Below, piece after piece: positions 1 through 64,000 of a DNA stretch of 64,000 nt. The DNA is taken from positions 434,001-498,000 of the forward strand of contig NZ_LKBA01000019.1 of assembly GCF_001307765.1 (NCBI RefSeq), written 5' to 3'. The notes under the pieces are model-generated. The model ran no database searches. It was given only the letters and a program-made list of their open reading frames with translations, and was not told the DNA's origin. The stretch is from Aliiroseovarius crassostreae. Lineage in GTDB: Bacteria > Pseudomonadota > Alphaproteobacteria > Rhodobacterales > Rhodobacteraceae. The position numbers and the translations under genes are program-made. Each line of letters opens with the position of its first letter. The stretch's first letter is position 1.

Positions 1-1
1 C

Positions 2-223
2 GAAGTGAAGAATAACTCGTCGCGCGTCGAGCACGAGGCGACCACATCCAAGGTGGACGAAGAACAAATGTTCTATTGTCGCCAGCGGGGCATGGACGAA
101 GAAGAGGCCGTGGCGCTGATCGTAAACGGGTTTGCCAAGGAAGTTCTGCAGGCGCTGCCGATGGAGTTTGCCATGGAAGCCCAGCAACTTGTGGCAATTT
201 CGCTGGAAGGGTCGGTGGGGTAA
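2..223 (+). CDS. sufB: SufB, Fe-S scaffold subunit (C-terminal 73 residues)
   Basis: The window opens inside this gene. The reading frame ends with the highly conserved SufB tail (EHEATTSKVDEEQMFYCRQR, then an ALIVNGFAKEVL helix and the terminal SLEGSVG). SufB is the scaffold subunit of the SufBCD complex, on which Fe-S clusters are built in the cytoplasm. The start lies outside the window; the GTG at position 5 is an internal valine codon. A small membrane protein and sufC follow on the same strand, so this is the 5' part of the suf operon seen here. The identification rests on the tail sequence and on sufC, sufD and sufS downstream. Confidence 0.95.
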   Translation, partial: EVKNNSSRVEHEATTSKVDEEQMFYCRQRGMDEEEAVALIVNGFAKEVLQALPMEFAMEAQQLVAISLEGSVG

Positions 224-256
224 TTCCCACGGCACCACTTGGAAATATGAGGAAAG

Positions 257-457
257 ATGATGAGCAACAATCTGCGTGATGGGCTTGAAAGCATCATTCA
301 TTTCGGTTTCCCCGCTCTTGGCGGGCTGATCGCCGTGGTCATCATCAACCTCAACCCTGAGGCGCTGATGAACCCGATGATCTGGATCCCGCTGGGGATT
401 TTCCTGGGCTGGGCTGCCGCTCGGGTCGCGCTGAAATACATGAGCAAGTTTCACTGA
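257..457 (+). CDS. Small two-helix membrane protein in the suf operon
   Basis: This encodes 66 residues (or 65 from the second ATG at 260, which has better spacing from the GAGGAAAG at about 246-253). Two hydrophobic stretches, roughly residues 15-31 and 41-57, with a basic tail predict a small inner membrane hairpin. I recognise no domain. It lies 33 bases after sufB and 10 bases before the pyruvyl-transferase-like gene, so it is almost certainly cotranscribed. Similar small proteins sit in roseobacter suf operons, but no function can be read from the sequence. Confidence 0.75.
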   Translation: MMSNNLRDGLESIIHFGFPALGGLIAVVIINLNPEALMNPMIWIPLGIFLGWAAARVALKYMSKFH

Positions 458-467
458 GATCACCCTG

Positions 468-1286
468 ATGTCTGCAACGCCTCTCAAACTTTACTGGTGG
501 AAGGATGAACCGAATTTCGGCGACGACCTGTCGCGCGAGGTGGTTTCTGTCGTGTCCGGACGAGAGGTAAGCTGGGCCCCCAAGGATGGCGCCGACATGG
601 TGGCCCTGGGGTCGGTGCTGCAAGGGGTGCGCAATCGGTTCAAGGATGGATCCCCCAAGGGAAACCGCCCGGTGATCTGGGGCACGGGTTTGATGTTCCC
701 GGTGCCAAAAGACTTTCTGCCATATGTTGATATCCGTCTTGTGCGCGGGCCTTTGACCGCCACGTTTCTTGGCCTCAAACATAACCGGTTTGGGGATCCG
801 GGTCTGTTGGCGCAAGAGGCGCTGGGGGTGCAGGGGGAACGGATCGACCGCATCGGGATCATTCCGCATATGAAACATGTGGACAGCCCGGAACTGGCGG
901 CTGCTCTGGCCGCGGAACCTGCGCTGTTTTTGATTGATCCGCGCCGCAGTGCCCGTGAAGTCGTTGCCGAGATCGCGTGCTGTGCCCATGTGATTTCTTC
1001 CAGCCTGCACGGGCTGGTGGTTGCGGATAGTTTTGGCATTCCCAACACCTGGTTGGAGCCCGTGGCCATCCATGCCATGCCCAAACTGAAATTCTATGAC
1101 TATGCCACCGGGATCGAGCGACCGCTTGCCAGCCCGGTGAAGCTGACCGACATCCCGGCGTGGGTCACCACGCTGAAAGACCAAACACTCTCATATCAAG
1201 ATGGTATCGAGGCGTCCAAAGCCAGTTTGCTGGCAGCGTTCCCCGCATCTCTGCGCGCGCAAGACTTGTCTGCCTTGGACCTCTGA
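468..1286 (+). CDS. Polysaccharide pyruvyl transferase family protein
   Basis: This is a 272-residue soluble protein. The N-terminal KLYWWKDEPNFGDDLSREVV matches the start of the polysaccharide pyruvyl transferase fold (N-F-G-D-x-L motif). It is followed by VIWGTGLMFP, VRGPLT and GDPGLL, and in the C-terminal half by VISSSLHGLVVADSFGIP, the S-S-x-H-G motif of the family. Characterised members add pyruvate ketals to cell-surface sugars or act as related glycosyl-type transferases; the substrate here is unknown. The gene sits between sufB and sufC with a 10-base gap on both sides, so it is transcribed with Fe-S assembly genes although no biochemical link is obvious. Confidence 0.85.
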   Translation: MSATPLKLYWWKDEPNFGDDLSREVVSVVSGREVSWAPKDGADMVALGSVLQGVRNRFKDGSPKGNRPVIWGTGLMFPVPKDFLPYVDIRLVRGPLTATFLGLKHNRFGDPGLLAQEALGVQGERIDRIGIIPHMKHVDSPELAAALAAEPALFLIDPRRSAREVVAEIACCAHVISSSLHGLVVADSFGIPNTWLEPVAIHAMPKLKFYDYATGIERPLASPVKLTDIPAWVTTLKDQTLSYQDGIEASKASLLAAFPASLRAQDLSALDL

Positions 1287-1296
1287 AAGGATAAAC

Positions 1297-2055
1297 ATGC
1301 TTAAAATCAAAAACCTGCAGGTTAAACTTGAAGAAGAGGATAAGCAGATCCTCAAGGGCGTTGATCTGGAAGTGCCCGCAGGTAGCGTTCATGCGATCAT
1401 GGGCCCGAACGGGTCGGGAAAGTCGACCTTGTCCTATGTGCTCTCGGGGCGTGACGGTTATGAAGTGACCGGGGGCGAGGCCAGCCTGGACGGAGAGGAC
1501 CTGCTGGAGCTGGAACCGGAAGAACGCGCCGCTGCCGGCCTGTTCCTTGCCTTCCAATACCCGGTCGAGATCCCGGGTGTGGGCAACATGACCTTCCTGC
1601 GCACCGCTGTGAACGCCCAGCGCAAAGCACGCGGGGAAGAGGAAATGTCAGCCGCAGATTTCCTGAAATTCGTGCGCTCAAAGGCCAAGGATTTGAAAAT
1701 CGACGCCGATATGCTGAAACGCCCCGTCAATGTGGGCTTCTCCGGCGGGGAAAAGAAGCGCAACGAGATTTTGCAGATGGCCATGCTTGCGCCGAAGATG
1801 TGCATCCTTGATGAAACCGATTCCGGTCTTGATGTGGACGCGATGAAGCTGGTGTCCGAGGGCGTGAATGCGCTGCGCGACGAAGGTCGTTCCTTCCTGG
1901 TGATCACCCATTATCAGCGCCTGCTGGATCACATCAAACCGGATGTGGTGCATATCATGGCGCGTGGCCGCATTGTGAAAACCGGCGGGCCGGAGCTGGC
2001 CCTTGAGGTTGAAAACAACGGATACGCAGACATTCTGGCGGAGCTGGACGCATGA
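1297..2055 (+). CDS. sufC: SufC, Fe-S assembly ATPase
   Basis: This is a 252-residue ABC-type ATPase. It carries Walker A GPNGSGKST (residues 36-44), a Q-loop region FQYPVEIPGV, the SufC-type signature GFSGGEKKRNEILQM and a Walker B region ILDETDSGLDVDA. SufC forms the soluble SufBC2D complex and powers conformational change during cluster assembly. The frame is open upstream to 1201, but the ATG at 1297 is chosen because it follows GAAAGGATAAAC and starts the family-typical MLKIKNLQV. It overlaps sufD by four bases (ATGA), implying translational coupling. Confidence 0.97.
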   Translation: MLKIKNLQVKLEEEDKQILKGVDLEVPAGSVHAIMGPNGSGKSTLSYVLSGRDGYEVTGGEASLDGEDLLELEPEERAAAGLFLAFQYPVEIPGVGNMTFLRTAVNAQRKARGEEEMSAADFLKFVRSKAKDLKIDADMLKRPVNVGFSGGEKKRNEILQMAMLAPKMCILDETDSGLDVDAMKLVSEGVNALRDEGRSFLVITHYQRLLDHIKPDVVHIMARGRIVKTGGPELALEVENNGYADILAELDA

Positions 2056-3341
2056 GCACGGCCCCCGCACAGAAAGACGGTCTGTTGACCGTGGAAAACC
2101 GCCCCGCCTCTGGCGCCTGGGCCCGTAAAGCCCGCGACGAGGCCGCCCAACGTTTGGCAGAAATGGGGTTGCCTGGTCGTCGTGACGAATACTGGAAATG
2201 GACCCGCCCGGATGGGCTGATCTCCGGCGAAGCCGCCAGAGCTTCTGTCTTTGATTACGAAGGCGAAGCGCCGGTTTATGACGCGATTGACCGCCTGAAA
2301 ATCGTCTTTGTCGACGGTGTATTTGATGCAGAGGCCTCAGATGACCTGACCCAGGATGGGTTAGAAATTGAGCGTCTGGCAACAGCGCAAGAGGCCGACC
2401 TTCATTGGGCCGGACAGCTCTTTGGCGTGCTTGAAGCGCGCGGGCATACCCCCGTTCAGCGCCCGTTGGCTGCCCATAACACCGCCATGGCCACCGATGG
2501 TGTTCTGATCCGCGTCACCTCTCAGGTGTCACGTCCGGTCAGTCTGGTCTATCGCCACAAGTCAGAGACATCTGACGCGGTTCTGCACCATGTCATCAAG
2601 CTGGAAGAGGGCGCCAAGCTGACCCTTCTGGAAAATGGCACCGCAGCCTCGCGCCTGTCACAGGTGACCGAGGTGGATGTGGCGGCCAAAGCCGAATTCC
2701 ATCATGTTCGCGCCCAAGGCCGCGATCATGAGCGCCAGCTTTCCACCCATCTTTTTGCCCGTTTGCAGGCGGAAAGCGTGTTCAAGAGCTTTACCATGTC
2801 TGTTAATGGCGCACTCACCCGCAATGAGGCGGTGATCGAGTTGCTGGGCGATGATGCGGTTGCACATATCGCAGGGGCCGCTCTTGGCGATGGCAATGAC
2901 GGGGCGTTTCATCATGATGACACCGTTTTCATCACCCATGACGCAGTAAATTGCGAAAGCCGTCAGGTGTTCAAGAAGGTGCTGAAAAACGGCGCCACCG
3001 GCGTGTTCCAGGGCAAAATCCTGGTAAAGCCGGACGCTCAGAAAACGGACGGATACCAGAAATCCCAATCTCTTCTTCTGGATGAGGACAGCCAGTTCCT
3101 TGCCAAGCCCGAGCTTGAGATTTATGCCGATGACGTGGCCTGTTCGCACGGCTCCACCTCTGGGGCAATCGACGAAGAGGCTTTGTTTTATCTGCGCTCT
3201 CGCGGGGTGCCTGAAAAGATCGCCACCGACCTTCTGGTTCTGGCCTTTCTGGCGGATGCCATCGACGAGATCGAGGATGAGGCGATTGCCGACGATATCG
3301 TGTCGCGGCTTGAGGCCTGGCTGGAACGGCACCGCAGCTGA
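2052..3341 (+). CDS. sufD: SufD, Fe-S assembly scaffold subunit
   Basis: This is a 429-residue protein of the SufB/SufD beta-helix family. The C-terminal core has the conserved DVACSHGSTSGAIDEEALFY block, whose histidine lies at the SufB-SufD interface where the cluster forms in the E. coli complex, preceded by the KNGATGVFQGKI and TDGYQKSQSLLL motifs. It supports cluster assembly and iron acquisition together with SufB and SufC. Its start overlaps the sufC stop (ATGA), and it ends 88 bases before the first YIP1-like gene. The length is normal for the family. Confidence 0.96.
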   Translation: MSTAPAQKDGLLTVENRPASGAWARKARDEAAQRLAEMGLPGRRDEYWKWTRPDGLISGEAARASVFDYEGEAPVYDAIDRLKIVFVDGVFDAEASDDLTQDGLEIERLATAQEADLHWAGQLFGVLEARGHTPVQRPLAAHNTAMATDGVLIRVTSQVSRPVSLVYRHKSETSDAVLHHVIKLEEGAKLTLLENGTAASRLSQVTEVDVAAKAEFHHVRAQGRDHERQLSTHLFARLQAESVFKSFTMSVNGALTRNEAVIELLGDDAVAHIAGAALGDGNDGAFHHDDTVFITHDAVNCESRQVFKKVLKNGATGVFQGKILVKPDAQKTDGYQKSQSLLLDEDSQFLAKPELEIYADDVACSHGSTSGAIDEEALFYLRSRGVPEKIATDLLVLAFLADAIDEIEDEAIADDIVSRLEAWLERHRS

Positions 3342-3429
3342 CCTGATGGGTCTGCGGCTCTGATCCGATCAATGGGCCGCAGCCATCACGGACGGAGAGG
3401 TCCGGCTGACAGTTAGGAAAGGGCCGGAT

Positions 3430-3915
3430 ATGTCGGTCATAAAAGACGTGCTGAAAAGCTATCGCAGCCCCCGGTTGGTGTTTCAGCACCGGATGCAACA
3501 AGGTGTGCGCGAGGACCGGTCTCTGGCGATCCTGATGGCGGCCTGTGTTTTGGTTTTCGTGTCGCAATGGCCCATGCAGGCCCGGATTGCCCATGAAACA
3601 GGGCAGGAACTGAACATGCTGCTTGGGTCCGTGCTTCTGGCCTGGGTGTTCATCATGCCCTTGGTGCTTTATGCGATCGGGTCAATCAGCCATGGCATTG
3701 CGCGGTTGTTCAAAGCGCGTGGCACGGCGTTTGGCGCCCGATTTGCGCTGTTCTGGTCCCTCCTCTGTGCCACCCCCCTGTGGCTTTTGTGGGGGCTGGT
3801 TGGCGGTTTCATTGGCCCGGGCATCCAGATGCAACTGACCGGCATCCTCGCTTTTCTGACCTTCCTGATATTCTGGTCGGTGAATTTCCGTCAGGCGGAA
3901 TGGCCCAAAGAGTGA
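3430..3915 (+). CDS. YIP1-family-like membrane protein (first of two)
   Basis: This encodes 161 residues with a soluble N-terminus of about 35 residues followed by four hydrophobic segments (about residues 33-50, 64-88, 101-125 and 133-150). The pattern (YRSPRLVFQHRM, then DRSLAILMAACVLVF) resembles the YIP1 family of small multi-pass membrane proteins. Bacterial members have no assigned role. It lies between sufD and sufS, seven bases ahead of a second protein of the same type, which suggests an ancient tandem duplication and cotranscription with suf. An AGGAAAGGGCC-type ribosome site precedes the ATG. Confidence 0.7.
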   Translation: MSVIKDVLKSYRSPRLVFQHRMQQGVREDRSLAILMAACVLVFVSQWPMQARIAHETGQELNMLLGSVLLAWVFIMPLVLYAIGSISHGIARLFKARGTAFGARFALFWSLLCATPLWLLWGLVGGFIGPGIQMQLTGILAFLTFLIFWSVNFRQAEWPKE

Positions 3916-3922
3916 AAATGCC

Positions 3923-4516
3923 ATGAGATTTGAACCTGGTTACCTGTTTGGCATGATCCTGCAAACCGTGCCCGAGCCACGCAAGGTGGCGCGCGATCTG
4001 TTTGATCTTCCGGTTTCGCGGAAGGCGCGCTGGCTGAGTTTGTGGCTGCTTCTTGTGTTTGCAGCGGCCGCGGGTGTGGTCAGCCATTTGCTCTATCCGG
4101 TCGACGCGGCCGTGTTCGGACCTGTTTTGTCGGACCCGATGGTCCTGGGCGCAATTGAAGCGGCTTTTCTGGTTTCAGGCGTTTTCATGATTTATCTGAT
4201 TGGTCGCCTGGCGGGCGGGCAGGGCAGTTTTGATGACGCTTTGACCATTGCCATCTGGCTTGAATTTGTCCTGCTGGTATTCCAGCTGGCATCCTTGGTA
4301 TTTTCGCTGTTTGCCCCTGCACTTGCAGGCATCCTCATGGTGATGAGTTCCGTCCTCTTTTTCTGGATCCTGAGCCATTTCATTGCAGAGAGTCACGGCT
4401 TTCGCTCGGCAGGGTTGGTATTTGCCGGGATCGCCAGCACCATGGTTCTGGCGGTGTTTGCCTTGTCTTTCCTACTTGTCCTTCTGGGTGTAGAACCCAT
4501 TCAGTTCGGAGAATGA
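3923..4516 (+). CDS. YIP1-family-like membrane protein (second of two)
   Basis: This is a 197-residue membrane protein with about five hydrophobic helices. Its cytoplasmic N-terminus (TVPEPRKVARDLFDLPVSRK) resembles the YIP1-like neighbour upstream. It starts seven bases after that gene and overlaps the first sufS start by four bases, so translation is probably coupled. Known biology of bacterial YIP1-like proteins is scant; a role in membrane organisation or in placing the Suf machinery would be speculation. The operon placement is certain from spacing; the family call is from sequence pattern only. Confidence 0.7.
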   Translation: MRFEPGYLFGMILQTVPEPRKVARDLFDLPVSRKARWLSLWLLLVFAAAAGVVSHLLYPVDAAVFGPVLSDPMVLGAIEAAFLVSGVFMIYLIGRLAGGQGSFDDALTIAIWLEFVLLVFQLASLVFSLFAPALAGILMVMSSVLFFWILSHFIAESHGFRSAGLVFAGIASTMVLAVFALSFLLVLLGVEPIQFGE

Positions 4517-5739
4517 TCATGTATGACATCACCAAGATCCGTGAAGATTTCCCGATCCTGTCCCGAGAGGTGAACGGAAAACCTTTGACCTATCTGGACA
4601 ATGGGGCCTCGGCGCAGAAACCACAGGTGGTGATTGATGCGATCACGCGCGGATATGCCGAGGAATATTCCAATGTTCACCGCGGTCTGCACTATCTTTC
4701 AAACCTCTCGACTGAACGCTATGAGGCGGTTCGGGCCATTGTGCAGCGGTTTCTGAATGCCGCCCATGAAGATGAAATTATCTTCAATTCCGGAACCACC
4801 GAAGGGATCAATATGATCTCCTACGCCTGGGCCGCCCCAAGGATGCAGGCCGGGGATGAGATTATCCTCTCGACCATGGAACACCACGCCAATATCGTGC
4901 CCTGGCACTTCCTGCGGGAACGTCTGGGGGTTGTTCTGAAATGGGTTGATCCGGAACTGGATGGGTCACTTGATCCGCAAAAAGTGCTGGGCGCAATTTC
5001 GGACAAGACCCGGCTGATCGCCGTGACCCAGTGTTCCAACGTATTGGGCACGGTTGTGGACGTGAAAGCCATCTGTTTCGGCGCGCGCGCGAAGGGCGTT
5101 CCGGTGTTGGTGGATGGATCGCAAGGGGCGGTGCATATGCCGGTCGATGTGCAGGATCTCGGATGTGATTTCTATGCGATCACCGGTCACAAACTCTATG
5201 GGCCCTCGGGATCCGGGGCAATTTATGTGCGCCGGGATCGCGCCCTTGAAATGCAGCCCTTCATGGGCGGCGGTGACATGATTGACGAGGTAACCAAAGA
5301 TCATGTGACCTATGCCCGCGCCCCGTTGAAGTTCGAAGCCGGGACGCCGGGCATCGTGCAGACAATCGGTTTGGGGGCCGCGCTGGACTATCTCATGGGG
5401 CTGGGAATGGAGAATGTTGCCGCCCATGAAGCGGATCTGGCCAAATATGCTCAGGAACGCCTGTCAGGCCTCAACTGGGTCAATGTGCAGGGCACCGCTC
5501 CGGGCAAAGCCGCAATTTTCTCGTTGACGATGGAAGGCGCGGCCCATGCCCATGACATTTCCACCATTCTCGACAAAAAGGGGATTGCAGTGCGCGCAGG
5601 CCATCATTGTGCCAAACCGCTGATGGAGCATCTTGGCGTTGCGGCGACCGCGCGCGCGTCCTTTGGTCTTTATAACACCCGTGACGACGTAGATACGTTG
5701 ATCGACGGGTTGGAGCTCTGTCACAAGCTGTTGGCGTAA
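4513..5739 (+). CDS. sufS: SufS, cysteine desulfurase (group II)
   Basis: This is a 408-residue PLP-dependent desulfurase that takes sulfur from cysteine for Fe-S clusters. Visible motifs are the N-terminal YLDNGASAQKP, NSGTTEGIN, the PLP-lysine block ITGHKLYGPSG (Lys about 227) and the active-site cysteine block RAGHHCAKPLM near residue 360, the group II (SufS) arrangement. Either ATG at 4513 or 4519 could start; 4513 is chosen because it gives an ATGA overlap with the preceding gene. No sufE, sufU or sufA follows, so a sulfur acceptor must be encoded elsewhere. It is the last gene of the plus-strand operon and converges on tetR. Confidence 0.95.
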   Translation: MIMYDITKIREDFPILSREVNGKPLTYLDNGASAQKPQVVIDAITRGYAEEYSNVHRGLHYLSNLSTERYEAVRAIVQRFLNAAHEDEIIFNSGTTEGINMISYAWAAPRMQAGDEIILSTMEHHANIVPWHFLRERLGVVLKWVDPELDGSLDPQKVLGAISDKTRLIAVTQCSNVLGTVVDVKAICFGARAKGVPVLVDGSQGAVHMPVDVQDLGCDFYAITGHKLYGPSGSGAIYVRRDRALEMQPFMGGGDMIDEVTKDHVTYARAPLKFEAGTPGIVQTIGLGAALDYLMGLGMENVAAHEADLAKYAQERLSGLNWVNVQGTAPGKAAIFSLTMEGAAHAHDISTILDKKGIAVRAGHHCAKPLMEHLGVAATARASFGLYNTRDDVDTLIDGLELCHKLLA

Positions 5740-5744
5740 GTTGT

Positions 5745-5861
5745 TAAAGCGTTTCGAGATTAGTTTGAGTCACAAGTTGATTTCGAAACGCCCGCAACAT
5801 CAGTAGGTTTCGAGCGTTTCGCCTCATTATTGTGTCTCAATAATAAGTCGAAACACTTTAG
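5745..5861. repeat. Two palindromic intergenic repeat units
   Basis: The gap after sufS holds two adjacent inverted-repeat units. Unit 1 runs from TAAAGCGTTTCG at 5745 to CGAAACGCC near 5784, with TTTGAGTCACAAG in the loop. Unit 2 runs from GCGTTTCG at 5814 to CGAAACACTTTAG at 5849, with TTATTGTGTCTCAATAATAA as an inner palindrome. The same design recurs at 5981, 15799, 15868, 40403 and 45034. It may also help terminate sufS transcripts. Confidence 0.8.
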
Positions 5862-5980
5862 GGTGGTGAGGGGCGCTGCCCCTCGCGAGGCAAGCTCGCT
5901 CACCCCGGGATATTTCTGACAAGAAAATAAGGTGTGAAAAAATCAGGGCAGGGCGCCGTCGGAGATCTCAATGGCGCGGG

Positions 5981-6026
5981 CGTTTCGGCATGAACATATG
6001 TCTCGAATTTGTCCCGAAACGTTTTA
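5981..6026. repeat. Palindromic intergenic repeat unit
   Basis: CGTTTCGG at 5981 and CCGAAACGTTTTA ending at 6026 form a further unit of the dispersed repeat family. The inner segment contains CATATGTCTCGAATTTG. The right arm runs into the stop codon of the minus-strand tetR gene, so the unit forms the 3' end of that transcript. Confidence 0.65.
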
Positions 6027-6641
6027 CTCGTCCGGTTTGATCAGACCAAGGCCGCGCAGGTAAACGCCTATGCCTGTTTCCAGAAGTTCTTCTGGTGGGA
6101 AGGGGCTTTTCTGTCCGGGGCTTCCGCGCCCGAACAGTTCCACAACCCCGTGGCTCATGGCCCAGATATGGGCGCTGACCATTTTTGCGGGTGGGCGTTT
6201 TTCTTGCGGGATGTGCTCAGCAAGAGCGCCCGCGGCTTTTTCCAGCACCCCCATGGCGCGATTGGCAACCATTGCCAGTTCTGGGGAGTGGTTCACCGAG
6301 ACGCCGCTTTCAAACATTGAGATGTAGTGGCCGGGATATTTGCGGGCGAAGGCCAGATAGGCGCGGCCGGTTGCCTCGAAACTGGACAGCGCAGAAGGCA
6401 GCCCCTTGGAATAGGCAAACTCCATCAGATCCGCAAAAATTTCATAGCCTTGGCGCGCGGCCTCGGCGATCAGATCTTCACGGCCCTTGAAGTGGCGATA
6501 GACCGCGGCAGGGGTGACACCCGCCTGCTTTGCAGCTTCGGACAGGGTAAAGCCGGTCGGGCCTTTTTCCTCGATCAATGCAAGCGCCGCTTCGACCAGG
6601 GCCTGCCTCAGGTTTCCATGGTGATAGCCGCGTTTAGACAT
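6024..6641 (-). CDS. TetR-family transcriptional regulator
   Basis: This is a 205-residue regulator. The N-terminal helix-turn-helix (FTLSEAAKQAGVTPAAVYRH) is typical of TetR proteins, and the C-terminal half has the TetR_C/WHG-type ligand domain. The frame is open much further upstream, but the ATG at 6641 begins the typical MSKRGYHHGNLRQALV, so it is chosen. It overlaps the 3' end of ppk2 by eight bases, so the two are cotranscribed and this protein could regulate ppk2 and itself. The inducer is unknown. The 3' end overlaps a palindromic repeat unit. Confidence 0.9.
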   Translation of the reverse strand: MSKRGYHHGNLRQALVEAALALIEEKGPTGFTLSEAAKQAGVTPAAVYRHFKGREDLIAEAARQGYEIFADLMEFAYSKGLPSALSSFEATGRAYLAFARKYPGHYISMFESGVSVNHSPELAMVANRAMGVLEKAAGALAEHIPQEKRPPAKMVSAHIWAMSHGVVELFGRGSPGQKSPFPPEELLETGIGVYLRGLGLIKPDE

Positions 6642-7518
6642 GCCAAACCTCTGGACCGCCACAGATTTCCGTATCAGGTGCATAGGCCACTTGTGGGTTC
6701 TTGCCTGAGTAGTCGATCCCCTGCAGCACCGCCCGCAAGGCCGCAAGTCGGGCGCGGCGTTTGTCATCGGAACGGATGATGGTCCAGGGCGTAACAGGGC
6801 GATGAGTTTTATCGAAAGTTTCACCGATGGCCTGCGAATAGTCGTCCCATCGGTTCAGGCCTTCGACATCAATCCAGCTGAGTTTCCATTGTTTTAGCGG
6901 ATCCTTTTCGCGGGCGAGGAAGCGGCGCAATTGTTCGGAGCGTCCGACATTCAGCCAGAGTTTCACGAAGTGGATCCCCTCGTCTGCGATCATGTCCTCA
7001 AATTCTGGCAATTGTCGGAAAAAGGCCTCACGCTGGGTGTCTGTGCAAAAGCCAAATACCTTTTCGACCACTGCGCGATTATACCAGCTCCGGTCAAAGA
7101 GGGTGATTTCACCGGCGGTGGGCAAGTGTTTGATATACCGTTGGAAATACCATTCCCCTTGTTCGCGCTCAGTGGGCTTTGACAAGGCCACCACCTTGGC
7201 AACCCTAGGGTTGAGGTTCTCGCGGATGCGTTTGATCGTGCCCCCTTTGCCAGCAGCGTCGCGCCCTTCGAACACGACAATCACACGTTTGCCAGTTGCC
7301 TTTACATCCGCCTGAAGTTTGACCAGCTCCAATTGCAACACCTTGATTTCGGCTTCATATGTGTCGCGATCCATGAGCCGGTCATAGGGATAGCTTGGGT
7401 CCAGAATGTCTTTTTTGCCTGCCTCCTGAAGAGCATTGCGCAGATCAGCGGGGAAGGTGTCGTGAAAATATCTGGAAATGGCACCCTCGAACGGCAGGGT
7501 TTCAAGGGAATGGGACAT
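6634..7518 (-). CDS. ppk2: Polyphosphate kinase 2 (PPK2 class I type)
   Basis: This is a 294-residue PPK2 family phosphotransferase that moves phosphate between polyphosphate and nucleotides, in class I mainly making NTP from NDP. The Walker A-like loop FEGRDAAGKGGTIKR (residues about 83-97), the Walker B region LFDRSWYNRAVVE and the lid segment following them are intact. The frame is open to 7560, but the ATG at 7518 follows a perfect GGAGG ribosome site. The gene precedes and overlaps tetR. It may link to the pho block 11 kb away only through phosphate physiology; the two are not adjacent. Confidence 0.93.
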   Translation of the reverse strand: MSHSLETLPFEGAISRYFHDTFPADLRNALQEAGKKDILDPSYPYDRLMDRDTYEAEIKVLQLELVKLQADVKATGKRVIVVFEGRDAAGKGGTIKRIRENLNPRVAKVVALSKPTEREQGEWYFQRYIKHLPTAGEITLFDRSWYNRAVVEKVFGFCTDTQREAFFRQLPEFEDMIADEGIHFVKLWLNVGRSEQLRRFLAREKDPLKQWKLSWIDVEGLNRWDDYSQAIGETFDKTHRPVTPWTIIRSDDKRRARLAALRAVLQGIDYSGKNPQVAYAPDTEICGGPEVWHV

Positions 7519-7652
7519 GCTGCAACCTCCTGATTTCATGCCATTATGAGGGCAGAGCATCCGTATGTAAATGCGATTAACTCACGCGCCATCCGTTGGG
7601 GATGCCACAATAACAGGCGTCGTGTGCAGTTTGTTAAGCTACGGCAGAATGT

Positions 7653-7672
7653 GCCCCCCGTTGCAGGGGGGC
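7653..7672 (-). terminator. GC-rich hairpin after metA
   Basis: GCCCCCC (7653-7659) and GGGGGGC (7666-7672) form a perfect 7-bp stem with a 6-base loop, 19 bases past the metA stop on the minus strand. There is no U-run, so it would be a weak intrinsic or factor-dependent terminator, or a 3' stability element. Confidence 0.4.
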
Positions 7673-7690
7673 TCAAAGCCCTCTCCCCCC

Positions 7691-8629
7691 TTAACGGCGG
7701 CGATCCTTGATGGATTTTCCGATTTCGTTCATGTCGAACGGTGTCGTCATATACATTTCCGAAATCCAGTTGGCATAAAGCAAATGCGCATGGCTGCGCC
7801 AACGGTTTTCAGGCGTCCGGGTCGGATCATTGGCCGGGTAATAGTTTATCGGGATGTTGATGGGCGCGCCCTTGGCGACATCCCGATCATACTCGCCCTT
7901 GAGGGTGAAACTGTCATATTCGAAGTGGTTGAATACATAGAGGGCCCGATGGGCTTTATCTTCGATCAGGCAAGGGCCAACCTCATCCGATCCGAGCAGG
8001 GTTTTTAACCCGGGAGCAGCGTCTACCTCATCCTGGCGCATTTCGGTCCAGCGGCTGACCGGAACCACGCAGCTATCTGAAAAGCCACGCAAATAGGGCG
8101 AGGTCGTATCCAGGTTCTGTTGCGGAAAGCACCCGAATGCCTTGGCGTCGAGAATGTGTTTCTTGACCCCATGGAAATGGTAGATCATCGCCATCGCACC
8201 CCAGCAGACACCAAAGGTGGAATGCACATTGGTCTGGGTCCAGTCAAAGATCTGACTGATTTCATCCCAATAGGTCACCTCCTCAAAGGGAAGATGTTCA
8301 ATTGGGGCACCGGTGATGATCAGACCGTCAAACTTCTGATCCTTCACGTCTTCCCAAGTTTGATAGAACGCACCGATATGAGCTTCGGACGTGTTTTTCG
8401 AGATATGTTCCGATGGGCGAAGCAATGTCAGTTCGATCTGAAGCGGATGCGCGCCGATCAGGCGTGCAAACTGCGTTTCGGTCTCGATCTTTTTGGGCAT
8501 CAGGTTGAGGAGGGCGATCCGCATGGGCCGGATATCCTGCTTGGCGGCCTGATCTTCCGACATGACCATCACGCCCTCATCCGTCAGCACGTCGATGGCC
8601 GGAAGGTTGGTCGGGATCTTGATGGGCAT
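7691..8629 (-). CDS. metA: Homoserine O-acyltransferase (MetA family; Glu111 suggests acetyl-CoA use)
   Basis: This is a 312-residue MetA family enzyme that activates homoserine for methionine synthesis. The catalytic cysteine lies at residue 142 (FGVCWGAMA), and the His/Glu pair in FNHFEYDSF completes the active site. The acyl-donor position is Glu111 ([12 protein letters not shown]). In characterised MetA proteins Glu here goes with acetyl-CoA and Gly, as in E. coli, with succinyl-CoA, so this is inferred to be an acetyltransferase. The start at 8629 follows AGGAG. The 67-base leader has a TTGACA-like hexamer (8687-8682) but no convincing -10, and no SAM riboswitch was recognised. Confidence 0.95.
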
Positions 8630-8696
8630 GGTTTGCTCCTGTGGGTAACGATTACGGGTAAGATGGGGTGTGCAGATGAACTGTCAAGAAAGTGGA

Positions 8697-9557
8697 TCAG
8701 GCCGCGTCCAGCGCGGCGCCGATCATTCGGCCAAAATCATCAGGAGATTTAATCTGCGCCACATCTTCGGCACAAAGGGTGATACCAAACTGCGCCATGT
8801 GTTGATAAAGCGGCTGGCGATGGGCAAGGGCCTGGGCATAGGTCCAGCGAATGAAGCTGTCTGGGTCAACGTCACTCTCTAACGAGTTGGAATAACTCAG
8901 ATATTCATCCCATGCTTTGGTAAGGAATTCCGGTTGGTAAGCCATCGGTTTCGGGGCCTTGTCAAACCGGCGCACCAGTTCCGCCGTATGGCGGTCATCC
9001 CCGCGCAGCCAGACAAGAAGGCAATCTTCACTCAGCGCCTTCAGGATGGGATCATCAGCGCCAAGGGCCGGGTCAATCCATTCGCAGATCGACCCGCCGC
9101 TATCGCAAATGAAATGCGGATAGCCATAGATGCGGTCCGCCCGATCAATGAAGCTGCGCGTATCCAGAAGCGCCGAGATTTCGGCCTGTTTGAATTGCTG
9201 TTGTCTGCGACAATACTCCTCATAGGGCAGGCCGCCCTTGGCGGTATCTCCGGGTTTGCCCAGATAGGTCGCCATGGGTTTGAGGTTTTCAAAGGTGATT
9301 TTCGACGAGATTCGAATGCTGTCCGACAATAAAAGTTCACGCAGGAACGGCACTTTCATGGCTTCAGCTTTGAAGTTGTCGGCGATGTGTTCGCCCATGT
9401 ATCGGGTGCCGATACGATAGTCGATCGAATAATGGAACCAGTCACCATGATCTCGTAACATGTTGGAAAGATATGTTTTTCCAAGTCCGGACATGCCAAA
9501 GAACAGCACCCGTTTGTGTGTGGCGGATTGCCAGTCCTGAGACGATTGATAAAGCAT
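8697..9557 (-). CDS. P-loop ATPase of unknown role
   Basis: This is a 286-residue cytoplasmic protein. A clear P-loop lies near the N-terminus (VLFFGMSGLGKTYLS, residues about 17-31). A charged middle and CDSGGSICEWID (about residue 150), possibly a Walker B-like or kinase-type segment, follow. No specific family is recognised. It may be a small kinase-like NTPase similar to conserved roseobacter proteins simply called ATPase. It lies 67 bases upstream of metA on the same strand, so readthrough into metA is possible. It has no signal peptide or membrane helix. Confidence 0.75.
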   Translation of the reverse strand: MLYQSSQDWQSATHKRVLFFGMSGLGKTYLSNMLRDHGDWFHYSIDYRIGTRYMGEHIADNFKAEAMKVPFLRELLLSDSIRISSKITFENLKPMATYLGKPGDTAKGGLPYEEYCRRQQQFKQAEISALLDTRSFIDRADRIYGYPHFICDSGGSICEWIDPALGADDPILKALSEDCLLVWLRGDDRHTAELVRRFDKAPKPMAYQPEFLTKAWDEYLSYSNSLESDVDPDSFIRWTYAQALAHRQPLYQHMAQFGITLCAEDVAQIKSPDDFGRMIGAALDAA

Positions 9558-9690
9558 GCCTGATAGTCCCTGCTGTGCCTTGCGATTTTGTCTTTGGTAA
9601 GCTGTGGCGCGGCGGGGGTCAAATGCTTCTCGTGCGTGCGCCCCAGAAGTGACGCAGCGATGATGACAAAGCCATCACATTGTGAACAAA

Positions 9691-9721
9691 GAAAAAACCC
9701 CGCGCTTTCGGGCGCGGGGTT
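9691..9721 (-). terminator. Rho-independent terminator of the FadL-type gene
   Basis: AACCCCGCGC (9696-9705) pairs with GCGCGGGGTT (9712-9721) around a 6-base loop. Read on the minus strand it ends in a run of T (the A run 9692-9697 on the plus strand), giving a strong intrinsic terminator 24 bases after the outer membrane protein gene. Confidence 0.9.
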
Positions 9722-9744
9722 TGCATTTTGAAGGGGCGTGACGC

Positions 9745-10869
9745 TCAGAACGTGAAGTCGAGCGACAGGCCAGCGGCCAGAGCATCACCTTTGAAGGTCG
9801 AGCTCAGACCAGAAGATGAGGTCACGGTTTTCTTGTCGAAGGTCACATATTTCAAGCCACCCGAGATCTTATAGCCATCCCCGGTATAGCTTGCGCCCAG
9901 GCCATAAGATTTGCTGGTCCCGGTCGGAGCCAGGAACGTGGTGCCGGTATCCGAGCCTTCTTCATACCCGATCGTTGCGGCAATCGACCATCTGTCGTTC
10001 AGTTTCCGGCCGAGCCCAAGTTCATACGAGGTCGAATCTTCGGTGAACTCCACCCAGTCGATATCGCCAAAAGCAGAGGACGTCTGCAGCTTGGTACCAG
10101 CCCAGGCCACATGGCGGATCTTACCAAACAAAAGCGTATTCTGTGCGATGCCGGTTTGGAAGTTCAGGTTGTAGCTTTCTGGAACGCGCACTTTACCGGT
10201 TGCAGGGGCAAGGTTATGGGTGCCGGCCAGATCATGATCAATTGCCGAGTTATAGGTCAGGTCGACCCGCAGCGCGATGTCCGGGCGTTCATAAGCCACA
10301 CCGGCCGAATAACCGAAGTCAAATGAGCTGCTCGCCTGCAAAAGCCCGTCACCGGACAGGATTTCACCGCTCACGCGTTGCGCGCGCAGGCCACCATGAA
10401 CGCTGAAACCGTTCCCGAATTCGTAACGCAACAACGTGCGGATTGCTTTGCTGTCAACCAGCGCACGCCCCTGTGGGTCTGATGTCAGTGCGGTGTGAGT
10501 GGGGTGACCAACCGGCAGGCTGGCGCCCGCGGCCAGAAGATTGCCCAGATTGCTCAAGGCGCCGTCCTTATAGCGAATATCCGCGCCATAAGGTTCATCC
10601 ATCTTGATCGCAAAGCTCAGGTTTTCATTGATCTGCTTTTTGACCCCAAAGGAAAAGGTCTTGTAGTCAATTGCCGACTGCGAGAAGTCAGCAGGTCCTG
10701 CAACTGCGGTGCCTTTCACATTGGGGCTGACAGATGCGAAGGTCAGTTGAACGTGGTTGCCTTTTTCAAACAGGATAGAGATATCCTGACCCGAGCGGTC
10801 GATCCCGCCTGCAATCCCTGTGGTGGCCGTCAAAGCTACAGATGCGGCCGTTAACGCAAAACTCTTCAT
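9745..10869 (-). CDS. Outer membrane protein, FadL/OmpP1 family
   Basis: This is a 374-residue outer membrane beta-barrel. A signal peptide (MKSFALTAASVALTATTGIA, cut before GGIDRS) leads into alternating amphipathic strands with periodic GYS/GLR/YEL aromatic girdles, ending in a classical C-terminal phenylalanine signature (LSLDFTF). The IDRSGQDISILFEKGN start is typical of roseobacter OmpP1/FadL proteins, which let hydrophobic compounds such as fatty acids or aromatics cross the outer membrane. The ATG at 10869 follows GGGAGGAAAC and fits the signal peptide; the frame is open nine codons further. The gene is monocistronic, with its own terminator. Confidence 0.88.
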   Translation of the reverse strand: MKSFALTAASVALTATTGIAGGIDRSGQDISILFEKGNHVQLTFASVSPNVKGTAVAGPADFSQSAIDYKTFSFGVKKQINENLSFAIKMDEPYGADIRYKDGALSNLGNLLAAGASLPVGHPTHTALTSDPQGRALVDSKAIRTLLRYEFGNGFSVHGGLRAQRVSGEILSGDGLLQASSSFDFGYSAGVAYERPDIALRVDLTYNSAIDHDLAGTHNLAPATGKVRVPESYNLNFQTGIAQNTLLFGKIRHVAWAGTKLQTSSAFGDIDWVEFTEDSTSYELGLGRKLNDRWSIAATIGYEEGSDTGTTFLAPTGTSKSYGLGASYTGDGYKISGGLKYVTFDKKTVTSSSGLSSTFKGDALAAGLSLDFTF

Positions 10870-11076
10870 GTTTCCTCCCTGAGAGCAATTTGCCACTTCA
10901 CCGCCAGCCAGAGTGGTGCATGGCCATCGGCGGAAAAAGGCTTATCCTGATTTTTGTCATTGCAACGAAAATTAGAAGTTGGGCAAGGGGGCGGTCAATT
11001 ATTACCTTGGGTCAGTTGCTGGCTTGCACCGAATGGCGGGTGCCAATTTACCACACTGCCTTGTTAGGTGCTGATT

Positions 11077-11943
11077 TCACTTTAAAAACAACCTATTGGG
11101 GAGGCGGCCTAGGTTGATAAGATTCCCCAATACAATCAGAACGGACCCTGCCAGAAGACCACCCCCTATGGGTTCGCCATAAAACAAGGCACCAACCGCA
11201 GCGATCAGCGGCAGCCGGACGAAATCCATCGGGATGACGAGACTTGCAGGCGCAAGCGACAGTGCACTGGTCAGGCAGAGATGGGCCAGTAGCCCAGCCA
11301 GTCCGATCAATATGAACCATGGAATGTTGGGCAAAACAGGCAGGGTGATATTGCCATCCCATCCCGCGCAGACCAAACCAAAGACGAGCTGCATGGCGGT
11401 CAACCAAAACAAGATGGTCAGGCGACTGGCGGACTGGGTCAGTTTTCGTGTCAGAATAGCGGTCAGTGCAAAGGCAATGGCAGCCAGAGCACCAACCATG
11501 GTTCCCAGCGACAGGCCGCTATCCGGGCGGGCGATCAGCAATATTCCCAGAAATCCAATCCCGGCGGCGAGCGCCTTTCGTCCGGTCAATCGTTCTTGCA
11601 ACAGAAACGGTGCGAGGATCACAACCCATAGCGGTGAAGTGAATTCCAACGCAAAGACCTGCGCCAGAGGGATCAGGGTCAAAGCGTAGAACCACAGGTT
11701 TTGCCCGGTGAAATGTGCGAGATTGCGCAGGACATGCCGTGGCAGATGGTCCCGTCCGATATGTGACAGGCGCCCCGACAGGGTCGCATAGCCAAGCACG
11801 ACGACAAAACCGACAATCGACCGATAGAGCATCAGCTCGAACGTGTCATGCTGGGCGCTGACCATTCGGCCCGCAACGGCCATTGCCGAGAAAGAGAGGA
11901 TTGCGCCGCTCATCCAGATCGCCGCGCGCGAGGTTGCGGTCAT
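11077..11943 (-). CDS. DMT-superfamily transporter (EamA domains)
   Basis: This is a 288-residue inner membrane protein with ten predicted helices in two EamA repeats. The first starts near MSGAILSFSAMAVAGRMVSA, and the second follows the central GLSLGTMVGALAAIAFALTA segment. The PLAQVFALEFTSPLWVVILA segment closes repeat one, as in drug/metabolite exporters of the RhaT/YdcZ type. The substrate cannot be predicted. Its ATG overlaps the end of the small monooxygenase-fold gene (ATGA), so the two are an operon. The last codons reach about 200 bases from the FadL-type promoter region. Confidence 0.88.
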   Translation of the reverse strand: MTATSRAAIWMSGAILSFSAMAVAGRMVSAQHDTFELMLYRSIVGFVVVLGYATLSGRLSHIGRDHLPRHVLRNLAHFTGQNLWFYALTLIPLAQVFALEFTSPLWVVILAPFLLQERLTGRKALAAGIGFLGILLIARPDSGLSLGTMVGALAAIAFALTAILTRKLTQSASRLTILFWLTAMQLVFGLVCAGWDGNITLPVLPNIPWFILIGLAGLLAHLCLTSALSLAPASLVIPMDFVRLPLIAAVGALFYGEPIGGGLLAGSVLIVLGNLINLGRLPNRLFLK

Positions 11944-12233
11944 CCGGGGGTCTCGGTGATTTGGTAGTGGCGGGGAATGCCTGCGGTGATTTCGGCCCAG
12001 GGGGATGCGCGCATCCGCTGCTGGTGGGCCTCAAAATCGACACGGCTGGCAAACCGTTCCGTGACATTGAACCGGCCGGGAATATCCTCGTCCATGGTGA
12101 CATCAAACGCCACGCACCCCAGTTCCGCACGGGTCAGGGCAATATGCGCGGGCAGGGCGGCGGCCACAGCTGCCAGCCGATCCTCGGGCACATCTATATA
12201 GCCGGTGAGGGATATCTGAATTTGTTTGGTCAT
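11940..12233 (-). CDS. Antibiotic biosynthesis monooxygenase (ABM) fold protein
   Basis: This is a 97-residue single-domain protein of the dimeric alpha/beta barrel type. The IQISLTGYIDVPEDRLAAV opening, GCVAFDVTMDEDIPGRFNV centre and FEAHQQRMRASPWAEI helix match small ABM or putative quinol monooxygenases. These act without cofactors on quinols or serve as stress proteins; the substrate is unknown. It is the first gene of a two-gene operon with the DMT transporter (four-base overlap). No good ribosome site precedes the ATG at 12233, so the leader may be very short. Confidence 0.82.
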   Translation of the reverse strand: MTKQIQISLTGYIDVPEDRLAAVAAALPAHIALTRAELGCVAFDVTMDEDIPGRFNVTERFASRVDFEAHQQRMRASPWAEITAGIPRHYQITETPG

Positions 12234-12280
12234 GGATCAGGGCTAACAAAGCCCGGATCGAAAAGCGAGTTGCAAATGAA

Positions 12281-12305
12281 AACGCCACCCGATCGGGGCG
12301 GCGTT
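12281..12305. terminator. Hairpin between guaA and the ABM gene
   Basis: AACGCC (12281-12286) pairs with GGCGTT (12300-12305), and inside it CCCGA pairs with TCGGG. On the minus strand it lies 48 bases upstream of the ABM start, so it could be a second guaA terminator or a leader structure of the ABM-DMT operon. Confidence 0.5.
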
Positions 12306-12352
12306 TCAACGGTCTTCTGACCTTTAGGCAGAGCCTTCAGGTGTTCGCACCT

Positions 12353-12377
12353 AAAATCAGTCCACGGGACTGATTTT
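12353..12377 (-). terminator. guaA terminator
   Basis: AAAATCAGTCC (12353-12363) and GGACTGATTTT (12367-12377) form a perfect 11-bp stem with an ACG loop. On the minus strand it begins 17 bases after the guaA stop and ends in T residues, a good intrinsic terminator that could work in both directions. Confidence 0.85.
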
Positions 12378-12394
12378 CCCCTACAGGTCGGTGC

Positions 12395-13954
12395 TCACTC
12401 CCACTCGATGGTGCCCGGAGGCTTCGAGGTGATGTCATAGGTGCAGCGGTTGATGCCCTTGACCTCATTGATGATCCGCGTGGCGGTTTCGCCAAGGAAT
12501 TCATGGCTGAACGGGTAGTAATCCGCGGTCATCCCATCAACTGATGTCACGGCACGCAACGCACAGGCGTAATCATAGGTGCGCCCGTCCCCCATCACGC
12601 CCACGGTGCGCACAGGCAGGATAGCCACAAAAGCCTGCCAGATCTCATCATAAAGACCGTGTTTGCGGATCTGGTCGATATAAACCGCATCCGCTTCGCG
12701 CAGAATATCCAGTTTCTCACGGGTAATCTCGCCCGGGCAGCGAATGGCCAGGCCCGGCCCAGGGAAGGGGTGGCGACCAATAAAGCTTTGCGGCAGGCCC
12801 AGTTCGCGTCCAAGCGCGCGCACTTCGTCTTTGAAGAGTTCGCGCAGAGGTTCCACCAGTTTCAGGCCCATCTTCTCGGGCAGGCCACCCACATTGTGGT
12901 GCGACTTGATCGTGACCGAGGGCCCACCGGAGAAGCTGACCGACTCGATCACATCCGGGTAAAGGGTGCCCTGGGCCAGGAATTCAGCGCCATCAATCGT
13001 ATCGGCATGTTTCTGGAACACGTCAATGAACAGCTTGCCGATGATCTTGCGCTTGGTTTCCGGGTCGGACTGGCCTTCCAGCTCGCCCAGGAAAAGCTCC
13101 TGCTCATCTGCGTGAATCAGTGCCATATTATAATTGTCGCGGAACATGGTGACGACTTCTTCAGCCTCACCTTTGCGCAACAGGCCATGGTCCACAAATA
13201 CGCAGGTCAGCTGATCGCCAATGGCTTCGTGAATCAGCACTGCCGCGACCGAGCTGTCAACGCCGCCGGACAATCCGCAGATGACCTTCTTGTCACCAAC
13301 CTGTTCGCGGATCTTGCGGATCATTTCTTCGCGATAGGCCCCCATGGTCCAGTCGCCCTTGAAGCCCGCCAGTTTCACAAACTGTTCGTAAAGCTTCGCG
13401 CCGTTCGGTGTGTGGTGCACTTCGGGATGGAATTGCACCGCGTAGAAGTGACGCTGCTGATCGGCCGTGATGGCGTAAGGCGCGTTGGGCGAGGTGCCAT
13501 AAACTTCGAAACCCGGTGCGATTTCAGAGACATGGTCGCCATGGCTCATCCAGACCTGTTCGTCACCTTCCGCATACCAGCCTTCCAAAAGGTCCAGTTT
13601 CTGCGTTTCCTTGACATAGGCGCGGCCAAATTCGGCGGTGCCATGGCCGCTTTCGACACGGCCTCCAAGCTGGTGCATCATCACCTGCTGTCCATAGCAG
13701 ATGCCCAGGATGGGAACCCCATAGTCAAAAATCTCCTGTGGGGCACGAGGGGACCCTTCGCGAGTCACGCTGTCGGGCCCACCGGAAAAGATCACCGCTT
13801 TGGGCGCCATGTCGCGCACAAAGTCCATTGTGACATTCTGATAAGGGTGGATTTCGCAATAAACATTCAGCTCACGCAGGCGACGCGCGATAAGCTGCGT
13901 GACCTGGCTGCCGAAGTCGATGATGAGAAGGCGGTCGTGGCTCTGATCTGTCAT
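12395..13954 (-). CDS. guaA: GMP synthase (glutamine-hydrolysing)
   Basis: This is a 519-residue bifunctional enzyme that converts XMP to GMP. The N-terminal class I glutaminase has its nucleophile at Cys86 (GICYGQQ) and the partner His/Glu in [10 protein letters not shown]. The ATP-pyrophosphatase domain shows the PP-loop [12 protein letters not shown]. The dimerisation domain ends with the conserved KPPGTIEWE. Length and motifs are complete. It diverges from mttB, with about 211 bases between the starts, and ends in a strong hairpin. A long open frame on the opposite strand is a codon-bias shadow. Confidence 0.98.
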
Positions 13955-14117
13955 GTCATGCCCTTATTCCAGAGGGCGGTTTTTCGCAAGTCCCGAGCGC
14001 GCGGTCTTGTGAGATTCTCGGTCGATTTTCTTAACAGGTTTATGGTGCCATTCCACCAATATGTCGTTTTTGCCTCCTACGCGCCGTTTCAGGCGGGATT
14101 TGCCGGGGCGTGCGGTA

Positions 14118-14141
14118 TAAATCCTATGAAAACAGGATTTA
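14118..14141. promoter_or_regulatory. Inverted repeat upstream of mttB, possible operator
   Basis: TAAATCCT (14118-14125) and AGGATTTA (14134-14141) form an 8-bp dyad with an 8-base spacer, 24 bases before the mttB ATG and in the leader shared with divergent guaA. It overlaps a TATAAA-like -10 region at about 14116. A repressor or activator site, or an mRNA hairpin near the ribosome site, are both possible. Confidence 0.45.
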
Positions 14142-14165
14142 CACCGACATATCGGAGGAGTTGAC

Positions 14166-15710
14166 ATGACCGAAGCTCGCGCACGCAGACGGGGTCGTGG
14201 GGGCGGGGGCGCCGCCCGCCGCGCAGAACGCAGTGCAGTTTCATTCGAAACCGCCAAATATATCGAGCGCAACATTCCGAATCTCGAGATTCTGAATGAT
14301 GAGGCGATTGAGATCATCGAATACAACGCCGAAACCGTTCTGGAAGAGATCGGCGTCAATTTCGTGGAAAACCCCGCGGCTCTGGCCCGTTGGAAAGAGG
14401 CCGGGGCGGATGTCGAAGGCGAGCGCGTGCGCATCCCTCGTGGTCTGGCGCGTGAGCTGTGCAAGACCGCTCCGAGCCAGTTCACCCAACATGCCCGCAA
14501 CCCGGACCGCAATGTGGTCATTGGTGGCAATAACCTGGTTCTGGCCCCGGTCTATGGCCCGCCCTTCGTGCGCGATATTGATGGCGGCCGCCGCTATGCC
14601 ACGATGGAAGATTTCCGCAAATTCGTGAAGCTTGGCTATATGTCGAAATGGCTGCACCATTCGGGCGGCACGGTCTGTGAACCCACGGATGTGGCTGTGA
14701 ACAAACGCCACCTCGACATGCTGATGGCGCATATGGAGCTCAGCGACAAACCGTTCATGGGGTCGGTGACCGCGCCGGAACGTGCGCAAGATACCGTCGA
14801 CATGTGCGGCATCCTGTTCGGCAAGGAGTTCGTCCAGCAAAACACCGTCACCACGTCGCTGATCAACATCAACTCGCCGATGCAGTTTGATGATGTGATG
14901 ATGGGCGCGCTGGAAGTGTTTGCCGAGAACAACCAGGCCGCCATTATTTCACCCTTCATCGTTGGCGGGGCCATGGCGCCTGTGTCGGTGACCGGGACGC
15001 TGACCCAGGTGTTGGCCGAAGTGATGGCCGGTGTGGCCTATTCGCAGCTGGTCCGCAAAGGTGCTCCGGTGATTGCCGGTACGTTTGTATCCTCGATCGA
15101 CATGAACTCGGGCGCGCCCACCTTCGGCACGCCGGAAGCGTCGAAAGTGACCTATGGCTGTGGCCAGCTGTTCCGCCGTCTGGGGCTGCCCTATCGGTCT
15201 GCCGGATCGTTCAACGGCTCAAAGCTGCCCGATGCGCAGGCGGCTTATGAAACAGCCAACTCGCTGAATGCCGGGCTTCTGTCCGGCGTGAACTTCATGC
15301 TGCATGCCTGTGGCTGGCTTGAAGGCGGTCTGGTGTCGTCCTTTGAGAAGTTCGTGATGGATGCCGATCAACTGGGTGTGCTGCATGGTATTGCCAGCGG
15401 TGTGACCTCGGATGAGAACGCGCAGGCGATGGATGCCATTCGTGAGGTTGGGCCGGGTGGCCATTATCTTGGATGTGCCCACACGCAGGCCAATTTCCAG
15501 TCGGCGTTCTGGCGGTCGGATGTTCTGGACTACAAACCGTTCGAAACCTGGGAAGAGGAAGGTGGTAAGGACACCTATCAACTGGCTGCAGAAAAGGTTG
15601 AGAAAATGCTGGCGGACTATCAGCAACCGGCAATGGATCCTGCAATCCATGAGGGGCTGACCGATTTCATCGCGCAGAAAAAAGCGTCGATGCCTGACGC
15701 CTTCTCATAA
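14166..15710 (+). CDS. MttB-family trimethylamine-type methyltransferase without pyrrolysine
   Basis: This is a 514-residue member of the MttB family, whose TIM-barrel enzymes move methyl groups from quaternary amines to a corrinoid protein. True trimethylamine enzymes need a UAG-encoded pyrrolysine. This frame has no in-frame amber codon, so it belongs to the non-Pyl branch, of which characterised members use glycine betaine, proline betaine or carnitine. After a low-complexity basic N-terminus (RARRRGRGGGGAARR) the family core runs from about residue 35. A GGAGGAG ribosome site precedes the ATG. No corrinoid protein or MtbA-like gene is adjacent, so its partner is unknown. Confidence 0.88.
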   Translation: MTEARARRRGRGGGGAARRAERSAVSFETAKYIERNIPNLEILNDEAIEIIEYNAETVLEEIGVNFVENPAALARWKEAGADVEGERVRIPRGLARELCKTAPSQFTQHARNPDRNVVIGGNNLVLAPVYGPPFVRDIDGGRRYATMEDFRKFVKLGYMSKWLHHSGGTVCEPTDVAVNKRHLDMLMAHMELSDKPFMGSVTAPERAQDTVDMCGILFGKEFVQQNTVTTSLININSPMQFDDVMMGALEVFAENNQAAIISPFIVGGAMAPVSVTGTLTQVLAEVMAGVAYSQLVRKGAPVIAGTFVSSIDMNSGAPTFGTPEASKVTYGCGQLFRRLGLPYRSAGSFNGSKLPDAQAAYETANSLNAGLLSGVNFMLHACGWLEGGLVSSFEKFVMDADQLGVLHGIASGVTSDENAQAMDAIREVGPGGHYLGCAHTQANFQSAFWRSDVLDYKPFETWEEEGGKDTYQLAAEKVEKMLADYQQPAMDPAIHEGLTDFIAQKKASMPDAFS

Positions 15711-15717
15711 GGAAAAC

Positions 15718-15785
15718 GCCCCGGCAAGGTTGGTCTTGGCGGGGCAAATCTCGAATTCCCCAACCGGATTTCAGTTTCTGGGGAA
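15718..15785 (+). terminator. Two hairpins after mttB
   Basis: GCCCCG (15718-15723) with CGGGGC (15740-15745), and TTCCCCA (15756-15762) with TGGGGAA (15779-15785), form successive stems directly after the mttB stop. Neither has a long U-run. Together they probably end the mttB transcript ahead of the repeat units. Confidence 0.55.
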
Positions 15786-15798
15786 TGTTCTGCCTGAT

Positions 15799-15927
15799 TA
15801 AAGCGTTTCGGGATAAACTTGAGACACATGTTTATTCCGAAATGCCCATCAAATTGAAATCTCTTGCAGCGCTTCGGTTTTGCCCAGTGTTTTTGCCCTG
15901 TGTCAGGTTAAAACCGAAGCGCTTTAG
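15799..15927. repeat. Two palindromic intergenic repeat units
   Basis: Unit 1 (15799-15845) starts TAAAGCGTTTCGG, contains AACTTGAGACACATGTTT and ends CCGAAATGCC. Unit 2 has a perfect 14-bp stem, AGCGCTTCGGTTTT (15868-15881) with AAAACCGAAGCGCT (15910-15923), followed by TTAG. Both match the family seen after sufS and tsf. They fill the space between two converging genes. Confidence 0.8.
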
Positions 15928-15974
15928 CAGGCTTGTAAGGGGTCTTAACAAAGGCCCCTTACACTATTTCAACA

Positions 15975-16268
15975 TTATACCCCTTTAAGCTTTCGTGGCA
16001 GCAGGCGCGCCTCGGCCATCAAGGCAATCAACACTTCCACATGACGTCCAACCGAGTAAGAGGCATCTCCGGCCTGGCGAGTCGCTTCGAGGCGGGCCTC
16101 TTCGACAATCAACCCGTCCACCGCGGAGGCGGGTGATGGGGTGCGGGGTGATTTCATCAATCGTTTCAGATCCCTATCGCGGTTGTAATCAATCATTCCA
16201 AAACGGGCTGCGCGGATCAGAAGACGGGGGCGGCGCAGCGATTTCAAGAGGTCCAAAGCATCGGTCAT
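15975..16268 (-). CDS. DUF6477-type small conserved protein
   Basis: This is a 97-residue protein starting MTDALDLLKSLRRPRLLIRA, the pattern of a small Rhodobacterales family I take to be DUF6477. It is basic at the N-terminus, mostly helical, and has no signal peptide. The ATG at 16268 follows GAAAGGAAACAGT and is preferred to an upstream in-frame ATG. It diverges from the DUF6456 gene, and the two probably share a control region; no function is known for either. The family name is from memory and should be checked. Confidence 0.7.
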   Translation of the reverse strand: MTDALDLLKSLRRPRLLIRAARFGMIDYNRDRDLKRLMKSPRTPSPASAVDGLIVEEARLEATRQAGDASYSVGRHVEVLIALMAEARLLPRKLKGV

Positions 16269-16512
16269 ACTGTTTCCTTTCGTCCTGTTGATGACAACAA
16301 TACTCAACCCTAAGAGGTGTTGCATCGCGCGATCCTAGCGAACGCAGGCTTTAATAATTGTTTCACTTTTCGCAACAAAACTGTTCTCAGGCCTGGACAA
16401 TTAAGAAATCAGTAACCAAACGCGTGCTAGCAAATATACCTGTTCTGCAACCGCTAGTGGAGCGTCAACCGGAGTGGATCACCGGTTCCCGAACCACTTC
16501 AAAGGGGGACAT

Positions 16513-17616
16513 ATGGAGTTTTCGAGCTCGAAAAATTTGGATATCGCGATCGGGGACATGCTTCCCTGGCTGCCAGCTGCGGTGAAACTGTATCTTGAGC
16601 ATACGGAGCGGGGGGAAACCATCCGCGCTCTGGCGCGCCAGAAAGGTGTGCATGCGTCGACCGTGCTGCGTCAGGTTCAGAAAACCGAAACGCGCCGCGA
16701 CGATCCCTTGATTGACAATTTTCTGACCCAAATGGCCCTGAACTGGTGTGATCAGGTTGTCCCGGCTGGAGATCTTGAGGAAAGCGATGTGCCTGTCTCG
16801 GATCTCGAAGGGAGCAATGGCGTGATTGGCAAACACGCGCTCCGGGTGTTGCGGGGGCTTATGAAGGAAGGCACGCTTCTTGCTATCACCAAAGGCGTGG
16901 ACACGGCTGTCGTTCTGGATTTGCGCGAAGGTGAGAATCCGGTTCAACTGTGCAAAGCGCCGCGTGAGGTCGCAGAAATTCTTGCGCTGCGGGATTGGAT
17001 CAGCGGCACTTCATCAGGGGCTGTGTCGCGCTATCGGATTACCCCTGCCGGCCGCTCGGCGCTGAACAAGATGATGGCGCAGGCGGAAGGAAAGGCGTCG
17101 GGGTGCACCTCCGAAAGCGGCGCATTTTTACGCCCGGACCGCGCAGGAAAAAATGCCTCGGCCGCATCGCGCAAACGCCGCACCGTTGGTGCAGACACGC
17201 CGTTGCGTGTTCTGGCACGCAGCCGCTCCAATGGACAACCTTACCTGTCGGAAGACCTGGTTCAGACCGGAGACCGCATTCAACGGGATTTTGCACTGGC
17301 TCAGCTGGAGGCGTCCCCCCAATCCGGTTGGAGTGGTGTCATGGCCGGATTGCGTCAGGTGCCAACAGGTAAGGGGTCACGCGCGGACAGGATGTTGGAT
17401 GCCCGCAACCGGTTTGTTGCCGCAATGGATGCGCTGGGGCCGGAACTGGGGGAAATGGTGTTGGGCGTTTGCTGCCATGAAAAGGGTATGGAGCGGATAG
17501 AGGCAGAGCTGAACATGCCCGCGAGATCCGGCAAGTTCATGCTGAGGGTGGCGCTGAAATATCTGAAACGGCATTTTGACCAGGTGGGCGGAGAAGACCA
17601 CGATTTGATTTATTGA
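16513..17616 (+). CDS. HTH protein with DUF6456 C-terminal domain
   Basis: This is a 367-residue soluble protein. Residues about 20-50 form a helix-turn-helix (GETIRALARQKGVHASTVLR). The middle has winged-helix-like features and a basic low-complexity linker. The C-terminal 130 residues (from TPLRVLARSRSNG through ERIEAELNMPARSGK to LRVALKYLKRHF) match what I know as DUF6456, frequent in Rhodobacterales. It is probably a DNA-binding regulator. An upstream GTG (16474) is in frame, but the ATG at 16513 follows AAAGGGGGAC. It is transcribed divergently from the DUF6477 gene. Confidence 0.75.
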   Translation: MEFSSSKNLDIAIGDMLPWLPAAVKLYLEHTERGETIRALARQKGVHASTVLRQVQKTETRRDDPLIDNFLTQMALNWCDQVVPAGDLEESDVPVSDLEGSNGVIGKHALRVLRGLMKEGTLLAITKGVDTAVVLDLREGENPVQLCKAPREVAEILALRDWISGTSSGAVSRYRITPAGRSALNKMMAQAEGKASGCTSESGAFLRPDRAGKNASAASRKRRTVGADTPLRVLARSRSNGQPYLSEDLVQTGDRIQRDFALAQLEASPQSGWSGVMAGLRQVPTGKGSRADRMLDARNRFVAAMDALGPELGEMVLGVCCHEKGMERIEAELNMPARSGKFMLRVALKYLKRHFDQVGGEDHDLIY

Positions 17617-17716
17617 AGGAACAAACAGGGCTCAAATCTGGTCAAAAACAGGGCGGAGCTTGCGGGTGGAACTGGCACGTGAAAACCTGCGAGCTGCGTG
17701 GCTCGGCACCGCACAA

Positions 17717-18064
17717 TCACAGAGTATCGAGCCCTGTCACAATATCGAAATCCACCCCCGGCGCCTGCGCTGATATCTCTGACTTGATGATCCTGGGATT
17801 GGTGATTTCGGGGGCCATAACCCGGTATTTTCCCTGAAACCCGATGGCCTGCAGTTGCAGGGCAAGGTCCAGGCAATCAAAGCTTCGGCTCATCAGAAAT
17901 GAGATCACCAATCCCGGGTCGAGATGATGGATCAGCTCTTCGGTAACATCGGAAAACTCGACAAAGCTGACACGGTCCCGATCCGGAAGGGGCAGGGTGT
18001 TAACATCTCCCGCCACAAGATCTCCGACTGCAAGAATATGTGACGTGTCGATCTGTGCAATCAT
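17717..18064 (-). CDS. Conserved hypothetical protein, receiver-like pattern
   Basis: This is a 115-residue protein without signal or membrane segments. The strand/helix rhythm (VSFVEFSDV, DPGLVISFLMSRSFDCLDLA, AIGFQGKYRVMAPEI) is reminiscent of a response-regulator-like Rossmann fold, but no phosphoacceptor pattern is clear. Similar small proteins occur in roseobacters. It converges on the DUF6456 gene (100-base gap) and diverges from phoR, sharing a 127-base promoter region with it. I do not recognise a function. Confidence 0.6.
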   Translation of the reverse strand: MIAQIDTSHILAVGDLVAGDVNTLPLPDRDRVSFVEFSDVTEELIHHLDPGLVISFLMSRSFDCLDLALQLQAIGFQGKYRVMAPEITNPRIIKSEISAQAPGVDFDIVTGLDTL

Positions 18065-18191
18065 CTCTGGTCCAGTTTTGTTGTTATGCCGCAGTGGTTT
18101 CGCGGTCTGGGATCATATGCTGCCTTGCCGGAGACATGTCGCTATTTATAGAGGGTGTTGTGGAGGTTTCAATTCTCCTTTCAGGTGAAAT

Positions 18192-19313
18192 TTGACCGAG
18201 AGCCTATTCCCCCTCTTTACAGGTCGTCAAATTCGGGCGCAAAACTTGGTGAAACGAGGCAACACCAAGCTGAGGAGTGCGGATTTGGCCAGTGCGGGAA
18301 AATATGACGCCATCCCCATTCCGATTATGGAAATTGCAGCGGATGGGCAGATTTGCGAATTGAACGGCGCAGGGCAGGACCTGTTCGGTGCAAGGGCGCT
18401 TGGCAGATTATATGCTGCGGTGCTGCGCCAGCCGGTTTTATTGGCGCGGATTGAAAATGCACTGACAGGAGAGCTGGCCTCGCCGGTTCGCTATTTGACC
18501 AATGAAGTCACGCGCGACGTGATATATGAAACCCACGTGACGCCCGGCGCTCAGGGAAGTGTTGTGCTCAGTTTTCTGGATATCACCCATAAGGAAGAGG
18601 CCGGGCAGATGCGGGCTGATTTCGTGGCAAATGTCAGCCATGAACTGCGCACCCCCCTGACGGCCCTGTCCGGTTTCATTGAAACCCTGCGTGGACCAGC
18701 ACGTGATGATGTCGAGGCCCGCCTTCGCTTTCTGGACATTATGGAACAGGAAGCTGGCCGGATGAACCGGCTGGTTGGCGATTTGCTGTCTCTCAGTCGG
18801 GTGGAAGATATGGAGCGGGTGCGCCCGACCGATCCGCAGCCCATTCGTGAAATCCTTGCGGCGGCGGTCAGTATGTTGAAGCCGCAGGTTGACGAACAGG
18901 ACGTGACGTTGAACCTGTCTCTTCCGCAGGATTTCGACGATAAGGTGCCCGGTGACCGCGATCAGCTGCTTCAGGTTTTTACCAATCTCATCGAGAACGC
19001 GGTGAAATACGGGCGCAAAGGTGGAAATGTGGAGATTTTCCTGGAAACCCGTACGGATCATCCGGGCATGAAAGGTCCGGTTCTTTCCGTCACGGTTGCC
19101 GACCAGGGGGAAGGGATCGCCGCCCATCATATCGGGCGATTGACCGAGCGTTTTTACCGGGTAGATGGGCACAGATCCCGTGAAATGGGCGGCACCGGCC
19201 TTGGTCTGGCGATCGTCAAGCATATCCTGAACAGACATCGCGGTCGGCTCAGGATTGAAAGTGACGTTGGAAAAGGCAGCCGATTTATCGTGACGTTGCC
19301 GCGCGTAGATTGA
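18192..19313 (+). CDS. phoR: PhoR-type sensor histidine kinase
   Basis: This is a 373-residue histidine kinase that should phosphorylate PhoB when phosphate is low. A PAS-like segment (IPIPIMEIAADGQICELN, residues about 41-58) is followed by the HisKA box with His150 (NVSHELRTPLTALSG), then N (NLIENAVKYG), G1 (DQGEGIAAHH) and G2 (GGTGLGLAIVKH) boxes. No membrane helix is present. The only start is TTG at 18192, since an in-frame TGA lies two codons upstream, so the kinase appears soluble and may rely on PhoU/Pst contacts. It shares the block with pstSCAB-phoU-phoB but is separated from pstS by a GGDEF gene. Confidence 0.88.
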   Translation: MTESLFPLFTGRQIRAQNLVKRGNTKLRSADLASAGKYDAIPIPIMEIAADGQICELNGAGQDLFGARALGRLYAAVLRQPVLLARIENALTGELASPVRYLTNEVTRDVIYETHVTPGAQGSVVLSFLDITHKEEAGQMRADFVANVSHELRTPLTALSGFIETLRGPARDDVEARLRFLDIMEQEAGRMNRLVGDLLSLSRVEDMERVRPTDPQPIREILAAAVSMLKPQVDEQDVTLNLSLPQDFDDKVPGDRDQLLQVFTNLIENAVKYGRKGGNVEIFLETRTDHPGMKGPVLSVTVADQGEGIAAHHIGRLTERFYRVDGHRSREMGGTGLGLAIVKHILNRHRGRLRIESDVGKGSRFIVTLPRVD

Positions 19314-19396
19314 GTTTTATATGGACAAAGCACACCAATAAATTGTTAGATCCTGCAGAATTTAAATTAACCAGTAATTTTGCGGTGCAAAAACAC

Positions 19397-20515
19397 ATGG
19401 ATATACACCAGTCCGACGCCGTATCTCTTCCTTCACTGACCAAAGGTTCTCTTGGTCAACGGGGCATGCCGGACCTGCACGATACCAAACAGCTTGCACA
19501 ATGGGTTGCGTTGGTGGCCGAGGTGATGATGCTGGCGGTCTGCCTGCGGTATCTGATGATCGGGGCATATCTGCCGGCTTTCGTTTCAGCCGTTCCAGTT
19601 GGTTTGATCATTTTGGATCAGATCGCTTTTCTGAAATCCAGAAGCTTGCCCATTGCCCCTAATGTGATTCTTCTTGTTATTGCCGTGGCCCAGTTGAGCG
19701 TGGCCAACCTGATGACAAGTGCGACCCTGATCTGGACCTTTCCCACCCTTGTCGGGTCCTTCCTGATCGCAAGAACAGGGGTTGTGAACCTTTATGCAGC
19801 CATCATGCTGACCTGCGGAACTGCCATCATATATATCGAGGGGGATCTGAGCTTTGCTTTGCGGTTTGCACCCGCTTTTGCCGGAACATGGGTTTTTTTG
19901 CTCATTCTCGTTCAGGTGATGAACGGGTTGCGGTTTCGGGCCTGGCAGCAAAGCATCACGGACCCGCTGACAGGGTGTTACAATCGGCGCTATCTGGATC
20001 AGTATCTTGACGTTCATATCAAAACGGGACGGGTTGCGATGCTTGTGATTGATATGGATAATTTCAAGCAGCTCAATGATGCGAAAGGACATGTGGCCGG
20101 GGATAAAGCTCTGTGCCGTCTCGTTGAGATCGTGCATTCCAGCTGGACAAGTGAGGCGATTTGCTTTCGTCTTGGCGGGGATGAATTTGTTTTGTTGTTA
20201 CAGCTTCCGGCGCGCAGCAGGGAGCATATGAGCCTGCGGGAACAGGATCGCCACCTGACCCAGTTGGGCCAGAAAATTACAGATGTTTTGAACCAGGAAA
20301 CCAGCTTTTCAGTTTCAAGTGGTTTGACGCATTTCAACTGGCCTTGCGATCTGGAAGCGGTGTATCGGCGGGCGGATACCGCGCTTTATGCTTCGAAAGA
20401 CCTCGGGCGGCGGCAAATGTCCGTGGCAGATACGCTTGCCTCGCCCCCCCGAACACACGGCTTCAGTGCCTGCAAGAGTTCAAGAAGCCCTTCTCTGAAC
20501 GGATCCGTGGGCTGA
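19397..20515 (+). CDS. Membrane diguanylate cyclase (GGDEF)
   Basis: This is a 372-residue protein that should make cyclic di-GMP from GTP. Around six hydrophobic helices (to about residue 200) precede a GGDEF domain with an intact active motif (FRLGGDEFVLLL) and an upstream DPLTGCYNRRYLD and DMDNFKQLND; no RxxD inhibitory site is evident. The frame is open from TTG 19310, inside the phoR stop (four-base overlap), but the ATG at 19397 gives a cleaner N-terminus; the start is uncertain. It sits between phoR and the Pho box, so it may be cotranscribed with phoR. Confidence 0.88.
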   Translation: MDIHQSDAVSLPSLTKGSLGQRGMPDLHDTKQLAQWVALVAEVMMLAVCLRYLMIGAYLPAFVSAVPVGLIILDQIAFLKSRSLPIAPNVILLVIAVAQLSVANLMTSATLIWTFPTLVGSFLIARTGVVNLYAAIMLTCGTAIIYIEGDLSFALRFAPAFAGTWVFLLILVQVMNGLRFRAWQQSITDPLTGCYNRRYLDQYLDVHIKTGRVAMLVIDMDNFKQLNDAKGHVAGDKALCRLVEIVHSSWTSEAICFRLGGDEFVLLLQLPARSREHMSLREQDRHLTQLGQKITDVLNQETSFSVSSGLTHFNWPCDLEAVYRRADTALYASKDLGRRQMSVADTLASPPRTHGFSACKSSRSPSLNGSVG

Positions 20516-20533
20516 AGTTCATAAAAATGTCAC

Positions 20534-20562
20534 CTGTCATACTCCTGTTACACAAGCGTCAC
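20534..20562 (+). promoter_or_regulatory. Pho box (PhoB-binding site) of pstS
   Basis: Three 7-bp direct repeats at exact 11-base intervals, CTGTCAT (20534), CTGTTAC (20545) and GCGTCAC (20556), match the PhoB half-site pattern of two turns plus one. The site ends 76 bases before the pstS ATG, the usual position for PhoB activation. Confidence 0.88.
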
Positions 20563-20637
20563 AAAAGCTTTGTCCAAGCGCATTAGCACGGCGCCAGGTC
20601 ACCAAGGCTGGTGACATGATGAAAACAGGAGAAGACA

Positions 20638-21690
20638 ATGTCTTTCGTGAAACTGACCGCTTCCGCACTGGCCATTTCGGCCGCAACTGCAACCGTTGCG
20701 ACCGCTCGTGATCAGGTGCAGGTTGCCGGGTCGTCCACTGTTCTGCCCTATGCGTCGATTGTGGCCGAGGCGTTTGGTGAAAACTTCGATTTCCCGACCC
20801 CGGTTGTTGAATCAGGTGGGTCGTCGGCTGGTCTGAAGCGCTTCTGCGAAGGTGTTGGCGAAAATACCATCGACGTGGCCAATGCCTCGCGCAAGATCAA
20901 GGATAAAGAGATCGCCAAATGCGCCGAAGCAGGTGTGAAAGACATCATTGAAGTGCGCATCGGTTATGATGGTATCGTGTTTGCCTCGCAACTGACCGGC
21001 CCGGACTTCTCGGCCTTTGAACCGGCTGACATCTACAATGCGCTTGGTGCGCAGGTGATGGTGGATGGCAAGCTGGTTGATAACAGCTTTGTCACCTGGA
21101 ACGAGTTCAACGCAAACCTTCCCGCCGTTGACATTGCCGCCTTCATTCCCGGCACCAAGCATGGCACCCGCGAAGTGTTCGAAGTGAAGGTGATGGAAGC
21201 AGGGTGCAAGGCCACCGGTGCGTATGACGCGTTCCTGGCTATGGCTGAAGGCGATGATGAAAAGGCCAAGAAAAAAGCTGCTGCCAAGATGTGCTACAAG
21301 GTGCGCACCGACGGCAAATCGGTGGATATCGACGGCGACTATACCGAAACCCTCGCGTCGATCGACGCCAATAAAGATGGCATCGGCATCTTCGGCCTGG
21401 CGTTTTACGAAAACAACACCGACACGCTGCAAGTGGCGACCATGTCCGGTGTGACCCCGTCGACCGACACAATTGCAACCGGCGAATACCCGGTGTCGCG
21501 CCCGCTTTATTTCTACATCAAGAAAGCCCATATCGGCGTGATCCCGGGCCTGAAGGAATATGCCGAATTCTTCGTCTCGGACGAGATTGCCGGCCCGGAT
21601 GGTCCGCTGTCGGAATATGGTCTGGTGGCAGACCCGGAACTGGCTGCAACCCAGGAAGCTGTCGCCTCAGAAACTGCTCTGACCCACTAA
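20638..21690 (+). CDS. pstS: PstS, periplasmic phosphate-binding protein
   Basis: This is a 350-residue binding protein of the high-affinity phosphate importer. The signal peptide (MSFVKLTASALAISAATATVA, cut near ATA-RDQ) precedes VQVAGSSTVLPYA and VESGGSSAGLKRF, the phosphate-ligand loops of PstS, with PGTKHGTREVFE further on. An AGGAGA ribosome site precedes the ATG. It leads pstSCAB-phoU-phoB under the Pho box at 20534. A hairpin follows the gene, which fits the common pattern of more pstS than pstC transcript. Confidence 0.95.
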   Translation: MSFVKLTASALAISAATATVATARDQVQVAGSSTVLPYASIVAEAFGENFDFPTPVVESGGSSAGLKRFCEGVGENTIDVANASRKIKDKEIAKCAEAGVKDIIEVRIGYDGIVFASQLTGPDFSAFEPADIYNALGAQVMVDGKLVDNSFVTWNEFNANLPAVDIAAFIPGTKHGTREVFEVKVMEAGCKATGAYDAFLAMAEGDDEKAKKKAAAKMCYKVRTDGKSVDIDGDYTETLASIDANKDGIGIFGLAFYENNTDTLQVATMSGVTPSTDTIATGEYPVSRPLYFYIKKAHIGVIPGLKEYAEFFVSDEIAGPDGPLSEYGLVADPELAATQEAVASETALTH

Positions 21691-21698
21691 ATCTCTCT

Positions 21699-21727
21699 GG
21701 TGGCGCGGGGGGCTTGCCTGCGTCACC
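21699..21727 (+). promoter_or_regulatory. Intercistronic hairpin between pstS and pstC
   Basis: GGTGGCGC (21699-21706) and GCGTCACC (21720-21727) can pair over eight bases with one mismatch, just after the pstS stop. It has no U-run. Partial termination or protection of the pstS mRNA end is the likely role. Confidence 0.45.
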
Positions 21728-21779
21728 ATCCCCCACCGGATCGGGGTAAGGTCCGCTTTTCCCTTATGAGACAGGTCCA

Positions 21780-23246
21780 ATGTCTGCTTTCACCCTTCTC
21801 CTGATCATACTGGCCCTGGCTGTCATCGGATTTGCCATCGGCCGGGGCAGGGCGCTCAAATCGGTTCAGGGGAATCGTCGGCGCCTGCATTCCCTGCCCA
21901 ACTACTATGGTTTCAATGTCGCCATGCTGGCCTTTGTGCCAGCGGTTCTGGTTCTGGCCTTATGGGTCATCGCGCAGCCGCTGATCATAAACGGGGCTGT
22001 GTCCGCGATGATCCCCGAAAGCGCGTATGACGATGCGGGGGCGCTCAACCTGATCATGAGTGATGTGAAACGTGTCTCCGAAGGGTTGGAGGTCGCACTG
22101 GATCAGGGCGTTCTGGAGCGGGATGGGGTGCAAACCCTGTCGACAACAACAACCGACATCCGCGCTTTTCTGGCTGAGGTCGGTGTCGCTCTTGGATCTG
22201 ATGTCAGCGAAGAGGTTCTCATCGCTGCCCGTGCCTACCGAGAGAAAACACAGACGGGAAATTGGGTGATGACGGGGGGTGTCCTCGTGATCGCTCTGGC
22301 CGGGTTCCTGGCAGCCTTGCTCAAAACCCATGGGGATCTGCGCGCCCGCAATCTGGTTGAACGCGGCATTCTTGCCGTTCTGGTGGGTGCCGCGTCGATT
22401 GCCATCCTGACCACGCTGGGCATTGTTTTGTCGCTGATTTTTAACACGGTCAGCTTTTTTGGCATGTTTCCGGTTTCGGATTTCCTGTTCGGCCTGACCT
22501 GGTCCCCCGAAGGGCGGGGCGGTTCTGAACATCTGGGCATCCTACCGCTTCTTTGGGGCACCATTTACATCTCGATCGTGGCACTTGCGGTGGCAGTTCC
22601 GATCGGATTGTTCGCCGCTATTTACCTGTCGGAATATGCAAATGCCAAAACCCGCGCGGTTGCCAAACCATTGCTTGAGGTTCTGGCAGGCATTCCAACC
22701 ATTGTTTACGGCCTGTTTGCCCTTACCGTGGTGGGGCCCCTGCTGGTTGAAGTGTTTGGCCGGGATGGGCTGAGTTGGATGCAGGGTGCGCGCTCGGTGA
22801 TGACGGCGGGGCTTGTGATGGGCATCATGCTGATCCCCTTTGTGTCATCCCTGTCCGATGACATCATCAATGCTGTGCCACAGGCCATGCGGGACGGGTC
22901 TTACGGATTGGGTGCAACCCAGTCGGAGACCGTGCGCCAGGTGGTTCTGCCCGCGGCCCTTCCGGGCATTGTCGGCGCCATCCTTCTCGCCGCAAGCCGG
23001 GCGATTGGGGAAACCATGATTGTGGTGATGGGGGCAGGGGCGGCGGCCCGCCTGTCGATGAACCCATTTGAAGCAATGACCACGGTGACCGCCAAAATCG
23101 TTTCGCAATTGACGGGGGATGCGGATTTCGCCTCGCCCGAGGCGTTGGTGGCCTTTGCCCTGGGCATGACCCTTTTCATTCTCACACTCGGGCTCAATGT
23201 GCTGGCACTGATGATCGTGCGCAAATATCGGGAGCAATATGAATGA
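21780..23246 (+). CDS. pstC: PstC, phosphate ABC transporter permease
   Basis: This is a 488-residue inner membrane permease. The N-terminal third, with two helices and a periplasmic loop of about 80 residues, is the PstC_N-type extension; the C-terminal part is a MetI-like permease. The EAA-type loop around DDIINAVPQAMRDGSYGLGA (near residue 360) contacts the ATPase PstB. It pairs with pstA, with which it overlaps by four bases, to carry phosphate handed over by PstS. This is longer than E. coli PstC because of the N-terminal extension, as is usual in alphaproteobacteria. Confidence 0.95.
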   Translation: MSAFTLLLIILALAVIGFAIGRGRALKSVQGNRRRLHSLPNYYGFNVAMLAFVPAVLVLALWVIAQPLIINGAVSAMIPESAYDDAGALNLIMSDVKRVSEGLEVALDQGVLERDGVQTLSTTTTDIRAFLAEVGVALGSDVSEEVLIAARAYREKTQTGNWVMTGGVLVIALAGFLAALLKTHGDLRARNLVERGILAVLVGAASIAILTTLGIVLSLIFNTVSFFGMFPVSDFLFGLTWSPEGRGGSEHLGILPLLWGTIYISIVALAVAVPIGLFAAIYLSEYANAKTRAVAKPLLEVLAGIPTIVYGLFALTVVGPLLVEVFGRDGLSWMQGARSVMTAGLVMGIMLIPFVSSLSDDIINAVPQAMRDGSYGLGATQSETVRQVVLPAALPGIVGAILLAASRAIGETMIVVMGAGAAARLSMNPFEAMTTVTAKIVSQLTGDADFASPEALVAFALGMTLFILTLGLNVLALMIVRKYREQYE

Positions 23247-24619
23247 CCGACTTTACCGCAACTGGCCTGTCTGGAAAGGACCTGCCGGAACAGGCCAGAC
23301 AGGGATCGTCTTCGCTTCTTGAACAAGATGAGCGCACCCGCAAACGCAATGCGTCAGAGTGGCGTTTCCGAGCTTATGGTATCAGTGCCATCGCTATCGG
23401 CCTTGTCTTTCTGATTGTCCTGATCTCGTCGATTTTCCTCAAGGGGGTGGGTGCGTTTCAGCAGACCACCATCACCTTGCAGGTCGAGCTGCTGGAAGCC
23501 AAGCTGGACAAATCCGGCCAAAGGGACATCGAAAAGATCAAGAAGGTCACGACCTTTGGCTATAACCCGCTGATTGATGCAGCGATCAAACGGGCGCTGG
23601 ATGAGGCCGGGGTCGAAAGCTCGTTCAAAAAGGGCAAGGAACTTCGCAAGCTCCTGTCCTCTGGCGCTGCGGCACAGATCCGTGATTTTGTCATCGCCAA
23701 CCCGGACCGCATTGGCGACACGGTGGAATTCAAGCTGCTGGCCTCGTCGCGGGTGGATGGATACCTGAAGGACCGTGTGAGCCGGGATAGCCTTGCCCGC
23801 GACAAGAACCTGACCCCGGATCACCTGGATCTGGTGGATGGGCTGCGCGCCACGGGGTCGCTGCGCAAAAGCTTCAATCTTGGTTTCATAACCGGGGCGG
23901 ACGCCTCTGAAAGCCGCCCTGAACAGGCCGGGATCGGGGTGTCGATGCTGGGCAGCCTCTACATGATGCTTGTCGTGCTGGCTGCGGCGTTGCCGATTGG
24001 TGTTGCCGCGTCGATTTATCTTGAGGAGTTCGCGCGGCAGAACTGGTTTACCGACCTGATTGAGGTAAATATCTCAAACCTTGCCGCGGTTCCGTCGATT
24101 GTGTTTGGTATCCTTGGTCTGGCGGTGTTCATTCAATTTGCCCATCTGCCGCAATCTGCGCCGCTGGTCGGGGGATTGGTGCTTACGCTGATGACCCTGC
24201 CGACGATCATCATTTCGACCCGGGCATCGTTGAAAGCGGTGCCGCCCTCGATCCGCGAGGCCGCTTTGGGCATCGGGGCGTCCAAGATGCAGACCGTGTT
24301 TCACCATGTTCTGCCGCTGGCCATGCCTGGCATTCTGACCGGCACGATCATTGGCCTTGCGCAAGCGCTTGGTGAAACGGCCCCGCTGCTTCTGATCGGT
24401 ATGGTTGGCTATATTGCGTCAAACCGCCCGGATGGGATCATTGAGGGGTTCCTCAGCCCCAACTCAGCCATGCCGGCGCAGATCTATGAATGGGCAAAAC
24501 GGGCGGACCCGGCCTATTACGAACGCGCCTGGGGCGGGATCATCATCTTGCTCGCGTTCCTGATGAGCATGAATATCATCGCAATCCTTCTGCGCCGCCG
24601 GTTCGAGCGCCGCTGGTAA
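23243..24619 (+). CDS. pstA: PstA, phosphate ABC transporter permease
   Basis: This is a 458-residue permease. An N-terminal helix near residue 50 is followed by a periplasmic insertion of about 150 residues (a DUF3333-like extension typical of the group) and a MetI-like permease domain with an EAA loop ([18 protein letters not shown]). It forms the channel with PstC. The ATG overlaps the pstC stop, so the two are translated together, and pstB follows 16 bases later. The length is as in other Rhodobacteraceae PstA proteins. Confidence 0.95.
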
Positions 24620-24635
24620 GAGAGGGGATAAACAC

Positions 24636-25433
24636 ATGAACGATATGACGAAAATCGAAAGCACCGTGGATATGAAAACCACCAAGATCTCGGCCCGTGA
24701 CGTGCAGGTCCATTACGGTGACACCCATGCGATCAAGGACGTGAATGTCGAGATCGAGGACAAGACCGTGACCGCCTTTATCGGGCCGTCAGGCTGCGGG
24801 AAATCAACCTTCCTGCGTTGTCTGAACCGGATGAATGACACGATCGACATCTGCCGCGTGTCCGGCGACATCCTGCTTGATGGCGAGGATATTTACGACA
24901 AACGCGTCGATCCGGTGCAGCTGCGCGCCAAGGTCGGCATGGTGTTTCAGAAACCCAACCCGTTCCCCAAGTCGATCTATGATAATATCGCCTATGGGCC
25001 GCGCATTCATGGCCTTGCCAGGAACAAAGCGGAACTGGATGAAATTGTTGAGAAATCCCTGCGGCGTGGGGCAATCTGGGACGAGGTGAAGGATCGGCTT
25101 CATGCGCCCGGCACCGGCCTGTCGGGGGGGCAGCAGCAGCGTCTGTGCATTGCCCGCGCCGTGGCCACGGAGCCCGAGGTTCTGCTGATGGATGAGCCCT
25201 GCTCGGCGCTGGATCCGATTGCCACGGCTCAGGTGGAAGAGCTGATTGACGAGTTGCGCGAGAAATTTGCGGTGGTGATCGTTACCCACTCAATGCAACA
25301 AGCCGCGCGGGTCAGCCAGAAAACCGCCTTCTTCCATCTGGGCAACCTGGTGGAATATGATGATACGACCAAGATTTTTACCAATCCCGAAGACAGCCGC
25401 ACCGAAGCGTATATCACGGGCCGGATCGGATAA
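24636..25433 (+). CDS. pstB: PstB, phosphate ABC transporter ATPase
   Basis: This is a 265-residue ATPase that drives phosphate import. It has Walker [10 protein letters not shown] (residues 50-58), the Q-loop [15 protein letters not shown] typical of PstB, the signature [14 protein letters not shown] and Walker [14 protein letters not shown]. The [18 protein letters not shown] switch region is complete. It sits 16 bases after pstA and 17 before phoU, within one operon. There is nothing unusual in length or motifs. Confidence 0.97.
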
Positions 25434-25450
25434 GGGCAGGGGACCACACA

Positions 25451-26182
25451 ATGATTGATCAACATATCGCTTCCGCGTTTGACCGTGACCTTGAGGAAAT
25501 TCAGGCGCATGTGATGAAAATGGGCGGGCTGGTCGAAGACAGCATCCGCGAAGGGGCCAGATCGCTGAAAATGCGTGATGAGGAACTGGCGGAAAAGGTT
25601 CGCAAGGCAGACAAGCAGATTGATGCGCTCGACACCAAGATCCAGGAAGAATGTGCACGCCTTCTGGCCCTGCGCCAGCCGATTGCCTCGGATCTGCGGA
25701 CCGTTCTCACCGTGATGCGGGTGGCCGCGAACCTTGAGCGGGTTGGCGATTATGCCAAGAACATGGCCAAGCGCACCACGGTTCTGGTGCATATGCAACC
25801 GATTGACGGGGCATCCGGTGCGATCAAGCGGATGGCCAAGGAAGTGCGGCTTATGCTGTCGGATGTTCTTGATGCCTATATCCGTCGTGATGTGGATCTG
25901 GCACAGGATGTGCGCCACCGGGATATTGAAGTGGACCAGATGTATAACGCTCTGTTTCGTGAATTCCTGACCTTCATGATGGAGGATCCACGCAATATTT
26001 CCTCCTGTATGCATCTGCATTTCATCGCCAAGAATATCGAACGGATGGGGGATCACGTGACCTCCATCGCTGATCAGGTGATCTATCTTGTGACGGGCGA
26101 AATGCCGGAAGAAGCCCGACCGAAAGGAAATTCGGTCAACTATAACCTAGAGGCACAAATGGGGTTGGAGCGCGAAACATGA
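25451..26182 (+). CDS. phoU: PhoU, phosphate signalling protein
   Basis: This is a 243-residue all-helical protein with two PhoU repeats (about residues 15-105 and 120-215), each with the acidic metal-binding E/DxxxD pattern (ANLERVGDYAKNMAK and AKNIERMGDHVTSIAD). It links the Pst transporter to PhoR and keeps the regulon off when phosphate is plentiful. It starts 17 bases after pstB and overlaps phoB by four bases. The identification is secure from the repeats and context. Confidence 0.96.
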   Translation: MIDQHIASAFDRDLEEIQAHVMKMGGLVEDSIREGARSLKMRDEELAEKVRKADKQIDALDTKIQEECARLLALRQPIASDLRTVLTVMRVAANLERVGDYAKNMAKRTTVLVHMQPIDGASGAIKRMAKEVRLMLSDVLDAYIRRDVDLAQDVRHRDIEVDQMYNALFREFLTFMMEDPRNISSCMHLHFIAKNIERMGDHVTSIADQVIYLVTGEMPEEARPKGNSVNYNLEAQMGLERET

Positions 26183-26868
26183 GCACGTCCAAACCCTGTA
26201 TCCTTTTGGTCGAAGACGAACCCGCCCAACGCGAAATCCTGCGCTACAATCTGACCTCAGAGGGATATGAGGTGATGATGGCGAGCAATGGGGATGACGC
26301 GCTGGTCATGGTGGATGAGGTCATGCCCGACCTGATCTTGCTGGACTGGATGCTGCCCGGAGTATCAGGGATCGAGATCTGTCGTCAGATCAAAGCCCGG
26401 AAGGAAACACGCACGATCCCGGTGATCATGCTGTCGGCGCGATCCGAGGAGATGGACCGGGTGCGCGGGCTGGAAATCGGGGCTGACGACTATATGGTCA
26501 AACCTTTTTCGGTGTCTGAATTGATGGCGCGCATTCGGACCCAGCTGCGCCGCACCCGCCCGGCAGCCATTGGTCAACAGCTTGAGTTTGAAGGGATTGT
26601 GCTGGATGGGGACAGTCATCGTGTGACCCGCGATGGTGAACCGATCAAGCTTGGTCCCACCGAATTTCGCCTGTTATCAACCTTGATTGAAAAACCGGGG
26701 CGGGTCTGGAGCCGCGAGCAGTTGCTCGACCGGGTCTGGGGCCGGGATGTCTATGTCGATACCCGAACGGTGGATGTGCATGTGGGACGGTTGCGCAAGG
26801 CATTGTGCAAACATGGGGGCGAGGATCCCCTCCGCACGGTTCGAGGAACCGGATATTCTCTTGGCTGA
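26179..26868 (+). CDS. phoB: PhoB, phosphate regulon response regulator
   Basis: This is a 229-residue OmpR/PhoB family regulator. The receiver domain has Asp56 as phosphoacceptor (LILLDWMLPG) with the acidic pair in LVEDEP and a lysine in YMVKPFS. The winged helix domain ends RTVRGTGYSLG and contains the recognition helix region DTRTVDVHVGRLRKAL. It should bind the Pho box upstream of pstS. It is last in the operon, translationally coupled to phoU, and followed by an intrinsic terminator. Confidence 0.97.
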   Translation: MSTSKPCILLVEDEPAQREILRYNLTSEGYEVMMASNGDDALVMVDEVMPDLILLDWMLPGVSGIEICRQIKARKETRTIPVIMLSARSEEMDRVRGLEIGADDYMVKPFSVSELMARIRTQLRRTRPAAIGQQLEFEGIVLDGDSHRVTRDGEPIKLGPTEFRLLSTLIEKPGRVWSREQLLDRVWGRDVYVDTRTVDVHVGRLRKALCKHGGEDPLRTVRGTGYSLG

Positions 26869-26887
26869 GGGTTAAACCGCATTCAGC

Positions 26888-26919
26888 GGGGCGGGAAGGA
26901 GCCTGCCCCTTTTTCTTTT
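26888..26919 (+). terminator. Terminator of the pho operon
   Basis: GGGGCGGG (26888-26895) and CCTGCCCC (26902-26909) form a stem with one mismatch and a six-base loop, followed by TTTTTCTTTT. It lies 20 bases past the phoB stop. Confidence 0.85.
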
Positions 26920-26996
26920 ACACCGTCAGATTGGTGCGGATTTTCGGTGTCGTGACCTTTCACAATTCCAACGGGTCTGGTTCCGAGCAGGATTGC

Positions 26997-28982
26997 TCAT
27001 CGCCCCAACGCCATCATCACAATCATCTCATGGCACAGATAGGCGGTGGCGAGGATCTGCGCGGGGGGCTGATCCTGACGCAACCGATCAAGCGCATCCG
27101 CCAATAGCAGAAACTGACGCGCCTCAGCTCCGCGGGCCAGATAGGCCAGATGATCGGGCTGCAGATGCCTGCATTGTTCGGCGAGATGGCTGAGCACCTG
27201 GGCCGCAAACCCGCTGTCATGGGGTGCAATCTCGGTTCCCCGCAAATGTTTCAACCCGCGCAGCAGACCGCCTTTGGCGCGTGTCAGGATCCCGCCTTCG
27301 GGTGCAGGTTGAAAATCGAGATTGGTGGCGGTCAGCCCCGATCCATCCGGTCGCAGCAGCGCCACCGGTTCATGTAGCAGTTCGTCCCCGATAAGAGTGG
27401 TCACAATCAACAGTGCCACCGCGCCGGGAAACTGCAGATGCAGATGGGTCAGGTGATCCATGTCCTGCGGGCGGGCCGAAAGCTCGACCACATCGCCGGA
27501 CAGATCCTGTGCCCGCCAGCGATAGCGCTGGCTGATATCGTCAAAATACGGCTCTTCAATGCGTGAAGGGGCGATCAGTGCAGGCAGGGGGGACGCGCCC
27601 CGTCGAAGCCCCTGTCCGACCCGGCTGCGCAGGGTTGCGCGCAATGCGCCCCAGTCCTTTATGCAGGTGTCATGATCTTGTAGGCGGGCAGGGGACAGGG
27701 GACCATTGACCTGCGCTGTTATCTTATCCGCCGTTGACAGCTGCCCGTCCGGGGACAGATGCGGGTGTTCCAGCGAGACCACATTCCCGGTCAGGCCTGG
27801 CACAGAGGGTGCCCCCCAGAACGGGTTGGCATAGGCGCGGGCTGGTGTGAAACCGGCATCCATTCCGGCGCCACGCGCCATGGTGGCGGGGTGGAATTCA
27901 CTTGTCTTGGGGTCCAGAAGATACAGGGTCAGGCCACGTGCGCCATTGGGGCTTGTCCACCCTTTCGCCCCCAAAGCCCAAAGATCCATCGGTGGGGCAG
28001 GGGCATAGCTTCGGCGCAGCACCCCCAGAAGGGCGGGATCGTCAGGCGTCTGTGCCAGTGCCTTGACCAGCGCATAGGCCTGCGCCAATGCCGCCAGATA
28101 CCGCCCGCCTTCAAAGCGGATATCACCAGCCTCTGCCCAGCCCGACAGGGTCGACAGGGTCAAAAGCTGTCCGGTCAGGCGCGGGGCGGCCTGCACCTTG
28201 GCGGATATTGCCAAATCAAGAAACCGTTCCTGCGCCAGTTGGGCAGACCCATGAAAGACCTGCGAAATCGCGGCCTCAAGTGCCGTGGCGATCTCAGTCA
28301 GCATAGGTTGATCAGGTCCGGTCAAATCCGGTTTGGAGGACGGGGTATCGATCCCCCCTCTTGCCACCCCGGCCCTATCGCGAATGGCAATGGCCCCTGC
28401 GGCCACCACCAAACGTTTGCGGGTGGCAGGCCCCTTGTAAAGCGCGGCAGAGAGCGTTTGCCCGGCCACAAATGTCACCGAAGCCTCTGGTGTGGCAAAA
28501 CTGACCTGTGCATTTTGCCCGCGGTCTTCGATCCGGGCGGATCCGGCCAACATCATTGCCCCGTCCAGATCGGCCCCCGCAAATCTCTGCAGGACATCCG
28601 CTTTCAGCGCCACCAGCCCCTCCGTAGCGGTGGCCGTAGCTGTGGCGGCAGGCGGCATTTCGGGTGTGGGGACCTTCTCCTTTAGGCCGTCTTCTGACGG
28701 CGTGGCAGCAGGGGCGTCTGAAGGTACTTCCCGCAACACCAGCATGGCCGTCAGGATATGGCTGCACATACCGGGGGCGGGGCAGTCACATGTGGCGGAT
28801 TGCGGCCCCGCCGCAGGGATCGTCACGCTCTGCCCACTGATGGTCAGATCCGCGCCATCTGCATCATAGCGCAGCACCTCTGCCTCGCCTGTGGCCTTGA
28901 TTGCGCGACGCAAAAGCCCCTTATTGGCCAGTGCCACCAGTGCGGCATCATCAAAAGAGGCAATCAGATCTGGCAGGCTCAT
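26997..28982 (-). CDS. SWIM zinc-finger protein (YehQ-like)
   Basis: This is a 661-residue cytoplasmic protein. The SWIM finger CDCPAPGMCSH (C-x-C-x5-C-x-H, near residue 88) is typical of SWIM domains, which bind DNA or protein. The rest has no domain I recognise. The ATG at 28982 overlaps the VWA stop as ATGA and begins MSLPDLIASFDD; an upstream ATG is less likely. It is the last gene of the five-gene minus-strand operon, at the same place as the SWIM protein YehQ in the E. coli yehI-L-M-P-Q set. Its molecular role is unknown. Confidence 0.82.
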   Translation of the reverse strand: MSLPDLIASFDDAALVALANKGLLRRAIKATGEAEVLRYDADGADLTISGQSVTIPAAGPQSATCDCPAPGMCSHILTAMLVLREVPSDAPAATPSEDGLKEKVPTPEMPPAATATATATEGLVALKADVLQRFAGADLDGAMMLAGSARIEDRGQNAQVSFATPEASVTFVAGQTLSAALYKGPATRKRLVVAAGAIAIRDRAGVARGGIDTPSSKPDLTGPDQPMLTEIATALEAAISQVFHGSAQLAQERFLDLAISAKVQAAPRLTGQLLTLSTLSGWAEAGDIRFEGGRYLAALAQAYALVKALAQTPDDPALLGVLRRSYAPAPPMDLWALGAKGWTSPNGARGLTLYLLDPKTSEFHPATMARGAGMDAGFTPARAYANPFWGAPSVPGLTGNVVSLEHPHLSPDGQLSTADKITAQVNGPLSPARLQDHDTCIKDWGALRATLRSRVGQGLRRGASPLPALIAPSRIEEPYFDDISQRYRWRAQDLSGDVVELSARPQDMDHLTHLHLQFPGAVALLIVTTLIGDELLHEPVALLRPDGSGLTATNLDFQPAPEGGILTRAKGGLLRGLKHLRGTEIAPHDSGFAAQVLSHLAEQCRHLQPDHLAYLARGAEARQFLLLADALDRLRQDQPPAQILATAYLCHEMIVMMALGR

Positions 28983-30106
28983 CGCATCACCTCTGCCAAC
29001 CACATCGCCAGCCGGTCCGGGGTCATTGCGCCGATTTTCATCCCCAGCCCCGCAAGACGCCCGGCAATCTGCTTGTCCATATAGGGATCCCCCAGATCAT
29101 CCAGCGCCGACAGGCCAATCATCCGCACCTTTGCCTCGTTCATCCGTGCCACGGAGCGATAGAGTCGGCGCGGGCTGGCGCCTTCGGCAAAGTCCGAGAT
29201 CAGAACAAAAACGGTGCGCTCGGGTGTATCCACGAAGCGTTCGCAATATTCCACAGCACGGCCGATATCGGTGCCGCCCCCCAGTTGCACCGACAAAAGC
29301 GTTTCCAGCGGATCAGTCAGCCGGTCGGTGACATCAAGGATCGAGGTGTCAAACAGCACCATCGACACGTTCACACCGGGAAGGCCGGACAGGATCGCCG
29401 CCATGACCGCAGAATGGATGATGCTGTCGGTCATCGATCCCGACTGGTCCACGCACAGCACCACCGACCAGGGAAGGTGTCGCCGTTCCCGCGCGATGAA
29501 ACGCAGATCATCGGCAATGATCCGGCCGCTTTCCGGATCGTAATTCTTCAGGTTGCGCCGCAGGGTGCCGCGCCAGTCGAAATTCGCAGCCGAGGCCACA
29601 TGGGACCGTTTGAACGGGTTGCGCCGCCCGGAAAAGGCTCGTTGCACATCCGATTTCAACCGACGCAGGATGTCTTGAATGACCGCGTCTGCCACCTGCC
29701 GCAGCTTGTCTTTCATCTCGGGCTTGGCGCGGCCATGGAAACTGAGCAGGGTTTTCAGCAGGTCCTGATTGGGTTCCAGACTGTCCAGCGTCTTTGGGTC
29801 GTCCAGCAGATCGGACAAGCCGTAGCGATCCAAGGCGTGGTCCTGCATCACCTCAAACACCGATTGCGGAAAGAGTTTGCGCGCCTCCCCCAGCCAGTCC
29901 AGTGCCTTCATTTGGGTCGGATCAAGTGATCCCGGACCGGACGGGCGGTGTAAGCCGCGTTTCTCGTATTCGCGACCATAAAGATAATCGAGCGCCCGGT
30001 CTGCGCGTATGTCAGACCCTGCCAGCCCACCCATCTGCCGTTCGGCATAGCGGCCAAGGGCAAGGCGCCAGCGGCGTTTGGCGTGATTGGGATCGCGCTC
30101 GCTCAT
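28979..30106 (-). CDS. VWA-domain protein (YehP-like)
   Basis: This is a 375-residue protein with a C-terminal von Willebrand A domain. The MIDAS motif is intact (VVLCVDQSGSMTDSII, near residue 203, with D-x-S-x-S), as is the threonine/aspartate segment (VSMVLFDTSILDVTDR). VWA proteins next to MoxR ATPases form chelatase-like pairs that insert metals or remodel other proteins. The N-terminal half is basic and helical (RRWRLALGRYAERQMGG). The start at 30106 overlaps the DUF5682 stop by four bases. No signal peptide is present, so it acts in the cytoplasm. Confidence 0.88.
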   Translation of the reverse strand: MSERDPNHAKRRWRLALGRYAERQMGGLAGSDIRADRALDYLYGREYEKRGLHRPSGPGSLDPTQMKALDWLGEARKLFPQSVFEVMQDHALDRYGLSDLLDDPKTLDSLEPNQDLLKTLLSFHGRAKPEMKDKLRQVADAVIQDILRRLKSDVQRAFSGRRNPFKRSHVASAANFDWRGTLRRNLKNYDPESGRIIADDLRFIARERRHLPWSVVLCVDQSGSMTDSIIHSAVMAAILSGLPGVNVSMVLFDTSILDVTDRLTDPLETLLSVQLGGGTDIGRAVEYCERFVDTPERTVFVLISDFAEGASPRRLYRSVARMNEAKVRMIGLSALDDLGDPYMDKQIAGRLAGLGMKIGAMTPDRLAMWLAEVMR

Positions 30107-32508
30107 GTCGTGCCTCCGATGATCCAATCCATCAGCCCGTCTTCCCGAAGGGCCGCGCGCAGGGCGGCATCAATCTGCGCCCCCTTTGCGGCCTCGCGCG
30201 CGTCCACATCGTGATGATGTGCGGTAAACTCTCCCACTGTGCCGCCATGGCGACGGGTCAGGGCAGCGGCCACCTGATCCGCTTCACGCGGAGAAAGGGC
30301 GGACAGGGCCAGTCGCAGATGGGGCAGCACCTCCAGAAAGCCGTCATCTTCCAGACCGGTCAGAAAATCATCCAACGCGCCCAACATGCCTTCGACTGTC
30401 CACAGCAGGGATGGAGCAACCGCCAGAACGCCCCGCAACCCGGCAAGCCGCGTGGGCAGATCAGGGGCGCTGCCGGTCAATTGCGCGACGATAAGATCGG
30501 GCAGGGTATGATCCGGTTTGCGCCCGCTTTCCACCGCGATGGCGGTGATGGCACCCAGAAGTTCCGGGGCGGGGTCCGCCTCTGCCACCCGGTCCAGCGC
30601 ATCTTCAAACCGTTCGGCGTCAAAGTGTTTGCCCCCCGGACCGCGCATCAGTTCGGACAACAGGCGCAGCGCGTCCAGACAGGGCGGGATCGCCTCTTCG
30701 CGCATCTTTGGCAGGTCATCACACAGATAAATCATGCGCGAGAAAGCCTGTTGCATGGTGGGGGCAATCGCCAGCCCCTCAGGCAGTGACAGCGGCCCGC
30801 GAGAGGCTTCGATTGCGTGCAGTTCCACCATTGCACTAGCGGCATCGGGAAAATCCGCTGATCGGGTGATCGCCCCGGATATTTCGCTCAGAAACCCGGT
30901 CAGATCCGTGCCCAACCCTGCCAGAAGCCCCTTCTTGAACAGCGTGATCAACGCCGACAGATCATCGGCCCGTCCTTCATCCGCCAGCGCAATGCGGAGG
31001 GCATTGAGCTTGCCCAGGCAGGCGGCAGGCAATGTGTCACCATGGATTGCAGCCTCGATCAACTGCCCTTCGACACGGGGCGACCAGGCATAGTCCCAAT
31101 GTTCAAACAACAGCCCGGTCTGCACGGCGTTCAGGAAGTCCGGCCCGCCTTGCCGTGTGGCAAACCCCGTGTCCAGCAGCGCCATCGCATGGGCAAAACG
31201 CGAGGCGGCGAGATGGGCGGGTTTGCGGCGAATATCCAGGCTACGCTCGCGCCGTTGCCCGTCGGTGACGTCAAAGCGGTGACGCCGGGCGCGGGCGCGG
31301 GCATCTGCCACAATCGGTGGCTGGCCCGCCGCGTCGCTGACCTCGCCCAGGGCATGGCCACGCAGGAACAGGGTAAAACGTTCGCGCCAGACATCTGCCC
31401 CGCTGGCCTCACCTTTCAAAAGTGAGGAGGTCAGCCCGTCAAAAAGGTCGTGCCGCAACGCACCCGGGTGGCCCCGCAGCCGGGCCAGCGTTTCTGCCAT
31501 GCGCAGAAGCTCGACCTGGGCGGGCACGGGGATGCCATTCCCTGCCGCCCGCATGTCAGATGCGAAATCTGCGACAATCTCATGGGCGAGGGCAGGCCAG
31601 TTGGGAATTGTCCCACAGGCCTCAGCGTGATCCCACAGCGTTTGATAATAAGCGGGCTGTGGCAGGCCCGCGCCATATCCCATCAGCGCGTCGAGCTCCT
31701 TATACCCATAGCGGATCAGGTAAGAGGCTGCATTGGATTTGCCACCTGCCTTGGTCTTGCCAGCCGTTTCGGACGGAGACAAAAGAGGCCCGGTGTGAAA
31801 CCCGCCGATCACGCAGACAACCGGGCCGTTTGCGACCCCTTCAGCTAGGGCGTCACGCAGGCAGGCGGCCATATGGGCCTCGCGCGCCGGGTCTTCGCCG
31901 CTGGTAATTTCCTCTTCCGGGGTGGCGGCACGCAAGGCGGCGCAATAGGCGCCCACATCCCCCAAAAACTTGCGCCAGTTGGCTTCGCCCATCCGGGTTT
32001 CAAACAGGTGGTCCCAAAGCTCATCCCCATCGCGACAGCCAAGCCGGTCACAAAGCGCGCGCACGTAGTCACCGCTGTCAAACCCCTGTTCACGCACAAG
32101 CGCGCGCGGGCCGGTCTGATTATCACTTTCCCCGGCCATCTTGGCGTCTGACCCAAGGTCGATAAACCGCAAATTCGCGCCAACCGCCGCCCCTTCGCGC
32201 AGGGCCACCCATTCGGGGGAGTGGGCGCAGAACGGGTAATACGCTGCCAGCCGGGGGCCGTTTTTTTGATCCAGCAGACTGGCCGCCGCCACGGGGGGCA
32301 CGGTGTCCGGATCCAGCAGATGTGGGATCAGATGGGACAGATCATGGGGGGCTTCGATCAGCACATGTGATGGTTTCAGCTCGCGGATCATGGCCCGCAC
32401 CGCCCAGGCGCAGGCGGGCGAATGGTGACGGATCGGGGCCAGATACAGCCCGGTTTCCGGCTGAAAGAGCCGGTTATGCACCTGATGGATCAGCGCCTCA
32501 TCCCGCAT
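30103..32508 (-). CDS. DUF5682-family protein (YehM-like)
   Basis: This is an 801-residue soluble protein. The N-terminal LAPIRHHSPACAWAVRAMI followed by HVLIEAPHDL has the His-x-x-S and Glu placement seen in EreA/ChaN/TraB-type folds. That comparison is my inference; the name DUF5682 comes from the family's overall pattern. A second block, VCVIGGFHTGPLL (about residue 230), also contains a conserved-looking histidine. The ATG at 32508 is chosen; a GTG six bases upstream (32514) is also possible. It sits between the MoxR ATPase and the VWA gene, as YehM does in E. coli, so it is probably the substrate or catalytic partner of that pair. Confidence 0.8.
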   Translation of the reverse strand: MRDEALIHQVHNRLFQPETGLYLAPIRHHSPACAWAVRAMIRELKPSHVLIEAPHDLSHLIPHLLDPDTVPPVAAASLLDQKNGPRLAAYYPFCAHSPEWVALREGAAVGANLRFIDLGSDAKMAGESDNQTGPRALVREQGFDSGDYVRALCDRLGCRDGDELWDHLFETRMGEANWRKFLGDVGAYCAALRAATPEEEITSGEDPAREAHMAACLRDALAEGVANGPVVCVIGGFHTGPLLSPSETAGKTKAGGKSNAASYLIRYGYKELDALMGYGAGLPQPAYYQTLWDHAEACGTIPNWPALAHEIVADFASDMRAAGNGIPVPAQVELLRMAETLARLRGHPGALRHDLFDGLTSSLLKGEASGADVWRERFTLFLRGHALGEVSDAAGQPPIVADARARARRHRFDVTDGQRRERSLDIRRKPAHLAASRFAHAMALLDTGFATRQGGPDFLNAVQTGLLFEHWDYAWSPRVEGQLIEAAIHGDTLPAACLGKLNALRIALADEGRADDLSALITLFKKGLLAGLGTDLTGFLSEISGAITRSADFPDAASAMVELHAIEASRGPLSLPEGLAIAPTMQQAFSRMIYLCDDLPKMREEAIPPCLDALRLLSELMRGPGGKHFDAERFEDALDRVAEADPAPELLGAITAIAVESGRKPDHTLPDLIVAQLTGSAPDLPTRLAGLRGVLAVAPSLLWTVEGMLGALDDFLTGLEDDGFLEVLPHLRLALSALSPREADQVAAALTRRHGGTVGEFTAHHHDVDAREAAKGAQIDAALRAALREDGLMDWIIGGTT

Positions 32509-32540
32509 GCTCACCCCACACGGTCGCCGTGGATCGTCCG

Positions 32541-33635
32541 TCAGCCATCATCCTTGGCGGCCTTGTGAAACGCAGCCCATGCGCGGCTTTTGCGGCCCCG
32601 TGCGCGGGCAATGGTATCGACATAGGCGCGCAGTTTGCGGGCATCGTCAGCATCATCCTTGAACACCACGCCACGCAATTGCCGCGCCACATGGGCACCT
32701 GTCGGGGCCTCTCCTGACAGGTAACTGGCGTCGAGCAGCGCGCCGTGGGCCACATTCACCGCCTCTGCCGTCGACATGACAGATTTGGGCTGCGCCACCA
32801 CCGCGCCGTCTTCGGCCCGCCCGGTGCGCAGGTCCCGAAAGACCGACACCACCACGTCGAGCACATCTTCGGGCAGATCCGCCTTCAGGTCATATTCCGC
32901 CATCCGTTCGCCCACCTGCCGGGCAATCAGCTCTTTCTCAAAGGCGGCATCAGCGATCGGGGCCACGGTTTCAAAATTGAACCGTCGTTTGAGCGCGCTG
33001 GACATTTCGTTCACGCCGAGGTCCCGCAGGTTGGCGGTGGCAATCACGTTGAAGCCGCGTTCTGCCCGCACCTCACGCCCTGCACCCAACTCGGGCATGG
33101 CCACGGTTTTTTCCGACAGGAGCGAGATCATCGCATCCTGTACTTCGGGGGCGCAACGGGTCAGTTCCTCGATCCGGGCGATCTGGCCGCCTCGCATGGC
33201 GGTCAGCACGGGCGAGGGGATCAGGGCACGGTCGCTAGGCCCTTCGGCCAGCAGCAGCGCATAATTCCAGCCATAACGCAGGTGGTCTTCGATCACCCCG
33301 GCGCTGCCCTGCACCACCAGTCGTGAATTGCCGCTGATGGCGGCGGCGAGGAGTTCGGACAAAAGCGATTTGGCGGTGCCCGGTTCGCCCACCAGCATCA
33401 GTCCCTGATGCCCCATCAGGGCCACAATGCAACGGTCCACCAACGGGTCGTCGCCGTAAAACTTGCGGCTGACCTCCAGCCCCTTGTCGCCCAGGATAAA
33501 CCGGCGCACCGCGCGGGGGGACAGCGCCCATCCTGCGGGTTTCGGATCCTGATCGGCCGCGCGCAGGCGGGCAAGCTCTGCCGCGTAGCGCATTTCGGCG
33601 GGCAGTTTCTGAACGGTATCTGCAGTTACATCCAT
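32541..33635 (-). CDS. MoxR-type AAA ATPase (YehL-like)
   Basis: This is a 364-residue AAA+ ATPase. Walker A is GEPGTAKSLL (about residues 84-93); Walker B and sensor 1 lie in GGQIARIEELTRCAPEVQ and FNVIATANLRDLG, where the usual DE is replaced by EE in a MoxR-type arrangement. An arginine finger region follows (SSALKRRFNFETV). MoxR ATPases work with VWA partners in chelatase-like remodelling. The gene overlaps the end of the DUF4132 gene by ten bases and precedes the DUF5682 gene by 32 bases, so it is in one operon with both. Confidence 0.9.
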   Translation of the reverse strand: MDVTADTVQKLPAEMRYAAELARLRAADQDPKPAGWALSPRAVRRFILGDKGLEVSRKFYGDDPLVDRCIVALMGHQGLMLVGEPGTAKSLLSELLAAAISGNSRLVVQGSAGVIEDHLRYGWNYALLLAEGPSDRALIPSPVLTAMRGGQIARIEELTRCAPEVQDAMISLLSEKTVAMPELGAGREVRAERGFNVIATANLRDLGVNEMSSALKRRFNFETVAPIADAAFEKELIARQVGERMAEYDLKADLPEDVLDVVVSVFRDLRTGRAEDGAVVAQPKSVMSTAEAVNVAHGALLDASYLSGEAPTGAHVARQLRGVVFKDDADDARKLRAYVDTIARARGRKSRAWAAFHKAAKDDG

Positions 33636-36600
33636 GGCATTTTCTTTTCCCAGTTGGGATCAAAACTGCCCTTGGCAACCATGTCCCGGTAATCATTCCA
33701 ACATTCCGACAAAAGCACCGGTGGCACCTCGGACAGGGGCACTGCGCGCCCGCGGCGCCCGGCACCGTGCAGCTTGGCAAATTCCAGGTGGATCTGCGCG
33801 GCGGCGACGTTTTCTTCCGGCAGGCAGTTGCCGGAAAATTCGATCACCGCACAAAGGCCCGCGCTGCGGAAGGTCTTGATATATTCGTTGAAATAGCCGC
33901 CATCCAGCGCTTCGCCACGTTCATATCCCAGCTTGGTGCTGGCGCCCCGGAAGCTGAACGTGTCGGTGATCCAGCCCTTGCGATCCTCGATCCGGGTCTC
34001 TTTGCCCATCTCGCCGTCCAGCGCCAGAAGCGGGCGGCCAAACTGGGCGAAGAGCGGCTTGACCTCGTAATCGACCAGATGAGTAGCCCAGGCCTTTGCC
34101 GCGTTATCAGACAGAAGCGCGCCATGGGCGAGGCGGATGGTGGTGAAGCTGTCTGGCGTCACCTCGTTGTCATCCGCATCCACATAATCGCCTTCGGCAG
34201 TGGGGCGGAAGGCGGTGACGATCTTGCCATCGGCATCTTCACCGAGCCAGATCACCCGTTCGGTCAGCCGCCCCATCAGGGGATGATTACGGAAATCGCG
34301 CATCCAATCCGCCACCGGCCAGCATCGCTCGGCGCAAAGGGCTTCGTAAAGCCGTTCCCCTTGCAGGGTGATCACCTGTTTCAACTCGCGTTTCGAGACC
34401 GAAAGCTGTTTCTTGCTGGTCTTTGTGTTGTCATCATCCCCGGCTGGCAGACCTTTGATCTGCTTGCCATCCGGGTTCAGCACCACCAGCTTGAACTCAT
34501 CATCCAACCGGGCGGAATAGGGTTTTTCCTCTTCCCCGATTGGCAATTCCAGCACGCCGTCATCATTCAGCCCAGCGGTGGGAATGGTGCGGTCGGCCAG
34601 CTCATCCATCGACCAGTCGCGCGCTTCTGCGACCGCTTCGATCAGCTTGCCCGCATGAGCCTGCACACCTTTTTGCTTCAATCGCGTGGCGGCGGAAATC
34701 ACGATCTGCAGAGAGAGCGGATCGCCCTTCGCGGCCAGAACCTCCAGCAGGGACGAGGCCTGAGATGTGCGTGACCCATGCTGTTTGAGGTAATTGCGCA
34801 CCGAAGCGGCCGCATGGGCCGGATCCACATGTTTGGTCAGCGCCAGCACGCCTTTGGTGGCTGCGCCTGAGTTCAGATACTGGGTTTTAATGCTGTTATA
34901 TAGACCGCGATAGGCCTGTTCTCGGGTATAGCTCTTGTCCCAACGCAGATAGGTTTTCCAGTTCTGATCCGCATGCTGTTCGGCATAGGCATTGGCTTCA
35001 TCATCGCCTGGACGCACCGTGTCATAGTTGATCCAGGCGTCAAAAATCCAGGTCGACAGGGTCTTGGCGCTGTCGGGGGCAAGCTGCGTCAGATAGATGT
35101 CAAAAAGCGTGTTGCCGCCCGGTTGCTTGAGCTTGTTGGCAAGGAAGATCCAAGCCTTGATCACCTTTGCCGGCACCTTTTGCCCACCTTTGTATTTCAA
35201 GTCGGGCAGGTGGTCGCTGACCAACCAGTCCAGCTTGTCGAACTTGGCTTTTTTCAGGATCACCTCTGCCTCGGTCATCAGCGCCTTGGGGCCGACATAA
35301 TCGGACAGTTCCACCCCCAGACGGGAGAGTGCGGTGAGGATTGCCGCTTTGGCCAGATCGGATTTTTCCTTTTTCAGGCGCGCTTTGAGGGGCTTCACCG
35401 CCTCCTTGATGCCAAGATCCGCCAGCCATTCGGCGGCCCCGGCGCGCACGTCCTGCCTTGTGTCGTTGAGCAGCGCAATGGCGCGCTCTTCCAAACCCTG
35501 CGCCCCTTCCAGCATCGCGCGGGCCTCGGCCCGGCCGGATTTGGTGGTGCCGGTTGCGACCTCCAGCAGCGGGCCGTAATAGCGTTGTGGCGTCTTTGGC
35601 AAAAGCTGCAGGAACTGGATCGCGCGCAGTTTGCGCGGTGCGGGTTCACCGGCGGCGCGCAGGCCAAATGCCTCGTCAAACACGTCGAAACTTTCAGCCA
35701 ATAGCGGCCAGAGCGCGTCGCGGTTGAGGTCCATCACATCATAATTGCCCCATTCGCGCCCCAGCTCACCTCGGATCAGATCGCCGGGCACTGCCTTGCG
35801 GGTCTTGCGATTGTTCCACGGGCCGGACTGGATTTGGCCCATTTCCACATTCAGGGTTTCGAGATTGCGATAATCCGCCTCCTCGCTGTTTACGTAACGC
35901 ACCAGCCTGCTTTGAACGGCGCCCCATTCATTCAGGTGAAAGGCCGCATAGAAATTCCGTTCGGTGGCGGTGAAAAATCGCAAGGCGCGGTCGGGTGACA
36001 TGCGCGAGAGGGCGTCAAGCGTCCATTTGTCCCGCGCGGTGAAATTCAGAAACTGCCACAGCCTTGTGTGCCCCTTGCGATCCAGATCTGCGCCGGTGCC
36101 GTTGAACAGTTTGATAATCTGTGTGGCCATGGCGGGCTTCAGGCGTGGCTCAACAAAGTTGTATTTGCCCTTGCGCGCCTCGTTGCGGCGATCAATCTCG
36201 ATATTTTCCTTGGTGATAATGTCCAGAAGTTTCTTTTCATCCTCGACGCCAAAGGTGACATCCGGTTCCTTGGAAAGTGGGGTCAGGGGAGGGATCTCAA
36301 CCCGGCTGCCATCCAGCGCCAGATAGGACATGCGGTCGCCCTCATCCTCCTCATCCGCCTGCGAGACCTCCTCGACCGTCAGCGCGCTTTCAATCGCGGC
36401 TTTGATCCGGGCGGTTTTTTCGGATTTGAGGTGATCGCGCAACAGGGCAAATCCCGCGTCGGACCGTAGACCCGCCAGCAGATCAACCATGGCTGCGCGG
36501 ATGGTGGCGGCCCCTGTGTCAAGCTTGTCTTTGGCGATGGGAAGGATTTGATCCTGGGGCAGGGTCATCATGGCCTGCACGGCTTCGTGGCGCACGGATT

Positions 36601-37180
36601 TTGCGCTGTCGGCGCTCATGTCGACCAGAAATGCGCGTGCCTCCGGGTCGGAGAACATCTCCCATTTGCGCATCTGCGCAATCAAGAGCACCTTGCCACC
36701 CGCGCCCATACGGCGGCCTGCCGCCAGCAGATCCTGCTGATGGCTGCGCGCCAGTGGGGCAAAGTCGAAAACCTCGGTCAAGCGGCGAATATCATCACTG
36801 CTGCGCCAGCGCCCGTCGTCATTATAAAGGATATCAAACAGGTCTTCGGCGCTGCCTCCGGCGGCCTCGCAAATTTCGACACAAAACTCTGGGGTGAGCA
36901 CACAGAGCGTGGCGTCGATGACTTGCCTCGGCCATGAGTTCAAAGTTTTCACCAAGCCAGCCCCGGCTTTTGTAAAGAGGATACGCAGGGGGAGTGAAAC
37001 GTGTTTCGACCCGGCTAAATAGTCCTTCTCGCCACCACTTGCAGCGGCCAGCACTTCACCATAGCGGGCCAGAACAGAGGCATCTTGGGCCTGTCGCGCC
37101 AGAAAACGCCTGCGGGCCTTATCGCCGGGTTCGTCGGAATAATTGCTATCAAGTATCAAGCCCAAGGATTTTGGAGGCAT
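33626..37180 (-). CDS. DUF4132/HEAT-repeat protein (YehI/MolR-like), main frame
   Basis: This is 1184 residues in one open frame. Armadillo/HEAT-like repeats (VRHEAVQAMMTLPQDQILPI, IRAAMVDLLAGLRSDAGF, RAGAAEWLADLGIKEAVKPL) fill the N-terminal and middle regions, and the C-terminal 400 residues form a DUF4132-type domain (from RELKQVITLQGERLY to WEKKMPWM). It is the first gene of the operon with MoxR, DUF5682, VWA and SWIM. The ATG at 37180 has no ribosome site. The real start is probably the GTG at 37346, but a 7-bp tandem duplication at 37147-37160 puts the two parts out of frame. Without it the protein would be 1237 residues, close to E. coli YehI. Confidence 0.82.
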   Translation of the reverse strand: MPPKSLGLILDSNYSDEPGDKARRRFLARQAQDASVLARYGEVLAAASGGEKDYLAGSKHVSLPLRILFTKAGAGLVKTLNSWPRQVIDATLCVLTPEFCVEICEAAGGSAEDLFDILYNDDGRWRSSDDIRRLTEVFDFAPLARSHQQDLLAAGRRMGAGGKVLLIAQMRKWEMFSDPEARAFLVDMSADSAKSVRHEAVQAMMTLPQDQILPIAKDKLDTGAATIRAAMVDLLAGLRSDAGFALLRDHLKSEKTARIKAAIESALTVEEVSQADEEDEGDRMSYLALDGSRVEIPPLTPLSKEPDVTFGVEDEKKLLDIITKENIEIDRRNEARKGKYNFVEPRLKPAMATQIIKLFNGTGADLDRKGHTRLWQFLNFTARDKWTLDALSRMSPDRALRFFTATERNFYAAFHLNEWGAVQSRLVRYVNSEEADYRNLETLNVEMGQIQSGPWNNRKTRKAVPGDLIRGELGREWGNYDVMDLNRDALWPLLAESFDVFDEAFGLRAAGEPAPRKLRAIQFLQLLPKTPQRYYGPLLEVATGTTKSGRAEARAMLEGAQGLEERAIALLNDTRQDVRAGAAEWLADLGIKEAVKPLKARLKKEKSDLAKAAILTALSRLGVELSDYVGPKALMTEAEVILKKAKFDKLDWLVSDHLPDLKYKGGQKVPAKVIKAWIFLANKLKQPGGNTLFDIYLTQLAPDSAKTLSTWIFDAWINYDTVRPGDDEANAYAEQHADQNWKTYLRWDKSYTREQAYRGLYNSIKTQYLNSGAATKGVLALTKHVDPAHAAASVRNYLKQHGSRTSQASSLLEVLAAKGDPLSLQIVISAATRLKQKGVQAHAGKLIEAVAEARDWSMDELADRTIPTAGLNDDGVLELPIGEEEKPYSARLDDEFKLVVLNPDGKQIKGLPAGDDDNTKTSKKQLSVSKRELKQVITLQGERLYEALCAERCWPVADWMRDFRNHPLMGRLTERVIWLGEDADGKIVTAFRPTAEGDYVDADDNEVTPDSFTTIRLAHGALLSDNAAKAWATHLVDYEVKPLFAQFGRPLLALDGEMGKETRIEDRKGWITDTFSFRGASTKLGYERGEALDGGYFNEYIKTFRSAGLCAVIEFSGNCLPEENVAAAQIHLEFAKLHGAGRRGRAVPLSEVPPVLLSECWNDYRDMVAKGSFDPNWEKKMPWM
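37147..37160. repeat. Perfect 7-bp tandem duplication disrupting the DUF4132 frame
   Basis: TATCAAG occurs twice in tandem (37147-37153 and 37154-37160); on the coding strand this is CTTGATACTTGATA. Seven bases is not a multiple of three, so the extra copy creates a +1 shift. Deleting one copy restores a continuous frame from GTG 37346 to the DUF4132 stop. Confidence 0.9.
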
Positions 37181-37346
37181 CTACATTGGCGAGCGTTGAC
37201 AGCACACTGCCACCTTTGTCCTTGAGCACATAGGCGATCGCCTTGTCCCCCAACCCGCGCTCAACCGCATGCAATCGCTGCAGGTCCTTGGAAATTGCAT
37301 TGGAAACTTTTGGGATATTAAAAAGATTGGAGATAATTCCACGCAC
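37149..37346 (-). pseudogene. Out-of-frame N-terminal 65 codons of the DUF4132 gene
   Basis: This 65-residue frame (MRGIISNLFNIPKVSNAISK to LANVDASKILGLDT) starts at GTG 37346 behind an AGGAAAG ribosome site six bases away, and stops at TGA 37149. Its stop falls 31 bases inside the downstream frame's overlap. Removing one copy of the CTTGATA duplication (minus strand) joins GLD directly to SNYSDEPGDK in the main DUF4132 frame, a smooth protein junction. I therefore read it as the broken N-terminus, though phase variation or frameshifting would also fit. Confidence 0.75.
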
Positions 37347-37568
37347 TGGCTTTCCTCACAAACGACTAATCAACTCTTAAATCGTTAACGCAATGACGGG
37401 CACAACCCAAGATTAAATTGGAATCGGAGATGGGCTTCTGCCGGGGGACTTGGCGTTCCGAATTTCTGAGTTTCTCGAATTTGTGACATTCTAATCAAGG
37501 AGTGTCGACGTTCAGGCTTCTCACGTGGCATGAGTTCTGCTTCAAGGTTGCAAACAGAAGAGAGGGGT

Positions 37569-38317
37569 CTTGCCCGACGAGCCCTGACCAACGCCCATTG
37601 GGCGATCATCGCCCCCTTCTGCCTTGGCAAGCACACTGATCCCGGCCAGACCAGAGGCGATCCGCGGTTATTCATGGAAGAGGTTTGGTAGAGTGTGAGG
37701 ACAGGCGCGCAATGGTGTGAATTGTCTGCCGGGTTCTGGCGCTTCAAACGCGTCCAGCCTGGCCCAAAACCAATGTATTTTACAATATGCTCAGAGCGTT
37801 ATCTTCTGCTCCCGATTTCAAGTACGCGATGATCGATGGCTCTGTCGTTAAGGCCCACCGCTCAGGCCAGGGCGCCAAAGGGGACGCTCAGCCAGGCCAT
37901 AGGGCGCTTACGCGGCGATTGCCCAAGCATCTGCCTGAGATCGACGAGGTTACCCAAACCGTCAGTCAGCGCCAATATTTTGGTGGTGATACCGCCTGAC
38001 CGGCGCGCCGTGCCGGATTTGATCGAGCACTCTGTGCCGACTGCGCTTTCGATGCCGACTGGCTGCGGTCTGCTCTCGATAAGCTGGACATACCCCCTGC
38101 CATTCCTCTGAAATCGAACCGGCGTTTCCCCGCAACCTTCGACAAGGAAACATACAAATGGCGGCCCCTGATCGAGATTTCCTTCGGGAAACTTAAGAAA
38201 AACTGGGGCATTGCGCTGCGGTCATGCAAAACAGATCAGAGCTTCGCCGCCTTCATCTCACGTACAGCAACCATCCTTCACGCCAGGAGAACGTCAACAG
38301 GGGCTAGAAAATATTAG
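37569..38317 (+). pseudogene. Decayed IS5-family transposase
   Basis: Pieces in several frames match one IS5-type transposase in the right order: LARRALTNAHWAIIAPFCLG at 37569, RLFMEEVW then an in-frame TAG, AMIDGSVVKAHRSGQGAKG from about 37826, SQAIGRLR, then after a gap AFDADWLRSALDKLDIPPA and KSNRRFPATFDKETYKW, and finally RSCKTDQSFAAFISRTATIL ending near 38317. Frameshifts and stop codons make it dead. The missing middle is present on the other strand (37914-37996). It lies between the DUF4132 operon and rpsB. I could not define the terminal inverted repeats. Confidence 0.85.
37914..37996 (-). other. Inverted 83-bp segment inside the IS5 remnant
   Basis: The reverse complement of these 83 bases encodes TTKILALTDGLGNLVDLRQ, the conserved IS5 segment missing from the plus-strand reading. 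Turning it back gives an unbroken frame over both junctions (SQAIGRLR-GGITTK and LGQS-PDRRAVPDLI). The ends carry GGCG and CGCC, a 4-bp inverted repeat at which the inversion may have occurred. Confidence 0.8.
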
Positions 38318-38364
38318 TATTCTGGTTTTCTTCCCGAAATAGGCCGCAATCCAGATCAAGGGGG

Positions 38365-38447
38365 TTGCCACCTGTCAATTCCCCCTATATACGCGCGCCT
38401 GTTAATCCACAGGCGGAATGCGGGCCTATGGGGGAGACATCCCCATA
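38365..38447 (+). promoter_or_regulatory. Possible rpsB promoter and leader hairpin
   Basis: TTGCCA (38365) and TATATA (38386) are a plausible -35/-10 pair with a short 15-base spacer. The leader then contains a hairpin, TATGGGG (38427-38433) with CCCCATA (38441-38447), about 80 bases before the rpsB ATG. Ribosomal protein S2 is known to autoregulate in E. coli through its leader; whether that applies here is untested. Confidence 0.4.
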
Positions 38448-38528
38448 ACGTCCACCGGTTGAGGGCTCCGAAAACCAACGGACCTTCGAAACATTTCGCC
38501 GAGGTTGAAACCGGAAAAGGAAAAGAAC

Positions 38529-39311
38529 ATGGCACTGCCTGATTTCACTCTCCGTCAGCTGCTCGAAGCTGGCGTACACTTTGGTCACCAAACTCAGCGT
38601 TGGAACCCCCGTATGGGCCCGTTCATCTATGGTGAGCGCAACGGGATCCACATCCTCGACCTGACCCAAACCGTCCCGATGCTGGATGCCGCACTGAACG
38701 CCGTGCGTGAAACCGTTGCAAAAGGTGGCCGGGTTCTGTTCGTCGGCACCAAGCGTCAGGCGTCGAAAGCAGTTGCTGACGCAGCTGAGCGTTCGGCACA
38801 GTATTACATGAACCACCGCTGGCTCGGTGGCACGCTGACCAACTGGCAGACCGTGTCGAAATCGATCCAGCGTCTGAAAGAATTTGACGAGAAACTTGCG
38901 TCGGGCGCGGAAGGCCTGACCAAGAAAGAGCGTCTGGGCATGGAGCGCGAGCAGGCCAAACTGCAGGCCTCGCTGGGCGGCATCCGCGAAATGGGCGGTG
39001 TTCCGGATCTTCTGTTTGTCATCGACGTGAAAAAAGAATCGCTGGCGATTGCCGAAGCCAACAAGCTGGGCATCCCGGTTGTGGCCGTTGTCGACACCAA
39101 CTGCCCGCCGGAAGGTGTGGATTACATCATCCCGGGCAATGACGACGCAGCGCGCGCAATCGCTCTTTACACCGACCTGGCTGCCCGCGCAGCTCTGGAC
39201 GGCATGTCGGCCCAGATGGGTGCAGCAGGTATCGACCTGGGCGAGCTGGAAGACGGCATGACCGAAGAAGCCGTGGCTGAAGAAGCCACCGCCGAGGCCG
39301 CTGACGCCTAA
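38529..39311 (+). CDS. rpsB: Ribosomal protein S2
   Basis: This is a 260-residue small-subunit protein. The start [20 protein letters not shown] and the conserved [30 protein letters not shown] and [12 protein letters not shown] segments are all present. The acidic C-terminal tail ([16 protein letters not shown]) is a usual alphaproteobacterial extension. The ATG at 38529 follows GGAAAAGGAAAAGAAC. It forms the classical rpsB-tsf pair with the next gene, 124 bases downstream. Confidence 0.98.
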
Positions 39312-39435
39312 GCACGATTGGAAGACGGGCAGGGGACACCCTGCCTGTCTCATCGTTTGGCATCCAAGACTGATGTCACAGAATTGATACCGGCTTGGGC
39401 TAGGACCCGGCCGAAGATCCTCAAGGAGAGTTAAG

Positions 39436-40311
39436 ATGGCAATCACTGCTGCACTCGTAAAAGAACTGCGCGAATCCACCGGCGTTGGCATGATGGACGC
39501 GAAAAAAGCCCTGGTCGAAAACGACGGTGACATGGAAGCCGCTCAGGACTGGCTGCGCACCAAGGGTCTGGCCAAAGCCGCCAAGAAGGCCGACCGGACC
39601 GCTGCTGAAGGCCTGGTGGCCGTGGCTGTGGACGGTGGCAAAGGTGTTGCCGTTGAAGTGAACTCGGAAACCGACTTTGTCGCCAAGAACGCTGAATTCC
39701 AAACCATGGTTTCCGGCATTGCAGGTGCTGCGCTGAACGCAGCAGATCTGGAGGCGCTGAAAGCTGCTGATCTGGGGGGCAAATCTGTCGCTGATATCAT
39801 CACCGACAAGATCGCCACCATCGGCGAAAACATGTCGCTGCGTCGCATGGCATCGGTCGAAGGTGATGTCGTGGCCTCCTATGTCCACAACGCTGCTGCG
39901 GACGGCATGGGCAAAATCGGTGTTCTGGTTGCGCTGAAAGGTGGCGACGAAGCATTCGGCAAGCAGGTTGCCATGCACATTGCGGCCGCCAACCCGCAGG
40001 CGCTGAACGAAGCTGAGCTGGACGCTGCTGTTGTTGAAAAAGAACGCACCATCCTGACTGAGCAAGCCCGTGAAAGCGGCAAGCCCGAAAACATCATTGA
40101 AAACATGATCAAGGGTCGGATGAAGAAGTTCCTCGCCGAGGTGACCCTGGTGGGCCAGGATTTCGTTCTGAACCCCGACGTCACTGTTGAGCAGGCTGCC
40201 AAGGATGCAGGTGCTGAAATCGTCGGTTATGTCCGTATGGAAGTTGGCGACGGTATCGAAAAAGAAGAAACCGACTTTGCTGCTGAGGTTGCTGCTGCCG
40301 TAAAGGGCTAA
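39436..40311 (+). CDS. tsf: Elongation factor Ts
   Basis: This is a 291-residue guanine-nucleotide exchange factor that recycles EF-Tu. The N-terminal domain ([20 protein letters not shown] with the conserved TGVGMMDCKKAL-type motif, cysteine replaced by alanine as is common) and the [12 protein letters not shown] core motif are present. An AAGGAGAG ribosome site precedes the ATG. It ends 41 bases before an intrinsic terminator and converges on the orphan LRR-like gene. Confidence 0.98.
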
Positions 40312-40351
40312 GCCGGCGCAAGGGCAGGGTATCTGCTAAGAAAATAGAAAA

Positions 40352-40376
40352 GGGGTCGGTCACCCGGCCCCTTTTT
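40352..40376 (+). terminator. tsf terminator
   Basis: GGGGTCGG (40352-40359) and CCGGCCCC (40364-40371) form an 8-bp stem with one G-T pair and a four-base loop, followed by TTTTT. It is 40 bases past the tsf stop. Confidence 0.9.
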
Positions 40377-40402
40377 CATGCCGGGCGGAACGGGATACCC
40401 GG

Positions 40403-40461
40403 CCACTAAAGCGTTTCGGAATCAACTTGTGTCTCAAGTTAATCTCGAAACGCTTTAGTGG
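40403..40461. repeat. Best-preserved palindromic intergenic repeat unit
   Basis: CCACTAAAGCGTTTCG (from 40403) pairs with CGAAACGCTTTAGTGG (ending 40461), a 16-bp outer stem. An inner stem, AACTTG with CAAGTT, brackets TGTCT. This is the clearest copy of the family and can serve as its consensus. Confidence 0.88.
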
Positions 40462-40470
40462 AAAAGAAAC

Positions 40471-40499
40471 GCGGCGCTGACGGGGAATGTCAGCGCCGC
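40471..40499. terminator. Strong 11-bp hairpin after tsf
   Basis: GCGGCGCTGAC (40471-40481) and GTCAGCGCCGC (40489-40499) form a perfect stem with a seven-base loop. There is no T-run on the plus strand (it is followed by AAAC), but on the minus strand it is followed by GTTTC. It could serve transcripts coming from the opposite direction. Confidence 0.5.
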
Positions 40500-40940
40500 A
40501 AACATACCGCGGGACAGCGGTGATGCTATTCTGGGTAAGAGGGCGTCTGGTGCCTCCGGTAAAAATCCTCCTTCGACACCAGCCCTCGGTTTCCCGAAAG
40601 AATGAAACATTTGCTGAAATTACAGCGCGTCCACCCCTCTATGTTCCAAAGGCTAAAGCCACCACTCACGGAACGTGTTCAATATCGGAATTTTAGGATC
40701 ATTTTAAAAGTCCGGTATTCCTTACCGTAATTTTACGTATAGGCCCAACTGGACCGAGCGTGCAAAAGTGGCCAAAAATCAGAACAATATAAGAACTTGC
40801 AAAAGTAACCGACCTTCGCCGCGCCGTGCGTGAACTAGTAAGATGCGGACAAAAAAGCCATTCCCCTCGCTTCCCCTAATGTCTGGTTTGGCGAACCGTT
40901 CAACATTCGCTGATTTTTGGAAAGATTTGTACAGTTGCAG
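40500..40940. other. Gene-free stretch, start of the accessory region
   Basis: No gene is supported in these 441 bases. Base composition becomes visibly richer in A and T after about 40600 compared with tsf. A short plus-strand open frame (40487-40696) has no ribosome site or recognisable product. The promoter and leader of no neighbour lies here, since the LRR-like gene ends at its right side. Confidence 0.5.
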
Positions 40941-41696
40941 CTATTGGTAAGCTGGCGGTGGATTTTCTCCTAGCCAAGTCATCCAATGAACCCAAACATC
41001 CACACCGTTGTTCTTTAATGTTTCAAACAGGTCATTTTGGCGATGTCCGATACTACGCACATCGCGATACAGATCGTTACCGACAAGTTCGACGGAGCGA
41101 AGAGTTGGCATGGCCAAAAGAGCCTCGGTGTTTGAAACGGGTACGCCGCCTTCAATCACTTCCAACTTATCAAAGCCCGCTAACAGATTTAGATCGAGTT
41201 CGGGGATCATCGATGAAGCTTCAAAAACCCGTAGGTTTCGCAAATGTTGAAGTCCCTCAAAGCTCGATATGTCGAAGTCTTCCGTCTCACCATCCCAAGT
41301 CGGACTTACGTAGAAATAGATTTCTAGGCCTCCATCAAAGGATAACGTTTCCACCTCATCGAGAAGGCTCTGGCCGAGGGGATATCGGGCGAGGTAATCA
41401 TACGCCGGTTGAATTATTCCAAACCCAAGGTCCCATGGATCGGACACAGGTTGGTCTAGGACCCAAGACAGGAAATCAGAGCTTTCCCCTAAATCGATGT
41501 GCCCTTCCTCAAGAAGCGATGACAGCACCACAAGTTTTAAGTTTGGATCAGCAAATGGCGCTCCAGTTTCACCGCGAGGCTCCGGGTAGGATTGAGCGGT
41601 CGCAGTCTGCGAAAGTGCGGCCGCGCCAATTGCTATCGCGCCACTCCATGCCTGCAAACCTTTCAAAATGCCAACGCCCCCCAATTTTCTTTCCAT
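40941..41696 (-). CDS. Orphan secreted protein with leucine-rich-like repeats
   Basis: This is a 251-residue protein. A probable signal peptide (LQAWSGAIAIGAAALSQTATAQ, cut near residue 35) precedes an acidic region. From about residue 140 there are repeats of leucine-rich type (FEGLQHLRNLRVFEASS, LNLLAGFDKLEVIEGG, ALLAMPTLRSVELVGND). This predicts a periplasmic or secreted binding protein. I do not recognise the N-terminal part. It has no operon partners and lies in more A/T-rich DNA than its neighbours, consistent with horizontal acquisition. The start at 41696 is the first good ATG, with GAGATGG upstream. Confidence 0.65.
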   Translation of the reverse strand: MERKLGGVGILKGLQAWSGAIAIGAAALSQTATAQSYPEPRGETGAPFADPNLKLVVLSSLLEEGHIDLGESSDFLSWVLDQPVSDPWDLGFGIIQPAYDYLARYPLGQSLLDEVETLSFDGGLEIYFYVSPTWDGETEDFDISSFEGLQHLRNLRVFEASSMIPELDLNLLAGFDKLEVIEGGVPVSNTEALLAMPTLRSVELVGNDLYRDVRSIGHRQNDLFETLKNNGVDVWVHWMTWLGENPPPAYQ

Positions 41697-41871
41697 CTCA
41701 ACGGTTACATTGGCCGGAGAGTATAAAGAGATTCATAGTTCGATCCACCCTTCATCCTTAGACATCAAGGCAAGCATTGCGACACCATGGTGACATTGCC
41801 ATCAAGTCCCACAATTCCCAAGCCGGCATTCGCTTTAATGAAGAAAATAGGTCAAAATGGGCTCTGACTTT

Positions 41872-41904
41872 GAAGCCGCCGCGTCCTGAACGAACGGCGG
41901 CTTC
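41872..41904 (-). terminator. Hairpin at the end of the resolvase gene
   Basis: GAAGCCGCCG (41872-41881) and CGGCGGCTTC (41895-41904) form a perfect 10-bp stem overlapping the tnpR stop codon. It is likely the terminator of the minus-strand transposon genes. Confidence 0.6.
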
Positions 41905-42454
41905 AGGTTTCGGCATCAGCGAGAGCCCGGTAGACCGTCATTCTGGAAACGCCGAGATCACGGGCGATCTGGGCTTTTGCGGTGCCCTCACCTGCCAGCC
42001 GCCGGATTTCCTCATCATCTACAGACTTTCGCCGCCCCTTGTAGATGCCTTTATCTTTGGCGACTTCGATTCCAGCGCGTTGACGATCCCGAATGAACTT
42101 GAGCTCCATGTCGGCGACCATGCCGAGGACGGTGATGACCATGCGGCCCATATCCCCGGCGGTGGTGACTTCCGGTTCAAGCACCCGGAGCGATGCGCCT
42201 TTGGCATCAAGTTCATGGACCAGATTCAGCACATCGCGAGTGGATCGGCCGAGGCGATCGAGACGATGCACGACCAATTCGTCCCCGTCGCGCAGAAACT
42301 CCATCACTGTCGCCAGCTCAGAACGATCATCACGGGAAGCACCAGAAACGGTTTCCGAACGGATGACCTCACATCCCGCCGCATTCAGCTTTGCTTTCTG
42401 AATGTCGAGATCCTGGCTTGATGTACTGACGCGGGCGTATCCGATCTTAGGCAT
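41903..42454 (-). CDS. tnpR: Tn3-type serine resolvase
   Basis: This is a 183-residue site-specific recombinase that resolves cointegrates at res. The catalytic serine is residue 10 (IGYARVSTSSQDLD), the arginine-rich active centre lies in HRLDRLGRSTRD, and a C-terminal helix-turn-helix (GEGTAKAQIARDLGVSRMTV) is present. The length is normal, so the protein looks functional. It lies downstream of and on the same strand as the Tn3 transposase, with a 129-base spacer that would contain res. It is part of the same remnant transposon. Confidence 0.93.
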   Translation of the reverse strand: MPKIGYARVSTSSQDLDIQKAKLNAAGCEVIRSETVSGASRDDRSELATVMEFLRDGDELVVHRLDRLGRSTRDVLNLVHELDAKGASLRVLEPEVTTAGDMGRMVITVLGMVADMELKFIRDRQRAGIEVAKDKGIYKGRRKSVDDEEIRRLAGEGTAKAQIARDLGVSRMTVYRALADAET

Positions 42455-42469
42455 GGGAACCTGTCACAT

Positions 42470-42545
42470 TAGGGTGGCTTACGCTTTGATGCTGTACCAT
42501 TAGTCGTTTGACTACCCATTTGTGACATTTCACTTTGTCACATCA
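42470..42545. promoter_or_regulatory. Probable res site of the Tn3-type transposon
   Basis: The spacer between tnpA and tnpR carries TGTCACA at about 42471 and again as the inverted pair TGTGACA (42521-42527) and TGTCACA (42536-42542). Such repeated, partly inverted motifs next to tnpR are what resolvase subsites look like. The exact subsite borders are not determined. Confidence 0.5.
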
Positions 42546-42583
42546 GCCTGTCTCCTGTGGGTGCACTCTTTTGTGCATATGGA

Positions 42584-44641
42584 TCACGCCGCTTGTCGTC
42601 CAAAGTCGATCCGCTTGTCCAAATCCACATCAAACCGCCCGTAGGGATTGATGTGCGAATAGATCAATGGGGAGAGACCACGGTAATCGCGCTCAGACAG
42701 GCGGTTTGCCCAGGTCGGCTCCGACAGCACCGATTGCACCATACGAGTATTCACATAAACGAGGGATGCCTGAAGCAAATGCAGCGCATGCGCTGAGATT
42801 TCCTGATCGGCAATCCGGTTGCTGGAAATCTCGCCGCCCTTGCCGAAGAAGATAAAGCCGTTGGCGCTGTTCCAGTTCTCAACCACATTCAGGCCCTCAT
42901 GGATTTCGCGGCGGAACGTCTCGGATCGGAGATAACGACACAGGAAGATTGTTTTGATTGCCTGGCCGAGTTCAGCAAGTGCCTTGTAGGTTGGGTGCAT
43001 GACATCAGCACGCGCAAAGCAGCGGAGAATGGCTTCCGGGTCCGCAGTGCCGTGCTGCATGGCCGCAGCGTATTTGACCATCTCATCATATTGCCGCTCA
43101 ATCTCATTCCAATCGATCGTACCTGACAGGATTGGCAATAGGTTTGGAAGCTTCGCCCGCATGCCAGCGCTCGGCAGGGCCAGCTTCTGTTCGGCGATCG
43201 CTTTCAGCCGTGGGGCAAGCTCAAAGCCGAGAAGGTGACAGAATGCAAACCCAATTGCGCTTTGGCCATGGCTGTCCACATATTGGCGCTGGATCTCCAT
43301 GTCCGTGCAATGACGCAGCACACCTTCGATCATGGATGCCACTTCAGACGATGAACAGCGCTTCAGCTGAGAATAGATACAGGTCGCTTGCTGCGCGACA
43401 TGCCAATAGATCATCACCCCACGCCCGCCATAGCGGGCGTGCCATTCCGTCATCAGATTTCGGTCCCAGGCCCCGAACTTGGTGGAGTCTGATGCACAGG
43501 CCGTGCCTGCCTCGCCCCAGACGCTGGGATTGCGGATGGCAAGGGTGGCATCTGCAACGCGCGCGGCCGCGGCACGCAGAGAGGCTGGGTCAATATAGCG
43601 CCGTCGAATGTGCAACAGCTCGTCATAACTGGTCCCGGGCACCCCAGCAGCAACACGCTTCAAACCCGCATTTGTACCCAGACCATATAAGGAGAGCAGC
43701 AAACGTTGATCCCGAATGTCGGCTGGCAACGCCTCTCTGGTCGCGGAGGTCTCAAAGGCATCAAGAAAGCCCGTGTCTAGCGCCGTTTCCTTCAACGTAT
43801 CCAACAGTCCCGCCATGGGCCATCGCCGATTGACCTCGGATTTGAGGCCAATCAGACCCTTGGGCTCAGGGGCTGGTTTGAAGGGCGTGATGCTGATCCG
43901 GTTGTCACCCGACCAGCGCAAGCGGACCATGTCATTGTCAGGTAGCGTGACATTCAGCTCTAGAAGCTCCTGTTCTACTTGCGTGCGAACGGACTGGCTA
44001 AATGCCTGTGCGTCCTGAGTGAGGTTCAGCCCGCTGTAATAGGCCGCGCGTTTCTCGGGAAAATCCTTTGGTAGATCATTGTCCGGATTACGATGACGAT
44101 CCGCACCCTCGATCCAGATTTCCTTTGCCCGAATCCGCTCTCGTAATTGGGTCAGGATACAGAGCTCATAAGATATGAGATTCATCCGGCCTCGTTCATC
44201 CAACACAGTTGCACACCATTTGCTCGGGATCGATCCTTCTGGAGCGAGAGAGGCCGGTGCAGTGCGACGCCCTTCTTCGTTGAGGCGGGCAATCAGAGCC
44301 AAGGCATCAAGGATCGGTCGCCATGTCTCATTGTTCGACCTAAATCTCAGAACGGATAGTAAGGAAGGCAGCATCGGGCGATAGTGACTGGCATAGGATC
44401 CCCGCATCACCGTCTGGATCTGAACATTGAGCGTACCCTTAGCATTGTGCTCATCAATGATGGCCTTCAGCTTGGATGCACCTGCGATGGGAAAGATGAC
44501 ATCCGACACCTTGCCATTCGGCGCCATCATCGCCGCCGTCGCGATATCCACCAGCAATTGTTCCTTGCCGTGTACCTTGTTTATGTCTGCGGCAATTCTA
44601 CTAATCACCTTGGTTTTTGATCGCGTATCAATGCGATGCAC
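42584..44641 (-). CDS. tnpA: Tn3-family transposase, missing its N-terminal third
   Basis: This is 685 residues, against about 990 for intact Tn3-family transposases. The frame begins inside the family's middle region ([39 protein letters not shown]) and runs to the normal C-terminus ([20 protein letters not shown]). The catalytic DDE part looks intact: [26 protein letters not shown] and [14 protein letters not shown]. The missing N-terminus makes activity unlikely. A 5' scrap lies just upstream (44666-44905), with an internal deletion between. The assigned start at 44641 is simply the first codon of the open frame. Confidence 0.85.
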
Positions 44642-44665
44642 GACTTCGATCAGCAGACGCTCTGA

Positions 44666-44905
44666 TCACATCAAACGGCAGGTCGAGGTCCCGAATGAAG
44701 GCAAGCCGAGCTGCCGCTCAAGCTGTGAAGCTACATATTCGATTGCTCCATCATCTACATCAGTCCAGTCTTCAATGAATCTCCCCGAGCTGCGCGCACT
44801 ACAAATTTGAAGGGCCGCCTCCAGACAAACCGTCTGGGGCAGAGATGAGAGAAATTCCATATCCTGAAAGGACAGGCTCCAGTCCCGTGCCGCGATACTG
44901 TCCAT
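44666..44905 (-). pseudogene. N-terminal scrap of the Tn3-family transposase
   Basis: These 79 codons (from MDSIAARDWSLSFQDMEFL to QLERQLGLPSFGTSTCRLM) match the opening of Tn3-family transposases (WSLSFQD...GRFIEDWTDVDDGAIEYV). The frame breaks before it reaches the surviving tnpA frame. Roughly 200 residues of the protein between the two are missing, so an internal deletion has killed the element. No outer 38-bp-type inverted repeat was seen beyond the start. Confidence 0.7.
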
Positions 44906-45033
44906 CTGCTTACCCCCCCAAATACTGTTCGAAAGCAAATGGCTACGGCATTTCAAAGTCATTGCAAGACTACTTGTTCACAAATGTTCTGAACTTTGGC
45001 CACTTTTACACGCTCGGGCCAGTTGGGCCAATA

Positions 45034-45147
45034 GAACGTTTTTATTTATTGTTGGATCACAATAATAAGTGGAAACGCCCAGGCCTTCTCGATGTTGCGT
45101 GCGTTTTGAGAACAGCTGCGTTTCACCCTAATCTCAAAACGCTTTAG
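45034..45147. repeat. Two diverged palindromic repeat units
   Basis: Unit 1 (45034-45078) holds TTATTGT...ACAATAA with AACG and GGAAACGCC at its edges. Unit 2 has GCGTTTTGAG (45100-45109) paired with CTCAAAACGC (45133-45142), followed by TTTAG. Both belong to the family best seen at 40403. They lie directly after the luxR stop on the minus strand. Confidence 0.65.
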
Positions 45148-45150
45148 GAT

Positions 45151-45918
45151 CTATTTTGAGTTTTCTTCGCCGCCAGCGACAACATAGATCTGATTGAAAA
45201 ATGACGCCTTGGCGACGGCCTGTGCCGTTGTGTCCACACCAAGCTTTTCACGGGCAATGCGAAGATGTTTTTCAATGGTGGCGGGCGACACATTCATGAT
45301 GATCGCAATTTCAACATTTGTCTTGCCATCCGATACCCATTCCAGCGCCTCTCTTTGACGTGCTGTCAGAGGTTGTCGTTGAGTTTCAATGGGTAACGAG
45401 ATGATTTTAAGGTGGGTTACATTGGCGAAAACCTCAATATCCCGACCATGTTCCGCCCAGATTTTGTCTGCGTCGTCCTGCGTCAGGCCAGCTTTTGCAG
45501 TGGCTGCAATAACCCCACGCGTCCGAGAAAAGGCGGTCGGAAATGACAGGGTGTAGCCAGCGGTTATGTCCATACGGCGATTGACATCAAGCACCTTTTG
45601 CTGCCGCTCTCCCATCAAATCGGAATGTTCTGCAATCCAGCGCCAGGAACACGCCCCCGTATTGTTGGACGCCCAGAGAGCCATGGGAGAATGCAGATAC
45701 ATCTCATCATCCGTGTAGGCTTTGAGATACTCAGGATCGTGGTTGGACAACAAAAGAATGTCTTCTCGTGGCCCGAAATTTTTTGGCGAGAAAAACCGAG
45801 AATAGCCGTAAATGATCCGATCGAACCCATATGACGCAAAGGTTTCTCTTTGAATCTGCCAGACATCCTGCAGCGAAACGCTATTGCAGACATCATGAAG
45901 GAGATCCGAAAACCTCAT
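45151..45918 (-). CDS. LuxR-family regulator (solo, no luxI in the window)
   Basis: This is a 255-residue protein with an N-terminal autoinducer-binding-type domain and a C-terminal LuxR helix-turn-helix (LTARQREALEWVSDGKTNVE and MNVSPATIEKHLRIAREKLG). In the ligand pocket the aspartate-proline pair common to acyl-homoserine-lactone receptors reads HSP (YLHSPMALWA), so Asp is replaced by Ser and the ligand may differ. No synthase gene is present. It starts three bases after the aroQ stop, so the two are cotranscribed. The GC content is moderate. It may bind a non-AHL signal. Confidence 0.85.
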   Translation of the reverse strand: MRFSDLLHDVCNSVSLQDVWQIQRETFASYGFDRIIYGYSRFFSPKNFGPREDILLLSNHDPEYLKAYTDDEMYLHSPMALWASNNTGACSWRWIAEHSDLMGERQQKVLDVNRRMDITAGYTLSFPTAFSRTRGVIAATAKAGLTQDDADKIWAEHGRDIEVFANVTHLKIISLPIETQRQPLTARQREALEWVSDGKTNVEIAIIMNVSPATIEKHLRIAREKLGVDTTAQAVAKASFFNQIYVVAGGEENSK

Positions 45919-45921
45919 GGG

Positions 45922-46362
45922 TCAGATCTTTTTTAGATGCGCCAAAAGTGCATCAATCGCAAGGGGATAGCCATCGGACCCAAACCCGCAAATTACCCCG
46001 ATCGCGGCCTTGGCGATATAGGAAACATGACGAAATTCCTCGCGTGCATGCACATTGGACAGGTGCAATTCGATCACCGGCAGTTCGGTAGAGAAAATGG
46101 CATCCATCAGCGCGATCGAACTATGGGTGTAGGCGCCAGCATTCAACACGATCCCATCATGGACACCTTTTGCCGCATGGATGGCGTCGATCAAGGTACC
46201 TTCGTGATTGGATTGCAGGCAACAACATTCGGCGCCACGCGTATTTGCATGGCTTACGCATTTCGCTTCGATATCCGCAAGCGTTTCCGACCCGTAAATC
46301 TCCGGCTGTCGCGTACCCAGCAAGTTCAGGTTAGGCCCGTTAAGCACCAAAATAGATGGCAT
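45922..46362 (-). CDS. aroQ: Type II 3-dehydroquinate dehydratase
   Basis: This is a 146-residue enzyme that dehydrates 3-dehydroquinate in the shikimate pathway or in quinate breakdown. The active-site pieces are all present: NGPNLNLLGTRQPEIYG (Arg18 and Tyr23), SNHEGTLID, LNAGAYTHSSIAL and ELHLSNVHAREEFRHVS. It is the first gene of a two-gene transcript with luxR. This location among mobile DNA suggests an acquired or second copy; the housekeeping copy would be elsewhere. Confidence in the enzyme call is high, in its purpose low. Confidence 0.93.
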   Translation of the reverse strand: MPSILVLNGPNLNLLGTRQPEIYGSETLADIEAKCVSHANTRGAECCCLQSNHEGTLIDAIHAAKGVHDGIVLNAGAYTHSSIALMDAIFSTELPVIELHLSNVHAREEFRHVSYIAKAAIGVICGFGSDGYPLAIDALLAHLKKI

Positions 46363-46500
46363 TTGTCATATCCCTTATTCCATGCCAACTTAGTCATCTC
46401 TATATTGCCTTGTCGAGACACAGTTAGGAGCAAGCCAGTCCTTTTTCACATCCATTTCAGTCATTAATATTACATAATATTGATTATGCGAAACATTGAC

Positions 46501-48034
46501 TGTAGCCGCAAAGCAAAATGTCACCCATGAGCAACTCAGGAATGTCACTCTCCCGTCCGAAGCTGAGGGAGATTGGGCATGGGATAGGTGCTAATGAGCG
46601 AGCGCGAGTTGAACCGCGTGGAGGTTTTGACGCAGGTCGATGATGGACGGCTGAGCGTCGACAATGCAGCGAACATGCTGGCACTGACGCGTCGGCAGAT
46701 TTTTCTGCTGTTGAAGCTTTATCGTCAGGATGGCGCGTCGGCGATCCGTCACAAGGCGCGCGGCACCCCCCCGAACAATCGCATCCACAAAGCCAAACGG
46801 GATTACGCGCTGTCGCTGATTAAAGAGAACTATCCCGACTTTGGGCCGACCCTGGCCGCGGAGATACTGGCCGAGCATCATGGGTTCAAGGTGTCGCGCG
46901 AGACGGTTCGCAAATGGATGCAGGAAGACGGTCTTTCGCTCTCGCGCAAACAGCGTCGGACATTTCATCAGCCCAGATTGCGCAGAGAATGCTTTGGTGA
47001 ACTCATCCAGATAGACGGCTCAGAGCATCGCTGGTTCGAGGATCGGGGCGATCCCTGCACCCTGCTCGTCTTCATTGACGATGCCACCAGCACGCTCATG
47101 GAACTGCGCTTCGTCAGGTCAGAGAGCACCTTCAGCTATTTCGAGGCATTGGAGCGTTATCTGACGACGCATGGCCGCCCCGTTGCTTTCTACAGCGACA
47201 AGCACACGGTCTTTCGCGTGCCAAAACCCAGCGAACACATGACCGACATGTCTCAGTTCGGGCGTGCTCTGGCAGAGCTGCAGATCGAGATTCTCTGCGC
47301 CAATACCAGCCAGGCCAAGGTCCGTGTGGAACGGGCGAACCGGACATTACAGGATCGCCTGGTCAAAGAGCTGCGCATCGCAGGCATCTCGGACATGAAG
47401 GCCGCAAATGCCTTCCTCCCTCGCTTCATGGAGCGCTACAATGACAGGTTCGCCAAGCCAGCTGCCCGCCCGGATAATTTGCATCGTGCGTTGAACCTCG
47501 CATCGGATCGGCTGGCCGAGATCTTCTGTCTGCGCAATAAACGCTATGTCAGCAAGGATCTGACCCTGAAGTACGACCACAAGCGCATCCGGCTGGAAGT
47601 CAACGATCTGACGCGCGGTCTGGTTGGCAAATATGCCGACACCTACGAATTCCCCGACGGGCGCATCCAGGTTCGGCACAATGGCGTTGCCCTGCCCTGC
47701 ACCATCTTCGGTCCGCATAAGCAGCGCGTCACGCACGCGACAATCACGGACAACAAACACCTCAGCGCAGTGCTGGCCCATATCAAGGCCGAACAGGACA
47801 AGGTCGCCGCCAGCGCCGAGGTGCGCCCGGAAAGTGCCAGAAACGGATACCGGAAGATCGGACGCCGCAACAACGGCTGGAACACCCTCGCAGACCGCAA
47901 GCGAAACACGGCCCGCAAAGCCAGCCAGGGCTGCGATAATTGAGGTCTTCGCCCTGTCAGGCTTTGCTGCCGACAGCACTCAGAGTGACATTTCTGCTTT
48001 GCAAACCCGGTGACATTTCCACCTGGTTGCAACA
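46501..48034 (+). mobile_element. ISNCY-type (IS1202-like) insertion sequence
   Basis: One transposase gene lies between inverted ends. The left end has AAATGTCACC (46516) and, further in, AATGTCACTC (about 46541). The right end, read inwards, has AAATGTCACC and AAATGTCACTC in the same order, so each end carries two AATGTCAC copies. Both ends start TGT (46501 and, inverted, 48034). The borders are approximate, and I saw no target duplication. It lies within a graveyard of other IS pieces. Confidence 0.75.
46594..47943 (+). CDS. ISNCY-family transposase
   Basis: This is a 449-residue DDE transposase with an N-terminal helix-turn-helix (GRLSVDNAANMLALTRRQIF) and a second DNA-binding region (NYPDFGPTLAAEILAEHHGF). 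The catalytic triad lies in IQIDGSEHRWFEDRG, FYSDKHTVF and AKVRVERANRTLQDRLVKEL. The basic tail ends NTARKASQGCDN. The frame is intact, so the element could be active. The first two codons of the open frame are dispensable; the ATG at 46594 starts MSERELNRVEVL. Confidence 0.9.
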   Translation: MSERELNRVEVLTQVDDGRLSVDNAANMLALTRRQIFLLLKLYRQDGASAIRHKARGTPPNNRIHKAKRDYALSLIKENYPDFGPTLAAEILAEHHGFKVSRETVRKWMQEDGLSLSRKQRRTFHQPRLRRECFGELIQIDGSEHRWFEDRGDPCTLLVFIDDATSTLMELRFVRSESTFSYFEALERYLTTHGRPVAFYSDKHTVFRVPKPSEHMTDMSQFGRALAELQIEILCANTSQAKVRVERANRTLQDRLVKELRIAGISDMKAANAFLPRFMERYNDRFAKPAARPDNLHRALNLASDRLAEIFCLRNKRYVSKDLTLKYDHKRIRLEVNDLTRGLVGKYADTYEFPDGRIQVRHNGVALPCTIFGPHKQRVTHATITDNKHLSAVLAHIKAEQDKVAASAEVRPESARNGYRKIGRRNNGWNTLADRKRNTARKASQGCDN

Positions 48035-48094
48035 TCTACTTTGAAGTACAATTTTTATTAGAAAACAATGGGTTATCTAATAGCAGAACATCGC

Positions 48095-48265
48095 ATGGGA
48101 GCCGTTTACACGCAACTATCACTGCAAGAACGACGTAAGATCGAGAGCTGGTGGCGTGCAAGGGTGCCCGTCAGAGAGATGGCGCGTGTCCTCGAAATCG
48201 CCGCAATCACTGAAAACGTCGTCGAGGCCGCCGCGCAGACCCTTGTCATCGGAAACGCCAATTAG
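48095..48265 (+). pseudogene. IS30-type transposase N-terminal scrap
   Basis: This 56-codon frame begins MGAVYTQLSLQERRKIESWW and VPVREMARVLEIA, the helix-turn-helix start of IS30-family transposases, then runs into unrelated sequence and stops. It sits about 60 bases from the right end of the ISNCY element. Only the N-terminal DNA-binding part survives. Confidence 0.6.
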
Positions 48266-48414
48266 CAATCAAAAAAGACCGCCACTTAGCGATCAAGTTC
48301 ACAGAAGCAGTTCAAACTGGACACGCTGATGATACGTTCCACCCGCCACTCTGAGACAATCTCGCCGTCAGCCCAAATCCTGGTGGATCCGCTTTGATCC
48401 GTAGCATTTATTAC

Positions 48415-48750
48415 TGGCTTTGAAGACGGTCTTGATCCCGGGCGTTCCGGTCCGCTTTTCGCGGATCCCCCGCTGGTTGGCTGGCCGGAAAGCCATAAAA
48501 TCAGCCACGGGATATCTCCAGAACTCTGCAAAGTGCAGAAACCGCGTATTGGGCTTTATGGGCAGTGACGAAAGCGCGCTTGTTCGTCATGGTTTCACCG
48601 CCCGTGTCGCGAAAAAAGCGGATGCGTGCGCCGGGAAAACGATCCCCCGGATTGTTTTCTGATCCGGCTTGCTGCAAAATCTCCACTTCCTCGGTCAGGC
48701 GTTTATTCTCTTTGCGCAGTCGCGCCAGTTCCGCCGCATTTGCCTGCCCC
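48415..48750 (-). pseudogene. IS3-type element remnant (orfA tail and orfB start)
   Basis: On the minus strand this reads AAELARLRKENKRLTEEVEI (the coiled-coil tail of an IS3 orfA), then MTNKRAFVTAHKAQYAVSAL and CRVLEISRG followed by TGA where TGG (Trp) is expected, then YGFPASQPA, the start of orfB. Frame breaks and the stop make it dead. It abuts the soxB promoter. Confidence 0.75.
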
Positions 48751-48845
48751 TAGATTGTCGATTTTGCGCGTAGTTTTGGCAGAAACAATACAGGCAAAGT
48801 GGTTGCGAATATATCCTAGTAGGTATTGAACTATCAGGATGCGCC

Positions 48846-50096
48846 ATGAAATATTCTGCATTGAGACTGATCAAGGAAGCCCTGACCGGCCACAAGGGTT
48901 GGGGGCCGCAATGGCGTGATCCTGACCCCAGGGATGCCTATGACTATGTGATCATAGGCGGGGGCGGACATGGCTTGGCAACCGCATATTATTTGGCGAA
49001 GGAGTTCCACGGCACGCGGATCGCGGTGCTGGAAAAGGGGTGGATTGGCGGCGGTAATGTGGGTCGGAACACGACGATTATCCGCTCGAACTATCTGCTG
49101 GATGGGAATGAACCGTTCTACGAGTTTTCGCTGAAACTGTGGGAGGGTCTCGAGCAGGACCTGAACTACAACGCGATGGTCAGCCAGCGTGGTATTCTTA
49201 ACCTCGTCCATACGGACGCGCAGCGCGATGCAGCGCGGCGGCGCGGGAATGCGATGATCCTGAACGGATCAGATGCAGAGCTTCTGGACACCAATGGTGT
49301 GCGCGCGCTGTACCCGTTCCTGAACTTCGACAACGCCCGGTTCCCGATCAAAGGCGGCCTTCTGCACCGGCGCGGCGGCACCGTGCGCCACGATGCGGTC
49401 GCTTGGGGATACGCGCGCGGTGCGGATCAGCGCGGCGTGGACATCATCCAGAATTGTGAAGTGACTGGGTTCCGTATCGAAAACGGCCGCGTGTTGGGTG
49501 TCGAGACATCGCGCGGGTTTATTGGCGCAGGCAAGGTCGGCGTCTCGGTCGCGGGCAGCTCAAGCCGCGTGATGGCGATGGCCGGGATGCGCCTACCTAT
49601 TGAAAGCCACGTGCTGCAGGCCTTCGTGTCCGAGGGGCTGAAACCCTTCATTCCCGGCGTGATCACCTATGGCGCGGGGCACTTCTATTGTAGCCAATCC
49701 GACAAGGGCGGGCTGGTCTTTGGCGGCGATATCGACGGCTACAATTCCTACGCTCAACGCGGGAACCTGCCGGTGGTCGAGGACGTCATCGAAAGCGGCA
49801 TGTCACTGATCCCCGGCCTTGGACGCGCACGCCTTCTGCGCAGCTGGGGCGGTATCATGGACATGTCGATGGACGGATCGCCCTTCATCGACAAGACCCA
49901 TATCGAGGGTCTCTATTTCAATGGCGGCTGGTGCTATGGCGGCTTTAAAGCCACGCCTGCAGCGGGATATTGCTTTGCCCATCTTCTGAAAACCGACCGT
50001 CCGCATGACACCGCGAAAGCCTATCGGCTGGACCGGTTCATGACCGGGCACATGATCGACGAAAAGGGCCAGGGTGCCCAACCGAACCTGCATTGA
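48846..50096 (+). CDS. soxB: Sarcosine oxidase-type beta subunit
   Basis: This is a 416-residue FAD flavoprotein that oxidises the N-methyl group of an amino-acid-type amine. The dinucleotide-binding fold has a GxGxxG-like YDYVIIGGGGHGLATAYY (residues about 32-49). The conserved His182 in RHDAVAWGYA is a candidate for covalent FMN contact, by analogy with the family. The C-terminal GGWCYGGFKATPAAG is typical of the beta subunit. An AGGA ribosome site precedes the ATG. It leads a soxBDAG operon. Sequence alone cannot tell sarcosine from other methylamines. Confidence 0.92.
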   Translation: MKYSALRLIKEALTGHKGWGPQWRDPDPRDAYDYVIIGGGGHGLATAYYLAKEFHGTRIAVLEKGWIGGGNVGRNTTIIRSNYLLDGNEPFYEFSLKLWEGLEQDLNYNAMVSQRGILNLVHTDAQRDAARRRGNAMILNGSDAELLDTNGVRALYPFLNFDNARFPIKGGLLHRRGGTVRHDAVAWGYARGADQRGVDIIQNCEVTGFRIENGRVLGVETSRGFIGAGKVGVSVAGSSSRVMAMAGMRLPIESHVLQAFVSEGLKPFIPGVITYGAGHFYCSQSDKGGLVFGGDIDGYNSYAQRGNLPVVEDVIESGMSLIPGLGRARLLRSWGGIMDMSMDGSPFIDKTHIEGLYFNGGWCYGGFKATPAAGYCFAHLLKTDRPHDTAKAYRLDRFMTGHMIDEKGQGAQPNLH

Positions 50097-50124
50097 CGCA
50101 GCTGCGATTTGAGGAACTGAACCG

Positions 50125-50421
50125 ATGATCATCAACCATCCGCTTCTGGGACCGCGCGACGCGCAGGAGTTCACCTATCTGGGCGACGCGGGCCTGATCA
50201 ACCGCCCCTATTGGCTGTCGGAAAACGCCCTGCGCGAATTTCACGACTATCTGCACCTGCGCGACAACCCCGCTGGCCTGCACCGCGAGTTGTGGTTTCA
50301 CGAACAGGGCGACCGCTCGTGGTTGGTTGTAACCCGCGACACCACCACGCATGAGATCACCAAGGTCGAGCTGGCCCGTGATGTTGCCCGTGCCAACCAC
50401 GCCGCCGAGGTGTTGCAATGA
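50125..50421 (+). CDS. soxD: Sarcosine oxidase-type delta subunit without zinc cysteines
   Basis: This is a 98-residue small subunit with the family scaffold GPRDAQEFTYLGDAG, DYLHLRDNPAGLHRELWFH and SWLVVTRDTTTHEI. In characterised heterotetrameric enzymes the delta subunit binds zinc through three cysteines and a histidine. Here the N-terminal CPxC is replaced by HPLL and the later Cys by Asp (WFHEQGDRSW); only the histidine remains. The zinc site therefore appears lost. It ends four bases inside soxA (ATGA), and it starts 28 bases after soxB. Confidence 0.88.
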   Translation: MIINHPLLGPRDAQEFTYLGDAGLINRPYWLSENALREFHDYLHLRDNPAGLHRELWFHEQGDRSWLVVTRDTTTHEITKVELARDVARANHAAEVLQ

Positions 50422-53372
50422 CACAGGCAAACCGCCTTTCTGGCGGGTTGATCGACCGGTCCGCCACGCTGAATTTCAGTTTTGATGGCAAAAGCTATCA
50501 AGGCTATGCGGGCGACACGCTGGCCTCGGCGCTATTGGCAAATGGCGTGCGCCTGATGGGGCGATCGTTCAAATATCACCGCCCGCGCGGTGTGCTGACT
50601 GCGGGTTCCGAGGAGCCCAACGCGCTGGTCGAGTTGCGCTCGGGCGGTCGTCAAGAACCCAACACCCGCGCCACCGTGGCCGAGATCTATGACGGCCTTA
50701 CGGCCAACTCGCAAAACCGCTGGCCGTCGCTGGAACGTGATTTCATGGCGATTAATGATCGCTTCTCGAATTTCCTGAGTGCGGGGTTTTACTACAAGAC
50801 CTTCATGTGGCCAAAAGCATTCTGGGAGAAGCTCTACGAGCCGATCATTCGAAAGGCTGCCGGACTTGGCAGCCTAACCGGCGAGGGCGATCCCGACGCC
50901 TATGACAAGGGCTTTCTGCATTGCGACCTTCTGGTCATCGGCGCCGGACCTGCGGGTCTGGCCGCTGCACTCACCGCAGGCCGTGCTGGCGCGCAAGTGA
51001 TCATCGCTGACGAAGATTTCCGTCTGGGCGGGCGCCTGTTGTCGGACACCGGGTCTCTGTCTGACCAGTCCGGCGTGGATTGGGTTGAACAGACGCAGGC
51101 CGAGTTGGTTTCGCTGCCCAATGTTCGCGTGATGCCGCGCACCACCGTCTTCGGGGCCTATGATCACGGCGTCTATGGCGCGGTCGAGCGCAACGCAGAT
51201 CACCTGATCGCCCCCGAGGCTGACAAACCACGTCAGACGCTCTGGCGGATCTATTCCAAACGCGCTTTGGTCGCCACCGGTGCAATCGAACGCCCGATCG
51301 GCTTTGAAAACAACGACCGTCCCGGCGTGATGCTGGCAGGCGCCACCCGCGCCTATGCCAATCGTTATGCGGCCACGCCTGCGCAGTCGGTTGTGGTCTT
51401 CGCCAACAACGATGACGCCCACCAGACCGCCCGCGACCTGATCGCCAAGGGCGTCGAGGTGCCCGCCGTGGTGGATATCCGCACTGACGCGCCTGCGATT
51501 GAAGGCACAGAGGTGCTGGCAGGAGCACAGATCGTCGATACGAAAGGCCGTCTGGGTCTGAGTTCGGTCACTGTACGGCTGGCAAATGGCCAGACCCGCG
51601 TGATCCAATGTGGTGCGCTCGCCATGTCCGGCGGTTGGAACCCCAACCTCGGTCTGACCTGCCATCAGCGCGGTCGTCCGGTTTGGAATGAAGGTATTCA
51701 CGCCTTTGTGCCGGGGCAGGGCCTGCCTTCGGGCCAAAGCGTTGCCGGGGCCGCCATTGGTGAGATGTCGACCCATGCGGCGCTGACCTCAGGTGCTGCA
51801 AAGGCTTCGGACGCATTGTCCGATCTGGGCATCTCCGTGTCCTCTGTGGACTTGCCCAAAGCTGAAGACGCACCCGTCTCGCTCACCCCGTTCTGGCATG
51901 TCGCGGGTGCGAAACGCGCCTGGCTGGATTTCCAGAACGATGTGACGGTCAAGGACGTGAAGCTGGCGCATCAGGAAAACTTCACCTCGATCGAGCACCT
52001 GAAACGCTACACCACGCTGGGCATGGCGACCGATCAGGGTAAGACCTCGAATGTGAGCGCGCTGGCAGTGATGGCCGAGCTGACGGGCAAGTCGATCCCT
52101 GACACTGGCACCACGATTTTCCGCCCGCCCTATACACCCGTTTCGATGGGGGCGCTGGCAGGCCGCGCGGTGGGCAAGGAATTCCATCCGACCCGTCTGA
52201 CTCCCAGCCACAAATGGGCCGAGGAACAAGGCGCTGTGTTTGTTGAGGTCGGCAATTGGCTACGCGCGCAGTGGTTCCCACAGGAAGGCGAGGCTCACTG
52301 GCGTCAATCCGTAGATCGCGAGGTTCTGGCCACGCGTAGCTCGGTCGGCATCTGCGACGTAACAACACTGGGCAAGATCGACGTGCAAGGCGCGGATGCG
52401 GCAGAATTTCTGAACAAGATCTACGCCAACGGCTTTGCAAAACTCCCCATTGGCAAAGTGCGCTATGGCCTGATGCTGCGCGAAGATGGCGTGGCCTATG
52501 ATGACGGCACCGCGGCCCGTCTGGCCGAGGATCATTTCATCGTCACCACCACCACCGCCAACGCGGTTCTTGTCTATCGCAACATGGAATTTGCCCGCCA
52601 ATGCCTGTGGCCGGATCTGGACGTGCAGTTGATTTCCACCACCGAGGCCTGGGCGCAATACGCGGTCGCAGGTCCCAACGCGCGCAAGCTTTTGCAAAAG
52701 ATCGTGGACCCTGAGTTCGACATCTCGAACGAGGCGTTCCCTTTCATGGCCTGTGGTGAAATCACCGTCTGCGGCGGGTGTCACGCACGGCTGTTCCGTA
52801 TCTCGTTCTCGGGCGAGCTGGCGTATGAAATTGCCGTGCCAACCCGCTATGGCGACGCGCTCATGCGCGAGTTGATGGCGGCAGGCGAAGAATTCGACGT
52901 GACACCTTACGGCACCGAGGCACTGGGCGTTATGCGCATCGAGAAAGGTCACGCTGCCGGCAATGAGCTGAACGGCACCACCACCGCGCTGAACCTTGGT
53001 TTGGGACGCATGGTCTCGACCCAAAAAGACTGCATCGGCAATGTGCTCAGCCGCCGTGACGGGATGAACACCGAGGACGCGCTGAACCTTGTGGGGCTGC
53101 GCCCTGTGGACAGCGGCCAAACCATGTCCGCGGGTGGGCATTTGATGGCCGTTTCTGGCCCAGTGGATGCGGTGCACGATCAGGGCTATGTGACCTCAGC
53201 AGCCTATTCCCCCATCCTGAAAAGCTCAATCGGACTGGGCTTCGTCAAAGGTGGGTTTGATCGCATGGGCGAGCAGCTGCGTCTGGTAAATCCGCTGGAA
53301 AACCAGGAAATGTTAGTCGTAATCACCAGTCCGCATTTCGTCGATCCGGAGGGGGAGAAGCTCCGTGCATAA
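50418..53372 (+). CDS. soxA: Sarcosine oxidase-type alpha subunit
   Basis: This is a 984-residue large subunit. The N-terminal ferredoxin-like domain (GDTLASALLANGVRLMGRSF) is followed by a nucleotide-binding fold with GAGPAG (residues 175-180, DLLVIGAGPAGLAAALTAG). The C-terminal 370 residues are a GCV_T/folate domain (SSVGICDVTTLGKIDVQGAD, then LGLGRMVSTQKDCIGN) that passes the methyl-derived one-carbon unit to tetrahydrofolate. Length and order are complete. It overlaps soxD by four bases and soxG by eight, so it is in one operon. Confidence 0.95.
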   Translation: MTQANRLSGGLIDRSATLNFSFDGKSYQGYAGDTLASALLANGVRLMGRSFKYHRPRGVLTAGSEEPNALVELRSGGRQEPNTRATVAEIYDGLTANSQNRWPSLERDFMAINDRFSNFLSAGFYYKTFMWPKAFWEKLYEPIIRKAAGLGSLTGEGDPDAYDKGFLHCDLLVIGAGPAGLAAALTAGRAGAQVIIADEDFRLGGRLLSDTGSLSDQSGVDWVEQTQAELVSLPNVRVMPRTTVFGAYDHGVYGAVERNADHLIAPEADKPRQTLWRIYSKRALVATGAIERPIGFENNDRPGVMLAGATRAYANRYAATPAQSVVVFANNDDAHQTARDLIAKGVEVPAVVDIRTDAPAIEGTEVLAGAQIVDTKGRLGLSSVTVRLANGQTRVIQCGALAMSGGWNPNLGLTCHQRGRPVWNEGIHAFVPGQGLPSGQSVAGAAIGEMSTHAALTSGAAKASDALSDLGISVSSVDLPKAEDAPVSLTPFWHVAGAKRAWLDFQNDVTVKDVKLAHQENFTSIEHLKRYTTLGMATDQGKTSNVSALAVMAELTGKSIPDTGTTIFRPPYTPVSMGALAGRAVGKEFHPTRLTPSHKWAEEQGAVFVEVGNWLRAQWFPQEGEAHWRQSVDREVLATRSSVGICDVTTLGKIDVQGADAAEFLNKIYANGFAKLPIGKVRYGLMLREDGVAYDDGTAARLAEDHFIVTTTTANAVLVYRNMEFARQCLWPDLDVQLISTTEAWAQYAVAGPNARKLLQKIVDPEFDISNEAFPFMACGEITVCGGCHARLFRISFSGELAYEIAVPTRYGDALMRELMAAGEEFDVTPYGTEALGVMRIEKGHAAGNELNGTTTALNLGLGRMVSTQKDCIGNVLSRRDGMNTEDALNLVGLRPVDSGQTMSAGGHLMAVSGPVDAVHDQGYVTSAAYSPILKSSIGLGFVKGGFDRMGEQLRLVNPLENQEMLVVITSPHFVDPEGEKLRA

Positions 53373-53931
53373 GTTAAAGCCCATCACGCCGCTAGGGGCC
53401 GAGGTGCCACGTGTCGATATCATCGGTGACATAGAGATCACCGAAATTGTGGATCGCGCCCTGGCATCAGTTGCCGCCCGAAACGGTCAGGAAAGCGCGC
53501 TGCGCAAGGCGCTTTTGAAACACCATGATCTGACCTTGCCCTGTGCCGGACAGTCGTCATTCGCGAACGACTTTTCGGCCTTTTGGATGGGGCCAGAGCA
53601 ATGGATGGTTGTTGCACCATATGACGATCAGGAAATGCTCGCAGTAGAGCTGAAACAGACCGTTGGATGGATTGCATCAGTTGCGGAGCAGACCGACGGA
53701 TGGTGCAGGTTCGACCTGTGTGGAAAAACCGTTTGCGACATGCTTGAGCGGCTTTGTGCCCTGCCCGTCCGCAGGATGAAGACCGGGGCCGTGACACGCT
53801 CGATCGTTGAACACAGCAGCGCTTTTGTCTGGTGCCTTGATCAAGGCAAGCATTTTGCGGTGATCGCTCCCCGGTCCTCAGCTGCGTCTTTGCATCACGG
53901 ATTGCGTGCTGCTGCAACGTCGATTGCCTGA
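53365..53931 (+). CDS. soxG: Sarcosine oxidase-type gamma subunit
   Basis: This is a 188-residue gamma subunit (SoxG family). The conserved C-terminal part (AGQSSFANDFSAFWMGPEQW, then DLCGKTVCDMLERLCALPV) resembles a short GCV_T-type domain. It starts eight bases before the end of soxA, so it is translationally coupled. It is the last gene of soxBDAG and ends 12 bases from the convergent GlxA-type regulator gene. The start codon is GTG (53365). Confidence 0.88.
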   Translation: MHKLKPITPLGAEVPRVDIIGDIEITEIVDRALASVAARNGQESALRKALLKHHDLTLPCAGQSSFANDFSAFWMGPEQWMVVAPYDDQEMLAVELKQTVGWIASVAEQTDGWCRFDLCGKTVCDMLERLCALPVRRMKTGAVTRSIVEHSSAFVWCLDQGKHFAVIAPRSSAASLHHGLRAAATSIA

Positions 53932-53943
53932 AGTTGTTTCTGC

Positions 53944-54960
53944 TCAGCCCGACGGCAGGCAATCTCCTTCAGAGACCCGAAGCGAGTTCCTTTTACGCCG
54001 GTCCGAAATCGGGGTAATCCCGTGGCTTTCGCGATAGTGCCTCAGGAAGGTTACTGGGGTTGAATACCCAACCATATAGGCGATGTCGGTCACGGGTTCG
54101 TTCGTGTAAAGAACAAGCTGGCGTGCTTGTTTCATTCGCACCGCGCGGTAGTATTTCAGCGGGCTTTGCCCTGTGGCATCCTTGAAGCTGCGCTCAAGGC
54201 TGCGGGTCGACACACCCAGCGTTTGCGCAACTTCACTGATCTGAAGCGGGCTATCGATATGTTCAGAAAACAGCTGGATCGCGCGGGCAACCGGTTTTGG
54301 CAGCATGTCTTCGCTCCGTTCGCTTTGGATGGCCGGGGTCTTTTGCGAAACGGTCGCGCTTCGAATGAGCGGATGCTGAAACCAACAGGCGACCTCTGCC
54401 ATGATATCGCCTCCCAAACGGGCTTCAATCAGGTTGAGCATATAGTCGAAAACGGCGGAGGCACCTGAAACCGATTTGATGCTTGGCGCATCGCAAATCA
54501 CAGTGGTTTCTATCGGTACATCTGGAAATTCCGCCTGAAAGGCGGCGGAATAGCACCAATGGACGGACATCGGATCGCCACGGGTCAAACCCGTCCGGGT
54601 CAGTGGAAAAACACCACCACTGAAAGCGCCCAATATGCCACCAGATCGCATGTGACGTTGAAGCGCGGCACCGGCGCGCGACGGGTTCTCAAAACACCCA
54701 TCCGGGCTGGAAACGAAAAACAGATAGTCCAACCCTGTGACCTCGGACAAGGTCGTATCCGGTGCGAATGCAACCGCTGCGGATGAGGTGACGGGTGCGT
54801 TCTGTTCTGCCACCACCCGCCACTGAAACACGTCTTTTCCCGAGATTTCGTTGGCCGCGCGCAACGGCTCGATGCAAGATGTCAGACACGCCATTGGAAA
54901 CCCGGGAAACACCAAGATGCCTAGATGAATCACGTCGATTTGTTCGTTTGCTTTCGTCAT
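53944..54960 (-). CDS. GlxA-type AraC-family regulator
   Basis: This is a 338-residue regulator with an N-terminal DJ-1/PfpI-like domain (LGILVFPGFPMACLTSCIEP) and a C-terminal AraC double helix-turn-helix (LQISEVAQTLGVSTRSLERS and YMVGYSTPVTFLRHYRESHG). In the catalytic members of this fold a cysteine sits in the nucleophile elbow; here it reads AFSGGVFPLT, so the domain is a sensor. This pattern is shared with regulators of glycine betaine, sarcosine and carnitine breakdown such as GbdR and SouR. It converges on soxG and overlaps lysR by four bases; it probably controls the sox and/or neighbouring catabolic operon. Confidence 0.88.
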   Translation of the reverse strand: MTKANEQIDVIHLGILVFPGFPMACLTSCIEPLRAANEISGKDVFQWRVVAEQNAPVTSSAAVAFAPDTTLSEVTGLDYLFFVSSPDGCFENPSRAGAALQRHMRSGGILGAFSGGVFPLTRTGLTRGDPMSVHWCYSAAFQAEFPDVPIETTVICDAPSIKSVSGASAVFDYMLNLIEARLGGDIMAEVACWFQHPLIRSATVSQKTPAIQSERSEDMLPKPVARAIQLFSEHIDSPLQISEVAQTLGVSTRSLERSFKDATGQSPLKYYRAVRMKQARQLVLYTNEPVTDIAYMVGYSTPVTFLRHYRESHGITPISDRRKRNSLRVSEGDCLPSG

Positions 54961-55853
54961 GCTGGAAATCTCACGGCTAAGTCGGCAGCGGTTTCCCTGA
55001 TCCGCCGCTCAAGCAAACGGGCGGCTGGTGATTGGGGTGAAGCGGCATTGCGTAACAAATGGATTTGTCGCCGGATCGTGTCATCCGCCAACGGGCGAAA
55101 AACAAGGTCATTTGGCTGCAATGCAAGTGACGCCATTGCCGGTATGATCGTAACGCCGATATTGGCCCGTACCATCGACATGATCGAGGTCAGGTTATGC
55201 GCGGACAGCATTGCCTTTGCGTGCAGATCACGCGACTGAGGGGCGGTGATGCCCGCAGATAGGCTGTTGGCGATCAACCGGACATCCTCAAGTTCAGCCC
55301 AATCAATTGGCCCGCGCACTTGCGCAACTTTGTGGTCTGGCGAAGCGATTACCCCAAAGCGGTCGGACATCAGGTATTGGCTGTGCAGCCCGATGGCATT
55401 TTCACTTAGTGTCGCAATTCCAATATCAACCCTTCCGCGGGCAAGCTCTCGTTGGATCGAAGTCGAATCCATGTCGCGCAGTTCAATATCGATGTTCTCA
55501 AACTCATCAATGAAGCGCGAAAAGACGTCCGGGATCACTGTGCCCGCAACAGATGGAACGACTGCAATACTGACATAGCCGTGTGACGCTTTCGCAAAGC
55601 CTTCGATGGCTTTCACCGTACTATCGAACTGCTGCAATTCCCGTTCGGCTTGTTCCAGGACGAATGCTCCAAGCGCGGTTAGACGATTCTTACGATCCGT
55701 CTCGAATAAGGGTTCGCCAAGATGGGTTTCCAACTGTTTGAGCATCATTGACACGGCAGAGGGCGTGCGCCCAAGGCTACGCGCCCCATCACTGAGATTT
55801 CCGCTGCGTGCCACCGCCGCAAACCCCCGGAGCATTTCGATTTTGATACTCAT
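54957..55853 (-). CDS. LysR-family transcriptional regulator
   Basis: This is a 298-residue regulator with the LysR helix-turn-helix at the N-terminus (AAVARSGNLSDGARSLGRTP) and an inducer-binding domain (GYVSIAVVPSVAGTVIPDVF to TIIPAMASLALQPND). It diverges from the aldehyde dehydrogenase operon with a 101-base intergenic region that contains a TTCAAT-N12-ATTGAA dyad, as expected for a LysR site. The stop overlaps the GlxA-type gene start by four bases, so both regulators come from one transcript. The inducer is unknown. Confidence 0.9.
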   Translation of the reverse strand: MSIKIEMLRGFAAVARSGNLSDGARSLGRTPSAVSMMLKQLETHLGEPLFETDRKNRLTALGAFVLEQAERELQQFDSTVKAIEGFAKASHGYVSIAVVPSVAGTVIPDVFSRFIDEFENIDIELRDMDSTSIQRELARGRVDIGIATLSENAIGLHSQYLMSDRFGVIASPDHKVAQVRGPIDWAELEDVRLIANSLSAGITAPQSRDLHAKAMLSAHNLTSIMSMVRANIGVTIIPAMASLALQPNDLVFRPLADDTIRRQIHLLRNAASPQSPAARLLERRIRETAADLAVRFPA

Positions 55854-55874
55854 TTCAACATTCCTGAAATATCA

Positions 55875-55937
55875 TTCAATAATTTTAGTTTGATTGAAGT
55901 TGCTGCAAAAGTCCATACTGGTCAAAACTGACTTTTG
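55875..55937. promoter_or_regulatory. Two dyads in the lysR/aldehyde-dehydrogenase divergent promoter
   Basis: TTCAAT (55875-55880) and ATTGAA (55893-55898) form a dyad with a 12-base spacer, of LysR-box type. A second, CAAAAGTC (55906-55913) and GACTTTTG (55930-55937), has a 16-base spacer and lies just before the aldehyde dehydrogenase start. They may be sites for LysR and for the GlxA-type regulator. Confidence 0.55.
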
Positions 55938-55954
55938 TGCAAGGCGACACTTAC

Positions 55955-57403
55955 ATGACCGACATCCAAAAGAACTTGATTGCTGGCGAATGGCTGACTG
56001 GCGAAGGCGAGATCGAAAATCGCAACCCGTCGGACCTGAGTGATCTGGTGGGCATCTTCGCTCAGGCCAGCGGTGATCAACTGGAAGCTACCCTTGATCA
56101 GGCGCGTGTCGCGCAGCGTGAATGGGAAGCTTACGGTATGGAACGCAAACAGGCGGTTCTGATGGCCATTGGGAACGAGCTGATCGCGCGTTGTGAAGAG
56201 CTGGGTGCTTTGTTGTCCCGCGAAGAAGGAAAGCCATTTGCAGAAGGCAAAGGAGAGGTTTACCGCGCCGGTCAGTTCTTCACATACTACGCAGCCGAAT
56301 GCCTGCGCCAGCTGGGCGAGAATGCAGACAGCGTGCGCCCCGGTGTCGAGATTGACGTTCGCCGCGAAGCTGTTGGCACCGTGGCCATTATCTCGCCCTG
56401 GAACTTCCCAACAGCGACCGCGTCGTGGAAGATTGCGCCCGCGCTGTGCTATGGCAACGCGGTGGTGTGGAAACCCGCCAACCTCACGCCCGCCTCGGCG
56501 GTTGCCCTGGCCGAGATCATTAACCGGCAAGACATCCCCAAGGGGCTGTTCAGCCTCGTTATGGGCGCAGGCCGTTCTGTTGGTCAGCGTCTGGTTGAAA
56601 ACCCGAAAGTAAACGCGATTTCTTTCACCGGCTCGGTCCCGGTTGGTAAGGGTATCGCTTCCGCTGCCATCCAGAACCTGACCAAGGTGCAGATGGAGAT
56701 GGGATCGAAAAACGCTCTGGCCGTGATGGACGATGCCGATCTGGATCTGGCAGCGACACTTGCGCTTGGCGGCGCCTTTGGCGGCACGGGTCAGAAATGC
56801 ACCGCGTCCTCCCGGCTCGTGGTCCATGAAGCCGTGCACGATGCCTTTGTTGAAAAACTGGTGGCCGGTGCGCAGGCGATGAAAGTGGGCCACGCGCTGG
56901 AAGAAGGCACCCAGATGGGGCCGGTTGTCAGCGAGCAGCAGCTGAATGAAAACCTGGCTTATGTCGAACTGGGCAAAGCTGAAGGCGCGGAACTGGCCTG
57001 TGGCGGTGTCCGATTGGATATGCCGACCGAGGGTTACTACATGTCGCCGGGCGTATTCCTGAACACCACCAACGACATGCGCATCAACCGCGAGGAAATG
57101 TTCGCGCCGTTGACGTCTGTCATCAAGGTGGGAAGCTACGACGAAGCGCTTGCAACGGTAAATGACACCAACTTTGGCCTGACCTCGGGCATCGTGACAA
57201 CCTCGCTGGCCCGCGCCACGCATTTCCGGCGCAATGCACGCACTGGTGTTGTGACTGTGAACCTGCCCACCGCCGGCACCGATTATCACGTGCCGTTTGG
57301 TGGCCGCGGCGACAGCTCCTATGGTCCGCGCGAACAGGGCAAGGCAGCGGCGGAATTCTACACCACCGTCAAGACTGCATATATCAGTGCAGGCCCTGTC
57401 TGA
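55955..57403 (+). CDS. Aldehyde dehydrogenase (KGSADH-like)
   Basis: This is a 482-residue NAD(P)-dependent aldehyde dehydrogenase. Conserved motifs are SPWNFPTATASWKIAPAL, KPANLTP, the SFTGSVPVGKGI nucleotide loop and the catalytic cysteine in GGTGQKCTASSRLVV. The ATG at 55955 (MTDIQKNLIAGEWL) is chosen over an upstream GTG (55937). The resemblance is to alpha-ketoglutarate semialdehyde-type dehydrogenases, which also fits breakdown of proline- or hydroxyproline-derived betaines; this is inference. It is the first gene of a six-gene operon, and its stop overlaps the M19 start by one base (TGATG). Confidence 0.9.
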   Translation: MTDIQKNLIAGEWLTGEGEIENRNPSDLSDLVGIFAQASGDQLEATLDQARVAQREWEAYGMERKQAVLMAIGNELIARCEELGALLSREEGKPFAEGKGEVYRAGQFFTYYAAECLRQLGENADSVRPGVEIDVRREAVGTVAIISPWNFPTATASWKIAPALCYGNAVVWKPANLTPASAVALAEIINRQDIPKGLFSLVMGAGRSVGQRLVENPKVNAISFTGSVPVGKGIASAAIQNLTKVQMEMGSKNALAVMDDADLDLAATLALGGAFGGTGQKCTASSRLVVHEAVHDAFVEKLVAGAQAMKVGHALEEGTQMGPVVSEQQLNENLAYVELGKAEGAELACGGVRLDMPTEGYYMSPGVFLNTTNDMRINREEMFAPLTSVIKVGSYDEALATVNDTNFGLTSGIVTTSLARATHFRRNARTGVVTVNLPTAGTDYHVPFGGRGDSSYGPREQGKAAAEFYTTVKTAYISAGPV

Positions 57404-58380
57404 TGCGTATCGACGGTCTTCAATACGCCAACTGGTCGGAGAAGATCTTCCGCCAACTTCGTGAGGGGGGCGTGGATGCGATCCACGTCACCATCTCGTA
57501 TCACGAAAACTTTCGTGAGACCGTCCTGAATTTTGAAAAATGGAACCGCTGGTTCGAAACCTATCCCGACCTGATCATGAAAGGTCAGTGGGCCAGCGAC
57601 ATCGACACGGCCCGTGAAACCGGGCGCACGGCGGTGTTCTTTGGCTTCCAGAACCCCTCGCCCATCGAAGACGACATCGGTCTGGTCGAAATCCTGCACA
57701 CCCTGGGCGCCCGCTTCATGCAGCTGACCTATAACAACCAGTCGCTGCTGGCGACCGGCTGTTACGAGGCCGAGGACATGGGCATCACGCGCATGGGCAA
57801 ACAGGTCATCAAGGAAATGAACCGCGTTGGGCTTGTGATTGACATGAGCCATTCGGCCGACCGCTCGACCATCGAGGCAGCAGAGCTGTCGGAACGCCCC
57901 ATCGCCATCACCCACGCCAACCCGCATGACTGGTCGCCTGCGCTGCGCAACAAGAAAGACGCGGTGATCCGGGCCGTGACCGGGAACGGCGGCATGTTTG
58001 GCTTCTCGATCTATCCGCACCACCTGAAAGGCAAGTCCGATTGCACGCTGGAAAGCTTTTGCGAGATGATAGCCCGCACGGCGGACAGCTATGGGATCGA
58101 GCATCTGGGGATCGGCACCGATCTTTGTCAGGACCAGCCCGACAGCATCGTTGAATGGATGCGCGTAGGCCGCTGGACCAAGGAAATCGACTATGGTGAA
58201 GGGTCAAAATCCGCGCCCGGCTTCCCCGCCATGCCCAGCTGGTTCAAAGACAACCGCCATTTCGGAAACATCGAAGCGGGCTTGAAAGCCACTGGCATGT
58301 CCGCTGACGAGGTTGCCGGGATCATGGGTGGAAACTGGTATCGTTTCTTTGGCGAAAACTTTGGACCTCAGATCAAATGA
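57403..58380 (+). CDS. M19 membrane-dipeptidase-family protein
   Basis: This is a 325-residue amidohydrolase-fold protein of the M19 (renal dipeptidase) family. Metal-ligand segments are DMSHSADRSTIEAAE, ITHANPHDWSP and GIGTDLC, with FFGFQNPSPIEDDIG earlier. No signal peptide is present, so it is cytoplasmic. M19 genes sit with N-methylglycine catabolic genes in Pseudomonas (the dgc region), so a role here in releasing or processing a methylated amino acid is plausible. It overlaps the aldehyde dehydrogenase by one base and the next gene by four. Confidence 0.88.
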   Translation: MRIDGLQYANWSEKIFRQLREGGVDAIHVTISYHENFRETVLNFEKWNRWFETYPDLIMKGQWASDIDTARETGRTAVFFGFQNPSPIEDDIGLVEILHTLGARFMQLTYNNQSLLATGCYEAEDMGITRMGKQVIKEMNRVGLVIDMSHSADRSTIEAAELSERPIAITHANPHDWSPALRNKKDAVIRAVTGNGGMFGFSIYPHHLKGKSDCTLESFCEMIARTADSYGIEHLGIGTDLCQDQPDSIVEWMRVGRWTKEIDYGEGSKSAPGFPAMPSWFKDNRHFGNIEAGLKATGMSADEVAGIMGGNWYRFFGENFGPQIK

Positions 58381-60062
58381 ACACATCAAACCTACATATT
58401 GCGCGCCGAGACCCCGCCATCGTCATGCGCCTACAGCGCCTTGGGTCGCTGCATCAATGCCGTCTGAGCTTCATGCGTGTCCTTACCCGCCGCCTGGCGC
58501 AAGAAAACTGGCAGTTCTCGCGCCCCGTATTTGACATTGATGTCAATGGCGTTGGGCATGCAGTCTATACGGCGCAAGGGCCGAAACATACGTATTCACT
58601 GGTGGCCTTTGCACATGATCTGCCACCAGACATGCGCTCAGATCGCGTGATCGCAACCGCATGGGACGCTACATTCACGCTTTTTGACGGGGTGCCGGAT
58701 GCAGATGACATTCAACGCCTGTCCGAAAACGTACCGCTACAAGAAGCGGGGCGCGTCAGCGAAAAGGAAATCTCGGTTTCGCGCGCCAACCGATCTGTGC
58801 GCCTCTGGGCCCATTTTGTCGATGCGCTTGCGTCGGGTCAGCAGCCTGATCAGGACAAGATCGACGCTGTCGGATATCTGATGCGAACAACTGCGGTTTA
58901 TGGATCAGGCAAGCTTGGTGCGACAGACCGCGAAGGCATTGCGGGCCGCGACGAAATGGTTGTCCCATTTCAGGCCGAGATGTTGTCGGTCTTTCTGACC
59001 CGTGCCTTCGTGCGTGATCTGGTCCAGCATATGGCGAATGCCAAAGGTGGCCCCGATACGGTGCAGCTTGCCCCCAATATCGCGCGCCAGCTTGGGATCG
59101 GAAATTCGACCGGGCTGGGCATGGCGCCCTTCATCATCAATCACCCTATTCTGTTCAACAACTGGATCATTGCCCGCGAAGAAGCGATTGCCCGCGTTCG
59201 ATCCCAAAAAGCTGCGACGGAGGCTGAACGGAAGACCTTCACAAACATATTGCGACGAAGCGAAGCATCAGTTGAGCGATGGCATTCCGAACATCCGATC
59301 CAGATTGAGAAGCTAAAACAGCTGCGGGCGGATTGTGTGACCCTGGGGGCTTATCTCGCGGGGGGCGTTCTGCGCGACGATTACCCATGGGACAAGCTGA
59401 TGCAGTGGGCAGGCAAGGAACTCAGCGTAGAAGGGCAAGAACTTGTCGCCTCGCTTATACTTGAACCTTTTGGCGACCTCGTCGATGGACTGGCGGTCTG
59501 CATGGCGGACAGCAACGCGGATGCCTTCGCAATCAATGGCGCCATGTCCGTCGCGCAATGTCGGGCGTTGATCGAAAAAAGTTTCGGCTGGGCGTTCGAC
59601 ATTGACTGGAATGCAAAGGAAAACCGGGCGCGCGCTTGGTATGTTTCAGAAGAGAAGCTTGAGCCGCGCCTTGGAGAACGGTTTGACGAACCGATCGAGG
59701 ATTACGAACAGCCCCTTGCACCAGCGCGTGACGCGGTTGCCGCACACTTTGATCTTGCCTCGTTTGACGATGATCAACCGATTGCTGCGTTTCTGTTGCA
59801 GCATCCCGAACATCGCCACACAATCCGGCGGGCGCAGATGAGCGGCATCGCGCCCTATGGCGAAATTCATGACAACACGATCTGCGCCACGGTTCTTCCC
59901 ATCGACATGTTGCGCGCCAAACTGTCTTTCTTCGGTGCGACACATTTCGACCCGCGCTCTGATCGCTGGGTTCGCATCTGCATGTATGCAGGCGCCCCCT
60001 ACCCTGAAGATCTGACAGACGAAAACGCGGACCTTTGGGTTTACCCGGAGGTCACACAATGA
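58377..60062 (+). CDS. Unknown conserved-looking protein (561 aa)
   Basis: I do not recognise this 561-residue protein. It has no signal peptide or membrane helix. Notable segments are NSTGLGMAPFIINHPILFNN (about residue 245), RTTAVYGSGKLGATDREGI (about 169) and a C-terminal region rich in aromatic and acidic residues (RWVRICMYAGAPYPEDLTD). The glycine-rich and histidine-containing blocks look like an active site, but no cofactor motif is clear. It starts four bases before the M19 stop and overlaps the DUF3726 gene by four bases. Because it is translationally locked into a catabolic operon it is probably an enzyme of that pathway. Confidence 0.8.
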   Translation: MNTSNLHIARRDPAIVMRLQRLGSLHQCRLSFMRVLTRRLAQENWQFSRPVFDIDVNGVGHAVYTAQGPKHTYSLVAFAHDLPPDMRSDRVIATAWDATFTLFDGVPDADDIQRLSENVPLQEAGRVSEKEISVSRANRSVRLWAHFVDALASGQQPDQDKIDAVGYLMRTTAVYGSGKLGATDREGIAGRDEMVVPFQAEMLSVFLTRAFVRDLVQHMANAKGGPDTVQLAPNIARQLGIGNSTGLGMAPFIINHPILFNNWIIAREEAIARVRSQKAATEAERKTFTNILRRSEASVERWHSEHPIQIEKLKQLRADCVTLGAYLAGGVLRDDYPWDKLMQWAGKELSVEGQELVASLILEPFGDLVDGLAVCMADSNADAFAINGAMSVAQCRALIEKSFGWAFDIDWNAKENRARAWYVSEEKLEPRLGERFDEPIEDYEQPLAPARDAVAAHFDLASFDDDQPIAAFLLQHPEHRHTIRRAQMSGIAPYGEIHDNTICATVLPIDMLRAKLSFFGATHFDPRSDRWVRICMYAGAPYPEDLTDENADLWVYPEVTQ

Positions 60063-60688
60063 GCTACTCGTTGAATGAAATGGAAGCGACAACCAAGCGT
60101 GCGGCGCGTGGTGCGGGATACCCCTGGGGCCTGGCCGAGGACGCTGCGAAAGCGGCCCGCTGGCTTTGTACTCAGGGTCTGGATGGCAGCGCCGAAATGG
60201 CACGAGTTCTGGAGCGTGGATTTGCAGAACACCCCGCGAAACACAGGCCGCAGTCGCTTGTGGGCGTGTGGCGGTCTGAAGGCGATCTGTGCCCCATTTC
60301 CGCGGGCGCATTGCTGTCTGATTGCGCGCAGACCTTGAAAGCTGCGCCGATCGAGATGCGGCACGTGGTGGTCCCATCGGTTCTGCTGCCCTTTGCGGCC
60401 AGCGCGGCAAAACGTCTGGGTGGCTCTGTCCGTGTCACCTTTGATGATGTGGTGGCCATGACAGATGGCACACATCTCGAATTGCAAGGAGAGTTGCCCG
60501 GACTGGTCCAGCGCGTGGTGGTATCCCAATGCACCGAAACGGTGAAACCCAACCGCTTGCTGACCCGCTCTCATCTTTCCGCGCAAAGCTGGGATGTTCT
60601 GAACAGCTTTGCCCATAAAACATACGCCCCCGCAACCGAGGAATCCCGTGCATTGGGTGCTGGAGCGGGACTGTCTGACAATGACTGA
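60059..60688 (+). CDS. DUF3726-type protein
   Basis: This is a 209-residue soluble protein starting MSYSLNEMEATTKRAARGAG, which I associate with DUF3726. The ATG overlaps the stop of the 561-aa gene (ATGA); the next gene begins 12 bases after its stop. It has no signal peptide, and no catalytic motif is apparent apart from a possible nucleotide-like segment (VLLPFAASAAKRLGG). It appears to be a partner of the 561-aa protein in the same operon. Family name from memory; function unknown. Confidence 0.7.
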   Translation: MSYSLNEMEATTKRAARGAGYPWGLAEDAAKAARWLCTQGLDGSAEMARVLERGFAEHPAKHRPQSLVGVWRSEGDLCPISAGALLSDCAQTLKAAPIEMRHVVVPSVLLPFAASAAKRLGGSVRVTFDDVVAMTDGTHLELQGELPGLVQRVVVSQCTETVKPNRLLTRSHLSAQSWDVLNSFAHKTYAPATEESRALGAGAGLSDND

Positions 60689-60700
60689 GAAAGCATCAAC

Positions 60701-61711
60701 ATGGTAGAAATGCAAATCCTGACCCTGGCCGAGATCGAAGACCTGTCTTTCCGTGCGCTTGTTGCTGCGGGAACATCTGAAGACAACGCCCGCCCCCTGG
60801 CGGTCGCCACCGCCGCGACCGAGGCAGACGGTGTGGCCAGTCACGGGCTTGCCTATATCCCGATCTATTGCGAACACGTGCAATGCGGGAAGGTGGATGG
60901 TCAAGCCAAGCCAGTCGTGACACGCCCGCGCCCAAGCGTTGTGGCCGTCGATGCCGCGACAGGATTTGCGCATTCGGCAATTGATCTTGGTTTCGAGGCC
61001 TTGATCCCTGCCGCCCGCGAACAAGGGGTTGCCGTTTTGTCGATCCGCAACAGCTATAATTGCGGCGTTCTGGGGTATCACACCTATCGGTTGGCGCAGC
61101 AGGGGTTGCTCGGCATCGGCTTTACCAACGCTCCGGCTTCTATTGCGCCGTCCGGCGGAGCCAAGCCAGTTGTAGGGACAAACCCGTTTTCAATTGCGGC
61201 CCCCGGAGTGGATGGTCAGCCCGCGATCCTGATTGACCAAAGTGCCAGCACCATCGCCAAAAGCGAGGTGATGAAACATGCGCGTGAAGGCAAAGCGATC
61301 CCCGTTGGATGGGCTTTGGACGCCGGTGGCAACCCGACAACCGATCCCAATGTGGGGCTGAAAGGCTCGATGGCGCCTTCGGGTGGCTACAAAGGCGTCG
61401 GTGTTGCATTGCTGACCGAGATCATGGCCGCCGCCATGACCGGCGCAACCCTTGGAATTGACGCCTCACCCTTCTCGGGCACGGCGGGCGGGCCCCCAAA
61501 AACGGGGCAGTTCTTTATCGCAATAGACCCAGCAGCCACAGCGGGCGACGCTTACTTGACCAGTATTGTCGCTTTGGCCCAGTCTATTCACCAACAAGAA
61601 GGCGCACACTTACCTGGCGATGGCCGACGTAACAAAAGGCTGTCTGCACAGGAAAAAGGCGTTGCCGTAAACAAGGCGACGCTTGCCAGGATCGAAGCGA
61701 TCTTGAGCTAA
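60701..61711 (+). CDS. Ldh-family (malate/L-lactate-type) dehydrogenase
   Basis: This is a 336-residue NAD(P)H-dependent oxidoreductase of the type 2 malate/lactate family, which includes ureidoglycolate and delta1-piperideine-2-carboxylate/pyrroline-2-carboxylate reductases. Typical segments are EADGVASHGLAYIPIYCEH (early), GVLSIRNSYNCGVLGYHTY-type active-site region with a histidine, GAKPVVGTNPFSIAAPG (the cofactor/substrate loop) and GYKGVGVALLTEIM. An imine or N-methyl amino acid substrate would fit the neighbourhood. It starts 12 bases after the DUF3726 gene. Confidence 0.88.
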   Translation: MVEMQILTLAEIEDLSFRALVAAGTSEDNARPLAVATAATEADGVASHGLAYIPIYCEHVQCGKVDGQAKPVVTRPRPSVVAVDAATGFAHSAIDLGFEALIPAAREQGVAVLSIRNSYNCGVLGYHTYRLAQQGLLGIGFTNAPASIAPSGGAKPVVGTNPFSIAAPGVDGQPAILIDQSASTIAKSEVMKHAREGKAIPVGWALDAGGNPTTDPNVGLKGSMAPSGGYKGVGVALLTEIMAAAMTGATLGIDASPFSGTAGGPPKTGQFFIAIDPAATAGDAYLTSIVALAQSIHQQEGAHLPGDGRRNKRLSAQEKGVAVNKATLARIEAILS

Positions 61712-61795
61712 AACCGGGCGGGAACTGATCGGGGACCGCCGCAGGAAGAAAAACTAACCCGATACTACGTATATGTGCGAACAGGGAGGAAACGC

Positions 61796-63634
61796 ATGTC
61801 TTTAAAACAACCATTCACCGACCTGCAGGTCCGTAGGGCTGCAAGCGGGTTTTACAGGGGGCATAGCGTCGAAATCGCGCTTCTCAGTAAAGCTATCATG
61901 ATCGGCCTCGTGATCTGGGCCTTGGTATGGCCAGCCAATGCCAATGGCGTTCTTGGCAGCCTCAACTGGAAACTCCTTGAGGGTTTCAATTCCTTCTACA
62001 TCATCATCGTCGGACTGTTCTCGTTCTTCTTGTTAGTGGTGGCTTTGCTGCCCCAAACAGGACGTAGGATCATGGGACGCGAGGGCGAAGCCCCAGAGTT
62101 TTCCAACTTTTCATGGTTCTCGATGATGTTCGGTGCTGGTCTGGGCGTGGGCCTGATGGTCTTCGCAACCGCAGAACCTATGGGTCTGTGGGGGTCAAAC
62201 CCCGTCGTATTGGCCGGCGAAGTCCAGCCAAACACCGCAGAGGCTGTTCAGTCTGGCTTTCGTTACACGTTCCTGCACTATGGGTTCCACGCCTGGGCAA
62301 TCTACGTCACCACAGGGCTTTCGCTGGCATATTATGCCTATACGCGTGACATGCCCCTGACGATCCGTTCGGCGCTGACGCCGCTTTTTGGCAAGCTCAT
62401 GAACGGTGTGCTTGGTCACATCGTGGACGTGCTTGGCGTTGTGGCAACCATTCTTGGCGTATCCGTTACTATCGGATTTGGCGTATCGCAGTTTGTCGAC
62501 GGTATGTATGCGATCACCGGTATGGAATGGATGATGGATATGAGCGGCGATGCTCCTGCACCCGGTACAGTTGGCCTTGTGGCTGGATTGTTCGTGATCA
62601 TGGGGCTGTCCATCTTATCGGCTGTATCCGGGGTAGGACGCGGGGTGAAATACCTGTCAAACCTGAACCTTGTTTTGTCGCTCATCCTGCTGTTGACCTT
62701 TGTCACCTTCGGATCGTTCATGTTTGCCATGAGCACATATGTGACTGCGTTTGCAGACTACATCCTGCACTACGTATCGCTGAGCTTTGGGGCGTTCGGA
62801 CCGCAATCTGCAGACGCGTTCGCGACCGCACTTCCGAAAGAAGCAGTTCCGTTTGCCGATGCGCTGCGCGGGGGAGCCACCAACGCTTGGGGGTCTTTCG
62901 CAGGCTTCAAGTCAGGCCTTGAAGGCGAAGCTGCAGCTTTGTCCGACGACGTTCTAACCGCCGTATACGCGGCAGGTGAGCCCGGCCGTCAGTTTGGTTG
63001 GCAAGCAGGCTGGACCACCTTCTATTGGGCCTGGTGGATCGCGTTCTCGCCCTTCGTCGGGTTGTTCCTTGCGCGTATCTCTCGGGGCCGTTCGGTCCGC
63101 GAGTTCATCATCGGCTGTGTGCTTGTCCCCGCCATGGTCTGCTTTGCGTGGATGGCAGTTTTGGGTGGCACTGCAATTGATATGGAGCTGAGCGGCGCTG
63201 CAGAAGGTGCCATCATTGGTGCCTCGAACACTGCCAAGCTGTTCGTTACACTCGAGCAAATCATCTCGGGCGGCCTTCTGTCAGCCATTACCGTGATGTG
63301 TGTTGTCTTGATCATGACCTTCCTGGTGACTTCAGCAGACTCGGGTATTCTGGTGATGAACACCATCATGTCAGGCGGAGATCAAGACATTGGCAACAAG
63401 CACAAAATTGTGTGGGGCGTTATCCTGACACTCGTGATCGCGACATTGCTGATCGCGGGTAAAACCAACGGAGGCGCGGACCCGATGGAGGCGCTCAAAA
63501 GTGCGATGATTATCGGAGCCTTGCCGTTCACCATGGTCATGGGACTGATGTGTATCGCACTGACCAAAGCGCTCTATCGCGACGGTTTGCGTGCTAAATC
63601 AACTGCGGCCGAGCAAGCGTCTGCAGCTGAGTAA
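61796..63634 (+). CDS. BCCT-family betaine/carnitine/choline transporter
   Basis: This is a 612-residue transporter with 12 predicted helices, importing quaternary ammonium compounds with ions. The family landmark WTTFYWAWWIAFSPFVGLFL and the helix around FLHYGFHAWAIYVTTGLSLA are present. Compared with BetP, one aromatic of the substrate box in HWGxxxW is Tyr (HYGFHAW), and the position after WWIA is Phe where BetP has Trp, so the substrate may be unusual. The ATG at 61796 follows GGGAGGAAACGC. It ends the catabolic operon, before a strong terminator. Confidence 0.92.
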   Translation: MSLKQPFTDLQVRRAASGFYRGHSVEIALLSKAIMIGLVIWALVWPANANGVLGSLNWKLLEGFNSFYIIIVGLFSFFLLVVALLPQTGRRIMGREGEAPEFSNFSWFSMMFGAGLGVGLMVFATAEPMGLWGSNPVVLAGEVQPNTAEAVQSGFRYTFLHYGFHAWAIYVTTGLSLAYYAYTRDMPLTIRSALTPLFGKLMNGVLGHIVDVLGVVATILGVSVTIGFGVSQFVDGMYAITGMEWMMDMSGDAPAPGTVGLVAGLFVIMGLSILSAVSGVGRGVKYLSNLNLVLSLILLLTFVTFGSFMFAMSTYVTAFADYILHYVSLSFGAFGPQSADAFATALPKEAVPFADALRGGATNAWGSFAGFKSGLEGEAAALSDDVLTAVYAAGEPGRQFGWQAGWTTFYWAWWIAFSPFVGLFLARISRGRSVREFIIGCVLVPAMVCFAWMAVLGGTAIDMELSGAAEGAIIGASNTAKLFVTLEQIISGGLLSAITVMCVVLIMTFLVTSADSGILVMNTIMSGGDQDIGNKHKIVWGVILTLVIATLLIAGKTNGGADPMEALKSAMIIGALPFTMVMGLMCIALTKALYRDGLRAKSTAAEQASAAE

Positions 63635-63648
63635 ACCATATAAGAACA

Positions 63649-63680
63649 AAACCAGGCAGCTCTCAAAGGCTGCCTGGTTT
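63649..63680 (+). terminator. Terminator of the catabolic operon
   Basis: AAACCAGGCAGC (63649-63660) and GCTGCCTGGTTT (63669-63680) form a perfect 12-bp stem with an 8-base loop, 14 bases after the BCCT stop. It is followed by GACC, so the U-run is only the three T of the stem, but its stability makes a terminator the likely reading. Confidence 0.85.
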
Positions 63681-64000
63681 GACCAATCTTAAAGCCCTGC
63701 GAAAACTTAGTCTAAGTTGAAGCCAACAGGGGCGACACCGCTCAGATTTCGTAGATCTGTTCCGTCGATATCAATGAAGTCTCATATTTGGGAACGCTTT
63801 CTTCTCAAGCTCGCAGAGCTTCGGTCGGCCCTAGACCCAGCCCTATTTCGATTGCCAAGCAATTGCGGCAGATACACGTCTGCGAACGTGCTATTTAACG
63901 CTGCCCCATCTCCGTAAGGGGCGGACCAGTTCAGCTGGGAAGGCCCCTTACGCCGGTTCCCATCTTGCCCTTTACTGCAAACATCGGCAGAGAGAGAATA
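63681..64000. other. Terminal stretch without a supported gene
   Basis: No gene could be supported in the last 320 bases. A 10-bp inverted repeat, CGTAAGGGGC (63913-63922) and GCCCCTTACG (63943-63952), with a 20-base spacer stands out and could be an IS end or a regulatory site. A short reverse-strand reading near 63760-63715 (DIDGTDLRNLSGVAPVGFNL) ends in a stop but is broken upstream by a stop. It may be the decayed tail of a gene that lies beyond the window. Confidence 0.5.

Follow-up and report, generated by a model that had tools for sequence, protein, structure and literature searches.

Midasin (Rea1) is one giant eukaryotic chain that acts in ribosome maturation, and it couples an AAA ring to a MIDAS domain that holds an acidic side chain of the target through its metal. 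TraB belongs to the same superfamily as ChaN and the erythromycin esterases (Ere). MoxR ATPases fall into seven subfamilies, among them YehL, and RavA and ViaA are a MoxR ATPase and a VWA protein encoded as an operon, according to the part of PMC3893208 available to us. RavA–ViaA resembles the locus described here in this pairing, but represents a separate MoxR subfamily. We know of no DUF5682, SWIM or DUF4132 partner of RavA–ViaA. The MoxR-vWA-VMAP/beta-propeller ternary systems likewise combine MoxR and vWA with further proteins. In the available portion of PMC6254334, ChaN and the Ere family are named as members of the Tiki superfamily and a 2His/2Glu motif is described, while TraB appears in a title in the reference list. 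In Escherichia coli, the annotated record of the YehL-type operon reads DUF4132, a hypothetical gene, yehL, yehM, yehP and yehQ. Our full-text literature searches found no functional study of this operon among the matches listed, and no paper of the library searched names DUF5682.

Here, we analysed a stretch of 64,000 nucleotides from Aliiroseovarius crassostreae (the window) and found a new copy of this known but uncharacterized system. Five minus-strand genes encode, in the order of E. coli yehI-L-M-P-Q, a YehI-like DUF4132/HEAT-repeat protein (33626–37180, a 1184-residue ORF from an internal ATG; PF13569, E = 5.7e-31, at residues 905–1086, with the best HEAT_2 stretch at 568–622 in Pfam), a YehL-like MoxR-type AAA+ ATPase of 364 residues (32541–33635; Pfam AAA_5, E = 2e-33), a YehM-like DUF5682 protein of about 803 residues (30103–32514; PF18934, E = 6.6e-104), a YehP-like VWA protein of 375 residues from its ATG (28979–30106; VWA_CoxE, E = 8.1e-48) and a YehQ-like SWIM-type zinc-finger protein of 661 residues from its ATG (26997–28982; conserved CxCx5CxH). 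The original prediction of equivalence to the E. coli genes agrees with the annotated record, and the ORF coordinates bear out the overlaps of 10, 4 and 4 bases that it gave for three of the four junctions: DUF4132/MoxR (33626–33635) and, with ATG starts assumed, DUF5682/VWA (30103–30106) and VWA/SWIM (28979–28982). The MoxR and DUF5682 genes do not overlap, being separated by 26 bases up to GTG 32514 or by 32 up to ATG 32508, either of which may be the DUF5682 start. The E. coli operon differs from that of the window in its hypothetical gene before yehL, in an extra WGR-DUF4132 gene upstream, in the two SWIM stretches of its SWIM protein and in its DUF4132 gene, which in the window is frameshifted.

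Gene content and order were compared among the best 80 of 578 confirmed loci, so that the figures reflect the nearer relatives. Alignment A2 comprises the window plus 74 of these loci (all but L038, L062, L064, L070, L074 and L082), and alignment A3 the window together with 44 of the 80 and eight plasmid loci. Fifty of the 80 loci have flanks of 8 kb or more on either side; among these, DUF5682 is accompanied by MoxR in 48, VWA in 48, SWIM in 47 and DUF4132 in 46, and the order MoxR-DUF5682-VWA-SWIM is kept in 45 by domain position and in 43 by frame start. Two of the 50 (L025 and L066) carry DUF5682 with neither MoxR nor VWA nearby. DUF5682 and VWA are naturally fused in L008, as one annotated gene of 1255 residues, and in one frame in L041. 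Pairwise distances across 62 loci from the same best 80 of 578 correlate at 0.926 for DUF5682-MoxR and 0.904 for DUF5682-VWA, the lowest value being 0.784 for SWIM-DUF4132. The co-occurrence proposed as a check thus holds, and gene order, fusions and correlated divergence support the earlier view of one coupled machine. The claim that the same five genes are conserved needs amending: MoxR-DUF5682-VWA plus SWIM is the constant part, whereas DUF4132 is moved in some loci or, in a second architecture, replaced by DUF5691. In the sample of the class, two genomes also carry DUF4132 but no DUF5682. The fusions and the two architectures indicate which subunits are core and which exchangeable. DUF5691 and DUF4132 were considered as homologues, but their hhalign match (E = 0.0068) is too weak. 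Conservation in alpha- and gammaproteobacteria, as originally stated, is correct, although the range reaches well beyond these two classes.

The residues expected of an ATPase and a MIDAS adaptor are conserved. The Walker A motif GEPGTAKS of the window MoxR protein (residues 83–90; 33366–33389, minus strand) follows GxPGTAK[ST], which is kept in all 81 MoxR frames, and MIDAS DxSxS is likewise present in 81/81 VWA frames (both from the best 80 of 578 loci plus the window, which is also counted as L001). The MIDAS motif of the window, DQSGS (VWA residues 220–224; 29435–29449, minus strand), is complemented by T279 and D305; D220, S222, S224 and D305 are found in all 19 rows of the VWA alignment, and T279 is nearly invariant. 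SWIM is a zinc-binding motif, represented here by CDCPAPGMCSH (C65, C67, C73 and H75; 28758–28790, minus strand). The CxCx5CxH pattern is invariant in 18/18 aligned proteins and the looser CxCx(2-25)CxH occurs in 70 of 74 SWIM frames from the best 80 of 578 loci; against PF04434, the window protein scores 14.2 bits (E = 0.033), under the cut-off of 19.6. Walker A, MIDAS and SWIM residues are all intact in the window copy. The only solved relatives of the window MoxR up to E = 0.001 are midasins (best 2.6e-9), from which the locus differs in using separate small proteins. Sequence searches returned no useful solved relative of DUF5682, SWIM, VWA or DUF4132.

What is new here is that the N-terminal ~250 residues of DUF5682 resemble, with moderate statistics, members of the Tiki superfamily of protein- and ester-cleaving enzymes (TraB/PrgY, ChaN and erythromycin esterase), a likeness suggested by profile comparison and overlooked by the original prediction. 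The putative domain spans about residues 25–245 (31780–32442, minus strand) and includes R29, H30, H31, E54, R211, G237 and H240. Among 53 DUF5682 N-termini compared with Pfam at E ≤ 1, ChaN was matched by 13 (best 0.0013), TraB/PrgY/gumN by eight (best 1.7e-5) and erythromycin esterase by two (best 0.079); 20 of the 53, read singly, gave no Tiki match at the Pfam cut-off (best TraB match 0.01), and three of the 53 also match the unrelated ssDNA-exonuc_C (best 0.0089), beside other single chance matches. In hhalign, using 18 of 20 TraB and 23 of 25 ChaN loci (the others being partial), DUF5682 scored 32.1 against TraB (E = 0.001) and 35.2 against ChaN (E = 2.5e-4), with probabilities of only 21 and 43%, respectively. 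Column shuffles (100 each) reached at most 21.4 (TraB) and 20.9 (ChaN), the C-terminal half of DUF5682 gave 15.2 and 15.8, and the known pair TraB-ChaN gave 42.2. Preliminary runs had yielded E = 0.0057 with three TraB sequences and E = 0.018 with 20, several of them taken from the wrong strand, four unrelated operon families scoring 12.8–19.3. When PDB sequences were searched with the profile of DUF5682, no Tiki protein was among the six returned up to E = 10, the best (0.023) being phosphoglycerate mutase, and a reverse search over 190 genomes returned two true DUF5682 genes and two weak matches (E = 0.003 and 0.05).

H30, E54, R211 and H240 align with the G[TE]xH, second Glu, R..MA and G..H motifs, so that His, Glu and His are in register with the Tiki motif. 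The full 2His/2Glu motif is absent: the position of the first Glu is occupied by Val in 49, Ile in 24 and Met in two of 75 DUF5682 sequences (from the best 80 of 578 loci plus the window), and 17 of the 18 TraB sequences used have Thr or Ser there. RHH occurs in all of the same 75 DUF5682 sequences, a biased figure, since RHH was part of the pattern used for scanning; only seven plasmid sequences beside the window were found without an RHH-bearing pattern. DUF5682 further differs from the Tiki superfamily in its ~500 additional residues and its tie to MoxR-VWA.

We favour, with a probability of about 0.45, a YehL-type MoxR-VWA machine built round DUF5682 as a Tiki-fold hydrolase. Complex formation, contacts, catalysis, substrate and who acts on whom are what we infer in the following scheme. 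The MoxR ring would turn over ATP, and the VWA protein would dock on it and grip an acidic side chain of the target via the MIDAS metal. The dedicated partner would be DUF5682, with its predicted N-terminal Tiki domain (His/Glu/His) followed by the long C-terminal part; ATP-driven pulling on it, metal loading into it or its gating may turn on a peptidase or esterase-like hydrolase, or the machine may instead feed substrate to it. The SWIM protein and the HEAT/DUF4132 protein (DUF5691 in the other architecture) may recruit and hold the target. The stronger version, a new kind of ATP-driven hydrolase machine in which the MoxR ring, with the VWA protein as its MIDAS adaptor, feeds or gates a Tiki-fold peptidase/esterase and HEAT/DUF4132 or DUF5691 and SWIM are exchangeable target receptors, is doubtful. 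If true, an AAA+-powered protease resting on a fold that Clp, Lon, FtsH and the proteasome do not employ would be hidden in almost all E. coli. Assignment of DUF5682 to the Tiki superfamily, with its residues named, makes this widespread operon, which almost all E. coli possess, amenable to point mutagenesis in a laboratory strain.

The MoxR-VWA pairing would also suit cofactor or metal insertion, as by magnesium/cobalt chelatases or NorQ/NorD, with DUF5682 a ChaN-like metal or haem binder and not a hydrolase. The zinc-binding nature of SWIM and the predominance of ChaN among the Tiki families matched agree with this reading, which we consider unlikely since the five proteins include no large chelatase subunit and the flanking-ORF clusters common to at least three loci (692 ORFs, 78 loci) looked generic, judged by sequence alone. 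The chelatase kinship (BchI/BchD type) originally suggested is not borne out either: the window VWA protein scores 15.3 bits against the cobaltochelatase model, for which the cut-off is 779, so chelatase membership was rejected, and no other hit to the chelatase models (BchI/BchD, CobST) reached E ≤ 0.01 in any of the five proteins. Less likely still is a conflict or anti-phage system with a logic akin to the MoxR-vWA ternary systems. In favour of such a system, presence of the operon is sporadic (DUF5682 in 4/289 genomes of the class and 2/21 of the genus, at different places in two species), 35 records of the plasmid collection match, some of them chromosome-sized, and one adjoins a type I restriction system. 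The window MoxR matches bpMoxR weakly (E = 1.6e-5), at 24.5 bits below the cut-off of 27, and the five proteins contain no beta-propeller or VMAP domain at E ≤ 0.001, which sets the operon apart from the ternary systems. Against a role in defence, the operon is almost part of the E. coli core genome, its DUF5682 gene occurring in 5,284 of 5,426 complete genomes, and four of the five proteins match no PADLOC-DB 2.0.0 model, the exception being a HEAT match at E = 0.0012. No recurrent defence neighbour was seen around the operons, with no control set, and the defence-island idea was dropped; likewise with no control set, 100 of 361 eligible flanking proteins gave at most four matches to any one PADLOC family at 1e-10. 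RtcR-CARF, dGTPase and each of two PDC candidates were matched a single time, alongside housekeeping families such as citrate synthase and EF-Tu. None of seven pattern matches in viral contigs encodes a relative, and spread by phage was rejected. The main text of PMC7159879 does not mention SWIM, YehL, TraB, DUF4132 or WGR.

SWIM domains occur in recombination factors. Together with the WGR domain that DUF4132 can carry (E = 6e-18 in the E. coli paralogue) and the response of DUF4132 genes to genotoxic stress, this would fit a DNA-damage response complex, a reading that we regard as improbable. A LexA-like site with one mismatch lies at 358–373 of the E. coli locus L004, ahead of the WGR-DUF4132 start at 383, but is one of ten such matches in that locus against 6.06 expected. 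The idea that the operons share an upstream LexA/SOS or DdrO box was rejected: no common site was found in 89 sources, four of which have scattered sites of mixed kinds (plain CTG-N10-CAG alone not listed), and no site for the alphaproteobacterial pattern lies near the window operon.

The DUF4132 gene of the window carries a frameshift near its 5' end, which leaves the 1184-residue ORF, and not all five genes are therefore open at full length. The frame is shifted because of a direct repeat of seven bases, CTTGATA twice in tandem (37147–37160, minus strand), and the original N-terminus, from GTG 37346, is out of frame with the ORF. All five genes of the earlier gene call are present; the frameshift was missed. 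The reading frame is open across the repeat position in L010, L011 and the same-genus copy L111. The out-of-frame N-terminal piece (37161–37346, minus strand) resembles the N-termini of L010 and L011, and nucleotide similarity between the window DUF4132 gene and the copy in genome G004 extends to 37337.

The operon lies on the minus strand at positions 26997-37180 of the window, in a genome of 3.72 Mb, and comprises five ORFs encoding, in order, DUF4132 (HEAT repeats), a MoxR-type AAA+ ATPase, DUF5682, a CoxE-like VWA protein and a SWIM-type protein. The overlaps of 10, 4 and 4 bases given in the original prediction for three of the four junctions were borne out by the ORFs, the MoxR-DUF5682 junction being a short gap. 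The gene order is also, as predicted, that of Escherichia coli yehI-yehL-yehM-yehP-yehQ according to the annotation of CP088875, in which yehI is given only as a DUF4132 protein. The part reaching to 37346 requires revision: the DUF4132 gene, the first of the operon, is not intact, and the piece starting with GTG 37346 reads in another frame. A 7-base tandem repeat (37147-37160) marks the frameshift, across the equivalent of which the frame is open in two relatives (L010 and L011) and in the same-genus copy L111, and the remainder of DUF4132 is a 1184-residue ORF from an internal ATG at 37180.

Scanning genomes with an alignment of DUF5682 confirmed 578 loci, the best 80 of which were used. 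Their record titles point to Pseudomonadota, Verrucomicrobiota, Planctomycetota, Acidobacteriota, Bacillota, Actinomycetota, Spirochaetota and Armatimonadota; plasmid records added Deinococcota and Bacteroidota. The closest DUF5682 relatives of the window copy among these 80 are from Thalassococcus (78% identity) and Pelagimonas (76%), which makes an alphaproteobacterial source likely. Gene content was counted in those 50 of the 80 loci that extend 8 kb or more to either side, where DUF5682 was accompanied by MoxR in 48, VWA in 48, SWIM in 47, DUF4132 in 46 and DUF5691 in one. By domain position the order MoxR-DUF5682-VWA-SWIM was found in 45 of the 50; DUF4132 lay immediately upstream of this block in 29 and downstream of it in 15 (43, 27 and 15 by frame start). 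The exceptions are L024 and L027 (VWA-SWIM-DUF4132-MoxR-DUF5682), L025 and L066 (DUF5682 alone) and L080, of the DUF5691 type. This second architecture, SWIM-DUF5691-MoxR-DUF5682-VWA, occurs on Rhizobium and Deinococcus plasmids, and Methylosinus and Hymenobacter have variants of it. The other three genomes of the class sample that carry DUF5682 show it too, with weak matches to SWIM (38.9-64.9 bits) and DUF5691 (20.5-49.9 bits). The predicted co-occurrence therefore holds for four of the families, while DUF4132 varies in position and is replaced by DUF5691 in the second architecture: the constant machine is MoxR, DUF5682, VWA and SWIM, and the long HEAT-type or DUF5691 protein is its exchangeable part.

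Among 289 genomes of the class, DUF5682 was present in four and DUF4132 in three, the two together only in that of the window, which also gave the single strong match to the type-I SWIM profile; two further matches to it were short and weak. Two of 21 genomes of the genus carry DUF5682. The copy in the other member, G004, is 75.7% identical to that of the window over an 8.6-kb alignment and lies on a different contig from phoB; an ORF about 2 kb away on the same contig matches a phage integrase below threshold (23.4 bits, cut-off 27.1). The operon was not found within about 12 kb after phoB in any of five fetched genus members. yehM, on the other hand, is present in 5284 of 5426 E. coli genomes, with at least 80% of its length in 5166. 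From this sporadic presence at different places and the wide distribution in E. coli, we infer that the operon moves as a unit between lineages yet is stably kept in some.

Just upstream of the operon, 37385-38280 gives the impression of a broken transposase; the ORFs 37385-37747 and 37836-38111 had no Pfam match. A DUF6892 gene (40941-41696) lies near a Tn3-type transposase (42584-44641; DDE_Tnp_Tn3, E = 4.1e-134). In L146, a genus member with 89% identical phoB, segments matching 45167-46362 and 38378-40674 follow phoB, inverted, and nothing between them matched the operon or the Tn3 stretch. By this alignment, 38378-46362 is a putative rearranged insertion site.

DUF5682 and VWA are naturally fused in one frame in two loci, L008 from Streptomyces atratus, where the fusion is annotated as a single gene, and L041 from a Micrococcales MAG; a SWIM-DUF5691 fusion was also seen, in locus L007. 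Across 62 loci with all five proteins, distance correlation was highest for DUF5682-MoxR (0.926) and DUF5682-VWA (0.904), and none of 500 permutations, made without correction for common descent, reached the observed value for any pair. MoxR and VWA diverge least and SWIM and DUF4132 most, as expected if the latter two face variable targets. Walker A (GxPGTAK[ST]) and MIDAS (DxSxS) motifs are present in 81 of 81 MoxR and VWA frames, respectively (the window counted twice, also as L001). Four and two of the 81 VWA frames escaped simple patterns for the MIDAS Thr and for the second Asp, respectively; D220, S222, S224 and D305 are invariant in an alignment of 19 VWA proteins. All 18 aligned SWIM proteins keep the C, C, C and H of the motif, which occurs in 70 of 74 frames, the others being partial (L003, L048) or planctomycetal (L020, L032); 24 of the 74 contain at least two CxCx(2-10)CxH motifs, and E. 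coli YehQ (L004:13382-15382) has two SWIM stretches.

The DUF5682 invariants, found without a motif condition in the window and seven plasmid sequences, include R29, H30, H31, E54, R211, G237 and H240; they recur in 75 of 75 members of a larger set, where the RHH part is biased because the scan pattern contained RHH. Against Pfam (E <= 1), 53 N-terminal regions matched ChaN in 13 cases (best 0.0013), TraB/PrgY/gumN in eight (best 1.7e-5), ssDNA-exonuc_C in three (best 0.0089) and erythromycin esterase in two, other families being matched by single members. ChaN, TraB/PrgY and erythromycin esterase belong to the Tiki superfamily; of ten Tiki matches among 20 members read singly, nine terminate at or close to the second-His stretch, in the corresponding part of the model, and one spans the first-His stretch. 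In profile-profile comparison the N-terminal region scored 32.1 with TraB (E = 0.001) and 35.2 with ChaN (E = 2.5e-4), against maxima of 21.4 and 20.9 in 100 column shuffles each, 15.2 and 15.8 for the C-terminal half and 42.2 for the reference pair TraB-ChaN. The N-terminal region is thus very probably kin to the Tiki superfamily, as far as profiles can tell; the low profile probabilities (TraB 21%, ChaN 43%) and a PDB sequence search with DUF5682 that returned no Tiki protein temper this, and catalysis is predicted with less confidence. The superfamily is characterized by a 2His/2Glu motif and by a His-Glu pair that activates water (PMC6254334). The first Glu is missing from DUF5682 and from the TraB sequences compared, of which 17 out of 18 have Thr or Ser at this position.

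Since genes for MoxR clients often adjoin the MoxR gene, DUF5682 is pointed to as client or partner enzyme. Midasin, which pulls substrates held by a MIDAS domain, is the only solved relative of the window MoxR protein up to E = 0.001. The presumed role of MoxR ATPases is the maturation or activation of dedicated complexes (PMC3893208). In our best model, to which we give a probability of about 0.45, DUF5682 would have a remodeller of its own, made up of MoxR and VWA. Metal or cofactor insertion by the same proteins seems unlikely and a defence system somewhat less likely still; a role in the DNA-damage response, which E. coli and Deinococcus support to some degree, is the least probable of the three. 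Names already exist for the YehL subfamily and for the operon. The Tiki assignment of DUF5682, the natural fusions and the two-architecture view are apparently new, none having been found among the open-access papers listed by our searches.

In the plasmid copy of Methylosinus trichosporium, the VWA gene (L006:12169-13394) is broken into three frame pieces and carries no annotation. As in E. coli (WGR-DUF4132 and DUF4132), at least two DUF4132 genes apparently lie beside the operon in loci L013, L019, L062, L071-L074, L079, L083 and L084, some of these frames possibly being fragments; paralogous target receptors would fit such doubling. In E. coli a LexA-like site with one mismatch (L004:358-373) lies just before the WGR-DUF4132 gene, which starts at 383.
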